Shown piece by piece: positions 1-64,000 of a DNA stretch of 64,000 nt. The translations under genes and the position numbers were made by a program. This stretch comes from Bacteroidales bacterium (GTDB lineage Bacteria; Bacteroidota; Bacteroidia; Bacteroidales; UBA12077). The stretch spans positions 1 through 64,000 of the forward strand of contig JANQHE010000065.1 of assembly GCA_028282785.1 (NCBI GenBank), read 5' to 3'. The notes beneath the pieces were generated by a model, which worked only from the letters and a program-made list of their open reading frames with translations, did no database searches and had not been told where the DNA came from. Within the stretch, counting starts at the first letter, position 1. Each line of letters begins with the position of its first letter.

Positions 1-340
1 GGAAAATTGTATCCATAAATTCCGCGGGAATAGTATATCCCGGACCACCTTCACCGAGCATTATACCTGGTTCGGCATTTCTTGAATCCGGATCACCACC
101 TTGAATCATAAAACCATCAATAACTCTGTGAAAAAGTAGATCATCAAAATATCCTTGTTCAATAAGTTTGATAAAATTTTCTTTATGAAGGGGAGTTGCA
201 TCATAAAGTTTAAAGATCATATCGCCATATTCGGTTTCAATCTTATATAATTGTTCATTATCCTTTTTTGTAGGTTTCTCAATTTGACAAGAAAAAACAA
301 AAGCAACTAATATTACTGATAAAATAAAAATCCTTTTCAT
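1..340 (-). CDS. Cyclophilin-type peptidyl-prolyl isomerase, lipoprotein (3' end outside window)
   Basis: Translating the minus strand from the ATG at 340 gives an open frame to the window edge. It begins with a hydrophobic signal and a lipobox ending in VFSC, so the mature protein should be a lipid-anchored envelope protein. The cyclophilin core follows: a beta strand (YKIETEYGDMIFKLYD) and the signature FHRVIDGFMIQGGDP. Family knowledge: these enzymes catalyse cis-trans isomerisation of Xaa-Pro bonds and assist folding in the periplasm. About 113 residues are visible; the C-terminal part lies outside the window. It is transcribed away from the flippase gene at 508. Confidence 0.9.
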   Translation of the reverse strand, partial: MKRIFILSVILVAFVFSCQIEKPTKKDNEQLYKIETEYGDMIFKLYDATPLHKENFIKLIEQGYFDDLLFHRVIDGFMIQGGDPDSRNAEPGIMLGEGGPGYTIPAEFMDTIF

Positions 341-507
341 AATTAGATATTTTGATTAAAAAGCAAAAATAGAAACAATTAGTAATTAAATAAAATACTC
401 ACGAATTAATTTAATATAATCAAGGTGTTAATATTTAAAATTGTAATTATTATGATAATAGTGGAACAAAGTTTTATTTTGTAAGATTAATAAAACAACA
501 ATACAAA

Positions 508-1989
508 TTGAGCCAGATAAAAAAGTTAGCGGGACAAACGGTTATATACGGACTTAGCAATATGTTAGGACGTTTTTTAAACTACTTGTTGGTACCTCTT
601 CATACCATGGTATTGGGGAAGTTCTTCTATGGACAATTAACTTATATTTATAGTAGTACTGCTATTTTACTTGTTTTATTGACTTACGGAATGGAAACAG
701 GTTTCTTCAGGTTTGCCAGTAAAAAAGAAGAAAATTATAGCAAGGTTTTAGGCACGAGTCTCTATTCAATCATAGCCACTACATCGATATTTTTAGTGTT
801 TTCAATTCTTTTAAAAGATCTATGGCAAGGATATTTTGAGGTACAAAGCAGTAAAATTGTGATTTATTTCATACTGATAATTTCTTTAGATGTTTTAAAT
901 GCTATTCCTTTTGCAAAACTTAGGATCGATGAACGTCCAATAAAATTTATGATAATTAAACTTTTTGGGATTTTCATAAATATAGGATTGAACCTGTTTT
1001 ATCTAATGCTTTGCAGAAAGCTTTCAGAAGCAGGTGGAGAAGGATTTCTAGCAAAGTTATATAATCAGGACCTCGTTTTGGATTATGTTTTAATAGCCAA
1101 CGTAATAAGTAGTGCAGCAACATTCATTATTTTATTACCTGAGATTGTAAAGTTCAAACCAACATTTGATTTAAGTTTATTAAAAAGAATGTTGAAGTAT
1201 TCTTTTCCAATTTTACTAATTGGATTAGCCGGGCAGTTTAACGATCAAATAGATAAATTATTAATACCAGATCTAATAAATGACCCTAATCCTGTTGAAC
1301 AATTAGGTATTTATAGTGCAAATTTTAAGTTATCAATTTTGATGGTGCTTTTTATACAAATGTTTCGTTACGCCGCAGAACCATTTTTCTTTAAAAATGC
1401 TGAAAGTAAAGATGCTAAAAAATTATATGCAGACATAATGAATTATTTCATCATTTTCGGATTAATCATATTTTTAGGAGTGATGTTTTACATTGATATA
1501 TTAAAGTATTTTATTGCAGAGGAATTTAGAGAAGGGCTTTTTGTAATTCCAATATTACTAATAGCTAAGCTTATTTTTGGTATTTTATTTAGTTTATCAA
1601 TTTGGTATAAGGTTACGGATAAAACACAATACGGGATAATTGTTGCTGTTACAGGAGCAGTTATTACAATTCTATTAAATGTGATTCTATTACCTAAAAT
1701 AGGTTATTTGGGATCGGCATTAGCGAGTTTGATTAGCTATACAGTAATGTTAATTGTGTCATATTCGTTAAGTATAAAGCATTATTTAATAAAATATAAT
1801 TTTAAGAAGATTAGTTTTTATTTTATTTTGGCATTTGGATTATTTGTAATTAGCAGATTATTGAATTCGGAAAATAGTTGGATGTATTATAGTTTTGTAA
1901 CTACAATGCTGATAGGATTTACAGGAATAGCATATTTAATTGAGAAAAAAACTTTATACAATGAAAATAAACATCGTAAACAAATCTAA
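508..1989 (+). CDS. Polysaccharide flippase (Wzx/MATE-type membrane transporter)
   Basis: 493 residues with about 12-14 hydrophobic membrane segments and the N-terminal pattern of the polysaccharide biosynthesis export family ([27 protein letters not shown], here shown in part as [15 protein letters not shown]). Family members flip lipid-linked sugars across the inner membrane. No in-frame ATG precedes the conserved N-terminus, so the start is most likely the TTG at 508. The 3' end overlaps the dUTPase gene by 29 nt, which suggests one transcript. The exact substrate cannot be told, since no glycosyltransferase cluster surrounds it. Confidence 0.85.
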
Positions 1990-2395
1990 CAATCCTTTAC
2001 CGGGATATAGTACTGACCATTCTGCAGGAATGGATCTGAGAGCTTATTTAAATGAATCAATAACGTTAAAACCATTGGAAAGAACTTTAATACCAACCGG
2101 ATTATTTATTGAATTACCTGTGGGTTATGAAGCTCAGGTTCGTCCTCGTAGTGGTTTAGCGCTAAAGAAAGGTTTATCAGTTTTGAACACACCAGGAACA
2201 ATAGATGCCGACTATCGGGGTGAGATAGGTGTAATTTTAATTAATCTTTCAAACGAGGAAGTAACTATAGAAAGTGGTGAAAGAATCTGCCAAATGGTCA
2301 TAGCTAAACATGAGCAGGCAGAATTAATTCAGGTTGAAGTATTAAATGAAACAGATCGTGGAGCCGGTGGATTTGGAAGCACAGGAGTAAAATAA
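1961..2395 (+). CDS. dut: Deoxyuridine 5'-triphosphate nucleotidohydrolase (dUTPase)
   Basis: 144 residues from the ATG at 1961; an open frame begins earlier at a TTG (1940), but family members start at the equivalent of MKINIVNKS. All trimeric dUTPase motifs are present: [42 protein letters not shown] and the C-terminal arm [10 protein letters not shown]. The enzyme converts dUTP to dUMP and pyrophosphate, keeping uracil out of DNA and supplying dTMP synthesis. The start lies inside the 3' end of the flippase gene, so the two are probably translationally coupled. Confidence 0.95.
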
Positions 2396-2488
2396 AAGTC
2401 TTAAATATTGTTAAAATTCGCGAATTGTAAACTTAACGTACGATTTTTGTGTTAGGTTTATAATTAATTGATAAAAAATGGAGATGAA

Positions 2489-4222
2489 ATGAGGGTAAAA
2501 GAGTTTATTCTGATGGGTTTGGTTGTTATTGCAATTTCCGGATGTAGAAGTCAAAAACCTGTAACTGAGCGGAAGGTAAATGTAAAAAAGGAGTTAAGCG
2601 AGAGTAAGCAGCAGCAATATTATTACATTTTTATCGAAGCGAATAGGAAAAAATTATTGGGTGATTTCAATAGTGCATTAGCGTTATACTATCAGTGTCT
2701 CGAGATAAATCCTGAAGGAGCTGGTGCCATGTCTGAGATATCGCAGATAAACCAAATAATGAAAAACTATGATACGGCAATTAAATATGCAAAATCTGCT
2801 ATTGAAAATGAACCGGATAATAAGTGGTACAAGATAAATCTGGCAAAACTCTATATACTAACTCAAAATTATCTGGGAGCTGCCGAGTTGTATGAAGATG
2901 TTTATAAGGATCATAAAGATGATCTGGAAATACCATATAATTTAGCAGCATTATATGGACATTTAAAAAACTACAAAAGAGCTGTTGAGCTTTATGATGA
3001 CATTGAGAATAGAGCAGGAGTTAATGAAAGCCTTTCGATTGCCAAACAGCAATTATATTATTCCTTAGGTAATAAAACAAGAGCTTATGAGGAAATAGAA
3101 AAGCTTATTACACATTATCCGAACGAGCCACGATTTTATGGTATTATCGCTGAAATGTATACAAATGACAACCTCTTTATGAAAGCTGAGAAAAATTACA
3201 ATAAGATTTTCGAACTGGATAGTACCAACACTTTAGGAATGCTTTCTATCATCGATTTTTATAGAAAAAAAATGGACTACGATAATGCTTTTAAGATGAT
3301 AGAAAAAGTGATTGGTAATGAAAATATAGATTTCAATCAAAAGGTATTGATATTCGTTTCTATAATGAATAATCAAAGTGAGTTTAATATCTACAATCAG
3401 CAAATAAAAGAACAGTTAACAAAGCTAAAGGATAAATACCCTGAGAAGAAAGACTCATATACTCTATATGCTGATTATCTTATAAAGATGAACCTTTTGG
3501 ATGATGCAAAACTTGAAATAGAATATATTCTAAAGAATTTCTCAGGAAATATTGTTTTATGGGAGCAGCTTTTATCTATTTATAGTTTTAAAACAGAGTT
3601 TCGTAAATTATATATTGAATCAAAAGTAGCAATTGATAGCTTTCCGAAACATGCATTATTTTACCTTTTTAATGGCGTTGCAGCAAATCAAACGGGAAAA
3701 TCAGAGGAAGCTATAGAAATCTTAAAAACGGGCTTAAAAGAGGTTAAAAACGACCCTGAATTGGAACTTGACTTTTATACTAATTTAGGAGAGGCTTATT
3801 ATAATAATAAAGATTACAGAGAATCAGATTATTATTTTGAATTGGTTTTAAGTAAAGAACCGGATAATTTATATGTAATAAATAACTATAGCTATTATTT
3901 ATCGTTAAGGGAAGAAAAGCTTGATTATGCAGAATCTATCAGCAAAAAAACTATTCAGGCAGAACCAAATAATGATACATATCTTGACACATATGCCTGG
4001 ATATTATATAAATTGGAAAGATATCAGGATGCACTTTATTATATTAAAAGAGCGTTTGAAAATGGTGGTGCAAACAGTCAGGTTATCGTTGAACATTATG
4101 GAGATATACAGTTTAAAGTCGGAAATGTTGAAGCTGCGGTAGAATTATGGAAAAAGGCGAGAGAAATGGGAAATACAGATGAAGCTTTATTGCAAAAAAT
4201 AGAAAGCAAATCACTAAATTAA
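2489..4222 (+). CDS. TPR-repeat lipoprotein
   Basis: 577 residues from the ATG at 2489, chosen over an upstream TTG (2468) because it gives a clean lipoprotein signal ending in the lipobox AISGC. The rest is a chain of tetratricopeptide repeats with the usual W/G/Y/A spacing, for example near residues 45-170, 200-250 and 420-560. It lies between dut and an EnvC-like gene, an arrangement consistent with an envelope assembly role. The partner is unknown; TPR proteins are general scaffolds, so no specific function is claimed. Confidence 0.85.
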   Translation: MRVKEFILMGLVVIAISGCRSQKPVTERKVNVKKELSESKQQQYYYIFIEANRKKLLGDFNSALALYYQCLEINPEGAGAMSEISQINQIMKNYDTAIKYAKSAIENEPDNKWYKINLAKLYILTQNYLGAAELYEDVYKDHKDDLEIPYNLAALYGHLKNYKRAVELYDDIENRAGVNESLSIAKQQLYYSLGNKTRAYEEIEKLITHYPNEPRFYGIIAEMYTNDNLFMKAEKNYNKIFELDSTNTLGMLSIIDFYRKKMDYDNAFKMIEKVIGNENIDFNQKVLIFVSIMNNQSEFNIYNQQIKEQLTKLKDKYPEKKDSYTLYADYLIKMNLLDDAKLEIEYILKNFSGNIVLWEQLLSIYSFKTEFRKLYIESKVAIDSFPKHALFYLFNGVAANQTGKSEEAIEILKTGLKEVKNDPELELDFYTNLGEAYYNNKDYRESDYYFELVLSKEPDNLYVINNYSYYLSLREEKLDYAESISKKTIQAEPNNDTYLDTYAWILYKLERYQDALYYIKRAFENGGANSQVIVEHYGDIQFKVGNVEAAVELWKKAREMGNTDEALLQKIESKSLN

Positions 4223-4241
4223 AGTTTAGTTAAGTAATAAC

Positions 4242-5435
4242 ATGAGAACCCAATTTCTAAAATCAGTTATCGTTTCGTTAATTCTTTTGTTAAGTATCAA
4301 TGCAGCTTTTACCCAAACAAAAGAGGACCTTCAAAAAGAAAAGAAGAAAACAGAGGAAGAGCTTAAATTAACAAATGAACTTCTTGAGCAAACAGAAAAA
4401 TCAAAAACCGTAGGATTAAATCGATTACTCATTATACAGAAGAGAATTAGTTTACGAGAAAAGTTAATTAATGAAATTACTATTGAGGTAAACTTAATAG
4501 ATAAAGAGATAGAGAAAAATAACAGCAATATTAAACGACTTGAAGCTGAACTTAAGCAATTAAAAGAAGAATATGCTAAAATGATTTATTTTGCTTATAA
4601 AAACAGAAATAACTATGATCGTTTAATGTTTGTGCTGGCAGCAGAAGATTTTAATCAGGCTTATCGAAGAATGAAATATTTTCAGCAATATACTAAGTAT
4701 CGACAAAAACAGGCTGAAAAAATTGTTATTGCACAAAAAAATATTGAATACGAAACAGAGCAGTTAAGCGAAAAAAGAAATAGCAAAATAAGGCTCTTAT
4801 CAAACAAGGAAAGGGAAAGGGCAAACTTAAGTGCCGAAAAATTTAAGAAAAACACCGAAATTAAAAGGTTAAAACAAAAGGAAAAGGAACTTAGAAAAAA
4901 AATTCAGGAGAAGCAAAGGGCTATGGAGAAAATTAAAAATGCCATAGCTGAATTAATAGCAAGAGAGGCGAAAGAAAATAAAACATTTAAAACTTTAACG
5001 GCAAGCGAAGAGTTAATTTCACAAGGGTTTAAAAATGCAAGAGGTAAATTAAAATGGCCGATTGATAATGGAATAGTAATTAGAGGATTTGGGCCATATA
5101 CACCGGAAGGATTAAAAGGTGTAAAAATGCATAACGATGGAATTGATATTAGCTCAGCGAAAGATGCAAAAGTTAAAGCAATATATGAAGGAGAAATAAA
5201 AAGAGTGATTGCTGTACCCGGAGCAAATATGGCTGTAATTATTAGGCATGGGCATTATCTGACATTATACTCAAATATTGTAAATGTAAGGGTAAAACCA
5301 GGCGATAAAATATACGAGGGTCATTATATTGGAGATGTTTATGTAGATCAAGAGGAAAAAAGTGCAACATTACACTTGGGTATCTATGAAGAAACGCAGG
5401 TTTTAAATCCAAAAAACTGGCTTCGCAGAATGTAA
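4242..5435 (+). CDS. EnvC-like murein hydrolase activator (coiled coil plus M23/LytM domain)
   Basis: 397 residues: signal peptide (ending near AFTQT), a long Lys/Glu-rich coiled coil (about residues 25-255), then a LytM/M23 domain (about 285-395). The same architecture is seen in EnvC, which activates amidases at the division site. The first metal motif reads MHNDGIDIS, with one extra residue compared with the usual HxxxD, while the second motif HGHY is present. Whether it binds zinc and cuts peptidoglycan or acts only as an activator is unclear. It starts 19 nt after the TPR lipoprotein, so the two are probably co-transcribed. Confidence 0.88.
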   Translation: MRTQFLKSVIVSLILLLSINAAFTQTKEDLQKEKKKTEEELKLTNELLEQTEKSKTVGLNRLLIIQKRISLREKLINEITIEVNLIDKEIEKNNSNIKRLEAELKQLKEEYAKMIYFAYKNRNNYDRLMFVLAAEDFNQAYRRMKYFQQYTKYRQKQAEKIVIAQKNIEYETEQLSEKRNSKIRLLSNKERERANLSAEKFKKNTEIKRLKQKEKELRKKIQEKQRAMEKIKNAIAELIAREAKENKTFKTLTASEELISQGFKNARGKLKWPIDNGIVIRGFGPYTPEGLKGVKMHNDGIDISSAKDAKVKAIYEGEIKRVIAVPGANMAVIIRHGHYLTLYSNIVNVRVKPGDKIYEGHYIGDVYVDQEEKSATLHLGIYEETQVLNPKNWLRRM

Positions 5436-5452
5436 ATATTTCATAAAAAAAC

Positions 5453-5460
5453 TATCTTTG
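5453..5460 (+). promoter_or_regulatory. Bacteroidota-type -7 element (TATCTTTG)
   Basis: TATCTTTG fits the Bacteroidota -7 consensus TAnnTTTG and lies about 100 nt upstream of the ATG at 5562. No clear -33 TTG is seen at the expected distance. Confidence 0.45.
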
Positions 5461-5561
5461 GAAAATATAAGATAAAAAATGTAACAAATTGAAAATATAG
5501 CAGTATACAACGTTAATTGTATAACTTTAAGAGAATTGACGTGCAAACAACGGTCGTAACA

Positions 5562-5960
5562 ATGGAAAAAAGCATTTTAATAGAGTCAAAAATCGAAAAC
5601 ATTCATAAAATCGAAAAGATTATTGATGAAGTTTCGGAAGAGGCTAAAATAAACTCTGAAGTTTATGGCAAAATGTTAATTGCTACAGTCGAAGCTGTAA
5701 ATAATTCCATCGTACACGGAAATAAGGAAGACGAAACAAAAACAGTTAAAGTTGATTTTAAAGTTGATGAAGACTATATAAGTATTTTTATTGAAGACGA
5801 AGGCCCGGGATTTAACTTCTACAATGTACCTGATCCAACCACACCTGAAAACATTGAAAATATTCATGGGCGAGGAGTTTATTTAATGAAACATTTAGCC
5901 GACGATGTAATTTTCCACGGAAAGGGAAACAGAGTGGAAATAAAATTCAATTTACGATAG
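5562..5960 (+). CDS. RsbW-like serine-protein kinase / anti-sigma factor (HATPase_c_2)
   Basis: 132 residues from the ATG at 5562; the frame is open further up to a TTG (5517), but that extension is not typical. GHKL ATPase motifs are seen: N box EAVNNSIVHGNK, G1 box EDEGPGFN and a GRGVYLM loop. Family members phosphorylate anti-sigma antagonists (STAS proteins) or bind sigma factors. No STAS partner or PP2C phosphatase is nearby, so its pathway cannot be named. It ends 2 nt before ybeY. Confidence 0.85.
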   Translation: MEKSILIESKIENIHKIEKIIDEVSEEAKINSEVYGKMLIATVEAVNNSIVHGNKEDETKTVKVDFKVDEDYISIFIEDEGPGFNFYNVPDPTTPENIENIHGRGVYLMKHLADDVIFHGKGNRVEIKFNLR

Positions 5961-5962
5961 AG

Positions 5963-6388
5963 ATGCCTATCAAGTTTTTTAACGAAGATACAGGATTTCA
6001 ACTTAAAGAACGTACCAGATTAAAAAATTGGATAGATAAGGTTATTCAAGATGAAGGATTCATGTTGGGTGATATTAATTACATTTATACTTCAGATGAT
6101 TATTTGTTAAAAATTAACAAAGAATATCTTTCGCATAATTATTATACAGATATTGTAACATTTAATTACTGCGAAGAACCAACTATTAATGGTGATATTT
6201 TTATAAGTATTGATACCATAAAAAACAATTCAACCAGGTTTGATGTTTCATTTCTTGAAGAGTTACACAGAGTGATGATTCATGGTGTACTTCATTTAAT
6301 TGGTTATGATGATCAAAATGATGAAGAAAAAGCCGCAATGAGACAAAAAGAAAACTATTATTTAGAAAGATTAAAAAATCTTTTCTAA
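5963..6388 (+). CDS. ybeY: Endoribonuclease YbeY (rRNA maturation factor)
   Basis: 141 residues with the UPF0054 signature [11 protein letters not shown]. YbeY acts in 16S rRNA 3'-end maturation and ribosome quality control through a zinc site made of H-x3-H-x5-H. Here the third ligand position is Asp (GYDD), a variation compatible with metal binding. The gene starts 2 nt after the RsbW-like gene and is followed 28 nt later by mnmG. Confidence 0.93.
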
Positions 6389-6416
6389 TTTTCCGAAAAT
6401 TTTAAAACAAAGATTT

Positions 6417-8291
6417 ATGTTGCCAGAGTATGATGTTATTGTGGTAGGAGGTGGACATGCAGGATGTGAAGCAGCAGCAGCAGCAGCAAATATGGGTTCA
6501 AAAACATTGTTAATTACAATGGATATGACCAAATATGCTCAGATGTCTTGTAATCCTGCTATGGGAGGAATTGCAAAAGGACAGATTGTAAAGGAGATTG
6601 ATGCGCTGGGTGGTTATTCGGCAATCGTTACTGATAAAAGTATGATTCAGTTTAGAATGCTGAATCGTTCAAAAGGACCAGCAATGTGGAGCCCAAGGGC
6701 TCAATGTGACAGAATGATTTTTTCCAGTGAATGGAGAAATATTCTAGAGAATATTGACCATTTGGATTTATGGCAGGATTTAGTCACGGAACTGATTATT
6801 GAAAATGGAGAAGTAAATGGAGTAATTACAAAGCTGGGAATAAAATTCTCATCAAACACTGTTCTATTAACAAATGGAACATTTCTGAACGGCCTAATGC
6901 ATGTTGGAAAAAAGCAAGTTGAGGGTGGACGTGCGGGAGAAGCTCCTTCGAAAGGCATTTCGGAACAATTGGAAAAATTTGGTTTCGAGGTTGGCAGGAT
7001 GAAAACCGGAACACCGGCTCGTATTGATGGAAGAAGCATTGATTTTTCAAAGGTACAAGAGCAAAAAGGAGATGAAGAAGGCGGGCAGTTTTCATTTCTG
7101 GAACATGACTTTAATGTCCGCAATAATAAATCTTGTTACATTACTTATACTGACAAGGAAGTTCACAGCATTTTGGAAACAGGATTTAAAGAATCACCTC
7201 TTTTTAACGGAACAATTAATGGGGTTGGACCACGATATTGTCCGAGCATTGAAGATAAAATTGTGACTTTTGCAGAAAAAGAAAAACATCAGTTATTTTT
7301 GGAACCGGAAGGCCACACGACAAATGAATTTTATATTAACGGATTTTCATCTTCATTACCTTGGGAAGTTCAATTGAAAGCGCTTAAAAAAATACCCGGT
7401 TTAGAAAATGTAAAAATATATCGGCCGGGATATGCCATTGAATACGATTATTACCCACCAACACAGTTAAAGCATACATTAGAAACCAAAAAAATCAAGT
7501 GCCTTTATTTTGCGGGGCAGATAAATGGAACCACAGGATATGAAGAAGCTGCAGCACAAGGAATGATGGCTGGTATAAACGCAAGTTTAAAAGTCGCAAA
7601 TAAAGAGGAGTTTATATTAAATAGAGATCAAGCATATATCAGTGTACTGATTGACGATTTAGTTACAAAGGGCGTTGATGAGCCTTACCGTATGTTTACT
7701 TCAAGGGCAGAATATCGAATATTATTAAGACAGGACAATGCAGATCTTAGGCTAACGGAATTGTCATACAAAATGGGTTTGGCAAAGAAAGATCGGTTTG
7801 AATTACTCAAGAAAAAAATAGAAGCACGAGATGGAATAATTTCTTTTATTAAAGAAACAAGTATTGCTCCCGAAGATATCAATCAGTATTTGGAATATGC
7901 TCGAACAACTCCGCTAAAACAAAAAAGAAAATTATTGGATGTTGTTTTAAGACCTCAGGTAAAACTTAGTGAAATTATTGATAAAGTTGAAGGACTAAAG
8001 ATACTGGTGGAAGATATACAGCATAAGAAGGAAGAAATTATTGAATCAGCAGAAGTACTAATAAAATATTCTGGCTATATTGAAAGAGAACAACAAATGG
8101 CAGATAAATTAAAAAGGTTGGAGTATATTAAAATTCCCGAAAACTTCAATTATGATGAAATTTCGTCCTTATCTACTGAAGGAAGGCAAAAACTTAAAAA
8201 TATTCAACCAAAGAGTATTGGTCAGGCAGCACGTATAAGCGGTGTGTCGCCATCTGATATAAGCGTACTTTTAGTGTATATGGGTCGTTAA
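6417..8291 (+). CDS. mnmG: tRNA uridine-5-carboxymethylaminomethyl(34) synthesis enzyme MnmG (GidA)
   Basis: 624 residues, the usual length for the family. The N-terminal FAD site [17 protein letters not shown] is clear, followed by [12 protein letters not shown] and the GidA signatures [11 protein letters not shown] and [16 protein letters not shown]. With MnmE it builds the cmnm5 modification on U34 of several tRNAs. It ends just before a parS-like palindrome; gidA is near oriC and parAB in many bacteria. Confidence 0.97.
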
Positions 8292-8319
8292 TACTCTGGA
8301 CGCGATTAAATTATTAATT

Positions 8320-8335
8320 TGTTCCACGTGGAACA
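8320..8335. other. parS-like ParB-binding palindrome
   Basis: TGTTCCACGTGGAACA is a perfect 16-bp palindrome in the gap between mnmG and the adenine deaminase gene. It matches the chromosomal parS consensus TGTTNCACGTGAAACA except at one position of the right arm. Known biology: ParB (Spo0J) nucleates on such sites near oriC to organise chromosome segregation. No parA or parB gene lies in the window. Confidence 0.75.
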
Positions 8336-8348
8336 ATAATCAAATTTT

Positions 8349-9983
8349 ATGATGAAAGAATTCTTTGTTTCAGGAAAGCTTGTAGATATACTAGCTCGCC
8401 GAATATATAATGCAAGCATTAAAGTTGAAAATTCTCGAATTGTGGATATACAGGAATCAGAGAAAAACTATGAAAATTATATCATTCCGGGACTTGTTGA
8501 CGCCCACGTTCATATCGAAAGTTCAATGCTAATACCTACAAGCTTTGCTCGCGCAGCAGTTAAAAATGGAACGGTGGCAACAGTGTCAGATCCGCATGAA
8601 ATTGCTAATGTTATGGGTGTATCTGGTGTACATTACATGATAGAGAATGGGAAAAAATCACCATTTAAATTTTATTTTGGTGCACCATCGTGTGTTCCGG
8701 CTACTCCATTTGAAACTTCAGGAGCGAGTATAAATGCAGAAGAAATTAAAAGTTTAATGGCAAATAAGGATATATATTATTTAGCAGAAATGATGAATTT
8801 TCCTGGTGTGATATATGATGATGAAGAGGTATTAAAAAAAATAAAGTATGCGCATGATGTGAATAAGCCTATCGACGGTCATGCTCCCGGATTATCAGGA
8901 GAAAGTTTGGAAAAATATGCAGCCCAAAACATTACTACAGACCACGAGTGTACTACTGTTGAAGAAGCAATTAATAAAATAGAAAAAGGAATTAAAATTC
9001 AAATCCGGGAAGGTAGTGCAGCAAAAGATTTTGAAAACTTGTTTCCCCTTCTAGATTCTCATCCTGATAAGGTAATGTTCTGTACGGACGATTGTCATCC
9101 TGATGATTTAGTGCAAGGGCATATCAATAAAATAATTAGTAGGGCAGTTAAAAAAGGAGCCGATTTATTTGATGTATTGGCTGTAGCAACTAAAAACCCC
9201 AAAGAGCATTATAATCTAAACACAGGATTACTTCAACTTGGAGATGCTGCGGATTTTATCGTGGTGGATAATCTGGAAGATTTTAATGTAATTCAAACAT
9301 ATATTGAAGGAGAATTAGTTTTTGATAATGGAAATATACTTTTAAAAAGGATAGAAGAAATACCAATTAACAACTTCAATTGTAGTCCAATAAAAGTTTC
9401 TGATATTGAAGTTAAATCAAAAGGAGAAACCATTCAGGTAATCGTTGCAAAAGATGGAGACCTTTTAACAGGAAAGGAGGTTATTCATCCAAGTGTAGAA
9501 AATGGTAAAATCATCAGCGATCTTAGTAAGGATATTTTAAAAATTACTGTTGTAAATCGTTACCAGGACACAAAGCCGCAAGTTGGATTTGTCAAGAATT
9601 TCAACTTAAAACAAGGAGCTATTGCAGGTAGTATTGCTCATGACAGTCACAACATTATCGGTATTGGAACGAATGATGAAGATATGGTGAAAGCAATTAA
9701 TCAAGTTATAGAAAATAAAGGAGGGATTGTTGCAGTAAATGGAACGGATATAAAATCATTAAAGCTTAATGTAGCCGGACTAATGTCGATTGAAGAAGCA
9801 GAAGAAGTTGCGAGAAAGTACCAGGAAGTTCATGATATGGCTAAAAGGTTAGGATCTGATTTAACGGCGCCTTTTATGACCATGGCTTTTATGGCTTTAT
9901 TGGTAATACCTGACTTAAAAATTGGCGATAAAGGATTATTTGACGTTTCAAAGTTTGAATTTACTTCGCTATTCGTGGAATAA
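8349..9983 (+). CDS. ade: Adenine deaminase
   Basis: 544 residues of the amidohydrolase superfamily in the AdeC arrangement. The metal-site motif VDAHVHIESSML lies near residue 50, then a His-rich strand (DGHAPG), the motif FCTDDCHPDDL near residue 245, and a C-terminal adenine-deaminase domain with AGSIAHDSHNIIGIG. The enzyme converts adenine to hypoxanthine and ammonia in purine salvage. Either of two adjacent ATG codons (8349 or 8352) could start it. It overlaps uvrC by one base (TAATG). Confidence 0.93.
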   Translation: MMKEFFVSGKLVDILARRIYNASIKVENSRIVDIQESEKNYENYIIPGLVDAHVHIESSMLIPTSFARAAVKNGTVATVSDPHEIANVMGVSGVHYMIENGKKSPFKFYFGAPSCVPATPFETSGASINAEEIKSLMANKDIYYLAEMMNFPGVIYDDEEVLKKIKYAHDVNKPIDGHAPGLSGESLEKYAAQNITTDHECTTVEEAINKIEKGIKIQIREGSAAKDFENLFPLLDSHPDKVMFCTDDCHPDDLVQGHINKIISRAVKKGADLFDVLAVATKNPKEHYNLNTGLLQLGDAADFIVVDNLEDFNVIQTYIEGELVFDNGNILLKRIEEIPINNFNCSPIKVSDIEVKSKGETIQVIVAKDGDLLTGKEVIHPSVENGKIISDLSKDILKITVVNRYQDTKPQVGFVKNFNLKQGAIAGSIAHDSHNIIGIGTNDEDMVKAINQVIENKGGIVAVNGTDIKSLKLNVAGLMSIEEAEEVARKYQEVHDMAKRLGSDLTAPFMTMAFMALLVIPDLKIGDKGLFDVSKFEFTSLFVE

Positions 9984-11785
9984 TGAAAAACAACCAAAAA
10001 GATAAATTTAAACCTGTTCTTGCCGTACTTCCTGACAGTCCGGGGATTTATCAGTTCTATAACTCAAATAATGACATTATATATGTTGGTAAAGCAAAGA
10101 ATCTTAAAAAGAGAGTATCTTCTTATTTTACAAAAGATCATTACGAAAATAACAAGGTAAAGGTTCTGGTTAGTAAAATAGACAGGATCGAATACATTGT
10201 TGTGCAAACAGAAACTGATGCACTTTTATTGGAGAATAATCTAATCAAAAAATATCATCCGCGTTATAATGTAATGTTAAAGGATGATAAAACTTATCCT
10301 TGGATCTGTGTAAAAAAAGAGCATTTCCCGCGGGTGTTTTATACCAGAAATATCATTAATGATGGATCGATGTATTTAGGGCCTTATACTTCTGTTCATA
10401 TGGTAAAAGTTTTACTTGATCTGGTGAAGCAATTATATCCATTAAGGAATTGTAACTTAAATCTATCTCTTGAAAATATTGCAAAGAAAAACTATAAACC
10501 TTGCCTGGAATATCATATTGGAAATTGCCTGGCTCCATGTATTGGTTTACAAACAGAAGATAATTATAATGAATCTATAACTAACATTAAAAAAATACTA
10601 AGAGGTAATATTCAGGAAGTAATTGTCTATTTGAACGATTTAATGAAAAAATATTCTGAAGAAATTAAATTCGAAGAAGCACAATTGGTTAAAGAAAAAA
10701 TTGAAATACTGGAAAAATATAAAAGCAAATCAAGTGTTGTTAGCGCAAGCTTAAATAATGTGGATGTTTTTAACATTCTGGATGACAATAATTTTGCGTA
10801 TGTTAATTTTTTAAAAGTTGTAGAAGGAAGAATTGTTCAGGCCCATACTCTGGAGTTAAAGAAAAAACTGGATGAAAATATTGAGGATCTATTAATACTG
10901 GCTATTATAGAAATTCGTGAACGATTACAAAGTACAGCAAAAGAGCTTATCGTTCCTTTTAACTTGGAGCTGGAAGGATTAAAAATTTCCATACCCGTTA
11001 GAGGTGAAAAAAAGTCTTTACTGGAGTTATCAGAAAGAAACTTGAAATATTACCGTTTGGAAAAGCAGAAAAGATCTGAGAAGAAAAGAGAAAAACATTC
11101 CGGTAAGCGAATATTAGAAACGATTAAAAAGGACTTAAATTTATCGACGCTTCCGGAACATATAGAATGTTTTGACAATAGTAATATTCAGGGGACAAAT
11201 CCCGTTGCAGCATGTGTTGTATTTAAAAATGCAAAACCAAGTACAAAAGATTATCGCCATTATAATATTAAAACTGTGGAAGGGCCGGACGATTTTGCTT
11301 CTATGGAAGAGGTCGTTTACAGGAGATATAAACGATTATTAGATGAAAAGAAAAACTTACCACAACTTATTGTTATAGATGGAGGAAAGGGGCAGTTAAA
11401 TGCTGCTTTAAAAAGCCTGGAGAAATTAAATATCAAAGAAAATATTTCGATAATTGGAATTGCCAAAAGATTGGAAGAAATATTTTATCCGAATGATCCG
11501 ATTCCGTTATACCTTGATAAAAATTCAGAATCTTTAAAAGTTATTCAGCATATTAGAAATGAAGCTCACCGATTCGGAATTAAGTTCCATAGAAACAAAC
11601 GTTCGGGAAATTTTATAAAAAGTGAGTTGGAAAATATTCCGGGAATTGGTCCTAAAACAATTGATGTGCTATTAACAAAATTTAAAACGATTAAAAAAAT
11701 TCAGAGTTTATCAATTGATGAAATTTCTGCAGAAGTTGGTAACACAAAAGCAAAACTATTGCTTGAATATTTTAACAAGCTGTAA
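9983..11785 (+). CDS. uvrC: Excinuclease ABC subunit C
   Basis: 600 residues with the UvrC domain order: GIY-YIG nuclease (PGIYQFYN...IIYVGKAKNLKKR, residues 20-60), a Cys cluster (CLEYHIGNCLAPC), a UVR motif (about 215-240), the RNase H-like 5' nuclease domain (ECFDNSNIQG; VIDGGKGQL) and two C-terminal helix-hairpin-helix motifs (LENIPGIGPK). It makes the dual incisions in nucleotide excision repair with UvrA and UvrB, which are not in the window. Its ATG overlaps the stop of the deaminase gene. Confidence 0.97.
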   Translation: MKNNQKDKFKPVLAVLPDSPGIYQFYNSNNDIIYVGKAKNLKKRVSSYFTKDHYENNKVKVLVSKIDRIEYIVVQTETDALLLENNLIKKYHPRYNVMLKDDKTYPWICVKKEHFPRVFYTRNIINDGSMYLGPYTSVHMVKVLLDLVKQLYPLRNCNLNLSLENIAKKNYKPCLEYHIGNCLAPCIGLQTEDNYNESITNIKKILRGNIQEVIVYLNDLMKKYSEEIKFEEAQLVKEKIEILEKYKSKSSVVSASLNNVDVFNILDDNNFAYVNFLKVVEGRIVQAHTLELKKKLDENIEDLLILAIIEIRERLQSTAKELIVPFNLELEGLKISIPVRGEKKSLLELSERNLKYYRLEKQKRSEKKREKHSGKRILETIKKDLNLSTLPEHIECFDNSNIQGTNPVAACVVFKNAKPSTKDYRHYNIKTVEGPDDFASMEEVVYRRYKRLLDEKKNLPQLIVIDGGKGQLNAALKSLEKLNIKENISIIGIAKRLEEIFYPNDPIPLYLDKNSESLKVIQHIRNEAHRFGIKFHRNKRSGNFIKSELENIPGIGPKTIDVLLTKFKTIKKIQSLSIDEISAEVGNTKAKLLLEYFNKL

Positions 11786-11887
11786 ATCAGCAAATAAGGT
11801 TGAGTTTTGAAATTGTTCGACTTGTATAGATTACATATAAATAATTACAAGAAGTAACTGATTATAACTAAAAGAAAACTAGTAAAT

Positions 11888-11920
11888 AAAGACACATATT
11901 ATGTGTGTTTGTTGTCTTTA
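11888..11920. repeat. Imperfect hairpin downstream of uvrC
   Basis: Around AAAGACACATATTATGTG with the returning arm TGTTGTCTTT, nested arms can pair to form an imperfect stem-loop. It sits in the 276-nt gap between uvrC and the DUF4271 gene. It has no T-tract suited to an intrinsic terminator, so its role is unknown. Confidence 0.3.
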
Positions 11921-12027
11921 CATTTTAATATTTACTATTAAGACGTACAATGAGTAAGGATATCAGGTTTTAGCAGGTATATTTAATAAATATCAGATAA
12001 GAAGGATTTTGTTTTTATTAAATCAGC

Positions 12028-12035
12028 TATCTTTG
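12028..12035 (+). promoter_or_regulatory. Bacteroidota-type promoter for the DUF4271-hemD unit
   Basis: TATCTTTG fits TAnnTTTG, with a TTTTG at 12007-12011 as a possible -33 element. The spacing (16 nt) is a little short. The start codon of the next gene is 27 nt downstream. Confidence 0.5.
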
Positions 12036-12061
12036 CAGCTGACCTGAAAACAGAATCACTT

Positions 12062-13198
12062 ATGCTTGATAGAAACAAATCAATTGATTTTTTTTCTGCT
12101 TCTGAGTTATTTCAACGAGATACAGTTAGAGATATATCTGTTTCGGCTCCGCAAACTACAACAATATCTCAAGATACTGTTGTAGCAAATCCTATAAGAC
12201 AAGTGGATTTTTCTTCCATAGATTCAATTCTCCGGCGAAGCGAGGAAAGAGAAAGGCAAATTCAGCTTGAAGCTGAACGCCAGGCCTCAATTATAAGATG
12301 GAGGCAAAGAAAGATTGATACTACGGAAATTCTTTATAAACAGTTTGGTATTGCTAATTTTCCTATAAAAGATAATTTGGATAATGACGCCTTTCAGCAA
12401 AACGTTTTATATAATTTACAAGTTGTAAAACCAGAAATAAAAAAAACTGAACAGGCTGTTTTTATTGAAGAATCTCAAAAAGAGAGTCAAAATAAGTTTA
12501 TTAAAGAAATCAAAAAAGATACCATAATTATTCCAAAGTTAGTTCCAAACAGAATTCAATTCGATTGGATAACCATATTACTTATTGTGTCTTTTCTTTT
12601 ACTTGGCTGGATACGTCTCTTTAATAAGAAATATCTTATATCATTAGTAAAATCCATTATTAGTTTCCAGGAGTCAAATACTCTATATCGAGAAAAAAAT
12701 ACTTTAATGGAGAGAGCTTCATTTATGGTTAACCTACTGTTTTTAAGTAATATATCGGTGTTTGTAATTCAATTACGACATTATTGGAATTTGAGTTTAA
12801 ATTATATCGATGATCTGATTTTATATTTTATAGTATTGGGTTGTTTGTTAGTGCTTTATGCTTTTAGAGCAATTTCATCTTTGTTTATCGGCTATGTATT
12901 TCTTAAACAAAAGGTATTTGCTGAGTACTTTCATAATGTAAATATTTACACTAAAAATACCGGATTGTTTTTATTTCCTGTAATTATAACTTTACAATTC
13001 TTATCATTTCAGTATCTGCCTTTTATTGTTTATACCGGTTTAATATTATCAGCTGCATTGTACTTGTTACAGGTTATACGTTCATTTCAAATAATTATTC
13101 GTAAGAATGTTTCTATATTTTATATGATTTTGTATCTTTGTGCTTTCGAATTTGCGCCCTTTTTGATTATTTACAAGATATTATTATCACTCGCATAA
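12062..13198 (+). CDS. DUF4271 family membrane protein
   Basis: 378 residues: a long charged N-terminal region (about 1-165) rich in Gln/Glu/Arg, then six or so hydrophobic segments beginning at about residue 167 (FDWITILLIVSFLLLGWIRL). This is the pattern of DUF4271, a Bacteroidota-restricted family of unknown function usually found next to hemD and rnpA, as here. There is no cleavable signal; the N-terminal part should be cytoplasmic. Confidence 0.75.
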   Translation: MLDRNKSIDFFSASELFQRDTVRDISVSAPQTTTISQDTVVANPIRQVDFSSIDSILRRSEERERQIQLEAERQASIIRWRQRKIDTTEILYKQFGIANFPIKDNLDNDAFQQNVLYNLQVVKPEIKKTEQAVFIEESQKESQNKFIKEIKKDTIIIPKLVPNRIQFDWITILLIVSFLLLGWIRLFNKKYLISLVKSIISFQESNTLYREKNTLMERASFMVNLLFLSNISVFVIQLRHYWNLSLNYIDDLILYFIVLGCLLVLYAFRAISSLFIGYVFLKQKVFAEYFHNVNIYTKNTGLFLFPVIITLQFLSFQYLPFIVYTGLILSAALYLLQVIRSFQIIIRKNVSIFYMILYLCAFEFAPFLIIYKILLSLA

Positions 13199-13242
13199 TG
13201 AGGAGTTTAAAGGTTTTGAAAGAAAAATCCAAATAAGTTTAC

Positions 13243-13995
13243 ATGAAAATTAAAAAGATTTTAGTATCACAACCGGAACCAAAAAATGACAAATCCCCCT
13301 ATTCGGAGTTGGCAGAAAAGAATAATCTGAAAATTGATTTCAGACCATTCATTCAGGTGGAAGGGGTTCCTGTTAAAGAGTTTAGGCAAGAAAGAATAGA
13401 TATTCTTTCTCATACAGGAGTTATTTTTACAAGTAGGACTGCTGTTGATAATTATTTTAGAATTGCTGAAGAGCTTAGGGTTACAATTCCTGATACCATG
13501 AAATATTTTTGTATATCAGAAGCAACTGCTTTTTATTTACAAAAGTATATAGTATATCGTAAACGAAAGATTTTCTATGGTAATGGGACTTTTGCCAATT
13601 TAATGGAAACTATTAAAAAGCATAAAGACGAGAGATTTTTAGTTCCATTATCTGATACGCATAAGGAAGAAATTCCTAAAAAGCTTGAACAGGCAAAAAT
13701 TAAATATTCCAAAGCAATTATGTATAGAACAGTAAGTGCGGATTTGTCTGATCTTTCTGATGTAAATTATGATATGTTGGTATTTTATAGTCCTTCAGGG
13801 ATTAAATCTTTAATAGAGAATTTCCCTGATTTCAAGCAAAATGACACACAAATTGCCACTTTCGGTCCTAAAACAGCTAAGGCTGTTAAAGATGCAGGTT
13901 TAAAGGTTAATGTTAAAGCACCTACTAAAGAGGCTCCATCTATGACTATGGCAATTGATCAGTTTATTAATGCAAATGGTAAACCCAAGAAATAA
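13243..13995 (+). CDS. hemD: Uroporphyrinogen-III synthase
   Basis: 250 residues with the two-domain HemD layout: the strand ILVSQPEP at the start, FTSRTAVDNYF near residue 65, the second-domain motif MLVFYSPSGIKSLIEN near 180 and ATFGPKTAKAVKDAGLKVNV near 210. The enzyme cyclises and inverts ring D of hydroxymethylbilane in tetrapyrrole synthesis. Sequence conservation in this family is low; context (DUF4271-hemD-rnpA) supports the call. An intrinsic terminator follows directly. Confidence 0.88.
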   Translation: MKIKKILVSQPEPKNDKSPYSELAEKNNLKIDFRPFIQVEGVPVKEFRQERIDILSHTGVIFTSRTAVDNYFRIAEELRVTIPDTMKYFCISEATAFYLQKYIVYRKRKIFYGNGTFANLMETIKKHKDERFLVPLSDTHKEEIPKKLEQAKIKYSKAIMYRTVSADLSDLSDVNYDMLVFYSPSGIKSLIENFPDFKQNDTQIATFGPKTAKAVKDAGLKVNVKAPTKEAPSMTMAIDQFINANGKPKK

Positions 13996-14016
13996 GTCTG
14001 CTCGCAGATAAACTTT

Positions 14017-14050
14017 AAACGGGGTTTGCTTTGCATTCCCCGTTTTTTTT
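14017..14050 (+). terminator. Intrinsic terminator after hemD
   Basis: Arms AAACGGGG (14017-14024) and CCCCGTTT (14038-14045) form an 8-bp stem followed by a run of T. Confidence 0.85.
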
Positions 14051-14082
14051 TCATTCTTGCTTAATAACTAAAGAGAATACAT

Positions 14083-14090
14083 TAATTTTG
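14083..14090 (+). promoter_or_regulatory. Possible -7 element directly before rnpA
   Basis: TAATTTTG matches TAnnTTTG and ends only 3 nt before the likely rnpA ATG (14094). If used, transcription would start at or just after the start codon, so either the transcript is leaderless or the match is chance. Confidence 0.3.
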
Positions 14091-14093
14091 AAT

Positions 14094-14486
14094 ATGCAAC
14101 CTGTAAAGTATACATTAAAAAAAGAGGAACGGCTTAAAAGTCGCAAAATGATTACCGAATTATTTCATTCAGGCAAAATAATTCATTCTTATCCTTTTAA
14201 AGCATTATATATACTTTCAGAAGAAAAGAATAAAGAATTTCATGCACAATTTGCGGTAAGCGTATCCAAAAAGAACTTTAAACACGCAGTTGAAAGGAAT
14301 TATATAAAACGAAAAGTGCGGGAAACTTATCGTTTGAATAAACATTTATTATATAAAGAATTAATCCGGAACAATAAAAATGTTTATTTGTTTGTAATAT
14401 ATACAGCTACTGAAGATTTGCATATTACATTAATTGAAAAAGGCATTAAAAATTTAATTGCAAAACTCTCAAAAAAATTATCGTAA
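14094..14486 (+). CDS. rnpA: Ribonuclease P protein component
   Basis: 130 residues from the ATG at 14094. The frame is open back to a TTG at 14031, but that stretch runs through the hemD terminator and is not family-like. Typical RnpA features follow: the N-terminal YTLKKEERLKSRKMI, then AVSVSKKNFKHAVERNYIKRKVRETYR, the conserved RNA-binding RNR-type motif (here shown in part as HAVERNYIKRKVRE). It is the protein subunit of RNase P, which matures tRNA 5' ends. Confidence 0.93.
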   Translation: MQPVKYTLKKEERLKSRKMITELFHSGKIIHSYPFKALYILSEEKNKEFHAQFAVSVSKKNFKHAVERNYIKRKVRETYRLNKHLLYKELIRNNKNVYLFVIYTATEDLHITLIEKGIKNLIAKLSKKLS

Positions 14487-14577
14487 GTCGAAACTGTTTA
14501 ATTCATTTAAAATCAAACTTAAGAGTTAAAAAAAGTTAATATAATCCTGTGTTTATATGATCACGCTTAATTATCCA

Positions 14578-14585
14578 TATTTTTG
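14578..14585 (+). promoter_or_regulatory. Bacteroidota-type -7 element before the S41 protease gene
   Basis: TATTTTTG fits TAnnTTTG and lies 45 nt upstream of the ATG at 14631. Confidence 0.45.
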
Positions 14586-14630
14586 TAGACATTGGTAAGA
14601 AAATTGAAGTAGAAAAGAAAAATTTAAAAT

Positions 14631-16403
14631 ATGAGAACAAAAGGAAAAACAAGAAAACCCATGCTTTATGCATTAATAGCAATGATTGGAATTGCTGTTT
14701 TCTGGGGTTTTAAAGAAGGGGATGATTTTAAAATCGCAAAAAGCTTAGATATTTATTATTCATTATTTCGTGATGTAAATATTTATTATGTAGATGATAC
14801 GGATCCGGAAGAAATGGTTGAAAATAGTATTAATGCAATGTTAGATGAGCTGGATCCTTATACTGTTTATATTCCGGAAAAAGATAAAGATGAGTTTACT
14901 TTTATGACAACCGGTCAGTATGGCGGAATTGGAGCTTTGATTAGAAATAACGGGAGCTATCCTATAGTAGCACAACCTTATAGAGGTTTTCCGGCAGATA
15001 AAGCAGGATTAAAAGCAGGAGACCGAATTTTGGAAATAGATGGAAAACCAACGAATGAATATCCGTTAACTGAAGTTAGTGATAGATTAAAAGGAATTCC
15101 TCAAACTAAGGTGAAACTATTAATTGAACGTCCTTACTCTGAGGAAAAAATGGAAAAGGAGTTAGTTAGAGAAGAAATTAAGATTAAGAGTGTTCCTTAT
15201 TTTGGTGTGCTGGAAGAAGGAGTAGGATATATTCGCGTTACCAAATTTACTCCGGATGTTTCAAAAGAAGTTAAAGATGCTTTGCGAGAATTAAAATCTG
15301 AATATCAAATTACTTCACTGATTTTGGATCTGAGAGGAAATCCCGGAGGATTATTACTTGAAGCACCTAAAATATGTAATCTGTTTGTAGATAAAGGAGA
15401 AGAGATCGTTAGTACAAAGGGAAAAGTACAAAAATGGAATCAAACGTTAAAAACAACGGATTTTCCTTATGATACAGAAATTCCATTGGTAGTAATGATT
15501 AGCAGAGGTTCAGCTTCCGCATCAGAAATTGTAGCTGGCGCATTACAAGACCTTGATAGAGCTGTTGTTTTAGGTCAAAGGACTTTTGGAAAAGGGTTGG
15601 TTCAAACTACTATTCCTTTAAGTTACAATGCTCAGGTAAAAGTTACTACTGCAAAATACTATATTCCAAGCGGACGTTGTGTTCAAGCGTTGGATTATAC
15701 TAACAGGAACGATGATGGAAGTGTAGGACACATTCCGGATTCTCTTATTTCTGAGTTCCAAACAAGAAATGGAAGAAAAGTTTATGATGGTGGAGGAATC
15801 ATTCCCGATATAAAAGTTGAACCTGAGAAAATTAGTCAGTTGACTATTAGTTTATTAACACAGAATGTTATTTTTGATTTTGCAACTAAGTTTGCGCATG
15901 ATAACCCTGAAATTCTTAGTGTAGAAAAATTTGAAATAAATAATGAGATATATAATCAATTTGTTCAGTTTGCATTAAAAGATAGTTTTAAGTATGAAAC
16001 TCAAAGTGAGAAAGAGTTAAAGAAATTAGAAAAAATAGTAAAAAGAGAAAAATATTTTGATAAAGCAGAAACAGAGTTTAAAGCTTTAAAGGACAAATTA
16101 AATCATGATAAAGAAACTGATTTAATGAGCTTTAAAGATGAGATTGTTCAATTTTTAAGAGATGAAATTGTTGGTAGATATTATTATGAAGATGGACAAA
16201 TTCAAACAAATTTAAAAGATGATATTCAGCTTCATAAGGCTATTGAAATTATAAAAGATGAAAATCAATATAAATCTGTATTATCACCAGATTTTGAGAA
16301 CCAGGAGCAATTAGGAATGAAGATCAGTATGTTAGATAATACAAATGTTAATGAAGCGGAGTTATCCGAAGAAACATTTTATTACGAATCTGTAATGAAT
16401 TAG
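14631..16403 (+). CDS. S41 family C-terminal processing peptidase
   Basis: 590 residues: an N-terminal membrane anchor (LYALIAMIGIAVFWGF), a PDZ domain (about 85-170, with GGIGALIR and AGLKAGDRILEIDG), then the S41 protease core. The catalytic Ser lies in SRGSASASEIVAGAL and the Lys in FGKGLVQTTIPL. Members cut proteins at hydrophobic C-termini in the periplasm. The C-terminal 200 residues are charged and helical, as in Bacteroidota Ctp proteins. It is a monocistronic gene with its own promoter element and terminator. Confidence 0.93.
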   Translation: MRTKGKTRKPMLYALIAMIGIAVFWGFKEGDDFKIAKSLDIYYSLFRDVNIYYVDDTDPEEMVENSINAMLDELDPYTVYIPEKDKDEFTFMTTGQYGGIGALIRNNGSYPIVAQPYRGFPADKAGLKAGDRILEIDGKPTNEYPLTEVSDRLKGIPQTKVKLLIERPYSEEKMEKELVREEIKIKSVPYFGVLEEGVGYIRVTKFTPDVSKEVKDALRELKSEYQITSLILDLRGNPGGLLLEAPKICNLFVDKGEEIVSTKGKVQKWNQTLKTTDFPYDTEIPLVVMISRGSASASEIVAGALQDLDRAVVLGQRTFGKGLVQTTIPLSYNAQVKVTTAKYYIPSGRCVQALDYTNRNDDGSVGHIPDSLISEFQTRNGRKVYDGGGIIPDIKVEPEKISQLTISLLTQNVIFDFATKFAHDNPEILSVEKFEINNEIYNQFVQFALKDSFKYETQSEKELKKLEKIVKREKYFDKAETEFKALKDKLNHDKETDLMSFKDEIVQFLRDEIVGRYYYEDGQIQTNLKDDIQLHKAIEIIKDENQYKSVLSPDFENQEQLGMKISMLDNTNVNEAELSEETFYYESVMN

Positions 16404-16423
16404 TATTTATATAAAATTATATT

Positions 16424-16457
16424 AAAAGCTAAAGGCAGCAGTCTTTAGCTTTTTTTA
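16424..16457 (+). terminator. Intrinsic terminator after the S41 protease gene
   Basis: Arms AAAAGCTAAAG (16424-16434) and CTTTAGCTTTT (16443-16453) form an 11-bp stem ending in a T-run. Confidence 0.85.
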
Positions 16458-16521
16458 CTAAAGTTCATGTATAAAACTTGCAACTATGAACTTATAACTT
16501 TAAACTGATAGCCTTCGGCTT

Positions 16522-19290
16522 CTAATGTGCTTCTAACCAATTTTCGCCGGTTCCCATATCTACAGTTAATGGAATACTTAGTTTAATTACATTCTCCATT
16601 TTATCTTTCGCAATTGATTTTACTTCCTCTAACTCCGGTTTGTAAACATCAAAAACCAATTCATCATGCACTTGCAAAATCATTTTACTTTTTAACTGTC
16701 TTTTTTGAAATTCATTAAATATATCTATCATGGCAAGTTTGATTATATCCGCAGCAGAACCCTGGATTGGGGCATTAATAGCATTTCGTTCAGCAAAACC
16801 ACGAACAACAGCATTCCTGGAATTGATATCGTTTAAAATTCTTTTACGGCCCATAATCGTTTCCACATAGGTTTTTTCACGAGCCATTGCAATACTTTTA
16901 TCCATGTATTCTTTCACTTTTGGAAAGCCGTTAAAATATTCATCAATTAGCTGTTTTGCTTCCGTTCGCGAAACATTTAACCTTTGAGATAACCCGAAAG
17001 CGGAAATGCCATAAATGATACCGAAATTGGCTGTTTTTGCTTTTCTTCTTTGGTCACTTGATACATTTTCAATATTTTCCACGTGGAAAATTTTTGCTGC
17101 AGTTGATGTATGTATATCAACCTTATTTTTAAAAGCTTGTATCATATTGATATCCTGGCTCATATGCGCCATCAATCGCAATTCAATTTGAGAATAGTCG
17201 GCCGCAAGCAAAATATAATCTCCATTTGATGGAATAAAAGCCTTTCTTATTTCTCTTCCTCTCTCTTCGCGGATAGGTATATTTTGTAAGTTTGGGTTTT
17301 GTGAACTTAATCTACCTGTTGCCGCTACTGCCTGGTTATATGATGTATGGATCTTCCCTGTTTTTTCATTAATTAATTTTGGTAATGCTTCAACATAAGT
17401 TGATAGAAGTTTTTTTAATGATCGAAATTCCAGTATATCATTTATTATCGGATGTTTATCTGATATTTTTTGTAATGTTTCTTCACTGGTTGAATATTGT
17501 TTTGACTTTGTCTTTTTGGCATTTGCGTCCAGTTTCATATGATCGAATAGCACTTCGCCTAATTGTTTAGGAGAAGAAATATTAAATTGTACTCCGGCTT
17601 GTTCAAGAATTTTCTCTTCAATTTTAATTAGCTCTTGATTAAGTCCTTTGGCAAACTCATTTAATGCATTAATGTCAAGTTTTATTCCCGATCCTTCCAT
17701 GTCAGCTAAAACAGGAATTAGTGGCATTTCAATAGTTAAAGCTAAATTATCGAGATAAGCTTTTTCAAGTTCCGGCTCAAAAATTTCTTTAAGTTGAAAG
17801 GTTAAATCAGCATCTTCACAAGCATAATCTGTTATTTTTTCCGAAGGAACATTTCTCATGGATTGTTGCTTAGCTCCTTTTTTGCCAATCAATTCCTCTA
17901 TACTTATTGGCTTATAATTAAGATATTGTTCCGAAAGATAATTTAAATTGTGCTTAAGGTCTGGCTGCATTAAGTAATGAGCGATCATAGTATCAAATAT
18001 TTCTCCCTGAACATAAATATTATACTGCATTAAAATTGAAATATCATATTTAATGTTTTGTCCAATCTTCTTGATCTTAAAGTTTTCAAAAACACCTTTG
18101 AATTCATTAAGTATTTGCTTCGATTCTTTAAAATCATCAGGAAAAGGGATATAAAAAGCCTGGTGAGATTTGTAGGAAATAGCTAAACCGACAATTGCCG
18201 ATGTATGTGGATCCAAACCGGTTGTTTCAGTATCAAAACAAAACTCTTCCTGATCTTGAAGCTTTTCAATTAATATTTTTCTTTTTTCTAATGTGTTAAT
18301 TAATTGATAATCATGTTCAACCTTAGTGATATCATTGAATTCAGTTTCTTTTTTCTCAATTTCTGTTTCACCGAATAATGAACCTTGCATTACACCTGTC
18401 GCCGGAGTTGATACAATTTCTTTTTGAAATAACCTTCTTGCAACAGTTTTAAATTCAAGTTCTTCAAATAACTTTGTAAGCTTTTCTTCATCAGGATCTT
18501 CCAGCGTAAGACTTTCGGGATCAATTTTAATAGGAACGTCTAACTTTATGGTTACAAGCTCCTTCGATAATAAAACTTGTTCTTTATTTTCTTCAAGTTT
18601 TTCTTTTTGTTTTCCTTTTAGTTCTTCAATGTGTTCATATAGATTTTCAATAGTTTCGTACTGCTCAATTAGTTTCATGGCTGTTTTTTCTCCAATGCCC
18701 GGAGCACCGGGAACATTATCCGAACTATCGCCCATTAAACCTAAAATATCTATAACCTGAACAGGATCTTTAATTTTATATTTTTCGCAAATTTTCTGCT
18801 TATCAACAACCTCCATCTCATTTCCTCCCCGAGCGGGTTTTAACATCAGAATATTGTCAGAAACTAATTGTCCGTAATCTTTATCAGGAGTCATCATATA
18901 TGTGGTGAATCCCTCTTTTTCCGCTTGTTTGGCTAACGTACCTATTACATCATCTGCTTCATACCTTTCAACTTCAATTACCGGAATTTTAAATCCTTCA
19001 ATAAGTTGCTTGATGTATGGAATAGAAAGCTTTATGTCTTCGGGTGTTGCTTCGCGGTTTGCCTTATATTCCTTATACATTTCATGGCGGAAAGTAGGAT
19101 GTGGAGGGTCGAAAACAACCGCTATATGACTAGGATTTTCTTTAGTAATTAAATCAATCAAGGTATTTACAAAGCCATAAATTGCAGAAGTGTTTTGTCC
19201 TTTTGAATTATATCGAGGATTTTTTATAAATGCATAATACGATCGGTAAATTAATGCATAAGCATCTAACAGATAAAGATTTTTAGACAT
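16522..19290 (-). CDS. polA: DNA polymerase I
   Basis: 922 residues with all three activities visible: 5'-3' exonuclease (residues 1-290, LLDAYALIYRSYYAF; GLMGDSSDNVPGAPGIGEKTA), an apparently intact 3'-5' exonuclease (FDTETTGLDPHTSAIVGLA near 350) and the family A polymerase (motif A LLAADYSQIELRLMAH, motif B RRKAKTANFGIIYGI, motif C QVHDELVFDV). It fills gaps and replaces RNA primers. A palindrome resembling parS lies inside the gene (17074-17091). Confidence 0.98.
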   Translation of the reverse strand: MSKNLYLLDAYALIYRSYYAFIKNPRYNSKGQNTSAIYGFVNTLIDLITKENPSHIAVVFDPPHPTFRHEMYKEYKANREATPEDIKLSIPYIKQLIEGFKIPVIEVERYEADDVIGTLAKQAEKEGFTTYMMTPDKDYGQLVSDNILMLKPARGGNEMEVVDKQKICEKYKIKDPVQVIDILGLMGDSSDNVPGAPGIGEKTAMKLIEQYETIENLYEHIEELKGKQKEKLEENKEQVLLSKELVTIKLDVPIKIDPESLTLEDPDEEKLTKLFEELEFKTVARRLFQKEIVSTPATGVMQGSLFGETEIEKKETEFNDITKVEHDYQLINTLEKRKILIEKLQDQEEFCFDTETTGLDPHTSAIVGLAISYKSHQAFYIPFPDDFKESKQILNEFKGVFENFKIKKIGQNIKYDISILMQYNIYVQGEIFDTMIAHYLMQPDLKHNLNYLSEQYLNYKPISIEELIGKKGAKQQSMRNVPSEKITDYACEDADLTFQLKEIFEPELEKAYLDNLALTIEMPLIPVLADMEGSGIKLDINALNEFAKGLNQELIKIEEKILEQAGVQFNISSPKQLGEVLFDHMKLDANAKKTKSKQYSTSEETLQKISDKHPIINDILEFRSLKKLLSTYVEALPKLINEKTGKIHTSYNQAVAATGRLSSQNPNLQNIPIREERGREIRKAFIPSNGDYILLAADYSQIELRLMAHMSQDINMIQAFKNKVDIHTSTAAKIFHVENIENVSSDQRRKAKTANFGIIYGISAFGLSQRLNVSRTEAKQLIDEYFNGFPKVKEYMDKSIAMAREKTYVETIMGRKRILNDINSRNAVVRGFAERNAINAPIQGSAADIIKLAMIDIFNEFQKRQLKSKMILQVHDELVFDVYKPELEEVKSIAKDKMENVIKLSIPLTVDMGTGENWLEAH
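17074..17091. other. 18-bp CACGTG-centred palindrome inside polA
   Basis: ATTTTCCACGTGGAAAAT is a perfect palindrome sharing the core and most flanking bases of the parS-like site at 8320. It differs from parS at the G/C pair of each arm. It encodes FHVEN in polA, so it may be a weak ParB site or chance. Confidence 0.35.
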
Positions 19291-19491
19291 ATAACTAAAC
19301 TTTAATTTTAATATAATACTAGATTATTTATTACGAACAACCAAATTACAACATAGAAATTACATTTAATAATCAATTATAAATAAACAATGATCAAAGA
19401 GCATATTTGTTAATAGTTAATTGTTTTTGGAATACCATCCTATGAAAGAAGTATGCGTGGTTTTATTTTGATTTAGAGGCATAATATCTCA

Positions 19492-20112
19492 TTATATATT
19501 GTCTGAAAATATTTTAACCTGTTTAATAATTTCGCTTTTAACTTCTTTCCAATTGGTTGTTACAAACATGTTCGGGATTAAGTCTTTTTCCGCATCATCA
19601 AAATATGTTAAACTTTTTAAAACTAATATTTTTGAACCGTCCGCATACTTTTGATCGTAAAACTCAAGCATTTCTTCTAACGTATACTTTTTTAGTAAAA
19701 AAAACAGGTCGATAAAATCTTTCATTGACCCTCGGCCTGTAACTGCAGATAGTTTCATTGCGGCAATATCTTTAGGATGTGCAAGGTTAAACGAATCGTA
19801 TATGATTTCCTTTTCCAACCAGGGATATTTATAATTTACAATATCGGTTTTAATATTGTTTATTGTACAAGTGCAAATTGATTTTGAAAGAGAAATAATA
19901 TTTACTGGTCCGAATTTTGACAAAGTATCAAGAATTGTTTTGGGCTCAATTTCTATATTACCAAATAAATCAATATCAACAGATGTTCTATGCCCCATTT
20001 GTAATGCCAATGAGGTGCCACCCACCAATCTGAGATTAGAAAATTTATCATCCCTGTAAATTTTCTTTAGAAGTTCCAGTGTGCCGGGATAGATTGTTTT
20101 ATAGTGTAACAT
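19492..20112 (-). CDS. AbiEii/AbiGii-type nucleotidyltransferase toxin
   Basis: 206 residues from the ATG at 20112; an upstream in-frame start (20157) lies inside the preceding gene and is less family-like. The nucleotidyltransferase signature is clear: LVGGTSLALQMGHRTSVDIDLF, where GGT and D-x-D are the active-site residues (shown in part as GGTSLALQMGHRTSVDIDLF). The sequence KDIAAMKLSAVTGRGSMKDFIDLF matches the C-terminal part of AbiEii-like proteins. Family members are type IV toxins that modify tRNA or other acceptors. It overlaps the DUF6922-type gene upstream, its likely antidote. Confidence 0.85.
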   Translation of the reverse strand: MLHYKTIYPGTLELLKKIYRDDKFSNLRLVGGTSLALQMGHRTSVDIDLFGNIEIEPKTILDTLSKFGPVNIISLSKSICTCTINNIKTDIVNYKYPWLEKEIIYDSFNLAHPKDIAAMKLSAVTGRGSMKDFIDLFFLLKKYTLEEMLEFYDQKYADGSKILVLKSLTYFDDAEKDLIPNMFVTTNWKEVKSEIIKQVKIFSDNI

Positions 20113-20399
20113 CTGAATTCTTTTAATGGAGTATCGGTAATAACAGAAATAAAACAAGCAGTTTTTAAATCAAGTTCCCGGATGTTCTTTGCATATTTTG
20201 CAATGGCCTGTTTTCCGTAAAGTTTAGATATGAGTTGCCAATCTTTATAGAAACCGTAAATGAGCACCTTTTTAATGATATATTGAGTGTGCAAAGTAAG
20301 ATCAATATCATTTAACTTAACATCCCAAAATAAATGAACTGAGAAATCATGAATTGATATATTATTTTCGTTTTTCACAATAATTGATTTTATTGGCAT
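20067..20399 (-). CDS. DUF6922-like protein, probable antitoxin partner
   Basis: 110 residues with the pattern of DUF6922: HLFWDVKLNDIDL, then YIIKKVLIYGFYKDW and a LYGKQAIAKYAKNIRELDLKTACF segment. The gene overlaps the AbiEii-type toxin gene by 46 nt and precedes it, as an antitoxin gene would. Classical AbiEi with a winged helix is not present, so this is the alternative Bacteroidota arrangement. The antitoxin role is inferred from context. Confidence 0.7.
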   Translation of the reverse strand: MPIKSIIVKNENNISIHDFSVHLFWDVKLNDIDLTLHTQYIIKKVLIYGFYKDWQLISKLYGKQAIAKYAKNIRELDLKTACFISVITDTPLKEFRCYTIKQSIPAHWNF

Positions 20400-20547
20400 C
20401 GCTACAAAGATATTAATTTTCGCTCAAAAGCAATTAAACTTTTACCAGTTGGCATCCTGAATATGAAGGTACAAGCCCAGGTTGTCTAACTTGTAACTAT
20501 ACTGTACTCAAGAGTATATACTGATTACTGTTTGAATTTTGACAACA

Positions 20548-20991
20548 TTAGTTATCCCCGGCATACCACTCAGCATAGGAAGTTGCGGTTTCATGAAGTT
20601 TAATACTAAATAACTTTAGATGTTTCGGAAGGCTCTTTTGTAATTTACCTACAAAGTCGATCACCATATTTTCACAGGTTGGTTGGTAATCGACAATGTA
20701 TTGTTTTTTAAACATCTGGTTATCCAGGTTCAAACTTTTAGTTGCTTTTTTGTTTAATGTAATGGCATGATCCATTGGATGAACAATTAGCTTATTCACT
20801 ATTTTCTTAAGATCTCCAAAATCAATCACCATACCATTTTTAGGATTTTTATCATCTTTAATTGGTTCACCAATAACAGTAACAAACATTCGATAAGAGT
20901 GGCCATGAATATTGGCACAAGGTCCATCATAATTCCACAATGCATGCGCAATTTCGAAATTGAACTCTTTTGTTACCCGTATTTTTACCAT
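20548..20991 (-). CDS. queD: 6-carboxytetrahydropterin synthase QueD
   Basis: 147 residues of the PTPS/QueD family. Zinc ligands lie in FEIAHAL and NIHGHSYR, the catalytic Cys in PCANIHGH, and the substrate-binding Glu in KLHETATSYAEWYAG. QueD converts dihydroneopterin triphosphate to 6-carboxytetrahydropterin in queuosine synthesis. Other queuosine genes are not in the window. Length is slightly above the family average because of an insertion with the PIKDDKNPKNG loop. Confidence 0.92.
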   Translation of the reverse strand: MVKIRVTKEFNFEIAHALWNYDGPCANIHGHSYRMFVTVIGEPIKDDKNPKNGMVIDFGDLKKIVNKLIVHPMDHAITLNKKATKSLNLDNQMFKKQYIVDYQPTCENMVIDFVGKLQKSLPKHLKLFSIKLHETATSYAEWYAGDN

Positions 20992-21046
20992 TGTTAATGA
21001 TTTGATATCTTATACAAAGATATAACACAATTGTTGAATTATATCC

Positions 21047-21084
21047 AAAAAGAAAAAACCATTCAAAGATCGATTGAATGGTTT
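21047..21084 (-). terminator. Intrinsic terminator after the ArsR-type gene
   Basis: On the minus strand, arms AAACCATTCAA and TTTGAATGGTTT enclose a short loop and are followed by a T-rich run. It lies 23 nt past the stop codon. Confidence 0.75.
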
Positions 21085-21106
21085 AATAATTATTTTTAAA
21101 ATGGTA

Positions 21107-21406
21107 CTAACCCATTGTACACTTACTAACACAATTAACAATATTACTTAAATTTGCATGCTTCAAAAAGTAATATGTATTTTTACCTTCTCTTTTTGAA
21201 CATAATACACCTTTATCTTTTAAGATTCCTAAATGATGCGATGTAGTTGATTGCTCAATTTTTAACAATTCATGAATTTCGGTAACAGTTAATTTCTTTC
21301 CATCTTCTAAATAACTAAGTATAGCAATTCTCATTGGATGAGCTATTGCCTTTAGCATGTTTGCTGCTTCTTCTAACTGTTCTATTGTCAGATCTTTAAT
21401 ATGCAT
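21107..21406 (-). CDS. ArsR/SmtB-family transcriptional regulator
   Basis: 99 residues, nearly all winged-helix: AIAHPMRIAILSYLEDGK, recognition helix EQSTTSHHLGILKDKGVL, wing REGKNTYYFL. It ends with VNCVSKCTMG, so two Cys spaced C-x3-C could form a metal or redox sensor. That is inference, since no metal gene is adjacent. The gene has its own promoter element (21441-21448) and terminator, so it is a single-gene unit. Confidence 0.88.
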   Translation of the reverse strand: MHIKDLTIEQLEEAANMLKAIAHPMRIAILSYLEDGKKLTVTEIHELLKIEQSTTSHHLGILKDKGVLCSKREGKNTYYFLKHANLSNIVNCVSKCTMG

Positions 21407-21440
21407 TTTAATTCATCAATTTTGGTTAATTAGACAAATG

Positions 21441-21448
21441 CAAATATA
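21441..21448 (-). promoter_or_regulatory. Bacteroidota-type -7 element for the ArsR-type gene
   Basis: Minus strand TATATTTG fits TAnnTTTG, 35 nt upstream of the ATG at 21406. Confidence 0.45.
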
Positions 21449-21625
21449 TAAATATATTATTTTAAAATCGTGATAATAATCAGAATTTTGCAATTTATAT
21501 ATGAGCATGAGCAAATTAGCATATTTTTATAACTTCGGATTATGAATGGTTTATTTCTCTGCCTGAACAGCTTTATAAGATAATTGTTTAATATTAATTA
21601 AAGATTTGAACCGGGATATAATTAC

Positions 21626-21633
21626 TATATTTG
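21626..21633 (+). promoter_or_regulatory. Bacteroidota-type promoter for the polyprenyl synthase gene
   Basis: TATATTTG fits TAnnTTTG, with TTTG at 21605-21608 as a possible -33 element, 18 nt before the ATG at 21652. Confidence 0.5.
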
Positions 21634-21651
21634 AAGAATTATTTTTGAAAT

Positions 21652-22629
21652 ATGTCAATAGTAGAAAAAATAAAAGCACCGATAAAAACAGAAATGGAAA
21701 AATTTGAACCATTTTTCCGTTCTTCAATGCAAACAAAGGTTCCTTTGTTAAATGTTATTATGAATTACATTCTCCGAAGAAAGGGAAAACAAATGCGTCC
21801 GATGTTTGTATTTCTGACTTCTAAAATGTTACAAGATGATGTTAAGGAATCTACTTATACAGCTGCATCATTAATTGAATTATTACATACTGCAACACTT
21901 ATTCACGATGATGTTGTAGATGAAGCATATGAACGACGTGGATTTTTCTCGATAAATGCATTATGGAAATCAAAGGTTAGTGTTTTGGTGGGTGATTATC
22001 TTTTGTCAAAAGGGCTTCTTTTAGCTGTTGATAATAATGAATACGAATTATTAAAAATTGTTTCGGTAGCGGTAAAGGAGATGAGCGAAGGCGAATTATT
22101 GCAGATCCAACAGTCCAGAAAACTAACAATTACAGAAGAAATTTATTCTGATATAATTCGTAAAAAAACAGCGGCTTTAATTGCTGCATGCACTGCTTGT
22201 GGAGCAAAATCGACAGGTGCTGATGAGGAAATGGTTGAGAAAATGCGTTTGTTTGGAGAATATACGGGAATGGCTTTCCAGATTAAAGATGATTTGCTTG
22301 ATTACCAAAATAATGGAAATATTGGTAAACCATCCGGAAACGATATCAAAGAGAAAAAACTTACCTTACCAATTATTCATGTTTTAAATCATGTTTCAAA
22401 CGGAGATAAAAAGAGAATTCTTAGGATAGTAAAGCGCCACAATAAGAATAAGAAAAAAGTCCAGGAAGTAATTGATTTCGTGGTTCAGAATGGAGGGCTG
22501 GATTATACCATAGAAAAAATGCATGAATACCAACAAAAAGCCCTTGAAATTCTTAAAGACATACCTGACAGCGAATCAAAACAATCAATGATTGAGTTGG
22601 TAAACTATGTGGTAAATAGAAAAAAATAA
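21652..22629 (+). CDS. All-trans polyprenyl diphosphate synthase
   Basis: 325 residues with both Asp-rich motifs of trans-prenyltransferases: LIHDDVVDEAYERRG (near residue 85) and IKDDLLDYQ (near 215), plus the GKQMRPMF start of the fold. The enzyme extends farnesyl diphosphate with IPP to a long chain, probably for menaquinone. Chain length cannot be read from the sequence with confidence. Monocistronic. Confidence 0.92.
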   Translation: MSIVEKIKAPIKTEMEKFEPFFRSSMQTKVPLLNVIMNYILRRKGKQMRPMFVFLTSKMLQDDVKESTYTAASLIELLHTATLIHDDVVDEAYERRGFFSINALWKSKVSVLVGDYLLSKGLLLAVDNNEYELLKIVSVAVKEMSEGELLQIQQSRKLTITEEIYSDIIRKKTAALIAACTACGAKSTGADEEMVEKMRLFGEYTGMAFQIKDDLLDYQNNGNIGKPSGNDIKEKKLTLPIIHVLNHVSNGDKKRILRIVKRHNKNKKKVQEVIDFVVQNGGLDYTIEKMHEYQQKALEILKDIPDSESKQSMIELVNYVVNRKK

Positions 22630-22638
22630 AATCAAGGT

Positions 22639-22725
22639 TGTCATTACGAGCGAAGTGAAGTAATCTTTTTATGAGATTGTCTGCCTGTCTTCCTTCGACA
22701 GATAAATGGGCAGACAGGCCAGTGT
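22639..22725. repeat. Dispersed intergenic repeat with inverted arms
   Basis: Begins TGTCATTACGAGCGAAGTGA and carries the inverted arms GCCTGTCT (22683-22690) and AGACAGGC (22712-22719). Related inverted cores occur at 40423-40438 (CCTGTCTGCCGACAGG) and, more distantly, near 56960. It resembles the non-coding dispersed REP-like repeats common in this phylum. Confidence 0.6.
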
Positions 22726-22812
22726 TGATTTTCAGTTGCTTAACCTTTTAGGGCTTGAGCAAAAAGTAACTGAAAATTTATAGTTTAACTTTTTAACAGC
22801 AGCTAGGGGATT

Positions 22813-23682
22813 TTAAAAGTATTGAATCTCTTTTTGATAAATATCAGAAAGTAAATTATTTGCCAGCCTGCTAGCTCCAATTCTAAATAGTTCCGGGTTT
22901 AACCATTCATCACCAAGATTTTCTTTCACAATTGCAAAATATGCTAAGGCATCTTCTTTGTTTGCTATTCCTCCTGCAGGTTTTATACCAACTTTTTTAC
23001 CTGTTTTTTCGTGGAACATTTTTATCGCTTTGGTCATAACATAAACAGCATCAACAGTTGCAGCAGGATTTTGTTTTCCTGTGGAAGTTTTTATAAAGTC
23101 GGCGCCTGCCTCCATAGATAAAATACTAGCCTCCCAAACCTGCTGATGCGATTTTAATGCTCCTGATTCAAGTATTACTTTCAAATGATTTTCACCAATA
23201 GCTGATTTAATGTCTTTTATTTCTTTAAAACAATATTCAAGATCTCCATCGAAGAATTTACCAACCGATAAAACAATGTCAATTTCTGTTGCTCCTGCTT
23301 GAATGGCTTGCTTACATTCGTCAACCTTAATATCAAGAAATGTTTGCGATGAAGGAAACCCTCCACCAACCGATGCTAAACCCAACTTGTCAATGTTTAT
23401 ATTTTCTTTTACACAACTAACCATGCTTGGGAAAACGCAAATCGCGGCAACATTTGGCATTTCTGAGAAGTGGTTACTAAACTCGTTAACTTTAGTAGCC
23501 ATCGATGCTATTTTATCAATATTGTCTTCTGTATTTAAGCTTGTTAAATCCATTAAACTAAATATTTTCTTTAAATTTTCTGTGCTTGCATATTGGTGAC
23601 TGTTATTTGCTATAACAGCAACTTTTTGCTCAATATCTTCATTTAGAAAATCAGCATTGTATTTTTCCAGTAATTCTTTCAT
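22813..23682 (-). CDS. deoC: Deoxyribose-phosphate aldolase
   Basis: 289 residues. The Schiff-base Lys lies in ADFIKTSTGK and the second Lys in VGIKPAGGI; the strand EIDIVLSVG is also typical. It cleaves deoxyribose 5-phosphate to acetaldehyde and glyceraldehyde 3-phosphate. It is the last gene of a four-gene minus-strand operon (dtd, MFS, mazG-like, deoC) with gaps or overlaps of a few bases, linking it to nucleotide turnover. Confidence 0.95.
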   Translation of the reverse strand: MKELLEKYNADFLNEDIEQKVAVIANNSHQYASTENLKKIFSLMDLTSLNTEDNIDKIASMATKVNEFSNHFSEMPNVAAICVFPSMVSCVKENINIDKLGLASVGGGFPSSQTFLDIKVDECKQAIQAGATEIDIVLSVGKFFDGDLEYCFKEIKDIKSAIGENHLKVILESGALKSHQQVWEASILSMEAGADFIKTSTGKQNPAATVDAVYVMTKAIKMFHEKTGKKVGIKPAGGIANKEDALAYFAIVKENLGDEWLNPELFRIGASRLANNLLSDIYQKEIQYF

Positions 23683-23685
23683 ATA

Positions 23686-24012
23686 TTATTTTAGTTTTTC
23701 ATTATTCCGATGCCTGGTAGCATCCCTGTTTGTTTTTTTATCAAGGTTCTTAATCAGAGCGTCCGTCAAATTTACGCCTGTTTGATTTGCTATGCAAATT
23801 AAAACAAAAAGTACATCTGCTATTTCCTCTTCTAATTTTTTTTCCTTATCACTTTCTTTGAATGATTGCTCTCCATATTTACGTGCAATAATTCTGGCAA
23901 GCTCACCTACTTCTTCTGTAAGTAAAGCCATATTGGTAAGTTCATTGAAATAACGAACACCGTATTTTTTAATCCATTGGTCAATTTTATCTTGTGCTTC
24001 TTGAATGGTCAT
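23686..24012 (-). CDS. MazG-like nucleotide pyrophosphohydrolase
   Basis: 108 residues with the MazG helical motif EEVGELARIIARKYGEQSF and the second acidic helix EEEIADVLFVLICIANQTG. Members hydrolyse NTPs or dNTPs to monophosphates, cleaning the pool. It overlaps the MFS gene by 26 nt and is 3 nt before deoC. Confidence 0.9.
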   Translation of the reverse strand: MTIQEAQDKIDQWIKKYGVRYFNELTNMALLTEEVGELARIIARKYGEQSFKESDKEKKLEEEIADVLFVLICIANQTGVNLTDALIKNLDKKTNRDATRHRNNEKLK

Positions 24013-25393
24013 GTATTTTAAATTTAATTCGTTTGTATGAAGTATAAATTGCTATAAATGAAAATATAGTAAACGAAACAAGTATTGTTCTTGTTCCTAA
24101 TATAAACTCGGAAAAATTTGCTTCTTTTATGGTGGTATTACCTAAAATAATTGAAAAAATCATGGTAGTTATTCCCATACTCGACATTTGTCCAACTATA
24201 CGCATGGTACCAATGGCACCGGATGCTAACCCATAATCTTTTTTTTCAACGGAGCTCATGATATCATTTGTATTTGGAGATGAAAAAAGAGCATATCCGA
24301 TACCAAAAATCATAAGTAACGGGATTATAAACCAAATACTGCTGTTTTCTTGTATGAATGATAAAAGTAGCAGGCCGATTATTATAAAAACGATGCCCAC
24401 CGTTGCAACTTTTCCGGGGTTTATTTTATCGGATAGTTTACCTGCTAAAGGAGAAAAGGCCGCCATTAATACAGGCTGAATAATAATTATTTGTCCGGTT
24501 TGCAAAGGATTTAAACCTTTAATATATTGTAAAAAAAGACTTAATAAGAAACTAGTTGCAAAAGTTGATGCATAAACTATCAATGCAGTATAATTAGAAT
24601 ATGCAAATATTTTATTTTCTTGAAAAAGCTTAATATTAATAACAGGATAATTCTGATTTTTTTCAAATACAATAAATATTATCGTACAAATTACTCCTGT
24701 TAAAGTTAGTATTATTCCATTTATTTCAGGGAGCTTTGTAAATCCATATATCAAGGAAACAATGGCAACACTAAAAATTAACGATCCTTTCCAATCAAAC
24801 GGTTCCTTTTTAAGAACCGATAAATCTTCTTTTAAAAAGATCAGACTCAAAATTAATGACAGTATAGCAAAAGGAATTGTAAACAAAAAAATACTTTCCC
24901 AACCATATGTTTTAATCAAAATTCCACCTAAAAAAGGACCGAGAGTAAGGCCAATATATACTGCAGCTACTACAATACCAATTGCTTTACCTCGTATTTC
25001 TCTTGGAAAAACCGATGTTATAATCGCCATGATAGATGCCGTAATTAAAGCACCTCCCATTCCTTGAAAAATACGCATTGTAATTAATATTGAAATATTG
25101 GGAGAAAACGCACAAAAGAAGGAAGATACGGCAAAAATAATCAGGCCCCAGTTAAAAACTTTCTTTCTTCCGATTATATCAGCAATTCTACCAAATGGAG
25201 CTAAAAAAACTGCAGCCGATAAAAGAAATGAAGTTGTAACCCAGCTGAGTTCCACTGCTGTTGCAGTAAAATCTTTTCCAATAGAAGGTAGGGCAATATT
25301 ATTGGCAGATCCTATAAACGGAGTTAAAAACGATGCAAATGAGGTAACAATTAATGTTATTCTTTGTAATGGTTTTGTTGAATTTAATGACAT
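23987..25393 (-). CDS. MFS transporter (DHA2/EmrB type drug efflux)
   Basis: 468 residues with about 14 hydrophobic helices. Signatures: LAPFGRIADIIGRKKVFNWG (motif A) near residue 65 and GAALITASIMAII in the next helices; VVAAVYIGLTLGPFLGGILI matches the family motif C (shown here in part: GLTLGPFLGGILI). Predicted proton-driven exporter in the inner membrane. Located 1 nt after dtd and overlapping the mazG-like gene, so it is in the same transcript; the substrate is unknown. Confidence 0.88.
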   Translation of the reverse strand: MSLNSTKPLQRITLIVTSFASFLTPFIGSANNIALPSIGKDFTATAVELSWVTTSFLLSAAVFLAPFGRIADIIGRKKVFNWGLIIFAVSSFFCAFSPNISILITMRIFQGMGGALITASIMAIITSVFPREIRGKAIGIVVAAVYIGLTLGPFLGGILIKTYGWESIFLFTIPFAILSLILSLIFLKEDLSVLKKEPFDWKGSLIFSVAIVSLIYGFTKLPEINGIILTLTGVICTIIFIVFEKNQNYPVINIKLFQENKIFAYSNYTALIVYASTFATSFLLSLFLQYIKGLNPLQTGQIIIIQPVLMAAFSPLAGKLSDKINPGKVATVGIVFIIIGLLLLSFIQENSSIWFIIPLLMIFGIGYALFSSPNTNDIMSSVEKKDYGLASGAIGTMRIVGQMSSMGITTMIFSIILGNTTIKEANFSEFILGTRTILVSFTIFSFIAIYTSYKRIKFKIHDHSRSTR

Positions 25394-25394
25394 A

Positions 25395-25847
25395 CTAAGC
25401 TTTGTTCTTTGAATCTATTATAATGGTTACAGGCCCGTCATTTTCTAATGCTACCTTCATATAAGCACCAAACTCACCGGTTTTTATTTCCTTACCCAAA
25501 TCTTTACCTAATTGCTCAACAAATTTTTTATATAATGGAACTGAGATTTCCGGTTTTGCAGCCTGTTGGTATGAAGGACGGTTTCCCTTTTTAGTTTTAG
25601 CATGTAATGTAAACTGACTAATAGTTAATATATCTCCGTCAACATCTTTAACCGATAAATTCATCACACCATCTTTGTCATCAAAAATCCGTAATTGTGT
25701 TATTTTATTACTTAACCAATTAATGTCATCTTCATTGTCTTCATTTTCGATTCCAACTAATATTAATAGACCGTTTTTTATTTCTGATTTTAATTTTTCT
25801 TCAACTGTTACAGAGGCTTGGTTTACTCTTTGAATTACAACTTTCAT
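25395..25847 (-). CDS. dtd: D-aminoacyl-tRNA deacylase
   Basis: 150 residues. Conserved motifs MKVVIQRVNQASVTV at the start, SQFTLHAKTKKGNRPSY in the middle and the cross-subunit motif NDGPVTIIIDS at the end. The enzyme removes D-amino acids (and glycine from tRNA-Ala) from mischarged tRNAs. First gene of the dtd-MFS-mazG-deoC operon. Confidence 0.96.
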   Translation of the reverse strand: MKVVIQRVNQASVTVEEKLKSEIKNGLLILVGIENEDNEDDINWLSNKITQLRIFDDKDGVMNLSVKDVDGDILTISQFTLHAKTKKGNRPSYQQAAKPEISVPLYKKFVEQLGKDLGKEIKTGEFGAYMKVALENDGPVTIIIDSKNKA

Positions 25848-26002
25848 TTATAGATAATTTAAATCTTTATTAATAGAAATTTAGATACATTTTCTAATAT
25901 TTACGAATGTAAATAATTACCATTAAAATCAGGGTTTATTACGATTATTTTTTTGTAACATTGTCACCTTTTTAACAGAATAACATTCTAATTTATAATA
26001 CG

Positions 26003-27919
26003 ATGAAGAAACTTTTACTTACAATGTTATCTGCATTTATTTTGCACTTTGCTTATACGCAAATTCCCTTGGGATATTACGACGATGCCAGTGGATTAAC
26101 AGGCGATGATTTAAAATCTGCGCTTCATAATATAATTGATGATCATACAGAAAAATCTTATGGAGATTTATGGGATATTCTTAAAGAATCAGATGAAGAT
26201 CCGGATAATAGCAGCAATTTTATTTTAATATATACAGGCCGGTCAATTTCAAATACATCTGGTTACCCTGATTTTAATAGGGAACACGTTTGGGCAAAAT
26301 CCCACGGTGATTTTGGGAATAATCCTCCGGCAGGAACTGATGCACATCATATAAGACCATCGGATGTATCTGTTAATTCGGATCGTGGTAATAAAGATTT
26401 TGATAACGGTGGAACACAACATTCTGAAGCAACCGGGTGTTATTGGGATTTTGATTCATGGGAACCTAGAGATGCCGTAAAAGGAGATGTAGCCAGAATG
26501 ATGTTTTATATGGCAGTGCGATACGAAGGAGATGTTTCTGGAGAACCGGACCTTGAACTTGTAGATTACATTACAGGGAGCACATCGAGTCCGATTTTTG
26601 GAAAACTAAACACCTTGTTAGAATGGCATAATGAGGACCCTGTCGATGATTTTGAAAGAAATAGAAACGAAGTAGTTTATTCGTATCAGAATAATAGAAA
26701 TCCTTTCATTGATCACCCGGAGTATGTTGCTGAAATATGGGGTGGTTCAGGAAACTCATTGCCTTCAATAGTATCGGTAAATTACACACCATCAAATCCA
26801 ACCTCAACTGATGAAGTTACAATCTCAGCAACTATAACGGATGCCGACGGGACTATTTCTTCAGCTAAACTGAAATGGGGAACTTCTACCGGCACATATC
26901 CAAACGAAGTTACAATGACAAATTCAAGTGATATTTATTCGGGAACGATCAGTTCACAAAACGAAGGAACAACTGTTTATTTCATTATTGAAGCTACCGA
27001 TAATGAATCAGGAGTTAATCAATCATCTGAGCAAAGTTATACTATTCAAAATATTTCAAATGAATTACCTTTAATTTCAAATATTAACTATTCACCAACA
27101 AATCCGGAAAGTACGGATGATGTTGAGGTGTTTGCGACCATGACCGATCCTGACGGAACAATTTCTATGGCGAAAGTAAAATGGGGCACTTCTACTGGAA
27201 ATTATTCGAATGAGCTATCAATGAGTAATTCCGGCGATACTTATTCGGCAGAAATTCCTTCTCAACCTGATGAGACAACAGTATATTTTATAGTCTATGC
27301 TGAAGATAACGAATCAGGTTCAAATAGTAGCTCTGAATATAGCTATACAGTTTCGGACCCGGAAAACCAAGTTCCGGTGGTTTCAGACGTTAATCTGGAT
27401 CCCCAAACTCCAACACAAGACGATAACGTAATTATTTCTTGTAGGGCAAGTGATTCTGATGGCTCCGTCGCAAGTGTTATACTTAAATGGAAATTAGAAT
27501 CGACATCTTATACGGATATTAGCATGAATTTTTCGGGAGGAAAATATTATGGTCAAATTACAAAACAAGATGTTGGTGAAACAGTTACTTATTCGATCGT
27601 AGCCGAAGACGAGATGGGATTACAAGGAACATATAACGATAGTTACCAGGTTTCACAATCCAGCAATATAAGCGATATTAATCAAAAATTAATTAAAGTA
27701 TATCCAAACCCTGCAAAAGAATTTCTAAATATTGAAACTCAAGTTGATAAAATTGATTTTATACTTTTATATAATGCTTTAGGTGAAATTGTTCTGAAAA
27801 TAAACGATATAGATAATAATAAATATACTATAAGTTTAGGTAAAATTAAAACAGGTATTTATATTCTGCAAGTTGTATCCGATGACAAAACACATGCCCA
27901 AAAAATAATGATTAAATAG
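26003..27919 (+). CDS. Secreted endonuclease I with T9SS sorting domain
   Basis: 638 residues. Signal peptide (LLLTMLSAFILHFAYT), then an Endonuclease_1 domain (about residues 20-240) with the sites FNREHVWAKSHGDF and GTDAHHIRPSDVSVNSDRGN (both shown as they appear), matching the His/Asn metal site of EndA-type nucleases. Three fibronectin-like or Big-like repeats follow (about 250-545). The end is a type IX secretion sorting domain (KVYPNPAKEFLNIET ... GIYILQV). Expected to be exported or surface-bound and to cut nucleic acids for feeding. Confidence 0.92.
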   Translation: MKKLLLTMLSAFILHFAYTQIPLGYYDDASGLTGDDLKSALHNIIDDHTEKSYGDLWDILKESDEDPDNSSNFILIYTGRSISNTSGYPDFNREHVWAKSHGDFGNNPPAGTDAHHIRPSDVSVNSDRGNKDFDNGGTQHSEATGCYWDFDSWEPRDAVKGDVARMMFYMAVRYEGDVSGEPDLELVDYITGSTSSPIFGKLNTLLEWHNEDPVDDFERNRNEVVYSYQNNRNPFIDHPEYVAEIWGGSGNSLPSIVSVNYTPSNPTSTDEVTISATITDADGTISSAKLKWGTSTGTYPNEVTMTNSSDIYSGTISSQNEGTTVYFIIEATDNESGVNQSSEQSYTIQNISNELPLISNINYSPTNPESTDDVEVFATMTDPDGTISMAKVKWGTSTGNYSNELSMSNSGDTYSAEIPSQPDETTVYFIVYAEDNESGSNSSSEYSYTVSDPENQVPVVSDVNLDPQTPTQDDNVIISCRASDSDGSVASVILKWKLESTSYTDISMNFSGGKYYGQITKQDVGETVTYSIVAEDEMGLQGTYNDSYQVSQSSNISDINQKLIKVYPNPAKEFLNIETQVDKIDFILLYNALGEIVLKINDIDNNKYTISLGKIKTGIYILQVVSDDKTHAQKIMIK

Positions 27920-27925
27920 AAAATG

Positions 27926-27970
27926 AAAAGAGGCTTCTATGTTGTAAAGCAAGTAGAAGCCTCTTTTTTT
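27926..27970 (+). terminator. Intrinsic terminator after endonuclease I
   Basis: Arms AAAAGAGGCTTCTA (27926-27939) and TAGAAGCCTCTTTT (27954-27967) make a 14-bp stem ending in a T-run. It may also serve the opposing M16 genes. Confidence 0.85.
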
Positions 27971-28006
27971 AATACACAAAATTGCAAAAGGGTATTGTGT
28001 AATATA

Positions 28007-30082
28007 TTAAAACAAATCGTCACTTAATCCTGAATTGATAACGACAGAATCGACTTTTAATTCCATATTTTGTACTCCCGAAATCTGTATTGTAAATGGA
28101 AATTTAACACCGTCAACTTCCTGATAATCCGAATAGTTTTGCTTTTGAGTAAATTCTCCCTGGGGAGCAACAATAATCTGTTTTGATTGTACTTTTAAAC
28201 CGGATTCCAGGTCAAAATATTCATACGTTGTTTCACCTGAAGGCTTTACGACTTTTAATTTATATGTATCTTTATTATGAATCGCTTCAATGGCTTCCAG
28301 TGTAACTTTTACGCCTAACTCATCATATTTCATTTCAGCGTTCATTGTTGCGTTAATTTTAAGATTTTCAAGGTCTTCACCAACAATTTCTTGTTCTCCC
28401 TGAAAGCTTTTCATAATACCGCGTTCTCCGTTGAAAGCTTGTTGCATCATAACGTTGCCATTCATAGACATGATCATGGCATATTTATTCGGAGCTTTAC
28501 TATATGTTTTTTGTTTAATTTCCATGCCATTCATATTTGTTGTGGCAACGATAGTAAAATCAGTAATTTTTTCAAGATTTTCAATTCCACCAAGCGCATT
28601 AAAATAGTTATCTAAAACTGATTTTGTTGTAACTCCTTCCGGAATAGCTTTTTTAATTTCTTTTTTTAAAGGATTTCCGTAAATATCATATAACTCAACT
28701 TTACCATTTGAACTGTATTTCTTTAGATCTTCCTCCAGTTTGGTTTTATCTCCAACAACAACAATGATAGCTTGTTTAGGATCAATGTATTTATCAGAAA
28801 CCGCTTGAACCTGTTCTTTAGTAACCGCTTCAACTTTTTCCAGATATGTTTGATAGTAATCAACTGGTAAATTATATCTTAAGGTGTTAAAAGCTAAACG
28901 AGCAATGGTTTGTGGTTTTTCTAACGATCTGGCAAAGCTTCCATTTCTAACGGTTTTAAATAAATCTAAAGTTTCATCATCAACCAGTTCATCTTTCATT
29001 CTGTTCATTTCAATAATAAATTGGTTAACAGCATCATCCGTTACGCCTGTTCCTACCTGAGCGTATGCACTAAAATTTCCGACAAGTTTATTTTTGGTAA
29101 GGTTAGAATAAGCGCCATAAGTATAACCCTTATCTTCTCTTAAGTTAGCCAATAATCGAGCAGAAAAAACACCGCTTCCTAAAATATCATTTGCTAAAGC
29201 AGCTTGAATGGCATTTGAGTCGCCTATTTTTAAATTTACAGGATAGGTTATATTAATGTATGATTGAACAGATCCTTCATTATGAATTAATGCAACACGG
29301 GTGCCAATGTTTTTATTAGGAAACTGATATTCATGTTTGGGCACAGTTCCTTTTTCCCATGAACCAAAATACTTTTCCGCATCCTTTTTAGCTTCTTTTA
29401 ATGTGATATCTCCAATGATAACCAAATATGAAGTATTTGGTTTGTAATAAGTGTTGTAATATTTAACTAAATGTTCGCGTGTAATGTTTTCGATGGATTC
29501 TTCCGTTGCTATTTCCCCATAAGGATGGTTAGGATTTCTTAATTTTTGACCTACTCTTCTTGCAATAAATTCCGGATTTGTTTTAGACGAAACCAGACCG
29601 GAAATGCTTTGCTTTTTAGATTTTTCTACTTCTTCTTCAGGAAATGATGGATTTAATAATACATCGGACATAATATTAAGAAAAACATCTTTGTGTTTAG
29701 TAAGCGTTAATCCGTATACCCCGTTTTGATATGTATTTAAATTTGCGCCAATAAAATCAATAGATTCGTCAATTTCAATTTTAGATTTATTCGTTGTTCC
29801 GGATCGTAGTAATTCTCCCGTCATTGAAACGTAACCTGTCGTTTCTTTTTCCATAACAGGATCAACATCGATTGTTAGTTGATAGGAAATTCTTGGAGTT
29901 TTATGATTCTCAACTATAATAACTTTTAATCCATTATCTAAAGTAAAATATTGATATTCGTCAATTTTAAATTCCGGAGCAGGCCCAGGTTTTGGTTGAA
30001 TGCTTCTGTCAAGTTGTGCGAATAACGAACCTGATAATATGCTTATTGCAAGAAATATTATGAATGATTTTATATTTTTCAT
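28007..30082 (-). CDS. M16-family zinc protease partner, probably non-catalytic
   Basis: 691 residues: signal peptide, two M16 half-domains (about 40-450) and a C-terminal outer-membrane-lipoprotein-like domain (about 480-690). The zinc motif HxxEH of M16 peptidases is absent; the matching helix reads GYVSMTGELLRSG. The C-terminal M16 motif region (YTYGAYSNLT) is kept. In two-subunit M16 systems one chain carries the zinc site and the other the substrate-binding motif. The gene upstream (30106-31428) supplies the HFFEH chain. Tandem, 23 nt apart. Confidence 0.88.
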   Translation of the reverse strand: MKNIKSFIIFLAISILSGSLFAQLDRSIQPKPGPAPEFKIDEYQYFTLDNGLKVIIVENHKTPRISYQLTIDVDPVMEKETTGYVSMTGELLRSGTTNKSKIEIDESIDFIGANLNTYQNGVYGLTLTKHKDVFLNIMSDVLLNPSFPEEEVEKSKKQSISGLVSSKTNPEFIARRVGQKLRNPNHPYGEIATEESIENITREHLVKYYNTYYKPNTSYLVIIGDITLKEAKKDAEKYFGSWEKGTVPKHEYQFPNKNIGTRVALIHNEGSVQSYINITYPVNLKIGDSNAIQAALANDILGSGVFSARLLANLREDKGYTYGAYSNLTKNKLVGNFSAYAQVGTGVTDDAVNQFIIEMNRMKDELVDDETLDLFKTVRNGSFARSLEKPQTIARLAFNTLRYNLPVDYYQTYLEKVEAVTKEQVQAVSDKYIDPKQAIIVVVGDKTKLEEDLKKYSSNGKVELYDIYGNPLKKEIKKAIPEGVTTKSVLDNYFNALGGIENLEKITDFTIVATTNMNGMEIKQKTYSKAPNKYAMIMSMNGNVMMQQAFNGERGIMKSFQGEQEIVGEDLENLKINATMNAEMKYDELGVKVTLEAIEAIHNKDTYKLKVVKPSGETTYEYFDLESGLKVQSKQIIVAPQGEFTQKQNYSDYQEVDGVKFPFTIQISGVQNMELKVDSVVINSGLSDDLF

Positions 30083-30105
30083 TGTATTATAATTTTTCAG
30101 TTGAT

Positions 30106-31428
30106 TTATTGTTGTGATTTTGGCAAGTAATATAACACCACGCGGTTATCTTTTCTGAAATATTCATTAGCAACACGTTTAATGTCTTCTTTAGTAACTG
30201 CTAAGAACTTATCAATTTCAGTATTAATTAAATTAGCATCTTTATGGAAAGTATAATTAATAGCTAAGTTATACGCTCTGCTCTCTAAAGTTGCATTTCC
30301 ATTAACATGATTAGCTTCATACTGATTTTTAAGTTTTTGAAGTTCTATATCTGAAATTAATTCATTTTGCAATTTTTCAATTTCAGCATCGATTCCTGCT
30401 TCCAAATCGGTTAGTTCCACACCGATATTTGGTAAAGCAATCGTGTAGGCTAATCCAGCGTCTTCGTATGGAAAAGGAAATGACATAACTTGCATTGCCA
30501 ATTGTTTTTCATCAACTAAAGTTTTATATAACCTGGAACTTTCTCCTCCTGATAAAAGAGTTGCTAACATATCAACTGCATAAAAATCATTTGTACCACT
30601 TTTAGGAGTATGATAGGCTTGAAAAATAGCAGGTAACTGGATGTTATCATATATGGTATCTCTTATTTCTTCGTTTTTAACCGGTTCAACTTTATTAGGT
30701 CTGTAAATCGGATTTTTACTTGCCGGAATATCACTATAATATTTTTCAACCAACTTTTTAGTTTTATTAAAATCAATATCACCAACAATGGTTAATACCG
30801 CATTATTCGGAACATAGAAATTATTATAGAATTCTTTATAATCAGACTCGGTTGCTGACATAATGTGATCCGCACTTCCTAAAACTGTCCATTGATAAGG
30901 GTGAACTTTATAAGCTCTTTTGGAAATTTCTCGTTGAAAGCTCATATAAGGTTGATTTTCTTCTCGTTCCTTAATTTCTTCTGTTACAACTTTTTTCTGA
31001 GTTACCACACCAATTGAATCAACATTAAGATGAAGCATTCTTTCCGCTTCTAACCATAGTCCCAATTCAAGTTGATTTGAAGACAGTACTTCATAAAAAT
31101 AGGTTCTATCCCAGGTCGTGTTTGCATTTAAGGTTCCCCCGGCTTTATCAACAATTTTGGAGTATTCTCCACGTGCTATGTTCTCTGAGCCTTCGAACAT
31201 TAGATGCTCAAAGAAGTGAGCAAAACCTGTCTTATCAGGCCTTTCATTTTTCGATCCCACATGATATGTAATTGTTACAACAACAAGAGGAAAACGATTA
31301 TCCTGATGTAAAATAACGTGTAATCCATTATCTAAATTATATTCTTCAAATTCGATTTTATTATCCTGCGCAAAAACCGGAATACTAAAAATCAATAATA
31401 GCAAGGTGATAAATTGTTTGTGTTTCAT
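30106..31428 (-). CDS. M16-family zinc peptidase (catalytic chain)
   Basis: 440 residues: signal peptide ending SIPVFAQ and the inverted zinc motif HFFEHLMFEGS (about residue 67) followed by the downstream Glu. This is the usual length for a peptidasome subunit. It should act in the periplasm on peptides or misfolded proteins. First of a two-gene operon with the non-catalytic partner downstream. Confidence 0.92.
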   Translation of the reverse strand: MKHKQFITLLLLIFSIPVFAQDNKIEFEEYNLDNGLHVILHQDNRFPLVVVTITYHVGSKNERPDKTGFAHFFEHLMFEGSENIARGEYSKIVDKAGGTLNANTTWDRTYFYEVLSSNQLELGLWLEAERMLHLNVDSIGVVTQKKVVTEEIKEREENQPYMSFQREISKRAYKVHPYQWTVLGSADHIMSATESDYKEFYNNFYVPNNAVLTIVGDIDFNKTKKLVEKYYSDIPASKNPIYRPNKVEPVKNEEIRDTIYDNIQLPAIFQAYHTPKSGTNDFYAVDMLATLLSGGESSRLYKTLVDEKQLAMQVMSFPFPYEDAGLAYTIALPNIGVELTDLEAGIDAEIEKLQNELISDIELQKLKNQYEANHVNGNATLESRAYNLAINYTFHKDANLINTEIDKFLAVTKEDIKRVANEYFRKDNRVVLYYLPKSQQ

Positions 31429-31452
31429 TGTTTAAATTTTTAAATATGGAAT

Positions 31453-31665
31453 TTATTTTTCGTTTGCTTCATAATCCAGGATATCTCCCGGTCTGCATTT
31501 AAGTTCTTTGCATATAGCTTCCAAAGTAGAAAATCTTATGGCTTTAGCTTTTCCACTTTTCAATATTGAAAGATTTGCAATTGTAATGTCTACTCTTTCA
31601 GAAAGTTCCGTGAGAGACATTCTTCTTTTAGCTAGAACATTATCTAGTTTAGTTATTATCGGCAT
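31453..31665 (-). CDS. XRE-family HTH regulator (YozG-like)
   Basis: 70 residues, all helix-turn-helix: LAKRRMSLTELSERVDITIAN and LSILKSGKAKAIRFSTLEAI (in part), ending KELKCRPGDILDY. This is the small Cro/CI type that pairs with DUF2975 membrane proteins. The DUF2975 gene lies just upstream (14 nt), so they form one unit. Confidence 0.88.
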   Translation of the reverse strand: MPIITKLDNVLAKRRMSLTELSERVDITIANLSILKSGKAKAIRFSTLEAICKELKCRPGDILDYEANEK

Positions 31666-31679
31666 ATTCTGAAAGTATT

Positions 31680-32327
31680 TTAAATAGTTAATTCCTGTTC
31701 TTTTTTCATTTCTAATCCGATCCTATAAATTTCGGCTATAACCATAACGATTAGTGCCCAGAACAGATTTATAGAAGCTTCAAAATTCAGTTTGAATGAA
31801 AATGCCTTATCAAGCATATTTAGTTTTTCGAACCAAACATATTTAAGAATCATGGGATACAGAATTTCCAAAATTGCAGAAAATAATATTGCAAATGCAA
31901 TTATGCGTATTCGCCATACATTCCTAAAATGAAAAGGATTTTCATTTTTGAGAGAAGAACGAATTGATTTAAAAATCTTCCATAAAAGTAAAACAATGTA
32001 AAATGCTATTATTAAAATAGAAATGAAGTACAGATAGTTAAGTACTCCTGCAAATCCATAGCTATCATTTATATTAAATGATATATTTACTTCATCTACC
32101 AATATATTAAACGTTTTACCATTTTTTAATTCTAAAGTGGCACTTTCCTCTATTTCCAGAGGTATGTCTACGATAGGAAAAAATGGTTCAAAGTTGGGGT
32201 TTAGCAAGGTTAAAAAGAAAAGTAGAGCGGAAAATATCAGGGTTAGTCCTCCGATACCAAGTAAAATTGTCAATATCCAATAGATAAAGTCAATTACGTT
32301 CTTGTTTTTAATTTTTTTTGTGTCCAT
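31680..32327 (-). CDS. DUF2975 membrane protein
   Basis: 215 residues with four hydrophobic helices (near 15-40, 92-118, 145-170, 185-205) and an extracytoplasmic loop with a beta-rich region between the first two. The layout and the NPFHFRNVWRIRIIAFAI segment match DUF2975. The family is usually encoded with a YozG-like regulator, as here, and may act as a membrane-bound modulator of it; the role is unproven. Confidence 0.8.
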   Translation of the reverse strand: MDTKKIKNKNVIDFIYWILTILLGIGGLTLIFSALLFFLTLLNPNFEPFFPIVDIPLEIEESATLELKNGKTFNILVDEVNISFNINDSYGFAGVLNYLYFISILIIAFYIVLLLWKIFKSIRSSLKNENPFHFRNVWRIRIIAFAILFSAILEILYPMILKYVWFEKLNMLDKAFSFKLNFEASINLFWALIVMVIAEIYRIGLEMKKEQELTI

Positions 32328-32618
32328 AAATTAAATAGCTCTTTTTTATTTGTAGTAAGCAAAAGAAGGAAAAATTACTTGAAATACAATGAGCATATTT
32401 TGTTAAAACGTCCTAAAGTAATTAATAATATTAAGAAACTCAGTATTATAATCTTTTACATTCAAGGTTTAAAGAATACATAAACTTAGAATAAGTAGGC
32501 TTTTTAAGGTATAAACAAAAAATTATTTTAAAAAAAAGTTTTGCAAATCATATAAGATTTGTTTAACTTTTCCATTCGAAATTTACATGTTTAGAGTGTT
32601 ATGTAAACTTTTAAAATT

Positions 32619-33452
32619 ATGGAAAAAGACGTATTATTAGTTCCTTGGGATTTTACTGAAGTTGCTGAAGCAGCTTTGCAACATGCAGTTAAAATTGCTA
32701 ATAAGCTAAAAAATCAAATTACGCTTATTCATGTGGTAAAATCTTTAAAAAAGGGAGAAGAAGCTCTTGAGGAACTAAATAAAGATATAGAAAAATTAAA
32801 TGAAAAATATGGTGTAGAACTTCACCCGTTAGTACTTGAAGGAAGTTTGTTCCATGTGATTTCAGATTATGCTTCCGAAAACAATGTGAGTATGGTTATT
32901 ATGGGAACTCATGGTATAAAAGGAATGCAGAAGTTTACAGGAAGTTATGCATTAAAAGTAATTGTTGGATCAAAAATTCCATTTATTGTAATTCAGGAAC
33001 CACCAACAAAGAAAGAAATATTTAAAGATATAGTTTTCCCTCTCGATTATAGAAGTGAGGCAAAACAAAAGTTACAATGGGCATTATTCCTGGTTAAATA
33101 TTTTGATGTAAAAATTAATATCATCGTTCCAACGATTAAGGACAAATCATTAAATGCAAAATTAATGGCAAACGTTCATTTTGCAGAAAAGATTCTGGAA
33201 AAATATGATTGTGAATATGAGTTGCATAAAATTGGGGGAAGTAATTCTGCTGAAGAATCAATAGCGTTTGCACAAAAGGTGGATGCAGATATGATTTTAA
33301 TTATGACGACAAAAGGAATTGGAATTACTGATTACGTTTTAGGAGCACAGGAACAATATATTATTGCAAATACCGCTAAAGTTCCGGTAATGGTTGTTAA
33401 TCCGAGAACTGATCTAAGCCGTTACGCAAGCTTTAGTGCAACAGGAGGTTAA
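32619..33452 (+). CDS. Universal stress protein (two UspA domains)
   Basis: 277 residues made of two UspA folds (about 1-130 and 140-265). The first has VPWDFTEVAEAALQHA and MVIMGTHGIKGMQKFTGSYA, the ATP-binding loop type; the second ends MILIMTTKGIGITDYVLG. Role in stress survival is known for the family only in general terms. Terminator at 33480-33506. Confidence 0.92.
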   Translation: MEKDVLLVPWDFTEVAEAALQHAVKIANKLKNQITLIHVVKSLKKGEEALEELNKDIEKLNEKYGVELHPLVLEGSLFHVISDYASENNVSMVIMGTHGIKGMQKFTGSYALKVIVGSKIPFIVIQEPPTKKEIFKDIVFPLDYRSEAKQKLQWALFLVKYFDVKINIIVPTIKDKSLNAKLMANVHFAEKILEKYDCEYELHKIGGSNSAEESIAFAQKVDADMILIMTTKGIGITDYVLGAQEQYIIANTAKVPVMVVNPRTDLSRYASFSATGG

Positions 33453-33479
33453 TTACAATTAAAATATAAATTGTTATGG

Positions 33480-33506
33480 AACAAGGAGTTATGCTCCTTG
33501 TTTTTT
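33480..33506 (+). terminator. Intrinsic terminator after the universal stress gene
   Basis: Arms ACAAGGAG (33481-33488) and CTCCTTGT (33494-33501) with a following T-run. Confidence 0.8.
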
Positions 33507-33552
33507 ACTTGATAATTTTTAGTTAAATCCTCTAAATCGGTTAAAAAAGACA

Positions 33553-33560
33553 TATTTTTG
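33553..33560 (+). promoter_or_regulatory. Bacteroidota-type -7 element before the YitT gene
   Basis: TATTTTTG fits TAnnTTTG, 38 nt upstream of the ATG at 33599. Confidence 0.45.
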
Positions 33561-33598
33561 CTGCGAAATTTAAGACCAAAATTTAAAATCAATTTATA

Positions 33599-34537
33599 AT
33601 GGCATTTGTTAAAAAGGAGAAATTTCTCTCAAAAGAGTGGTTTTATAGCTATTCTTTAATAGCTATTGGTTCTTTTATTCTGGCTGCAGGATTTATTTAT
33701 TTTATCGACCCTCATAAAATTGTTCCGGGAGGTGTTTATGGTATTGGTATTGTTGTTAAAAACATTACCTCTGATATTATGGGAGATGGGATTAAACTAC
33801 CATTTTTAAAAGAACCAATTTTCCAGGATGGACTGGGAATTGGCTTTGTTGGTTTAATGCTTAATATTCCTTTAACCATAATGGGAATAAAAATACTAGG
33901 ACCAAGATTCGGTGTTAAAACTGTTGTTGGTTTTATATTTTCTTCCATATTTATTGATTTTTTAGATGAAAGGTTCGATGGCGCTTTAGTAGACGACGTT
34001 CTACTGTCTTGTATATTCGGAGGAGTGTTAATTGGATTTGGACTGGCTTTAATTTTTAAAACACGAGCTACATCAGGAGGATCTGACATTATTGCGATGA
34101 TTGCCGCTAAATATACCAGGATGTCCCTGGGTCTTTTATTAATTGTGGTTGATTCAATTATTGTATTATTAGGGTTATTGGTGTTTAAGGATTGGAAAAT
34201 TCCATTATACTCGTGGATTGTAATATATATTACCGGAAAGGTTATTGATGCTGTTATGCAAGGTGTCAGTTACGATAAAGCATTATTTATAATTTCTGAG
34301 AAATATGATGAAATTAGAGATAAGATCATTAAAGATTTGAACAGAGGAGGTACCCTTATAAATGGTGTTGGAATGTATAAAGGTTTGGATAAGAAGATTA
34401 TCTTTACTAATGTAAACAGGAGAGAGCAAGGAGTTTTACAAGATTTCATTAAAGAAATTGATCCTAATGCTTTTATGACCGTAATAGATGCACATGAGGT
34501 TTTGGGGAACGGATTTAAACCATTAAGAGAAGTTTAG
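33599..34537 (+). CDS. YitT/DUF2179 family membrane protein
   Basis: 312 residues: five to six hydrophobic helices (about 15-230) in the YitT pattern (FIDPHKIVPGGVYGIGIV; FKTRATSGGSDIIAMI), then a cytoplasmic DUF2179 domain (about 235-310). Function of the family is not known. A terminator follows. Confidence 0.9.
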   Translation: MAFVKKEKFLSKEWFYSYSLIAIGSFILAAGFIYFIDPHKIVPGGVYGIGIVVKNITSDIMGDGIKLPFLKEPIFQDGLGIGFVGLMLNIPLTIMGIKILGPRFGVKTVVGFIFSSIFIDFLDERFDGALVDDVLLSCIFGGVLIGFGLALIFKTRATSGGSDIIAMIAAKYTRMSLGLLLIVVDSIIVLLGLLVFKDWKIPLYSWIVIYITGKVIDAVMQGVSYDKALFIISEKYDEIRDKIIKDLNRGGTLINGVGMYKGLDKKIIFTNVNRREQGVLQDFIKEIDPNAFMTVIDAHEVLGNGFKPLREV

Positions 34538-34538
34538 A

Positions 34539-34569
34539 TAAAAAAGAGAGGTTGAAACCTCTCTTTTTT
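34539..34569 (+). terminator. Intrinsic terminator after the YitT gene
   Basis: Arms AAAAAGAGAGG and CCTCTCTTTTT around a 6-nt loop with a T-run; near-symmetrical, so it could stop transcripts from both sides. Confidence 0.8.
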
Positions 34570-34570
34570 G

Positions 34571-34969
34571 CTACTTGGTGTGACTTAAATTCACAAAATC
34601 AATGTAATTTGAGTGGTGATCACCATAAATTTCAGTTGATTCACCCACAATTTTGTAAGTACTTTGTTCGCCGGCAATTTTACTGAACAAAATTTGATAT
34701 TCTGATTTATCTTCATCAATCATGATTACATGAGATAAATTGTCATGAATATCAGCTGCTAATTTTTCTTTACATAAAGGACAAAAGAATTCATATTTTT
34801 CTCCCTCGTTAATAACAAAGTTTGAATTTCTTTGAGTTGTATAGTTTCCCAATTCCGGACTAAACAAGATTAAACCGGCATTTCCGTTTTTGTTTTGTGC
34901 AGATAAAATAATATAATCTGCTACATCAAGATATCCTTTGCACCTGGGACATATAAAATTTTGTTTCAT
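34571..34969 (-). CDS. Small double zinc-ribbon-like protein
   Basis: 132 residues, not recognised by name. Two C-x2-C pairs, FICPRCKGYLD near the start and FFCPLCKEKLA near residue 65, suggest one or two zinc ribbons. The remainder is mixed beta structure. No signal peptide. Preceded by an unusually perfect Shine-Dalgarno sequence (34975-34983). Monocistronic. Confidence 0.65.
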   Translation of the reverse strand: MKQNFICPRCKGYLDVADYIILSAQNKNGNAGLILFSPELGNYTTQRNSNFVINEGEKYEFFCPLCKEKLAADIHDNLSHVIMIDEDKSEYQILFSKIAGEQSTYKIVGESTEIYGDHHSNYIDFVNLSHTK

Positions 34970-34974
34970 AATAA

Positions 34975-34983
34975 CACCTCCTT
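34975..34983 (-). promoter_or_regulatory. Strong Shine-Dalgarno sequence
   Basis: Minus strand AAGGAGGTG lies 5 nt before the ATG at 34969. It is fully complementary to the usual 16S rRNA 3' end, which is rare in this phylum. Confidence 0.6.
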
Positions 34984-35098
34984 TTATTAAGATTCGTTTA
35001 GGTCAGTTTCGAACAAGGACTAATTTAGTATACGCTTTTCAGTATAATTAGTTGTTATTTCATAAGTTTTATTAATTCTATATCAAGTTAAGACATTT

Positions 35099-37021
35099 TT
35101 ATTGTTTAATCAACTTATACGTATATGTCTTGTTTTCGGAAATGCCTTTAAGCAAATAAATCCCTTTGGAAAGAGAACTTATATCTATTGTGTAATTACT
35201 TTCTGTGAATTCATAAGTTTTGATTAACCTTCCACTTAAATCGAAAATCCGGACTTGTTTTTGCTTATTAAAAAGGTTAAGATTAAAATTTAGATCAATA
35301 TTTTCAACTGCCGGATTTGGTTTAAAGCCGAATAAAGACTCATCATTACCGAAAGATTGAATACTTCCTTGATCATCTAAGATCCAATTATTTGGATCAA
35401 CAATAATATTTGTTATTTCCTGATTAACAGGTATTTTAAAGACTTCAATGTTATTTGATTGATAAAGTCGTACCGTTGTATCACCACCATCATATATTAG
35501 TTTATATTCAACATGAATTTGAAATAGTGGTGTTTCGGAAGAAGATCCTGTTTCTGTAACAGTCATGCGCAAAGTATCATTATATTGAGTATAATTAATA
35601 TCAAATCTCGGATACCCTTTTCCATAATACCACTGATCGAAAAACGGATCAAACTCTATACTTGTATACTTTTCTAAAGAATTTTTAAAATCTTCTCCGG
35701 TAGCTACACTATCTGCATATTCGGATAAATAATTTCGTATAGAAGCAAAAAACAGGTCATCATTATTTATTTCACTCCTGATCATATGTAATAAAGCAGC
35801 TCCTTTTTTATAAGACAGATCATAATTGAAAATTCGATTTTCGTTAAAAGCTTCTTCAAAAGGAATATAAACACTTCCGTTAGTTTGGTTTAGAGCATAA
35901 TCGTGAGCAACAAGCATCCAGTTTTGCGCCTCATAATAAGATTTTAAATTTTCCAGGGCTACATATTCGGTATACGAAGCAAAACCTTCATTTATCCATA
36001 TGTCTTGCCAGGTGGCACAAGTGACATAATCACCAAACCACATATGTCCTAATTCGTGAGCAACTAAGCCAAAACTAAAATTACCCATTGTAGACATGGT
36101 TTGGTGTTCCATTCCTCCTCCCAAGGTAGTTAAGCAATGTCCGTACTTTTCATTTGCAAACGGATATAATCCAAACTTTTCACTAAATAATTCAACTAAA
36201 TCAATTGTTTCATCTAAATCAGTTTTATTATCAGATAAATAACTAGAATTATTATACACAAAATTTTGAATTAATACCGAATCAGCTCCTTCGGGTTTTG
36301 CATAAATCGAGTAATCCTGATATTCAGCTACAGCAAAAGATAATAGATAATAATTCATTGGATACCTGGTTTTCCATTCAAAACGTCTTTTATTGTCCGG
36401 TAAATCAATAATATTCTTCAGTATGCCGTTGGAACCAACCAAACAGTCGTTATCACATGTAAGGAACATATATGTTGAATCAATCTTATCCGAAAGAACT
36501 TGTTTACAGGGCCACCATTCCATAGCATGAAATGATTCTGATAAGGTCCAGGTAACATTTTTATCCTATTGTGAGTCATAATCATGTGTTACACCTCCTC
36601 CATACAAGTAAGGTGTTCCGTGATAAAAGACTTGCACAACAATTTCTTCGTTTTCATTTAAAGGTGTGTCAAAATTATATTTGATCGTATTGTTGCTATG
36701 TGAAGCTGCAACGTTTATTTTATTTATAAATATTGAATCTAACGTCATATAGTTACTGAAGTCTAAAACTAACTCTTCCAAAGAATCAACAACTGATGCA
36801 TGAATAGTAGCATTTCCTGAAATAAAGGTAGATTGATCGGAAACTTCGATATCTAACTTAACAAAATGAATATCATAATGATCCATCAACGGATCATAGT
36901 AAATATTAATATCACTTTTAAATTTAGAATCCCTTAAGCTTTTATATAATTCAGGATGTTCTTCCTGAGCAATTAAACTATACGAAAGAAAAATAAATAA
37001 GAATAATAGTGTTTTTTTCAT
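35099..37021 (-). pseudogene. M1-family aminopeptidase with T9SS domain, interrupted by an in-frame TAG
   Basis: One 641-codon frame broken by a single TAG at 36566-36568. Part 1 (36566-37021, 151 aa) has the signal peptide and start of the M1 N-terminal domain. The same frame resumes after the stop (DKNVTWTLSESFHAMEWWP) and runs to 35099. The catalytic part is intact: GGGMEHQTM, then HELGHMWFGD with the third zinc ligand in NEGFASYTEY. The end is a type IX sorting domain (FKPNPAVENIDLN ... GIYLLKG). A TGG-to-TAG change fits the local context. It could be a true null, a sequencing error, or readthrough. Confidence 0.85.
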
Positions 37022-37176
37022 TCTTTAAGAATTCGGCAAAAGGTAAATGTAAGAATAATCTTAAATTAATTACGATAATTTAGATCACTCATAAGATTAA
37101 TCAATAATTAAATTCCCTATCATTTGACTGACATTCCTAGATTTCATAATTTTATATAAATTAAAAAGCTTGCAAG

Positions 37177-37998
37177 ATGAGACAGAAAAAAATCAAAGTT
37201 AAAGGTAAGGAAATATCTTACTATGAGACCAAAGACAATGGTCATCCGGTTGTTTTGGTTCATGGAATGTCTTCTTCTTCCTCTATATTTATCAGACAAT
37301 TGATCGACTCGGTATTATCTTATCAGTTTAGGTTTATTGCGTTGGATTTACTGGGTCATGGGAATTCGGATTTTTCGGATAACCCGGAAGAAGAGTACAC
37401 TCTTGCAGGATTAAGTGATTTTTTAGTTCAGGTAGATAAGGAACTTGATTTGAAAAATGCTGTTTATGTAGGTCATAACCTTGGAGCAAACATTATTTTG
37501 GAAGCTTTTGAAAAATTTAGAAACCCCAAAGGTTTTGTTTTACTGGGAGCAACTCCGTTTTCAAATCCTTTAGTCGAGAATATTTTTAACAAAGGAGTTA
37601 ACATTGATTTACTATCTAAACCAGGAATTGATGATAGTGAAGTTCATCAAATTGCAAGTTATTTTGTTGAGGAAGACACAAAATATCCTGATTTTATTCC
37701 TGAAATTATTCGTAAAGCAGATCATAAAACAAGAGAGGTGCTTTTTAATTCAATACAAAAAGGTAAATACAAAGATCAGTTGAATATTATTAAGCAGATT
37801 GATGTTCCGGTTGCTGTATATTACGGAGAATATGACCAGTTCATTAATTTTGATTATTTAAATTCAATTGAAATACCATCTATTTGGAGAAACCTGATTC
37901 AAATCATTCGAGATACAGGACAAATATTCTTCTATGAAAGTCCTGCAGACTTTAATGTTAGTTTTGAAGCTTATCTTTTTGGAGCATTTAACCGTTAA
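37177..37998 (+). CDS. Alpha/beta-hydrolase-fold protein without a catalytic Ser or His
   Basis: 273 residues with the fold's landmarks: HGMSSSSS oxyanion loop, ALDLLGHGNSD, the nucleophile-elbow VGHNLGANI, and the acid strand YYGEYDQF. At the elbow the expected Ser is Asn101, and at the expected catalytic His position the sequence reads DTGQIFFYESP (Gln249). The acid Asp220 is kept. Such double loss suggests a binding or signalling role rather than hydrolysis. Confidence 0.8.
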   Translation: MRQKKIKVKGKEISYYETKDNGHPVVLVHGMSSSSSIFIRQLIDSVLSYQFRFIALDLLGHGNSDFSDNPEEEYTLAGLSDFLVQVDKELDLKNAVYVGHNLGANIILEAFEKFRNPKGFVLLGATPFSNPLVENIFNKGVNIDLLSKPGIDDSEVHQIASYFVEEDTKYPDFIPEIIRKADHKTREVLFNSIQKGKYKDQLNIIKQIDVPVAVYYGEYDQFINFDYLNSIEIPSIWRNLIQIIRDTGQIFFYESPADFNVSFEAYLFGAFNR

Positions 37999-38012
37999 TA
38001 TTGATAAGTAAA

Positions 38013-38765
38013 TTATGCCAGCAATGCAGCGCCGATAATTCCTGCGTTATTTAATAGCTGTGCGGGTTCAATAGGAGCTTTAATTGTTATTTCTGATGAG
38101 AATTTCTCAAATTTTTTACTTGCTCCTCCTCCTAAAATGATCAATTCAGGATATAATAAAGTTTCCATGTATTCGAGATATTCATTAAATCGTTTTCCCC
38201 AGTTTTTCCAATTTAAATCTTCTTTTTTACGAATAGCGTCCGAAGTAAAATGTTCGGCTTTCAACTTATTGTTCATATACATGTGTCCAAACTCTGTATT
38301 TGGAATTAGTTTTCCTTCATAGAATAATGCCGAACCAATGCCTGTTCCTACGGTTAAAAAAAGAGCCAAACCTTTAAAATTTTTTACTTTTCCAAATCTT
38401 AACTCTGCAAACCCTGCCGCATCGGCATCATTATAAACCTTTATCTGGCGTCCTGTAACAGCACTAAATAATTCATTGGCATTTACACCTATGCATGATT
38501 TATCAATATTTGCAGCAGTTCTGATTATTCCGTTTTGAATTACAGATGGAAAACCACAACCAATTTTTCCTGTCCAGTTGAAATGATCTGCGATTTGTTT
38601 TATGGTTTCGGCAATAATTTCCGGAGTAGCTGGTTGAGGAGTTTCTGTTCTGTGGCGCTCTGTTATAAACTCTCCATTTTTAGTATTAACTATGGCTCCC
38701 TTTATTCCGGAACCACCTACATCTATTCCTAAAGATTCCATAAAGTTTAGCATTTGATTTTTCAT
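38013..38765 (-). CDS. ROK-family kinase, polyphosphate-glucose phosphotransferase type
   Basis: 250 residues with the ROK phosphate-binding motif [15 protein letters not shown] near residue 12, [17 protein letters not shown] near 105, and [12 protein letters not shown]; this matches the PpgK-like branch that uses polyphosphate or ATP on glucose. It lacks the ROK zinc-binding cluster. A decayed copy of its 5' end and promoter region lies at 41379-41570. Confidence 0.8.
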
Positions 38766-38836
38766 AAAAATACAAAAAGCATAAAATATTATTGATGTTT
38801 GATGTATTTACATGGCAAGTATCTAAATAAATTTTC

Positions 38837-38844
38837 TACTTTTG
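38837..38844 (+). promoter_or_regulatory. Bacteroidota-type -7 element before the SemiSWEET gene
   Basis: TACTTTTG fits TAnnTTTG, 15 nt before the ATG at 38860; a TTG start at 38842 would lie inside it and is therefore rejected. Confidence 0.5.
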
Positions 38845-38859
38845 GCAAAATTTTTTGAA

Positions 38860-39180
38860 ATGGTATACAACGAAATTATAGGATGGATAGGTAGCATATT
38901 TTTTGCAATATGTGCTTTACCACAAGCAATTCATACGTTTCGAACAAAAAAATCTGATGATTTAAGTGAAATGTTTTTGTGGCTTTGGTTTTGGGGAGAA
39001 GTATTTACATTAAGCTATATTCTTTATAGTGATTTTATAAAAGGAACATATCATTTCCCACTATATTTCAACTATATTTTTAATCTTTTTCTTCTTTTTT
39101 ATTTGATTTATGCAAAATACACATATTCTAAAAAGCCAACAGTATTAAGAGCTCTTAAAAGAAAAATATTTGGCAAATAA
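38860..39180 (+). CDS. SemiSWEET/PQ-loop family transporter
   Basis: 106 residues from the ATG at 38860. Three transmembrane helices with the PQ-loop motif CALPQAIHTFRTKKSDDLS after the first. SemiSWEETs dimerise and let sugars pass down their gradient. The gene diverges from the glucokinase gene next door, a plausible sugar link, but the substrate is not known. Confidence 0.85.
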   Translation: MVYNEIIGWIGSIFFAICALPQAIHTFRTKKSDDLSEMFLWLWFWGEVFTLSYILYSDFIKGTYHFPLYFNYIFNLFLLFYLIYAKYTYSKKPTVLRALKRKIFGK

Positions 39181-39187
39181 AATTGCG

Positions 39188-40114
39188 TTACTTATAACTG
39201 TTTACTCTGCTTATCAATTCAAATCTCGAATTTACATCTAGCTTCAGGAATACATTGTAGATGTGGTTTTTAACTGTGCTATAAGAAATAAATAATATTT
39301 CGCTTATTTCTTTATTGCTTTTTCCGGTTACAACTAGTTCTAATATTTCTTTTTCACGTTGAGAAATTCCGAATTGTTTACAAAAGGATCCCAAACTAAT
39401 GGTGTCAGAACTAATATTAACCCGCCTCTTAAAAGGGATAAAATAAAATTTTATCCACACTACAGGCAAAAGATTTAAAATTAACAAGAAAGAAAATCCC
39501 AAAATTGCTTTAACCGTTTCACTAAATCCAACCGAAACAATGTAAATAAATAAAATTAGAAAAGCCACATATCTTAACAGGTATAAAATACCAAAGCTTC
39601 TTTTTATATAAAGTAGAGGATCTGACTTAGACTTTCCTTTTAAAATCGTTATTAAAACTACAATCTCCAAAAGGAGAAGGTTTTCAAATACATACTTAAA
39701 GAGAAAATCGAGCCAAAAGAAATTGGATTCATTCGAAAAAAATAACCTTGAGATGTATGAAACGGAAATAAAAACAAATAGAATTGAAAATATCCAACGC
39801 GCAGTTTTACTTATCTTTTTATTATTAAATCCGAGATATATTTTATAAATAAAAAGCAGTATGCTAAGTAAAAAAACCGAAATAAAAAACTCACCTAAAA
39901 ATGTTTTTATAATTACTTCACCCGACAAGTTTATTGAAAGGTAACCATAAAAGAATAAAATAAGATAAGCCAGGTTAAATGATAAAGTGTAGTAACCTAA
40001 TGATTTAAGATACGAGTGCTTATTATTCCGATAAACCTGAAAAATGTATAATGAAATTGTGCTTCCAACAATTAAATTGATAATTAATCCGAATATTTTA
40101 AGGTGTTCAAGCAT
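39188..40114 (-). CDS. Membrane-anchored LuxR-family regulator
   Basis: 308 residues. Residues 1-235 form about seven hydrophobic helices; the C-terminal 65 residues are a LuxR-type helix-turn-helix: GISQREKEILELVVTGKSN, then EILFISYSTVKNHIYNVF. The membrane part may sense an envelope signal. No ligand domain is recognised. Targets are unknown. Confidence 0.88.
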   Translation of the reverse strand: MLEHLKIFGLIINLIVGSTISLYIFQVYRNNKHSYLKSLGYYTLSFNLAYLILFFYGYLSINLSGEVIIKTFLGEFFISVFLLSILLFIYKIYLGFNNKKISKTARWIFSILFVFISVSYISRLFFSNESNFFWLDFLFKYVFENLLLLEIVVLITILKGKSKSDPLLYIKRSFGILYLLRYVAFLILFIYIVSVGFSETVKAILGFSFLLILNLLPVVWIKFYFIPFKRRVNISSDTISLGSFCKQFGISQREKEILELVVTGKSNKEISEILFISYSTVKNHIYNVFLKLDVNSRFELISRVNSYK

Positions 40115-40509
40115 TCTTAAATTCTTTCAATATAAAGGTATGACAATTCCAATTTAATACAAGATTCTTTATAAAATCTGACTGGGAAAACCTTCCTAAA
40201 GTGCAAAATGAGACTACTTTCCTATTTCATGAGATGAGTTTTTATAATAATCTTGTTGCAAAACCAAAAAGAAAAAATTATGAAAGTTTCATAATAATTC
40301 ATTTTAACACACACGAGTATGATTATATATTCACAAAATCAAGATGTGCGTATTAAATACCAAGATTAAAATCATGAAGGTTCACAAGTAGGATGTGTTA
40401 GGGATTTGCGGGAGCGAGCCTGCCTGTCTGCCGACAGGTAACAAAAAAATCCTTTGCAGGAAAGAAGTATAAATAGCAGTAAATTAACAATTAACAAAAA
40501 TATAAACAG
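40115..40509. repeat. Intergenic region with a CCTGTC inverted repeat
   Basis: This 395-nt gap has no coding signal. It contains a compact palindrome CCTGTCTGCCGACAGG (40423-40438), preceded by GCGGGAGCGAGCCTG, related to the arms of the repeat at 22639-22725. The remainder is A+T-rich. Confidence 0.55.
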
Positions 40510-41355
40510 ATGAAAAAGATAATTAATCATCCGATCTCAAGAATTATTCTTGGAGTAATAATTTCATTAGGAATTCCAATGTTAATTAATAAGCCAATCT
40601 TAAAAAACCTTTTTAAACTAATAGGTTTAAACGATACAATTAATGGATTAATAAGAGTTTCTTTCGCTTCGGTAATCCTGATGCCAGTTCTTTATATCTG
40701 GTTTTATAAAAAGGTTGAAAAACGACGAATTACAGAATGGAGCTTTGACAAATTTTTTAAAGAGTCAATGTTAGCTTTGATTTTATCTGTTGCATCCATT
40801 TCATTTTTAGTGTTTTTATGTTCAATTTTTGTTGACATTGATATTAGCTTTTCAGGGATAACAGGTCAATTAATACCTGGAGTTTTACTTATTTTCAGTT
40901 TGGTGCTAATTGAAGAAATTGCATTTAGGGGAATTCTCTATCGCATTTTGGAAGAACAGTTAGGAATGAACTGGGCACTTTTAATTTCAGGAGTATTATT
41001 TGGCTTGGCACATATTACCAATGATAACATAACATTTCAAAGTCTCTTAGGAGTTATTTCGGGTGGATTATTAATGGGAGCATTATTTTCTTACCGGCGC
41101 AGAATGTGGCTTCCAATTTTTGCTCATTTTGGGTGGAATTTAGCACAAGTATTATTTGGAATAAATCTATCTGGCACAGACCAATTCTCTGATATAGCTA
41201 TACTTGAAACTACATTGAATGGTCCTGCTGCCATAACAGGTGGCGAGTTTGGAATTGAAAACTCCATTTTTGCGATCGTTTTCGTAACTATTATTTTTGT
41301 TGTATTTTATAAGTTGACGAAAAAAGAACTACCTACAGAAGCAAATGACACATAA
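40510..41355 (+). CDS. CPBP-family intramembrane metalloprotease
   Basis: 281 residues, about eight helices. The CPBP motifs are complete: EEIAFRGILYR (EExxxR), FGLAHITND (FxxxH) and FAHFGWN (HxxxN-like). Members include Rce1-like proteases and immunity or self-protection proteins. No bacteriocin gene lies beside it. Confidence 0.9.
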   Translation: MKKIINHPISRIILGVIISLGIPMLINKPILKNLFKLIGLNDTINGLIRVSFASVILMPVLYIWFYKKVEKRRITEWSFDKFFKESMLALILSVASISFLVFLCSIFVDIDISFSGITGQLIPGVLLIFSLVLIEEIAFRGILYRILEEQLGMNWALLISGVLFGLAHITNDNITFQSLLGVISGGLLMGALFSYRRRMWLPIFAHFGWNLAQVLFGINLSGTDQFSDIAILETTLNGPAAITGGEFGIENSIFAIVFVTIIFVVFYKLTKKELPTEANDT

Positions 41356-41378
41356 CAAAAAGTAATGTAATAATTAAA

Positions 41379-41508
41379 AGGTGGTTTCAGCAATTAAACC
41401 AGGTATTGTCAGTTGAGGAGTAGTAATTCAATGGCGTTCGGTAACAAACTTCCTTACTATAGCTCCTTTTATGCCAGAACCACCAACATCAATACCCGGA
41501 ATTTCCAT
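41379..41508 (-). pseudogene. Remnant of a second ROK-kinase gene (5' end only)
   Basis: Read from 41508, this is [18 protein letters not shown], then a short deletion, FVTERH, an in-frame TGA (41428-41430), and ITTPQLTIPGLIAET. It lines up with the first 45 residues of the intact kinase at 38013-38765 ([32 protein letters not shown]). The upstream bases AAAATACAAAAA..GCATAA also match those in front of the intact gene. No more of the gene is present. Confidence 0.8.
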
Positions 41509-41790
41509 CGCATTAAAAATTAATTATAAAATAAAAATACAAAAAAGCATAATATTAATTGCACGCTATTTATTTGAAGATTTCATAAAACTTCATATAG
41601 GGAAATACTTATTACTCTTCAAATGATACTGAATTATCAACCCTTTTACAGAAATCTCGTATTAAGTAACATAAGAACGTTAAGGTAAAAGTTAAATACT
41701 TGAACCATCACCTACCAACATTAATATAGTTCTGATAATCACTTTTTTACAAAATGTAATTAAGGATTATCTGAAATTTTGTCATATATA

Positions 41791-41818
41791 GCGCCAGTTA
41801 TTTAGCTTAACCTGCGTC
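41791..41818 (+). promoter_or_regulatory. ECF-sigma-type promoter upstream of the lipoprotein gene
   Basis: GCGCCAGTT (41791-41799) followed after 14 nt by GCGTC (41814-41818). The same pair of words occurs at 43495-43521. A CGTC-type -10 element is typical of ECF sigma promoters. The start codon of the next gene is about 120 nt downstream. Confidence 0.6.
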
Positions 41819-41936
41819 TTTAGATAATGTATGTTGTTTAGGGCATAAATTCTCTTAACTCATTTAAAAATAAGTAAGAGAAATTAAAGATAAGAATATA
41901 TAAATATTAATAAGTTCTGATTTAAAATACTATAAC

Positions 41937-42365
41937 ATGAAAAAAATCTTTTTAGCAATACTGATCTGTTCAATTGCTGTGTTTACAGCTTGTAAGTCTG
42001 GCGTAGATGGAAATGAAGTTATCTATGAATACGAAGAAGAAAAGATTGAGCTAAGTCCCGAGTTAAAAGAAAAAGTTGGTTCCTGGGCAGAAATCGGCGT
42101 CATTTGTTATGGCTGCGTGGTTGCATTAGATGAGCATGAAAATCCTATAAACGGAAAGCCGGTTAAAGCAAAAATCGTTCAAATTAGAAACGATGGGTTA
42201 AAATTAAAAGCTTTACAAAATATTAGTGTTGGTATAGGAGAAGCACAAGGTTGTACCAAACTGGGTATTTCAAAAGGCGAAACATGGTGGGAAACCGAAG
42301 GTGACATATTTAAAACCAGGGAAGAAGCCGAATCATATCTAAAAAAAAGAGGTTTAATGGAATAA
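41937..42365 (+). CDS. Small lipoprotein with a CYGC motif
   Basis: 142 residues, family not recognised. Lipobox VFTACK near residue 19 gives an envelope lipoprotein. The mature part has VICYGCVVALDE (a C-x2-C pair) and one further Cys in EAQGCTKLG. It lies directly upstream of the ECF sigma gene (24 nt) and behind one of the two matching ECF promoters, so it is probably part of the regulon. Metal or thiol chemistry is possible, from the Cys residues only. Confidence 0.7.
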   Translation: MKKIFLAILICSIAVFTACKSGVDGNEVIYEYEEEKIELSPELKEKVGSWAEIGVICYGCVVALDEHENPINGKPVKAKIVQIRNDGLKLKALQNISVGIGEAQGCTKLGISKGETWWETEGDIFKTREEAESYLKKRGLME

Positions 42366-42389
42366 TGATCATGGCTCATTATTATTACC

Positions 42390-42974
42390 ATGGATGATCG
42401 GCAATTAATTCATAAAATAGCAAATAATAATGATATAGCTTTTGGTATGCTCATAAAAAAGTACCAAAAGCTGGTTTTTAATACTGCATATAAATTAGTG
42501 AAAAACACTTCTGATGCAGAGGATATTAGCCAGAATGTTTTCCTAAAGGTTTACAAATGTATTCATCAATTAAAAGAAGAGGAAAATCTAGCAGGATGGC
42601 TTTTTAAAATAACATATAACAAAACAATAAGTTTTACACGTAAAAAGAATCCTGCCAAGGCAAATTCTTGCTTGGATATTGATTGCTTTGCACAGCAAAA
42701 ATCTTTTAATTCATTATTAGTAACTAATCATACTCCTGCGGAAAAACTTGAACAAAAAGAAACTGCAGAAGAGCTTTTTAAGGCAATTGATAATTTACCT
42801 GAAATGCAAAAAAGGGTTTTCTTGTTACACAAATTTGAAAATCTTTCATATAAAGAAATCTGCAATACTCTTGACATGACTAAAGCCTCTGTTGAATCTT
42901 TAATATACAGGGCTAAGTCCAATTTAAAAAAATCATTGCTATTATATTTTAACAACAATTTTAAAAAGTTATGA
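42390..42974 (+). CDS. ECF RNA polymerase sigma factor
   Basis: 194 residues. Region 2 (FGMLIKKYQKLVFNTAYKLV; SDAEDISQNVFLKVYK) and region 4 (NLPEMQKRVFLLHKFENLSY; YKEICNTLDMTKASVESLIY) are clear, with the linker between. No region 1.1 or 3, as in ECF factors. An inverted repeat AATAATGA..TCATTATT lies at its 5' side (42361-42383). Its stop overlaps the next start (ATGA), so the sensor protein is translationally coupled. Confidence 0.92.
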   Translation: MDDRQLIHKIANNNDIAFGMLIKKYQKLVFNTAYKLVKNTSDAEDISQNVFLKVYKCIHQLKEEENLAGWLFKITYNKTISFTRKKNPAKANSCLDIDCFAQQKSFNSLLVTNHTPAEKLEQKETAEELFKAIDNLPEMQKRVFLLHKFENLSYKEICNTLDMTKASVESLIYRAKSNLKKSLLLYFNNNFKKL

Positions 42975-43480
42975 TGACAAAGAAACACAGGATAATAATA
43001 TGGCTTAATGTTTTTTTGCTGGTAATAAATATTCCGGCATTTACTACTATTTTGTTTATGAATCGATCAACTGTGTCCGAAGAAAGTAATGATAAATACA
43101 AATCGGACATGTTTCTGAAGAAAGAACTTAATTTAACTGAGGATCAGTTTATTGCCCTTAGCAAGTTAGATGGAAATGTTTTCAGAAGCTATCAGGTATT
43201 ACTTGATAAACAGTGCGAATTTAATTTTGACCTGCTAGAAGAGCTGTCTGCCGAAGACCCATCAAAAGAAGCTCTGGATTCAATTGCAAATCGTATTGGA
43301 CGATATCAAACATTATTAAAAAAACAAACGATTAAGCATTTTATGAACATCCGGAGTATATGCACGGAGGAGCAAGAAAAATTGTTGGATGACCTTTTAC
43401 AAGATATGATGAACCTTGGAGATCAGTGTGCAATATGTAATAAGCAGAATTGTGATAGAAAGGACAGGATAAGAAAATAA
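42971..43480 (+). CDS. CnrX/Spy-like periplasmic metal-sensor protein
   Basis: 169 residues: an N-terminal membrane anchor (IIIWLNVFLLVINIPAFTTI), then helices resembling the Spy/CpxP/CnrX hairpin fold: KKELNLTEDQFIALSKL, and KQTIKHFMNIRSICTEEQ with His and Cys residues. A C-terminal tail has four Cys-type ligands (CAICNKQNCDRK). CnrX-like proteins sense Ni/Co in the CnrYXH system, where the sigma factor is CnrH. Translationally coupled to the ECF sigma gene, which supports a sensing role. Confidence 0.75.
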   Translation: MMTKKHRIIIWLNVFLLVINIPAFTTILFMNRSTVSEESNDKYKSDMFLKKELNLTEDQFIALSKLDGNVFRSYQVLLDKQCEFNFDLLEELSAEDPSKEALDSIANRIGRYQTLLKKQTIKHFMNIRSICTEEQEKLLDDLLQDMMNLGDQCAICNKQNCDRKDRIRK

Positions 43481-43494
43481 TTTTTTAGTTATCT

Positions 43495-43521
43495 GCGCCA
43501 GTTTTTTTTCTGACTAGCGTC
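43495..43521 (+). promoter_or_regulatory. Second ECF-sigma-type promoter, before the anti-sigma-like gene
   Basis: GCGCCAGTT (43495-43503) and GCGTC (43517-43521), 13 nt apart. It shares both words with the site at 41791, which suggests the sigma factor at 42390 drives its own locus. Confidence 0.6.
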
Positions 43522-43620
43522 AATTAAAATATCGAGGCAATAAATGGCGAATTAAATCAAAAAATATTAATGCCAGCTATAAAAACAAATAAACTTTTGA
43601 TGAATAATTAAAACATAATA

Positions 43621-44022
43621 ATGAGAATGCAGTGTAAGGCTATATACCAATTTGTTGACGGAGAAATATCAAAAGAGAAATTTGAGGATCATATGAAGGA
43701 ATGTTCCCTTTGCAAACAAATGCATACAAATTTAGATGATGCGTTTTCTATCCTTGAGCTTAGTGCGGATGTACCCGAAAATATGGCCGAAAAAATTATC
43801 AGGAAAAAGAATGACCTTCCTAAAATAATTTCGCTGAAAAGAGATCTTTCAATGATCTTACAAATCGCTTGTGTCGCAATTGCAGGGATATTTCTCGGAA
43901 TTGTTCTAGGAAAAAATTCAAACACTCAACTTATAATGGGTAAAAGCTCCGAAAGAACAAAATCATTAATAGAATATAGAGATAGTCATCATTTTACAGT
44001 TAATCCTAATTTTTTTAAATAA
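43621..44022 (+). CDS. Zinc-finger anti-sigma-like membrane protein
   Basis: 133 residues: a ZAS-type motif H-x3-C-x2-C (EDHMKECSLCKQM, residues 23-34), then one membrane helix (ILQIACVAIAGIFLGIVLG, about 80-98) and a short periplasmic tail. Family anti-sigma factors hold ECF sigma at the membrane. It stands behind its own ECF promoter, 140 nt after the sensor gene, and 29 nt before the polyferredoxin gene. Confidence 0.75.
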   Translation: MRMQCKAIYQFVDGEISKEKFEDHMKECSLCKQMHTNLDDAFSILELSADVPENMAEKIIRKKNDLPKIISLKRDLSMILQIACVAIAGIFLGIVLGKNSNTQLIMGKSSERTKSLIEYRDSHHFTVNPNFFK

Positions 44023-44051
44023 ATAATCCTTCAAATTATTATAAAAAGAAA

Positions 44052-45998
44052 ATGAAAAATAAAAGAAACCTTTCAAATTGGCCTAGAAACATTATCCAAT
44101 GGAGTGTTATTTTAACAATTGTAGTTTTAGCAATTTTACCAAGTATTATTAAGGGATTTACACCGGATTTCGAAGCATATTGCCCTTTTGGTGGTGTACA
44201 AGCATTAGGAAGTTATTTATTAAACCAATCGCTTGCATGTACCATGACAAGTTCACAGATCATAATTGGTATACTCATGATGGTTGGAGTTTTTCTGTTT
44301 AGCAAATTATTCTGTGGATATATATGTCCGGTAGGAACATTCAGTGAGTGGTTCGGTAAACTCGGAGACAAATTGAGGGTTAGGATTACCATTAAAGGAG
44401 TAGTTGATAAAATTCTTCGATCATTAAAGTATATACTACTTTTTATCACGTTTTATTTCACATTCGCTTCAAACGAATTGTTTTGTAAACAATTTGATCC
44501 GTATTATGCCGTAACTACCTGGTTTAGTATTGATGTTGTTGTTCTTTATGCAGCTATTACAATTGCATTAGTTGTCTTAGGATCTATATTTATTCGTTTA
44601 TTTTTTTGTAAATATATATGTCCTTTCGGTGCTTTTGCCAATATACTGAAATTTACAGCTTTTTTCGCAGGAGTTCTTATAGTATACATTTTACTATTGA
44701 AATTTGGAATTGAGATAAGTTACGTTTGGCCTTTGACTATAGCATGTGCAGGAGGTTATATTATCGAAATAACCGGACTTAGTGGCAAAATATTTCCGTT
44801 AACAAGAATTACCCGTAATGAAGATACCTGTATAAACTGTAACCTTTGTAATAAAAAATGCCCTCAGGCTATTGATGTTGCAAATGTTCAAACGGTAAAG
44901 CATGTAGATTGTAACTTATGTGGAGAATGTATTGAAGCATGTCCTGTAGAAAACACTGTTCAAATCAATAAGAAGAGAAGCTTACGCTGGTTACCGGTAA
45001 TTGTAACTGTAATCCTTGTTTTAGTAGGCATATCATTAAAAGATGTAGTAGAAGTTCCTACTATTGATCAAAAATGGGTTCCGGATGAGGAAATTACAAA
45101 TATGGCAACTTTTAACCAAGATGGATTAAGAAGTATTAAATGTTATGGATCTTGCATGGCCTTTGCAGGAAAGTTGAAGCGTGTTAAAGGAATATATGGT
45201 ATGGCTGCTTATGTTGGAACAAACAAAGTGAAAATACTATACGATTCGACGTTATTAAATCCTGAAAAAATTCAACAAGCCTTTTTTACACCACTAAAAA
45301 GACCTTTACAATCAATTCAAAAGGATGTAAAAAATGTTAAAAAAGTAAAAGCCTTACTTGAGAATTTCTTCGATGCATATGACTTTAATTATCTATCAAT
45401 CTTATTGCAACAGAAAACGAATGCTCTGGGTTTACAAATCGAATATGGATGTCCTGTTAATGTTTACATTTATTTTGCCGAGAACGAAAACATCGATGAA
45501 TCTAAGTTAGCAGAATTACTCGAATCAAAAAAGATAAGCTATGAATCGGCCGGAAAAATCAAGGTGGCAGAATTAGATTACGAGGTAGTTTCTAAATTGG
45601 AGATTGAACAGATATCAAGAGAAGAATATATAAGTCAGCTTTTTGAAGCTTACCAGGTAAGTTTTAATGATTATGATAAATACGATAGTTTAATTATTAA
45701 TAAGTATCGTATATCTCTTGGTAAAAACGCAGCTTTAAAGCGTAAGTTTTCATACCTGGTAAGTCATTTATCAAATAATAACGGAATAATTAAGTTCGAA
45801 ACAAACCTAAACGAAGATTATAAGCAGGTAATTGATATATCTTATGTAGATAGCCTTATTAATGAAAAGGAAATTTACAATCTACTAACGAGTGACACTC
45901 TATATTTTACTTATAGAGATGGAAGAACAGGAACTACCGAAAACGTATTTAAGTTCCCTGAGGAAGGAAGCGCCATTTTTAGTAAAAGGAACGAATAA
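44052..45998 (+). CDS. NosR/NapH-like membrane polyferredoxin with an HMA-like domain
   Basis: 648 residues. About six membrane helices carry two NosR/NapH-type motifs (LFCGYICPVGTFSEWFG; FFCKYICPFGAFANILK) and an early YCPFGGVQAL. Two 4Fe-4S sites follow near residues 255-300 (CINCNLCNKKCPQ; CNLCGECIEACPVE). After a last helix comes a domain (about 345-400) resembling HMA metal-binding folds: CYGSCMAFAGKLKRVKGI, NKVKILYDSTLLNPEKIQQA. The 250 C-terminal residues are unrecognised. Predicted to pass electrons from the cytoplasm or quinol pool to a periplasmic partner. Confidence 0.8.
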   Translation: MKNKRNLSNWPRNIIQWSVILTIVVLAILPSIIKGFTPDFEAYCPFGGVQALGSYLLNQSLACTMTSSQIIIGILMMVGVFLFSKLFCGYICPVGTFSEWFGKLGDKLRVRITIKGVVDKILRSLKYILLFITFYFTFASNELFCKQFDPYYAVTTWFSIDVVVLYAAITIALVVLGSIFIRLFFCKYICPFGAFANILKFTAFFAGVLIVYILLLKFGIEISYVWPLTIACAGGYIIEITGLSGKIFPLTRITRNEDTCINCNLCNKKCPQAIDVANVQTVKHVDCNLCGECIEACPVENTVQINKKRSLRWLPVIVTVILVLVGISLKDVVEVPTIDQKWVPDEEITNMATFNQDGLRSIKCYGSCMAFAGKLKRVKGIYGMAAYVGTNKVKILYDSTLLNPEKIQQAFFTPLKRPLQSIQKDVKNVKKVKALLENFFDAYDFNYLSILLQQKTNALGLQIEYGCPVNVYIYFAENENIDESKLAELLESKKISYESAGKIKVAELDYEVVSKLEIEQISREEYISQLFEAYQVSFNDYDKYDSLIINKYRISLGKNAALKRKFSYLVSHLSNNNGIIKFETNLNEDYKQVIDISYVDSLINEKEIYNLLTSDTLYFTYRDGRTGTTENVFKFPEEGSAIFSKRNE

Positions 45999-46048
45999 TC
46001 ATTTGTAAAACAAATACTAAACATCTTAATCTACTAAAAACAAAAGCT

Positions 46049-48430
46049 ATGAAAAATTTTTTACTTCTATTTTTAACTCTATTCTCCGCCACATTAATCA
46101 TGGCACAGACCACTTACAACTGGGTGCCACAAACTCTTAGCCCGGATAATAACCTTCAGGTTATGACAACAGTAGAGGATACTCTGGTTGTTGTAGGAAA
46201 TAACAATTCTTTTTTTAAGTCCGTTAATAAAGGGATTAACTGGGATTTTGTAAAAGTCGTTGATGCAGAATTTGATTTTTCTTCGATGAGTATAAGCGAT
46301 GGCGGAACAGGGTTATTGTCGACTCGAAAATCCAAAATTATCAACTATAGTGGTATTACAGACCCTACCGCTAGTGGAATACTTCTTAAAACAACAGATC
46401 ATGGAACAAGTTGGAGTATTATCGACCTTAACGGGATTTCAACTTCAAACCCTGCTTTAGATCCAAATAAAGAAGGTTCTTTTGGTTTAGATCTTTTTAC
46501 GGTAGAGTGTGTTGATGCCAACAATGCTTTTATTTACGTAGGTTGGTCAGATGTAATTACCGGAAGTAAAGTTTCGTGCGGAGCTGTTTTTGAAACTTCT
46601 GACGGAGGAACCACATGGGACCCAATTTCTGACGACTTAGGAAGCTATATAACTACTGCTATTCAAACAAAAGGTACAGTAACTTATATTGCTGGCAATA
46701 ATCATCTTTTAAAAAGAACAGGCGGAACAACAACAGACCTTTATCCGGCCTTAGTAGCTGCTGATGGTGGTTCTGATCAAACAATTTATATTTTTGATAT
46801 TGACGTAATTAGTGAAACAGAATTTTATGTGGTAACTACCTCTAATGGCCTTTTTCATTCTACTGATGGAGGTACAACAATAACCGAACTTACAGGCACA
46901 GGTATCCCTTCGGGAGGAAATGATCTTAAAGTAATAGATGCTAATACTATAATGGTATTGGGAACATCATCAAAATCAAAACTTACTGTTGATGGCGGTG
47001 CAAATTGGATTGGTTGCTACCCCGGAGAAAGCTGCTGGGAAATTGAGGGAGTTTTTAATGATTCGGTTTACGCATTGGCTAAAGATGAGATTTATAAAAT
47101 TGCAGTATCAGATTTAAATTCAAACCCTACTAACTGGAAAGCGCAAGTAATAACCGATTTAGGAGAAAATATTCAGCAAATGCATATTGTTGATGCCAGT
47201 AATGCAATTATTGCAGGTAATTCGGAAATCATAAAATCAACAAATGATAAAGGAATTTCCTGGACCGACGTTGCGATTCCTGAACTTTACGATCAGGCAG
47301 CCGAAACACAGGAATATGAAGTTAGCTTCAATGGATTATGTTACTCAGAAGGTGTTTCATATGCTGCAGCACGACGTTATGATCTTGAGTCTTATTCTTC
47401 GGTTATAACGTACTATCCCGGACCAATATTTAAATCAACAGACAATTGGAAAACTTGGGAATTACTTGATATTAATGAAATTGGATCGGAAAACGAAGCA
47501 GATGTTACGATGTATCCGTTTCATGATGACTGCTATGGTTTCGATCCTTATTCTATAGAATGCATAACCGATTCGATTATTTATGTATGGGCAAACTGGT
47601 ACGATACGGTTGCTGGTTATGATGACAAAATTAGCCACTCTCGAGTTTTTAAATCAATAGACGGAGGCGAGACATGGAACTCAATAACTGATGACTTAGG
47701 AAGTCCTTTTGTTACGGCAATCCATTTTGAAGATAAAGACAACGGTTATATAGTTGGTAGTAAAACATTATTAAAAACTACTGATGGAGGACAAAATTTC
47801 ACAGACTTACACGCTACTCTTGATCCTACCGGCGACCTGAATATGTACTTCAAAGGAGTAACCTATGTAAGTGATGATGAGATATATTTCCCTACAACCA
47901 GCGATTCTGTTTGGGTAACAAATGATCAGGGAACGTCATTTTCCACAGTTAATTCTTTAACCGGAGCTAATGATGTTATTAAACTTTATGACGATCATAT
48001 TTTAGCTCTTGGATCTACTTCGAAATCATTTTTAACAAAAGATGGTGGAGAAACTTGGGAAGAATGTAGTCCTGGAACAACAGTATGGAGCATTGGTGGA
48101 GTTATTAATGATTCACTTTTTGTTTTAACAAAGGGAGATATCTATAAAATTGCATTTTCTGAATTAGTTGAAATCCCGAGTGGTGTGGATAATGAAATTA
48201 TGAACAGCAATTTAATCAAGATACTAAACAGCAAATCAGAAGTTGAGGTTGTTTCTTATGAGGATGACATTGAAACTTGTGTTGTTTACAACATTCTGGG
48301 GCAACTTATTGAAATTAAAAAACCTAATGGGAGGTCTTGTAGAATTAATAAATTAGAATATGAACCAGGCATATATATTATAGCAACCTTTACAAACAAT
48401 AAGAGATATACCCATAAGGTTGTTTTCTAG
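46049..48430 (+). CDS. Secreted YCF48/BNR-repeat protein with internal duplication and T9SS domain
   Basis: 793 residues. Signal peptide (FLTLFSATLIMAQ), then many SxDGGxTW-type repeats (TSDGGTTWDPIS; SIDGGETWNSI; TTDGGQNFTDL) typical of beta-propellers. Residues about 130-370 are duplicated at 480-715: each half ends YKIAVSDL / YKIAFSELVE. The end is a type IX sorting domain (VVYNILGQLIE ... GIYIIATF). It lies 50 nt after the polyferredoxin gene. Confidence 0.85.
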   Translation: MKNFLLLFLTLFSATLIMAQTTYNWVPQTLSPDNNLQVMTTVEDTLVVVGNNNSFFKSVNKGINWDFVKVVDAEFDFSSMSISDGGTGLLSTRKSKIINYSGITDPTASGILLKTTDHGTSWSIIDLNGISTSNPALDPNKEGSFGLDLFTVECVDANNAFIYVGWSDVITGSKVSCGAVFETSDGGTTWDPISDDLGSYITTAIQTKGTVTYIAGNNHLLKRTGGTTTDLYPALVAADGGSDQTIYIFDIDVISETEFYVVTTSNGLFHSTDGGTTITELTGTGIPSGGNDLKVIDANTIMVLGTSSKSKLTVDGGANWIGCYPGESCWEIEGVFNDSVYALAKDEIYKIAVSDLNSNPTNWKAQVITDLGENIQQMHIVDASNAIIAGNSEIIKSTNDKGISWTDVAIPELYDQAAETQEYEVSFNGLCYSEGVSYAAARRYDLESYSSVITYYPGPIFKSTDNWKTWELLDINEIGSENEADVTMYPFHDDCYGFDPYSIECITDSIIYVWANWYDTVAGYDDKISHSRVFKSIDGGETWNSITDDLGSPFVTAIHFEDKDNGYIVGSKTLLKTTDGGQNFTDLHATLDPTGDLNMYFKGVTYVSDDEIYFPTTSDSVWVTNDQGTSFSTVNSLTGANDVIKLYDDHILALGSTSKSFLTKDGGETWEECSPGTTVWSIGGVINDSLFVLTKGDIYKIAFSELVEIPSGVDNEIMNSNLIKILNSKSEVEVVSYEDDIETCVVYNILGQLIEIKKPNGRSCRINKLEYEPGIYIIATFTNNKRYTHKVVF

Positions 48431-48448
48431 CTAAATTCTCTTTAGTGA

Positions 48449-48478
48449 TTGGAGGGAAAACTCATTCCCTTCAATCTT
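48449..48478 (+). repeat. Hairpin between the YCF48-like and TonB receptor genes
   Basis: ATTGGAGGGAA and TTCCCTTCAAT face each other around a 6-nt loop. It lacks a strong T-run, so it may be a weak terminator or an RNA-processing site in the transcript. Confidence 0.45.
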
Positions 48479-48535
48479 TCTAAAAACTGAAAATGACATT
48501 CTTGTCGGTTAGTCTTTATTAATAATCTTCTTAGA

Positions 48536-51274
48536 ATGAAAAAAAATATATTTGTTTTCCTCCTTTTTATGCTTCTTAACCTGTTTACAGGATATTCGCA
48601 AACTGTAATTGATGTAAAAGGCAAAGTTATATGTAAAAAAACCGGAGAACCGATCACATTCGGAGCAGTTAATTTAAAAGAAATTGAACAATGGACAACC
48701 ACTGATGAAAACGGTTTTTTTGAATTCCATCAAATTGTGCCTGGTACTTATACCCTTGAGATTTCTTGTTTAGGATATAAAAGCCACTCAGCACCAATAT
48801 TAATTGAAAAAGATAAAAACAGGGAAATCTTAATAAAAATTGTGCCCCAGACATTCGATATGGAAGAAGTTTGTATTCTCGCTAAAAAAAATACGGATAT
48901 TTCATCAACAACCGATATCAGAAGTGCTGCAATAGAATACATTCAACCAACAAGCCTTGGCGATATTATGCAATTACTTCCTGGAAATATTGCAGAAAAT
49001 CCGGATTTATCAAAGCCCCAACAAGTTGTTATTCGCGAAATAGGAACAGATGATAATAGCGCAAACGGAACAGCAATTATTGTTGACGGAACCCCGATAT
49101 CAAATGATGCCAATATGCAAACGTTTTCCAAAGAAAATGTTCTTTACGATGACGATAATTTTAACTCCGTAGTAGGATCCGGTGTGGACCTTAGAAATAT
49201 TTCTTCGGATAACATTGAATCGGTTGAAATTATTAAAGGAATACCCTCAGTAATTTATGGTAATCTTACTTCAGGTGCAGTTGTTGTTAATACCAAAGCA
49301 GGACGCACTCCTTTAGAAGTTAAAATGAAAACTGATCCTAAAATTAAGCAATTTGCCGTTAATAAAGGGCTTAAACTAAAAAAGGATAACAGTTTTATTA
49401 ATTTTGACCTGGGATATATTCAGTCATTTTCCGACCTAACCAGTAAGTACAAAGGATACAACCGAATAACCGGGGATATAGCGTATTCCAAAGTATTTTT
49501 TAAGAAGAGATCAATACCCTTTTCTTTTAATACAAAACTTAATTATTTCAACACATTCGATGTTGAAAAAACCGATCCTGATGCGCTAGCTGCCGAAGAG
49601 GAATTTAGTAATGAGGAAAATGGTATTCGCTTGACTTTCAATGGAAAGTGGGCATTAAAAAAGAAGATTATTTCTAATCTGAAATATAATTTCTCATTTA
49701 GTTATACACATCAGGAAAGTTACGAGAAAAGATATAGAACTACCGGCGGAAATGTTGAGTCAATTTCTTTTGCTTTGGAAGAAGGCGAAAATGCAGGAAT
49801 ATTCCTTCCTATAGAACAACTAACCGAGTTTACAATAGATGGCAAACCCATTCAGTATTTCGGGCAAATAACAGCCGATAAAAGCAAATTATATAATAGC
49901 GGACTTATTAACAAGCTTATTTTTGGGTTTGAGTTTCGAAGAAATGAAAATTTAGGCGATGGAAAAATTTACGACCTGAATAACCCTCCGGTTATTTCCA
50001 GTGTAAGTACACGTCCGAGAGCATTTAAAGACATTCCAGCCTTACAGAATTACTCTATTTACCTGGAAGATAAAATAAAAATACCAATTCGTACAACGTT
50101 TTTGACGTTCCAGGCAGGAGCCAGATTAAATAACTTCCAGTCAGAAGGATTATTTTCAAGCGAGCTGGGATTTTTTCTCGAACCAAGATTTAATATAAAA
50201 TATGAACTATTAGATAAAGAAAATAATAAACTATTTGATAAGCTTAATATTAGTTTTGGTATCGGAAGAAACTATAAATCTCCTTCATTATACAATTTAT
50301 ATCCCGAGAAAACATATTTTGATTTATCAGTACTTAATCATCCCGACACAGAAACAGCAATATTTTATACACTCATATATGAATCTGACAATCAAAATCT
50401 TAAGCCATCTCACAATACTAAATATGAAGCAAGTATCGATTTTAGAATAAGAAATGTTTCCGGAAATATAACAGGGTTTTATGAAAATCTGGAAAATGGT
50501 TTCGGATTCCAAAAGAGCTATGAATTTGTTGATTATTACATATACAATGCATCGGGAGTTGCAGAAGGAGAAATACCAGATCCCTCAACTTTGCCCAAAA
50601 ACGATGCAGATTATATTTTAGGGTATTTAATTCCGGTTAATAACAGACAAACAAAGAAAACCGGGATTGAGTACAATCTTAATCTTGGGAAACTGAAGTT
50701 CCTGTATACATCATTTAATCTTGATGGAGCATGGTTAAGAACAGAAAGAGTTTATAGTACGGAAGATTATCAACACCTTCCAAGTAGCGGAACATCTGAG
50801 CAGTTTGATTATATTGGAGTTTACCCTGCAGGAGAAAGCAAAATAAGCGAGCGCTTAAATACTAACTTACGTATGGTAACCCATATACCTGAACTAAGAA
50901 TGATCCTTTCAACATCCATGCAAATGATCTGGTATGATAAATATTATTACCCAAAGTATGATGAACAACCTGTTTACCTTACTGATAAAGAAGGCAACAC
51001 AGTTCCTTTTACTGATGACTTGGTTGAGGCAAATCCAAACTATCAAAAATACATTACTGTAAAATCAGATTCTTATTACAAAACAGAAACTATGTCGCCT
51101 CTTTGGGTTGCAAATATCAGGCTTTCTAAAGAAATAACAGATAAAATGAAATTAAGTCTTTATGTAAACAACTTTCTGAATTACAGGCCAATGTATAAGT
51201 TTGAAAGATCTGAGAGTTACATTAGAAGGAATCAATCCATTTATTTTGGTGCAGAATTGAAAATTAAAATCTAA
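48536..51274 (+). CDS. TonB-dependent outer-membrane receptor
   Basis: 912 residues: signal peptide (FLLFMLLNLFTGYSQ), a CarboxypepD_reg-like beta domain (about 23-110, KGKVICKKTGEPITFGAV), a plug domain (about 125-255, with VIREIGTDDNSANGTAIIVD and ESVEIIKGIPSVIYGNLTSG) and a large beta-barrel. No SusD-like gene is present, so this is not a standard polysaccharide locus. The next two genes encode DUF4876 and DUF6850 proteins, which I expect to act with it. Confidence 0.92.
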   Translation: MKKNIFVFLLFMLLNLFTGYSQTVIDVKGKVICKKTGEPITFGAVNLKEIEQWTTTDENGFFEFHQIVPGTYTLEISCLGYKSHSAPILIEKDKNREILIKIVPQTFDMEEVCILAKKNTDISSTTDIRSAAIEYIQPTSLGDIMQLLPGNIAENPDLSKPQQVVIREIGTDDNSANGTAIIVDGTPISNDANMQTFSKENVLYDDDNFNSVVGSGVDLRNISSDNIESVEIIKGIPSVIYGNLTSGAVVVNTKAGRTPLEVKMKTDPKIKQFAVNKGLKLKKDNSFINFDLGYIQSFSDLTSKYKGYNRITGDIAYSKVFFKKRSIPFSFNTKLNYFNTFDVEKTDPDALAAEEEFSNEENGIRLTFNGKWALKKKIISNLKYNFSFSYTHQESYEKRYRTTGGNVESISFALEEGENAGIFLPIEQLTEFTIDGKPIQYFGQITADKSKLYNSGLINKLIFGFEFRRNENLGDGKIYDLNNPPVISSVSTRPRAFKDIPALQNYSIYLEDKIKIPIRTTFLTFQAGARLNNFQSEGLFSSELGFFLEPRFNIKYELLDKENNKLFDKLNISFGIGRNYKSPSLYNLYPEKTYFDLSVLNHPDTETAIFYTLIYESDNQNLKPSHNTKYEASIDFRIRNVSGNITGFYENLENGFGFQKSYEFVDYYIYNASGVAEGEIPDPSTLPKNDADYILGYLIPVNNRQTKKTGIEYNLNLGKLKFLYTSFNLDGAWLRTERVYSTEDYQHLPSSGTSEQFDYIGVYPAGESKISERLNTNLRMVTHIPELRMILSTSMQMIWYDKYYYPKYDEQPVYLTDKEGNTVPFTDDLVEANPNYQKYITVKSDSYYKTETMSPLWVANIRLSKEITDKMKLSLYVNNFLNYRPMYKFERSESYIRRNQSIYFGAELKIKI

Positions 51275-51280
51275 AGAATT

Positions 51281-52459
51281 ATGAAAAAATTAATGCTCTA
51301 TATTTTGTTAATTTTCATGTGTTATTCCTGCATAAAAGATCCGGAATTTAACAGTTTAAGTATGGATCTTACATTTGATTTCGGAGATGAAATTTTATCT
51401 GCAGAAAAAGAAAATGCAAAAGTAATCCTTAGTAATCTACAGAAAAGTTATTCTACTACAGATTATACAAATCAGGAAGGAAAAATATATTTTTCGAATA
51501 TAGAACCAGGCTTTTATAGTGTTCAGTTAACGCATTCTTTTGAAAATGAATCAGGGAATACAGTTAATGCTAATGGATTGCAAAGCTACAAGGTTTTTTC
51601 TTCAGTGCAGGATACCATTGAGGTATCTTTAAGCGCTACCAACTCGCTTGTAATAAAAGAATACTACTATAGTGGTAGCATTACCCCGGCAGGAAATTCT
51701 TATTCAGCAGATCAATATGTAGAAATTTATAATAATTCATCAAGCCTGCAATATGTTGATGGAATGTCAATTATAGAGCATGAGTCTTATGGTATCGAAC
51801 CTAACTACTGGGATTGGATGGAAGATACCATCGTAGTCAGGGCGATATTTACCATTCCGGGAGAAGGAACAGATTATCCATTACAACCGGGAGCAAGTAT
51901 TGTTATTGCAAGAGATGCCTTTGATCACAAAAGTGACCCTCTAGGAAACCCATTGTGCCCTGTAGATTTGGCACATGCAGATTTTGAGTTTTTCATATAT
52001 TCTGCTTCCGGGAACGATATTGATGGAGCCTATTCTCCTAATATGATAGAAGATCTTTTTACTTTCAGGGGCTCGGATTATGTTTTTCATACACGTGGAG
52101 GAAGTGCCATTGCACTTGCTAAAATACCAGGTAATGATGCTGAGAGAAAAGATTACATAGCCAATCATTTGACTTTAAAAAATCAAGTGTCTTCGACCCG
52201 TTATTATGGAAAAATCCCGATCGAATGGGTCATTGATGCCATTGAAGCCGTTTTTGACGAAGCACATGCAGTATATAAAAGGCTTCCTATTGAACTTGAT
52301 GCAGGTTACACTTTTAATCCTGAAGGAACAAAAACGGGATTATGTTTAAGACGAAAAGTCAAAACGATTGTTGATGGAAGAGTAGTATACCAGGACACAA
52401 ATAATTCTTGCGAAGATTTTATTAAAGGTACTGAACCAAAACCATGGATTTATGAATAA
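51281..52459 (+). CDS. DUF4876 lipoprotein
   Basis: 392 residues. Lipobox CYSC near residue 17. An early beta-sandwich segment (about 25-115) precedes a lamin-tail-like domain (IKEYYYSGSITPAGNSYSAD; QYVEIYNNSSS). This fits DUF4876, a Bacteroidota family found beside TonB receptors. It is 6 nt after the receptor gene and overlaps the next gene by 8 nt. Probably a surface-exposed or periplasmic accessory that helps ligand capture; the ligand is unknown. Confidence 0.8.
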   Translation: MKKLMLYILLIFMCYSCIKDPEFNSLSMDLTFDFGDEILSAEKENAKVILSNLQKSYSTTDYTNQEGKIYFSNIEPGFYSVQLTHSFENESGNTVNANGLQSYKVFSSVQDTIEVSLSATNSLVIKEYYYSGSITPAGNSYSADQYVEIYNNSSSLQYVDGMSIIEHESYGIEPNYWDWMEDTIVVRAIFTIPGEGTDYPLQPGASIVIARDAFDHKSDPLGNPLCPVDLAHADFEFFIYSASGNDIDGAYSPNMIEDLFTFRGSDYVFHTRGGSAIALAKIPGNDAERKDYIANHLTLKNQVSSTRYYGKIPIEWVIDAIEAVFDEAHAVYKRLPIELDAGYTFNPEGTKTGLCLRRKVKTIVDGRVVYQDTNNSCEDFIKGTEPKPWIYE

Positions 52460-54008
52460 AAGAGTATTTTTTATTGTATTGTTTGCATTTCAGGTTATTG
52501 TATCAAAAGCTGTAGAGCAAGATTCTACTGTTAATGTTTCCTTAAGTTCGTTCGAGATGCTAAAAATTTTGAATCCCTGGTTAAATACCTCCAATCCGGC
52601 AGCATTGCAATTTAATAAGGGAATTCTTCCCCGAATGATTAATCTTTATTATGGGTTGGAAGATGGCGATTTCAAAAAGGTGCAACAAGGAGAACAACTA
52701 AATAATTATAGTTTTCAAAGTAAATCATACCTGAAAATAGAAGACATAAATTTATTTGGAAGTTTCAGCTACGATAAAAGTTATGAGAATAATCTCGATT
52801 TTTCTAATACAAACAATCCATACCGGGAAACTCCATATGATATGGTTGACACCATTGGTGGAGATACCTACGATAGAGAATTCTTTTATTTAAAAGGGTC
52901 TATGTCAAAACCAATAGGTGAATTTACCAGTTTTGGTATTTCCTTTGATTTTGGTATTGGTGTATCGGTTCAGGAAAGCGACCCAAGACCAGAAAACAAA
53001 GTTCTTGACATTTCTGTAAGTCCCGGATTTATCCATTCTTTATCGAAGTTCAAATTCGGATTAAATTTTATTTACAAATATTACAACGAAGAAATTGAAG
53101 TAGACATTGTAGAAGACGATGCAACAGCTACTATATTTCGAATGTTGGGGCCTGGTGTTTATACTTACCATGAGGCCCAATCATTTAATCGACTTTATAA
53201 AAGAAATAGTTTTGGAGGAGATGGCCAAATTTCATATAAAACAAAAGATCTTAACACAATTCTCGGAGTAAAGACGGTTTACTTCAAAGAAACAGTTCAG
53301 GATGGAGGAAAAGGAGGAGGCGCATCATGGAATTATATACGCAATTATGCCGAATTTGAAGGTATAGACTGGAATGTATACGATATTTTGCAAATCGATA
53401 AAGGTTTAATAATTCATGATCTAAATGCGAATTTTCATTTATTAACAACGCGAGGAACGGAAATAATCGAAAACCTTGAACAAGTGGGGGACTTAGATAA
53501 TGAAGACTGGGTTTTTTATTCAGACGAACCGAAATACCAATCGCAAAGAATTGATGCGTCTTTGGCATACCGTTTTATCAAACTTAAAACAAAAGCATTA
53601 CAAAACTATACATTGGAAGTAAAAATTAACTATGATTCATATAAACAGGAATATCATATTCCTTACCAGATAGAGAGTTACGATAATGCTTTGATAGGTT
53701 TTAAGGCTTCAAAAGTATTTAATATTAAAAATACCATGTTATCGTTAAGCACAGGAATAGATTATAAAATGAGTTTAGATAGTAAGCAGAACTTTGAAAA
53801 AATCAATTTTATTTATGACAGGATATTATATCCTGATTTTGAAATGCTTACTAACAATTATTATGCTCCAATAGTTAATTTTTCATACGAACAACCATTA
53901 AATAAATTATTTGAAAAAATCTTTTTTGATGCTAAAACCAAGCTGTTAATAGGAGAAAATGGCCAGTCTCGCATAATAGCTAATTTTAGCACAGGAGTAA
54001 TCTTTTAA
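52452..54008 (+). CDS. DUF6850 outer-membrane beta-barrel protein
   Basis: 518 residues with a signal peptide (VFFIVLFAFQVIVSKA) and a run of amphipathic strands with aromatic girdles through to a terminal FSTGVIF. It fits DUF6850, which travels with DUF4876 and a TonB receptor. The start overlaps the DUF4876 stop (ATGAATAA), so translation is coupled. Function unknown. Confidence 0.75.
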   Translation: MNKRVFFIVLFAFQVIVSKAVEQDSTVNVSLSSFEMLKILNPWLNTSNPAALQFNKGILPRMINLYYGLEDGDFKKVQQGEQLNNYSFQSKSYLKIEDINLFGSFSYDKSYENNLDFSNTNNPYRETPYDMVDTIGGDTYDREFFYLKGSMSKPIGEFTSFGISFDFGIGVSVQESDPRPENKVLDISVSPGFIHSLSKFKFGLNFIYKYYNEEIEVDIVEDDATATIFRMLGPGVYTYHEAQSFNRLYKRNSFGGDGQISYKTKDLNTILGVKTVYFKETVQDGGKGGGASWNYIRNYAEFEGIDWNVYDILQIDKGLIIHDLNANFHLLTTRGTEIIENLEQVGDLDNEDWVFYSDEPKYQSQRIDASLAYRFIKLKTKALQNYTLEVKINYDSYKQEYHIPYQIESYDNALIGFKASKVFNIKNTMLSLSTGIDYKMSLDSKQNFEKINFIYDRILYPDFEMLTNNYYAPIVNFSYEQPLNKLFEKIFFDAKTKLLIGENGQSRIIANFSTGVIF

Positions 54009-54018
54009 AAGCAAATTT

Positions 54019-54906
54019 ATGAACAATGTAATTGAATGTAATAACCTCACACACTATTACGGTAAAAAACTAGTATATGAAAACCTTAATATCCATGTTG
54101 AAGAAGGTAGTATATTAGGATTACTCGGAAAGAACGGTGCAGGTAAAACAACAACAATAAATATCCTGAACGGATTTTTACAACCCCGAAGCGGAGAATG
54201 CTTAATTTATGGCGAAAACACACAACATTTAACTCCTGCAACAAAAGGAAGAATAGGTTTCTTAATTGAAGGACATGTGCAGTATTCTTTTATGGATATA
54301 CACCAGATAGAGAAATTCTATTCTGGATTTTACCCTAACTGGAATAACAAACCATACTGGGAGTTAATGTCCAAACTAAAAGTTGAACCAAAACAAAAGA
54401 TATCAAGTATGTCTTGCGGACAACGTTCACAAGTTGCACTTGGGCTAATTTTAGCTCAAGATCCTGACTTGCTGATACTCGACGATTTTTCTATGGGCCT
54501 TGATCCCGGTTATCGTCGCTTATTTATTGATTACTTGAGAGCTTATGCAAAAGCTGAGAACAAAACCATTTTTACAACATCTCATATTATTTCCGATATG
54601 GAAAGACTGATTGACGATGTGTTAATTATGGATTACAACAGGGTCCTTGAGCAATGTCCTGTAAATGATTTTATGACCAATTTCAAACAATTCAATTTTG
54701 AATTAGCGAATGGCGAAATTGATTTATCAAAAGAAAGCTTCGTAGCAAATTTTGAAAAAGTGAAAAGTTCTGTAGAGCTTTATACTTATGAGTCTGAAGA
54801 GTTTATTAAAGACTTTCTGAAAAAAGAAAACATTGCACACACTAACTTTTCTCAGATGAATATGAGTTTAGAGGATGCATTTATTGGTTTAACAGGTAAA
54901 TATTAG
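54019..54906 (+). CDS. ABC transporter ATPase (NosF/CcmA-like)
   Basis: 295 residues. Walker A GLLGKNGAGKTTT at 35-46, signature MSCGQ at 131-135 (usual LSGGQ), Walker B LLILDD at 151-156, D-loop GLDPG and switch His in TTSH. The residue after the Walker B Asp is Asp156 where most ABC proteins have the catalytic Glu, so turnover may be slower. Size and context (permease next) resemble NosF-type exporters. Confidence 0.88.
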   Translation: MNNVIECNNLTHYYGKKLVYENLNIHVEEGSILGLLGKNGAGKTTTINILNGFLQPRSGECLIYGENTQHLTPATKGRIGFLIEGHVQYSFMDIHQIEKFYSGFYPNWNNKPYWELMSKLKVEPKQKISSMSCGQRSQVALGLILAQDPDLLILDDFSMGLDPGYRRLFIDYLRAYAKAENKTIFTTSHIISDMERLIDDVLIMDYNRVLEQCPVNDFMTNFKQFNFELANGEIDLSKESFVANFEKVKSSVELYTYESEEFIKDFLKKENIAHTNFSQMNMSLEDAFIGLTGKY

Positions 54907-54910
54907 AAAT

Positions 54911-55582
54911 ATGTGGAAATCAGTTATATATAAAGAATGGTTAAAAATAAAATGGTTTCAGATTGCTTTAACTGTTTTAGGTTTACTAATAGTTGGGAAG
55001 ATCTTTCTAAAAGTTCAACACGACATTTTGTTTAACGAAGCGCATAATGTGTGGTATTTTATCCTTTTTCAGGGATATGCATATTACGGGGGAATCCTAA
55101 AATTCATACCATTAATTATTGGAATTGGAATTGGTATAGCACAATTTGTACCTGAAATTATGAGCAAACGAATAAAACTCACGTTTCATCTTCCAATTAA
55201 CGAAAACAAGGCTCTTTTCATGATGCTTTCTTTTGGATTTTTGTGTTTACTTCTAACTTATGCCATCATGTATGGTTCGTTTATTGGATTAAGCCATCAT
55301 TTTTTAGCCGGAGAAATAGTGGAAAAAGCGAATGTTTCAATAATCCCGTGGTTTTTAGCAGGATTTTCGGCGTATTTTTTTGTGGCTCTTATTGTTTTGG
55401 AACCTATAATGAAATACAGGTTATTTTATTTAATCGTTACCTGTTTCTTCATTATTATTTTTCTTGAACACCAGGTTCCGGGAGGATTTAAGCCAATAAA
55501 TTGGAAACTAACAGTTTTAACTTTAATGACCAGCGTTTCTTTATTATTTTCTGCTTACCGTTTCAGAAAAGGAGAAATGTAA
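54911..55582 (+). CDS. ABC transporter permease (six helices)
   Basis: 223 residues with six hydrophobic helices and no strong sequence name. It starts 4 nt after the ATPase gene, so the two should form one ABC-2-type transporter. The early motif VIYKEWLKIKW is typical of ABC-2 permeases at the N-terminus. Substrate unknown. Confidence 0.82.
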   Translation: MWKSVIYKEWLKIKWFQIALTVLGLLIVGKIFLKVQHDILFNEAHNVWYFILFQGYAYYGGILKFIPLIIGIGIGIAQFVPEIMSKRIKLTFHLPINENKALFMMLSFGFLCLLLTYAIMYGSFIGLSHHFLAGEIVEKANVSIIPWFLAGFSAYFFVALIVLEPIMKYRLFYLIVTCFFIIIFLEHQVPGGFKPINWKLTVLTLMTSVSLLFSAYRFRKGEM

Positions 55583-55638
55583 TCATTTTAGTTGCTAGCA
55601 TGAATTAAACAATTTTAATAAAAAATGAACTTAATCAG

Positions 55639-56865
55639 ATGAAAAATATTAGCAGATATATTTTAGTTTTTATTGCCATACTTTCCTTTGCTGTGGCTCT
55701 ACCAAAATTTTACTGGCTGGTTTTTGAAAAGCCAATCCGGTCTCCTTTCATTATGTACAGTTGTATTGATGATGATTTTATGATCATTGAAAATGGTGTT
55801 CGTAAAGATTTAAAAGGAAATAAATATACACGTGAAGAATTCGAGCAAAAATTACCACTTTTAAACATGCGCCAGTTAATTGTTTCAGGTGTTATGCCGG
55901 ATTCAATAAAGGGATACGAAATGGACCCGCACGAAGTAAACTCTCACCGCTCGTATTTCAGGTATAAACCTTCAACGGTATTTGCTCCCAAACCGGGGAT
56001 TTATCCGCTTTTTGAGTCGGAATCGGGAAGGGCACAGCTTGAAATGCCCCAGGATTTCTTTCGTATCCAGGGACGAATGGAATTTGTAGATGCTGCAACC
56101 AATAAAGTGATTGAAGAAAAGACAAGAATGTTTACAGCTGTTCTTCAAAAACGGGGATTCCGGTTCCCTGCGAAAATGATAGAAGGGATTCCTACAACAA
56201 GAAAATCCTGCGATGAAGGTTACATTGTAGTTGATGCGAATGATATGTTATACCATGTGAAAATGGCACAAGGTAAACCTTATGTTAAGAAGATCGATCT
56301 GCCGGAAGGTTTGAAATTCAAATTTATAGGTTGCGTTGATTTCAAAGATAAAAAATACTATTGTTACTTATTTTCAGAAGATAATGAACTCTATGTTCTT
56401 ACGCAAGACGAGTATGAACTTATTAAGTGGTCGGTAGAAGGTTTGAATCCGGAAAACGAAGAAATAAGGATATATGGCGACTTTTTTAATTACAATGTGA
56501 TTCAAGTTGGTAAAAACTATATGAAAAATACTGTTTTAGATAAGGATTACAAGAAAGTTGATAAATATAGCAGTTCTTGGCTCAAACGTTCGGATACATT
56601 CCAGGGAAAAGTTTTTAGCTATATTTTTCCTGCGGAAATTAATCTTGAATACAAGTATAGCAGCTTCAATGATTTTTATTTTAATCGATCAAAAGGAATT
56701 AACTGGATTATTTTAAATGCAATCTTTTTAATGATACATGTTGTAATTATTAGAAAAAGAAGAGCAATTATAAAAAATCATATAATTGATTTAGCAATTA
56801 TTTTTATTACAGGAATTTATGGTTTTATAGCAATAAATATCTTTCCTAATAAGTTTTATGATTAA
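55639..56865 (+). CDS. DUF4857 membrane-anchored protein
   Basis: 408 residues: one N-terminal helix (ISRYILVFIAILSFAVAL), a periplasmic beta-rich domain (about 30-345, with RSPFIMYSCIDDDFMII) and two C-terminal helices. It matches the pattern of DUF4857, seen beside such ABC genes in Bacteroidota. Last gene of the long operon, followed by a terminator. Function unknown. Confidence 0.75.
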   Translation: MKNISRYILVFIAILSFAVALPKFYWLVFEKPIRSPFIMYSCIDDDFMIIENGVRKDLKGNKYTREEFEQKLPLLNMRQLIVSGVMPDSIKGYEMDPHEVNSHRSYFRYKPSTVFAPKPGIYPLFESESGRAQLEMPQDFFRIQGRMEFVDAATNKVIEEKTRMFTAVLQKRGFRFPAKMIEGIPTTRKSCDEGYIVVDANDMLYHVKMAQGKPYVKKIDLPEGLKFKFIGCVDFKDKKYYCYLFSEDNELYVLTQDEYELIKWSVEGLNPENEEIRIYGDFFNYNVIQVGKNYMKNTVLDKDYKKVDKYSSSWLKRSDTFQGKVFSYIFPAEINLEYKYSSFNDFYFNRSKGINWIILNAIFLMIHVVIIRKRRAIIKNHIIDLAIIFITGIYGFIAINIFPNKFYD

Positions 56866-56890
56866 AAGAAAGGATGGGTTTCAAACCCGT

Positions 56891-56925
56891 AAGCTGTCTT
56901 AAAATCTTTAAGACAGCTTTTTATT
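56891..56925 (+). terminator. Intrinsic terminator after DUF4857
   Basis: AAGCTGTCTTAAA (56891-56903) and TTTAAGACAGCTT (56907-56919) give a 13-bp stem, then T-rich sequence. Confidence 0.88.
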
Positions 56926-56938
56926 TAAACATAGAAAA

Positions 56939-56981
56939 CCAACTTCGTAGACGGTTGTAACCTGTCTGGCGGCGAAGTTGG
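56939..56981. repeat. Inverted repeat CCAACTTCG/CGAAGTTGG
   Basis: The 9-bp arms (56939-56947 and 56973-56981) enclose GTAACCTGTCTGGCGG, distantly like the CCTGTC cores elsewhere in the window. The following stretch to 57220 is A+T-rich and carries no recognisable gene. Confidence 0.5.
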
Positions 56982-57219
56982 TAAAGCGAATAAAGTGAGA
57001 ATCTATTTTTCGTAATTTTTCAAAATTAAATAGAGCTTGTTTGTAATATTATGAACACTTTTAGTATTAGCTGCTTTAAAAAACCAGAGAGGCTTCTCCA
57101 AAAAGAACTGAAAATAAAAATTTGCCACCAACCTTTTTGGATAGCTTCAATATTGTAGCCCATCATGAAAGTATAGAACTGCCTAAAAGATAAAACCTCA
57201 TCAAAAAAAGATAAGATAA

Positions 57220-57570
57220 AGGAATGAATTCTGGGATTTAGGAGTTGACTTTGTAAGTTGCTTTATAAATAGGAATTTTATCTATACAATAAAAGAAATA
57301 GATAACAAAGCGTTTGAATTAATTGAAAACACTAACTTGGATCTAAAGTTAGTCCAAGTAGATCTTAATTATATCTTAGCTAATTTTAAAGCTGGGGGAA
57401 TGTTTGATATTAGTGTTAAAGTCGATTATCAACAGGAGCAAATAATTTCAATAAATGATCAAATTAAAGTTAGGAAAATTCATCCAGAAAGGAATAAATT
57501 ATACACTTATTTGGATATCTATAAAGGCGAGTTAATTGGAGATGTAGCATTTGTCTTTAAAGTAGGATAA
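57220..57570 (+). pseudogene. Coding-like fragment without a start codon
   Basis: The frame is open from 57220 to the TAA at 57568-57570 and reads like a real protein (NEFWDLGVDFVS; LIENTNLDLKLVQVDL; ISINDQIKVRKIHPERNK), but no ATG or GTG is at a sensible place. A TTG at 57337 gives 77 residues. Not recognised. I infer a 5'-truncated or decayed gene at the edge of the accessory region. Confidence 0.4.
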
Positions 57571-57574
57571 TTAC

Positions 57575-57754
57575 ATGGATAAGAAACGAATAGAAAGACA
57601 GAAAAATAAGCTAGATGAGCTTCTATCCTAAACTTACGGATCAAAAGGTAGTATAAAAAGAGATGAATATGACAAACTTACTTCAGGAAGTGTATTCAAA
57701 TCGAACTTCTTTATGGTTTCATTATTCAATGATAAGTTCAGGCTTGACATATAG
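57575..57754 (+). pseudogene. Short ORF interrupted by an in-frame TAA
   Basis: 60 codons from ATG at 57575. MDKKRIERQKNKLDELLS is followed by TAA (57629-57631), then the same frame continues TYGSKGSIKRDEYDKLTSG to a TAG. It starts 4 nt after the previous fragment, so both may be relics of one operon. No family recognised. Confidence 0.4.
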
Positions 57755-57803
57755 TTATAATGAATAATAAATGAAAAAGCATAGGAGCCTTCACGATGTT
57801 TTT

Positions 57804-58820
57804 TCATAGAGCTTTTAAATCAAAACTATAATTGTAATCTATCAATTTATTTTCTTCGGCATTTTCAATCCATGCATTCTCTTGATGGCTGATTTCAATA
57901 ATTTCATTAGTCGAAGTATTCTTAAATTTTTCTGCCACCCAATCTAATATTTGCAATTCAGTTTCGTTAAATAATTCCTTATTAAAAGTTTTATTTGAAT
58001 TTGGTTTAAATTGCTCACCTACACCACCATCAGCAAAGTATGTATAATAAACATCTACTTCATCTTTGTTAGCTAAGTATTCAAAAATACTATTAAAATT
58101 ATTTGGGACGGGACCCATTGGTATTGCTCTATATTGAACTCCACTTATTGAAAATCCCAATTGTTTATACATCATAAAATCAGCATAGAATAACAGTTTA
58201 TTTAATTTGGTTTTCCATGGTTCTAATTTTTCAGTAAAAAAAATAACCATTTCTGAAAACTTATTGAAATCAGGTGTTTTAAAACCAGTAAGACTATTTG
58301 CTAGACAAGTTCCAAAAAAATAATTTTCTAGCTGCCTTTCGAATTTATGTTTCTTTTTATGTTCTAATAAATTTTCAACTGTTCTATTTGTTTTCTCCAC
58401 AAACTTGTGTTCTAGTACTGTGCAATAAGAAACCAGTTTTTTAAATTCATTAGGATCTTCAGCTAGTTGTATTAACTTGGCATTTGACTGATTAGGAACT
58501 TCACCACCTTCGTATTGACGATATCCATTTGTTCCAAAGCCCAGAATTTCAGACATTTTTGCTGCAGAAAGGTTATATTTTTGTCGTATTGAAATTATCT
58601 GCTCAGGAAAAGGGATGCTATATTTTACCCTATATTGGTTTACTAATTGATTGTAATTTAATTGGGCAAAAGCATCATCTTCAAATTGCTCGTTAGTATC
58701 TTGGCATATGTATGTGTGAAATAATACCTTGAATTTTTCTTTACGAAAACTCATGGTTCTCCACTCTTTTACAATACTCATTTCTTTACCTGTAAATGGA
58801 CTTTTCATGATGTTTTTCAT
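57804..58820 (-). CDS. Antitoxin: HTH (MqsA/YgiT type) plus Panacea/SocA (DUF4065) domain
   Basis: 338 residues from the ATG at 58820, which overlaps the stop of the toxin gene (ATGA). The start MKNIMKSPFTGKEM sits where YgiT-type zinc fingers have MKCPxCG, so the first zinc Cys pair is missing. An HTH follows (IISIRQKYNLSAAKMSEILG, FGTNGYRQYEGGEVPN). The C-terminal half is a Panacea domain (KLLFYADFMMYKQLGFSISG; YRAIPMGPVPNNF). Panacea domains neutralise diverse toxins. Confidence 0.85.
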   Translation of the reverse strand: MKNIMKSPFTGKEMSIVKEWRTMSFRKEKFKVLFHTYICQDTNEQFEDDAFAQLNYNQLVNQYRVKYSIPFPEQIISIRQKYNLSAAKMSEILGFGTNGYRQYEGGEVPNQSNAKLIQLAEDPNEFKKLVSYCTVLEHKFVEKTNRTVENLLEHKKKHKFERQLENYFFGTCLANSLTGFKTPDFNKFSEMVIFFTEKLEPWKTKLNKLLFYADFMMYKQLGFSISGVQYRAIPMGPVPNNFNSIFEYLANKDEVDVYYTYFADGGVGEQFKPNSNKTFNKELFNETELQILDWVAEKFKNTSTNEIIEISHQENAWIENAEENKLIDYNYSFDLKAL

Positions 58821-59164
58821 TTTAATGGATAATTCATAGGATGTTCGGCACAATGAAAAGAAATGCAGATTGCTTTGTTATTTTCATTTCCCATGCTTAT
58901 TTTAATATACACTTCGCTATTTTTAACCAGTTTGCCGAAAATCCACATAGGCAAGATGCCACGCATTTTTTCTTCTAGAGGGCCTTCTGAATAATCTTCA
59001 GTTTTTAAGGAATGAATTATTTCTTTACGTTTTGCCGGTGAAATTTCTAAATCGTGCAATGCTTGTGAATTTTTACCGCGTTCATCAAGAAACAGTATGC
59101 CGAAAATATCCATCTTTACTTTTAGTTCTTTTAAGAACGTTTCAACTTCTTGTTTAGTGATCAT
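58817..59164 (-). CDS. MqsR-like toxin
   Basis: 115 residues. The layout follows MqsR/BECR-type toxins: an N-terminal helix, LEISPAKRKEIIHSL, then DYSEGP, WIFGKLVKNSEVYIKISMG and the last strand CISFHCAEHPMNYP. Known MqsR cleaves mRNA at GCU. The identification rests on this pattern and on the coupled MqsA/Panacea partner; primary identity to E. coli MqsR is low. Toxin-first order is also as in mqsRA. Confidence 0.65.
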   Translation of the reverse strand: MITKQEVETFLKELKVKMDIFGILFLDERGKNSQALHDLEISPAKRKEIIHSLKTEDYSEGPLEEKMRGILPMWIFGKLVKNSEVYIKISMGNENNKAICISFHCAEHPMNYPLK

Positions 59165-59500
59165 TTGGTACTCATAGTAAAGCTAACTAATTGTTTATAA
59201 AAAATCAATTTTAAAGTTGTAAAAATAATAATAAATGATCAATAAACAACTTTAAAGTGCGTATTTGAATTTCCTTATTTTCTTTGAATTAAACAAATCG
59301 TTATTAAATTTGATAGTTATTTTAAAATATTGATTTCATTTATGTTTTATAAATTTAGCAATATTTTAAACGATACATAATTTTAATAACTTTAATAATA
59401 ATATTATTAGAAAAGGAAATCTTAATGACTAATAAGAATAAGACAAGCTTTTAATTTAATGCTGAAGAGATTTTAGGTAAACGGAGTTATAAAAAATATT
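59165..59500. other. A+T-rich intergenic region
   Basis: 336 nt between the toxin gene and a small ORF. No ORF, palindrome, terminator or recognised promoter beyond A/T runs was found. Confidence 0.6.
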
Positions 59501-59791
59501 ATGAACTTAACCGAAATACTAATTGTAATTATTACACCACTAATGATGTGGATCGGAACGTTGCTTCCAAAACCTAAGAGAAAAAGAGAGAAAGAAAATA
59601 CTGATAGATTACTTTTCTTGAAAAAAGAATTGTCCGAATTAAAGCTAGAAAATCAGTATAATGATAAAATTGAAGATGAAATAAAAGACAAATCTTTTTG
59701 GAATTATATCAACTTGAAATTAATTAAGATGCAAAAATTATTTCTATATGATCAATTTGTGGAACAAACAAGAACTAGAAGTATATGTTAA
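59501..59791 (+). CDS. Small single-helix membrane protein, unknown
   Basis: 96 residues: one N-terminal membrane helix (ILIVIITPLMMWIGTLL), then a basic patch (PKPKRKREKE) and a charged helical tail. No family recognised. It overlaps the following ORF by 44 nt in another frame. Confidence 0.5.
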   Translation: MNLTEILIVIITPLMMWIGTLLPKPKRKREKENTDRLLFLKKELSELKLENQYNDKIEDEIKDKSFWNYINLKLIKMQKLFLYDQFVEQTRTRSIC

Positions 59792-60080
59792 ATACTGTAA
59801 ATTTAATAATCTCAAATATGAGAGTATTTGGATAAATATGGAAGGTGAAGCGAGAGAAAAGGCGTTATCTGAGATAAATGAACAGATGCTTAAAATAGAC
59901 AAACCAGTAATGTATCTAGACTTTGAATATACAGATACTGTTCTATACTCTTTAATTAATTTTATTAAAGAAGAAATCCCAGACAAATCAATTACTTGTA
60001 TTCCATGTAATTTTAATTCAAAGAGAGAAATGGCGGAATACGTTGATAAACTAATTCAAAAAGAGATAACTTATAATTAG
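59748..60080 (+). CDS. Hypothetical protein, unknown family
   Basis: 110 residues, no signal or membrane segment. The sequence alternates strands and helices (ESIWINMEGEAREKALSEI; KPVMYLDFEYTDTV; SITCIPCNFNSKREMAEY). Overlaps the previous ORF; one of the two may be wrongly started. Not recognised. Confidence 0.5.
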   Translation: MINLWNKQELEVYVKYCKFNNLKYESIWINMEGEAREKALSEINEQMLKIDKPVMYLDFEYTDTVLYSLINFIKEEIPDKSITCIPCNFNSKREMAEYVDKLIQKEITYN

Positions 60081-60220
60081 TAAGATTTGACACTTTTAGT
60101 TTTCCTTAATGCAGCATTTGCATAATTAAAATCATCACACCACTTTTTGCGATTTTTAACATTTCTTGGTTAACATATCGAGTAAAATGAAATCTTACTT
60201 TTAATTAAGAAGTACTAAAC

Positions 60221-60412
60221 ATGTCAACAAATTTGTTTAATACAAAACTAGAGACTGCAAATCAAAAGATTATAAATAACACGGTTTAAAACCAACAGCT
60301 CACCAAACTTCGCGATTGGTTATTGCCAATACCTATGAATAGGTAGATTACGGTTGGGGAAGCACAGGGGAAGTTAGATAATTTAGATATGGCAGCTGAA
60401 TCAACAAATTAA
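60221..60412 (+). pseudogene. hsdS remnant (C-terminal end of a type I restriction specificity subunit)
   Basis: A 64-codon frame from ATG 60221 to TAA 60412 with two internal stops (TAA 60287, TAG 60344). Between and after them it reads LETANQKIINN, NQQLTKLRDWLLPIPMN and ITVGEAQGKLDN. This is the typical HsdS C-terminus (QLTKLRDWLLPMLMNGQVTV). No hsdR or hsdM lies in the window. The preceding 140 nt (60081-60220) hold nothing recognised. Confidence 0.75.
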
Positions 60413-60417
60413 CAGAA

Positions 60418-61014
60418 TTATAATTCTCCAATTTTTTTAAGAATTCTTAATTCCTTATCAGCTATTATTTTTGATGGTTCTGGTCTTACTTGTCCTACGT
60501 ACTTTCGCATACTGTAAGTATATTTACTTTGGTTTTCAACCCTAAATAATCGAGCTTGAAATAACCTTGTACCTACAGATAATTTAATTAAGTTATTATT
60601 GACATTTGTAATTTCAATTGAAATACAGCCACAATAACCAGCTTGTACAATTGTTGAAATAGTAAGTCCTAGTCTACTATAAGAGCTTCTCATGGATAGT
60701 GTGGCGAAAACATTATTAGGCAATTTAATATATTCAAGGCTAGAACATAAGATTGTTTGGTTTGGGTGCAATAAAATCTGCTGACCTAATTTTCTCCTTG
60801 TTGGTGCGAAAAAGCTCGTTACAGGTCTTGTATTAGAATTACATGAAGTTGCGTCAATATATGGTTCTCTTCCTTGAAAAGAAACTAAAAAATCTGTTCC
60901 TAATCTAAAGTCAATTGTTAGCTCACCAATTTGTTCTTCAGGATCTAAAAGAGGTCTAATGATTAAATGTTTATCTTCAATCAGCTTAAGTATTTCATTT
61001 TTTTGCAGATACAT
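60418..61014 (-). CDS. dCTP deaminase / dUTPase-fold protein
   Basis: 198 residues from the ATG at 61014 (an upstream start at 61062 runs deep into the neighbour). Trimeric dCTP-deaminase/dUTPase fold motifs: PLLDPEEQIGELTIDFRLG, then LSMRSSYSRLGLTI (RSSxxR), QAGYCGCISIEITNV (the Glu of Dcd enzymes) and GTRLFQARLF. Dcd-like proteins deplete dCTP in phage defence, and housekeeping Dcd feeds dTTP synthesis; the location in an island favours the former (inference). Confidence 0.8.
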   Translation of the reverse strand: MYLQKNEILKLIEDKHLIIRPLLDPEEQIGELTIDFRLGTDFLVSFQGREPYIDATSCNSNTRPVTSFFAPTRRKLGQQILLHPNQTILCSSLEYIKLPNNVFATLSMRSSYSRLGLTISTIVQAGYCGCISIEITNVNNNLIKLSVGTRLFQARLFRVENQSKYTYSMRKYVGQVRPEPSKIIADKELRILKKIGEL

Positions 61015-62059
61015 TTTTATTCCATTGTTCAGAAACCATATAATTACTAATTGATTTTTCAATTAGATTATTTAATATTTTATATTGTTTATTTAGACTC
61101 ATGTTTTCAAACTTATTGCGGTAATTAAGCCAAATATCCCAACCGGCAACATATAGCGCGTGTAATTCTTTTACTTCTGTGATATCTGTTGGTATTATCT
61201 CGTAAAAATCATCATACTTTATTTGCTTGAATCTTTTTCTGAGTTTAACATTTGTAATTGCTTCCGTTGCTTTTTTTAAGTTATCAAGTACTTCATTTTT
61301 ATTGCCTTTTATAAAATCATTTATTACTTTCTTTCTGTCTTCATTTGAAGGATGTGAAGTGCTTTCTTGTGCTCCAGGAGCTAAATAATCAAGTGAATTG
61401 ACAAGGCTACTATTTATATATTGGGCAGCAAAGACATCTGCAAAATATTCACTGTAATGATGGTATTTTTTAATTTTTGCTATATCATCAAGGTGATTAA
61501 ACTCAACTCTTATTATTCTATTTGCAATTTTATATTTTCTTTCAATAAAATGACCCAACTCATGATAGAGCACTATATTAAGTAAGTAATCATTTACATC
61601 ATATTTAGGTATAGAAATTTGGATTAGTTTGCTCTCAAACTCAATATTAAAATTGAATTTTATTAATTGATAAATTTCATCCCAAAAGGCTAGTAATCCA
61701 TGAAAAAAATAAGTGTTGTATTGTAAACTTGTTACAATAATATATTCTTCATCAGTCCAATCTGATAGTGCTTGTTCTAAGCAATGAACAGTTTCATATG
61801 GTATTTGATTTAATGTGCTATCGTCAAGATAAATAATACTGCTGTGTACAAATTGAAGGATCTTATTTAATGAAATTAGTTCATCATTTTTGCAAGATAA
61901 AAATGAATCCGAATCTATTCTGTTTTTTAAAACTTCAAAAAGATTGAATAAATTCTCCTGATATTTATTCAATCTCTCATTTGAATATTGATTACCTCTA
62001 AGGTTTTCAATTAGGTTTTCAAGTTTGCTAAAATAAAGCTGTACTAATTTTGGGTCCAT
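60995..62059 (-). CDS. Putative HExxH metallopeptidase
   Basis: 354 residues. A zinc motif YHELGHFIERKYKI lies near residue 168; about 40 residues on is YSEYFADVFAAQYI, whose Glu could be the third ligand as in gluzincins. The N-terminal 150 residues are helical with no match. No signal peptide, so the protein acts in the cytoplasm. It overlaps the Dcd-like gene by 20 nt, which suggests coupled expression. Confidence 0.65.
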   Translation of the reverse strand: MDPKLVQLYFSKLENLIENLRGNQYSNERLNKYQENLFNLFEVLKNRIDSDSFLSCKNDELISLNKILQFVHSSIIYLDDSTLNQIPYETVHCLEQALSDWTDEEYIIVTSLQYNTYFFHGLLAFWDEIYQLIKFNFNIEFESKLIQISIPKYDVNDYLLNIVLYHELGHFIERKYKIANRIIRVEFNHLDDIAKIKKYHHYSEYFADVFAAQYINSSLVNSLDYLAPGAQESTSHPSNEDRKKVINDFIKGNKNEVLDNLKKATEAITNVKLRKRFKQIKYDDFYEIIPTDITEVKELHALYVAGWDIWLNYRNKFENMSLNKQYKILNNLIEKSISNYMVSEQWNKNVSAKK

Positions 62060-62061
62060 TT

Positions 62062-62367
62062 CTAATAGTCAAGCAACGAACCTTCTGATAAATAATTTCT
62101 AAGTTTTTCAAATTCTGAATCACTAACACTTTTAATATTTAGGTCAGTAAAAAATTCTTCGTCTTTATCAGCAAGGAAAGTAACTATAGGATAAATCTCA
62201 CTATCAACTTCATAATATGAAATTTTCTTAGTGAGAAGAGATTTTGTTTCCATTAAAATATTTTTAAAAAATTTTTTAATTTCACCATTATGCGTACTAA
62301 AATACTGATCTAGAAGTGCAATATAAATTTCTAGATTATCACTTTGACTTTCTTGAGCTAGTAACAT
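62062..62367 (-). CDS. Small acidic protein, unknown
   Basis: 101 residues, helical, no Cys, no signal. It ends 2 nt before the metallopeptidase start, so it is in the same operon. No family recognised; its position would suit a regulator or partner of the peptidase. Confidence 0.6.
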   Translation of the reverse strand: MLLAQESQSDNLEIYIALLDQYFSTHNGEIKKFFKNILMETKSLLTKKISYYEVDSEIYPIVTFLADKDEEFFTDLNIKSVSDSEFEKLRNYLSEGSLLDY

Positions 62368-62405
62368 AACTTCTTCTTTATGGTTTCTTTATAGAAAAGG
62401 CGTAT

Positions 62406-62425
62406 CCCTTCTTTAAAGGGTTTTT
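62406..62425 (+). repeat. Short hairpin upstream of the 101-aa gene
   Basis: CCCTT and AAGGG arms (62406-62420) followed by T5 on the plus strand. On the minus strand this lies in the leader of the 101-residue gene. The 250-nt gap around it (62368-62617) is otherwise very A+T-rich. Confidence 0.35.
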
Positions 62426-62617
62426 AGTAGCATCCACACCATCCTACCATTATAAAACGGCAAAATAAATATAATTTTTAATAAAATTAAAATAACAAAT
62501 AAAATTCGAAATAACAAAATTAAAAATAAACATTGTCTTTCCATTTAAAAGTAGCAGGATCATTAGATTAATTGTAAATCTTAATTGTTAAATAGAGTAT
62601 AAGACAATATAAGTGCA

Positions 62618-62956
62618 CTATTTTTTAGTTTTCTTTTTAGAGATTTTTTTTGATTCAGATTCTACATCTTTATTTTCGGAATCCCAAGGTTTATTATTTT
62701 CATTATCTGTAAAAGCAGCTATAGACAACTCATTATTTAAAGAAATTTCTTTAGATTCATTAATGCTTTTTTTCTTTTTAGTGCTCATTTCTTTTTGAAT
62801 TTGGTCAATCCTTTCTAAGGCTTTTTTCACAACAGCTTCAGGATCATACCCATTAATTTTTAAGTTTTCTTTTACAGAATTAAGGTCATCATCAGTTGAT
62901 TCAAGAATCTGGTCAAACAAATTCTCTAGTTTTTTGATATTTTCTGGTTTAGTCAT
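62618..62956 (-). CDS. Small charged protein, unknown
   Basis: 112 residues. Residues 1-60 are helical (IKKLENLFDQILES; LKINGYDPEAVVKKALERI), and the last third is Lys/Glu/Ser-rich and probably disordered (KKISKKKTKK). The helical part resembles small proteins found beside ImmA/IrrE-type peptidases, but this is a weak similarity. It starts 11 nt after the sigma-like gene. Confidence 0.55.
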   Translation of the reverse strand: MTKPENIKKLENLFDQILESTDDDLNSVKENLKINGYDPEAVVKKALERIDQIQKEMSTKKKKSINESKEISLNNELSIAAFTDNENNKPWDSENKDVESESKKISKKKTKK

Positions 62957-62967
62957 CTTTGGCAGTT

Positions 62968-63522
62968 TTATGATTTCAACTGTTTTTCTATATTTAGTTT
63001 TAGTAATTTGTTTTTTACTCTTTTATATGCATTCTTATATTCAGTATCACTAATGTTATAATGTTTGCAAATTTCCCTTTTTTTCATCCCTTGTGTCCAT
63101 CCTAAGAAGATATTTTCTTCAATTTTATTGCCTTTAATTTGATTATATAAATACTCAATTCTTATTTTTGAAGTCATTTCATCTTCAATTGAAAAAGCTT
63201 TATTGGATAAGGTTTCATATTCAGAAACATCATAATTTGTTCCCAATATATTTTCTTTTTTTCTTAAAGCTAAATTGAAAATCATACCTTTTAAATTTTT
63301 AAATAAAAAATATGTTAAGTCAATCTTGGAATCCCAACTCCATTCTTCTGTAAATACTTTTTTAATTGCTTCAAGTGCTATTTCATCAGGAGAATAATCT
63401 TTAATGGCTCTATCATAACATAGATTCCATTTATTATACAAATTCACAGCATAGTTTGTTAATCTAAGAATAATTTCTTCCCAGTTCTGATCATTCAATA
63501 AATCTTGCTTTTGCTTATCCAT
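62968..63522 (-). CDS. Sigma-70-like DNA-binding protein
   Basis: 184 residues. The layout resembles small sigma factors: helical region 2-like part (about 20-110), then a C-terminal helix-turn-helix of region 4 type (WTQGMKKREICKHYNISDTE, YKNAYKRVKNKL). No full region 2 signature is visible. First gene of the minus-strand operon; a likely regulator of the cassette. Confidence 0.65.
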   Translation of the reverse strand: MDKQKQDLLNDQNWEEIILRLTNYAVNLYNKWNLCYDRAIKDYSPDEIALEAIKKVFTEEWSWDSKIDLTYFLFKNLKGMIFNLALRKKENILGTNYDVSEYETLSNKAFSIEDEMTSKIRIEYLYNQIKGNKIEENIFLGWTQGMKKREICKHYNISDTEYKNAYKRVKNKLLKLNIEKQLKS

Positions 63523-63567
63523 AAATAAATATTAATCATTCTATTTATTAATGTTTAAAACTAAGAG

Positions 63568-63598
63568 AAAAAATCCATTATAGCGATGGATTTTTTTT
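63568..63598 (+). terminator. Terminator-like hairpin in the divergent intergenic region
   Basis: AAAAAATCCAT (63568-63578) and ATGGATTTTTT (63586-63596) with T8 at the end. It lies between divergent genes, where no plus-strand gene ends, so it may be an attenuator or the end of a small RNA. Confidence 0.6.
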
Positions 63599-63643
63599 AA
63601 AAGTTCAAAACATTAATTAGTAGCGAAACAAAAATTTAATGCC

Positions 63644-63889
63644 ATGAAAAGAGACACATATAAATATGAGTTAAAACATGGAAAAAAGGTGGTATATGTT
63701 GGAATTACTAAAAATCCGTCAAAACGCAAACCTGAATACGAAACAGATAAAAAATTTACACATTTAAAATTAAATGCAAGGAGAACAACTGCAAAAGCTG
63801 CACAAAAATGGGAAAAAGATAGGTTGTCAAAATACCGTACAAATCATAAAGGAGTTAACCCAAAATATAATAAAACTAAAAATAGATAA
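63644..63889 (+). CDS. GIY-YIG-like mini-protein
   Basis: 81 residues. The start TYKYELKHGKKVVYVGITKN with PSKRKPEY resembles a GIY-YIG nuclease core (Y..Y, YVGIT, R, E); the later part is basic (LNARRTTAKAAQKWEKDR). Such short versions occur in defence islands. It is 29 nt before the partial gene at 63919, so the two are likely co-transcribed. Confidence 0.65.
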   Translation: MKRDTYKYELKHGKKVVYVGITKNPSKRKPEYETDKKFTHLKLNARRTTAKAAQKWEKDRLSKYRTNHKGVNPKYNKTKNR

Positions 63890-63918
63890 ATAATAAGTTT
63901 AATTAAATTTTAAAGAAG

Positions 63919-64000
63919 ATGAAAAAATTTGTTCTTAAAATCAATGGCAAAAATTTTCGCTGGCATGATCAGTATATTACTGGAGATCAAGTGAAAGAAT
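63919..64000 (+). CDS. Multiubiquitin-domain protein (5' end only)
   Basis: The first 27 codons are visible before the window ends: MKKFVLKINGKNFRW, then QYITGDQVKE. The strand-turn-strand with W and the ITG-x-x-(I/V) motif is the recurring pattern of the bacterial multiubiquitin family (PF14452: INGKxYxW...ITGxxI). Known members carry tandem ubiquitin-like folds and lie with E1/E2/JAB-type genes. Only a fragment is visible, so the call is provisional. Confidence 0.6.
   Translation, partial: MKKFVLKINGKNFRWHDQYITGDQVKE

Follow-up and report, generated by a model that had tools for sequence, protein, structure and literature searches.

Organization of the operon

The window, the whole stretch of 64,000 nucleotides from a Bacteroidales bacterium that was analysed, contains 12 ORFs that all lie on the + strand between positions 41937 and 56865, with intergenic gaps of -8 to 140 bp, which confirms the twelve closely spaced same-strand genes of the preliminary description. 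Domains were assigned with Pfam and NCBIfam profiles, and every feature listed below is on the + strand. The first gene (41937..42365) encodes a 142-aa lipoprotein without a Pfam family, here called lipo142, in which two cysteines beyond the lipobox are conserved across the aligned rows. It is followed by genes for an ECF sigma factor (42390..42974; Sigma70_r2 and r4_2, sigma70-ECF superfamily), a CnrX/Spy-like sensor candidate (42971..43480) with one predicted transmembrane segment (TM), an anti-sigma factor candidate (43621..44022) with one predicted TM and an HH in its short tail, and a NapH-like membrane polyferredoxin (44052..45998) that ends in an HMA-like domain. The ECF trio and the polyferredoxin constitute module A. 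The next gene (46049..48430) encodes a Ycf48/BNR propeller protein with a type IX secretion tail (Por_Secre_tail) and is an optional member, missing from some relatives (e.g. L057, L098 and L104). Module B, to which module A is joined in this operon, comprises a TonB-dependent receptor (48536..51274; Pfam/NCBIfam), a DUF4876 lipoprotein candidate (51281..52459; Pfam) with a related solved structure (PDB 4q1z), a DUF6850 protein with a signal-peptide-like start (52452..54008; Pfam E 2.6e-78), an ABC transporter ATPase (54019..54906; Pfam/NCBIfam), a small permease (54911..55582) and a DUF4857 protein (55639..56865).

The operon is bounded at its 5' end by a promoter-like motif and at its 3' end by an intrinsic-terminator-like hairpin of 13 pairs (56891..56919), directly after the last gene. 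Because the 7 terminator-like sites found in the region do not exceed the 8.2 expected from shuffles, the argument for this element rests on its place and length. The gene families named in the preliminary description were recovered by Pfam/NCBIfam or by weaker evidence, but that list omitted the 142-aa lipoprotein, the two promoter-like motifs and the hairpin.

Several proteins of module B were also compared with known structures. Profile searches of solved structures revealed no usable relative of DUF4857, the permease or DUF6850, and none at 1e-5 for the TonB receptor profile. The permease, with 5 TMs by hydropathy, had no Pfam match of its own and is called ABC-2-like through the 2 of 26 aligned permeases that match ABC2_membrane_4. 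The DUF4857 protein has an N-terminal TM and two C-terminal TMs, and the 9 matches that Foldseek returned for it at E <= 0.001 have low TM-scores, several being titled beta-propeller or WD-type; its domain is read as propeller-like in shape, and no function is read from this fold.

The ECF trio and its promoter-like motifs

CnrYXH is a metal-responsive ECF system of Cupriavidus, whose trio fronts an efflux pump. The operon resembles it in possessing an ECF sigma factor and one-TM candidates for both sensor and anti-sigma factor, but its trio fronts uptake-type genes, and its sensor falls below the Metal_resist cut-off (18.8 bits vs 29.2) and ends in CxxC...C. This C-terminal motif is present in 16/16 rows of an alignment of hand-chosen loci (the window and 16 further loci, named or own, as for the anti-sigma factor). 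The CnrX-like sensor of the preliminary description holds as a weak resemblance with conserved cysteines that stays below the family threshold; similarly, the HxxxCxxC of the anti-sigma-like protein was recognized by eye and its predicted TM agrees with such a role, but its likeness to RsrA is weak (E 0.0033). The sensor and the HMA-like domain are equally compatible with copper, nickel or another metal.

Two ECF-type promoter-like motifs were found, the first upstream of lipo142 (41793..41819; GCCAGTTATTT-N10-GCGTCT) and the second within the 140-bp gap between the sensor and anti-sigma genes (43497..43522). A narrow pattern, drawn from these two sites and hence matching them by construction, matches twice in the 5.5-Mb genome, each time inside the operon, so that its informative part is the near-absence of other genomic sites; the reversed pattern, used as a control, gave 1 match in the same genome and 4 across five genomes. 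The wider patterns were likewise composed after inspection of the regions in which they were counted. A looser pattern occurs before lipo142 in 11/29 sigma-bearing loci vs 0/10 sigma-less loci, after near-identical upstream regions had been removed (49 to 39). A relaxed motif is present in 32/36 sensor/anti-sigma gaps, near-identical or short gaps having been removed first, vs 11/3600 shuffled gaps (0.3%) and 13/1750 random stretches, and upstream of lipo142 in only 5/29 sigma-bearing loci; in one comparison of the motifs, prior knowledge extended to the sensor-gap site but not to the one before the sigma gene. For paralogous copies in one genome, the motif variants are GCCAG/GCGTC and GCRCAAG/TTGTC. 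The presence of a putative ECF promoter between sensor and anti-sigma genes is, at the level of sequence, a new observation. Judging from these motifs, the trio seems to be devoted to this operon, with little else under its control, and the motifs suggest that the genes form one unit, which is probably jointly controlled.

The polyferredoxin and its HMA-like domain

The polyferredoxin possesses Fer4_5 in two stretches together with dicluster domains (Pfam/NCBIfam). In a set of 106 sequences, from which duplicates and pieces of <450 aa had been removed beforehand, each of 15 cysteines in the Fe-S part, like C364, is conserved in 105 or 106 rows. C364 lies in a CxxS motif and is the single invariant cysteine of the HMA-like domain. 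The assignment of this domain, already made in the preliminary description, is backed by a profile match to ATP7B (whole-sequence E 4.2e-5, with no single stretch passing alone) and by a local fold match to Menkes and MerP domains over 61 columns at 1.6-1.7 A, the Foldseek E-values of which (0.2 and 0.44) are not significant. With the polyferredoxin as query, Foldseek found nothing at E <= 0.001, so the structural comparison is limited to the local superposition of the HMA part.

The family was found in 42/393 surveyed genomes of the order and, class-wide, in 1/295, the genome studied here; scoring was limited to 3-4 candidates per genome, and these counts may be low. The NapH-like extracytosolic electron transfer systems described in PMC8238504 are similar in that a PF12801 membrane Fe-S protein is combined with varied partners. 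As presented there, those systems are defined by flavinylation-associated clusters, whereas the polyferredoxin of the operon lacks an FMN-binding match and ends in an HMA-like part.

Conservation of gene order

We surveyed 48 polyferredoxin rows, of which 42 were examined and six were left out (G476, G567 and G613:C8, and the short pieces G673:C57, G614 and G534:2510298). The polyferredoxin adjoins DUF4876/6850/4857 genes of module B in 10/42 loci, two from the own genome included. Among the 80 nearest named loci, selected by similarity, 50 carry DUF4857, DUF4876, DUF6850 or the permease on the strand of the polyferredoxin, 34 carry DUF4857 and 23 carry the six-gene core. Since 15 of these 80 share their polyferredoxin with survey loci, the two counts are not independent. 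Linked loci include Calditrichota records, and the state of linkage changes at least 9 times on the polyferredoxin tree when 15 unlinked, contig-cut rows are set to unknown. Named strains that carry the operon include Maribellus maritimus 5E3 (L099) and Draconibacterium aestuarii Z1-6 (L100). The co-occurrence expected in the preliminary description was thus recovered by gene order (10/42 and 50/80), but not by presence in the same genome alone, where 9/393 genomes had both vs 5.5 expected (p 0.075, not significant). The metal-uptake-type module is supported as a conserved one: its families recur by gene order, and the promoter-like motifs suggest one unit.

The other 32/42 polyferredoxins were not seen beside module B, some being cut by contig ends. 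Several unlinked ones adjoin S46 peptidase genes or face another conserved gene. In the own genome, contig C55 carries sigma-sensor-anti-sigma-polyferredoxin with a Met-zincin and SusCD, and C65 carries module B without a polyferredoxin. The TonB-DUF4876-DUF6850-ABC-DUF4857 genes form one strand-consistent cluster in the window, in C65 and elsewhere. The preliminary description considered these functions not usually listed together; this is true of a polyferredoxin with an ECF trio joined to module B, but the TonB-DUF4876-ABC-DUF4857 half appears in the tables of PMC10434189. A literature search over titles and the beginnings of abstracts, not exhaustive, returned no description of this operon.

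Iron-regulated relatives and the place of the PepSY proteins

Two relatives of module B have been reported to be induced by iron depletion: BT3625-33 of Bacteroides thetaiotaomicron, by 37-128-fold, and PG1019-22 of P. gingivalis, by 21-214-fold (PMC10434189). BT3625-BT3633 shares with the operon a TonB receptor, DUF4876, an ABC ATPase, DUF4857 and a hypothetical protein between the last two, but its printed list contains two PepSY-TM proteins, no polyferredoxin and no ECF trio (PMC10434189 tables). The published iron response thus belongs to sister loci without a listed ECF trio. In the literature, PepSY proteins are given the role of reducing iron or siderophores (PMC13142918, PMC8238504). 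XusABC follows a similar logic of TonB transporter, surface lipoprotein and inner-membrane reductase; as described in PMC13142918, however, its lipoprotein is DUF4374 and that of the operon DUF4876, and the operon lacks PepSY and adds an ABC pump, DUF4857 and its own ECF trio. No DUF4374 match was found by Pfam among the operon proteins, and neither a PepSY protein nor a small OB-like lipoprotein is encoded at 38001-64000 of the window.

Across 57 DUF4857 loci, 20 contain PepSY, 7 the polyferredoxin, none both and 30 neither (Fisher p 0.045, relatedness ignored); 37/57 hence lack PepSY, and neither reductase is obligatory, given the 30 loci without either. None of the 34 named polyferredoxin+DUF4857 loci contains PepSY. 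The OB-like lipoprotein accompanies PepSY in 20/20 loci and also occurs in 16/30 loci with neither reductase, the models for both proteins having been derived from the very loci in which they were then counted. One locus (L158) holds PepSY and polyferredoxin together, and DUF4857 is absent from that stretch.

A model of reductive metal uptake and its alternatives

We propose, with about an even chance of being right, that the operon is a dedicated ECF-sigma regulon serving the TonB-dependent, reductive import of a metal chelate, with iron the likeliest metal. Iron is suggested by the response of the module-B relatives BT3625-33 and PG1019-22 to its depletion (PMC10434189). Until a periplasmic signal arrives, the sigma factor would be held by the CnrX-like sensor together with the membrane-bound anti-sigma factor; once freed, it would transcribe the operon to which it belongs, starting at one promoter ahead of lipo142 and at another ahead of the anti-sigma gene. 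Passage of the metal complex over the outer membrane would fall to the TonB receptor, DUF6850 and the surface lipoprotein DUF4876. Electrons from a quinol or a cytosolic donor would pass through the membrane Fe-S motifs of the polyferredoxin to its single-cysteine HMA domain, predicted to be periplasmic, and the metal would there be reduced or released, the task that PepSY proteins would have in the sister operons; that the polyferredoxin may substitute for PepSY is suggested by the two never coinciding in the 57 DUF4857 loci. The ABC-2-like pump and the periplasmic domain of DUF4857 may then handle the freed chelate or metal. More tentatively, and with somewhat less than an even chance, this would be a new type of transporter, in which TonB uptake is coupled to a transmembrane Fe-S wire that ends in a single-cysteine HMA acting as a metal reductase in place of the PepSY type, each copy having a private two-promoter ECF regulon and paralogues showing no cross-talk.

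The preliminary description drew an analogy with the Nos system. NosR with NosDFY serves the assembly of nitrous oxide reductase. By the same logic, the polyferredoxin and the ABC-DUF4857 genes might act in assembly rather than uptake, maturing the metal centre of an enzyme that resides in the periplasm or at the surface and whose gene lies elsewhere. The resemblance is one of outline: a polyferredoxin with two CxxxCP motifs and a di-[4Fe-4S] cluster ferredoxin domain, an ABC-2-like pump and a membrane-anchored periplasmic domain. However, NosZ, which the preliminary description gave as absent nearby, was not found in the whole genome (81 contigs, listed as 100% complete), with a best score of 24.6 bits vs a cut-off of 625 for TIGR04246 and zero matches for TIGR04244. 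Moreover, the polyferredoxin scored 36.8 bits against the NCBIfam NosR model (cut-off 1000), had no FMN-binding Pfam match at E 0.01 and carries a C-terminal HMA-like part, and it is a TonB receptor and DUF4876/DUF6850 that repeatedly accompany it. A Nos-type maturation is thus not supported, and we regard assembly as very improbable. It is also rather unlikely that a polyferredoxin of general periplasmic redox function and an iron operon are neighbours by chance or weak co-regulation. The two modules do occur apart, even in the same genome (C55 vs C65), most surveyed polyferredoxins were not seen linked and the genome-level association is weak; yet distinct clades of the polyferredoxin tree show the gene order again, in several arrangements, and a single transcript started from the second motif would cover both modules.

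Other readings concern the substrate. Copper or another thiophilic metal could be detected by the thiol-rich sensor, reduced by the polyferredoxin (e.g. Cu(II) to Cu(I)), carried by the HMA domain and moved or expelled by the ABC-DUF4857 pump. This is consistent with the order of the trio, which resembles CnrYXH, with the weak Metal_resist likeness and CxxC...C of the sensor, and with copper-ATPase domains being the nearest solved structures to the HMA-like domain. Against it, a standard copper-chaperone site is disfavoured by CxxS in the place of CxxC, the operon's Pfam matches above cut-off include neither a copper enzyme nor a resistance family, and the loci related to module B respond to iron in the printed data of PMC10434189, leaving copper unlikely. 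Copper efflux was also considered for RND genes that lie upstream in one clade; the one protein tested proved to be of the AcrB type (ACR_tran, Pfam), and the RND genes were therefore not used as metal evidence. Alternatively, the cargo could be haem or another metal-peptide, a protein- or peptide-bound cofactor freed by surface proteases, with the polyferredoxin serving its periplasmic release. S46, M16 and DUF4953 Met-zincin genes recur beside the polyferredoxin or TonB-DUF4876-DUF6850 (one or two proteins each, Pfam), but the peptidase types vary between loci and no peptidase family is among the Pfam matches of the window's operon, and we consider this route rather improbable. A gingipain-like identity, guessed for proteins of two loci (L116 and L019), was rejected because they match HEAT repeats only; the protein of a third (L120) matches Peptidase_C25 below the cut-off.

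Implications

In the model of reductive uptake, an outer-membrane importer is joined to a membrane Fe-S protein that could pass electrons outward, freeing the imported metal. If true, the model would mean that metal uptake in Bacteroidota employs two kinds of periplasmic metal reductase, this one being the second, and would provide the first testable role for DUF4876, DUF6850, DUF4857 and a family of NapH-like polyferredoxins. The promoter motif would offer a handle for direct tests of expression and sensing, and a genome with two ECF regulons that seem insulated from each other would make a case for the specificity between sigma factors and their promoters.

Organization of the operon and its modules

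The preliminary description had noted a same-strand gene set in the window, and rightly so: twelve ORFs lie on the forward strand from 41937 to 56865, separated by gaps of -8 to 140 bp. The first encodes a 142-aa lipoprotein that belongs to no Pfam family. It is followed by genes for an ECF sigma factor, for a CnrX/Spy-like protein and an anti-sigma candidate, these two with one transmembrane helix (TM) each, and for a NapH-like polyferredoxin; next come a Ycf48/BNR propeller bearing a type IX secretion tail, a TonB receptor, DUF4876 and DUF6850, and finally an ABC ATPase, a small permease and DUF4857. Here, module A denotes the sigma factor, sensor, anti-sigma and polyferredoxin, and module B the genes from the TonB receptor to DUF4857. 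A hairpin of 13 pairs with a T-rich tail follows at 56891-56919; because shuffles yield hairpins of this kind at least as often, its position is the argument. Pfam found no metal-uptake families among the 27 window proteins tested outside the operon. Downstream, an MqsA/SocA-Panacea antitoxin-like protein is encoded on the opposite strand (57804-58853).

The two modules, joined in the window operon, have further copies in the same genome. Contig C55 carries a second module A, whose polyferredoxin is 40% identical to that of the window, preceding a DUF4953 (DUF4953/DUF5117) Met-zincin and SusC/SusD (L016, C55 279000-298000). Contig C65 holds a module B without a polyferredoxin, contig C36 has TonB-DUF4876-DUF6850 without ABC genes, and the same three genes stand at the end of contig C72, where further genes could follow. 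A DUF4857 copy interrupted by several stop codons was also observed (G000, contig C5, 13676-14280; L020).

Features of the module A proteins

In the polyferredoxin, Cys 44, 63, 88, 92, 145, 186 and 190, the eight di-cluster cysteines and C364 are each found in at least 105 of the 106 sequences, the single exception at a position being a gap. The AlphaFold2 model has a mean pLDDT of 86 and a pTM of 0.73. By profile, residues ~355-409 match the metal-binding domains of copper ATPases (ATP7B, whole-sequence E 4.2e-5), and this HMA-like part superposes on Menkes at 1.6 A and MerP at 1.7 A over 61 columns, with a Foldseek E that is not significant. The window protein has C364-Y-G-S367 where CxxC is usual, and C364 and S367 are invariant across a 53-sequence alignment. 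All predicted TMs precede the segment that follows residue 330. This segment is probably periplasmic, given that the di-cluster domain, located ahead of the last TM, should be cytosolic. The candidate CnrX-like sensor, a family match below threshold, ends in CxxC...C in 16/16 rows of a hand-picked alignment. HxxxCxxC was found in 9 of 11 anti-sigma rows, and in one clade the anti-sigma slot is filled by a 110-120-aa ORF unrecognized by the anti-sigma model.

Linkage of the polyferredoxin with module B

In the order survey, the polyferredoxin was found in 42 and DUF4857 in 51 of 393 genomes, and both in 9 versus 5.5 expected (one-sided Fisher p 0.075), so that genome-level co-occurrence by itself is weak. 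The two genes lie within one cluster in 7 of these 9 genomes; in G387 and G673, a contig starts with the propeller and module B and the polyferredoxin is at the end of another contig, probably representing a single operon split across contigs. Module-B genes adjoin 10 of 42 polyferredoxin loci (9 of 40 fetched, plus the window; the 42 include two from the window's own genome, and 6 of 48 survey rows were unfetched).

We also considered the best 80 of 320 named matches in GTDB genomes, a set biased towards the window type because it was picked by similarity, and sharing the polyferredoxin with a survey locus in 15 cases. Same-strand DUF4857, DUF4876, DUF6850 or permease genes occur in 50 of these best 80. 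Anywhere in the fetched stretch, DUF4857 was found in 34, sigma plus sensor in 33, the polyferredoxin with TonB, DUF4876, DUF6850, ABC and permease in 23, and those six with sigma and sensor in 20. Record titles name Draconibacterium, Maribellus, Prolixibacteraceae, Butyricimonas and Calditrichota among them, and gene order varies among several arrangements. Of 106 distinct polyferredoxins placed on a quick-method tree with 65 starred branches among its 103 inner ones, 54 are linked to module-B genes; linkage state changed at least 9 times, a count that omits 15 unlinked rows truncated at contig ends.

Other neighbours recur as well. S46 peptidase genes often adjoin the polyferredoxin gene (L077, L078, L092, L093, L150, L158, L169, L172 and L060, the last on the same contig as L170); they were assigned through similarity to a single label protein, and one of their products was tested with Pfam S46. 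In many genomes, polyferredoxins without module B stand opposite one conserved gene, labelled exonuclease-III-like by eye only, in a separate conserved neighbourhood (L061, L062, L064, L066-L068, L070, L074, L079, L086 and named kin).

Promoter-like motifs

A motif of GCCAG[AT]TT followed by GCGTC[TA] occurs ahead of the lipoprotein gene, at 41793-41819, and again between the sensor and anti-sigma genes, at 43497-43522. GTC is typical of ECF -10 elements, and the place of the motif together with this element suggests a promoter. The narrow pattern CCAGWTNTTN{10,12}CGTCW, derived from these two sites themselves, matches only them in the 5.5-Mb genome (reversed pattern, one match); across five genomes, 7 of its 8 matches are at this operon (reversed, 4). 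Of 36 sensor/anti-sigma gaps, among them that of the genome's own paralogue, 32 contain a relaxed motif, versus 11/3600 shuffled gaps and 13/1750 random stretches, and the four missed gaps hold near-matches by eye. Before the lipoprotein gene, a looser upstream pattern occurs in 11/29 sigma-bearing versus 0/10 sigma-less loci (one-sided p 0.021) and in 18/7800 shuffled regions; the relaxed gap motif, with the CTGG variant disallowed, gives 5/29 and 0/10. The C55 paralogue has its own variant, GCRCAAGTTTT...TTGTCTTA, which matches the genome twice, before the C55 sigma gene and in the C55 sensor/anti-sigma gap; its reversed pattern has no match. Judged by these motifs, the window operon and the C55 module each appear to form an autoregulated, private ECF regulon.

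The proposed reductase slot and the probable function

Among 57 loci with DUF4857, the window's and 56 fetched ones, 20 have PepSY, 7 the polyferredoxin, none both and 30 neither (two-sided Fisher p 0.045, relatedness ignored). PepSY was likewise not found in the 34 loci with polyferredoxin and DUF4857 among the best 80 of 320 named loci, where L158 was the only one with PepSY beside a polyferredoxin, without DUF4857. This supports, short of proof, that the two are alternatives. PMC8238504 presents NapH-like proteins as modular electron conduits and describes iron reductase activity for one PepSY-like protein.

A small CTHxCKH-like lipoprotein gene stands beside 36 of the 57 loci (e.g., L017:12810-13370, L206:9641-10225), namely 20/20 PepSY, 16/30 neither-reductase and 0/7 polyferredoxin loci, and was not found in the same 34 named loci. 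Its OB-fold match is weak and sub-threshold, and the L017 copy also has a His/Asp-rich stretch; it is a possible metal-binding partner.

The conserved gene order and the motif support well the proposal of the preliminary description that the operon is one metal-uptake-type unit; its analogy with the Nos system was not supported. PMC10434189 reports that on iron depletion B. theta BT3625-33, comprising DUF4857, hypotheticals, an ABC ATPase, two PepSY proteins, DUF4876 proteins and a TonB receptor, rose 37-128-fold; for P. gingivalis PG1019-22 (DUF4876, TonB receptor) the rise was 21-214-fold. A P. gingivalis DUF4876 gene is also listed in PMC10470040 and PMC10101095, whose tables cover haemin-dependent expression and the transcriptome of a mutant. 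The module B half is thus already in print as an iron-responsive locus. We consider it most likely, at about even confidence, that the operon takes up a metal, probably iron, in a TonB-dependent and reductive way, in which the polyferredoxin would occupy the reductase slot; this protein may use its membrane cysteines as an electron wire.
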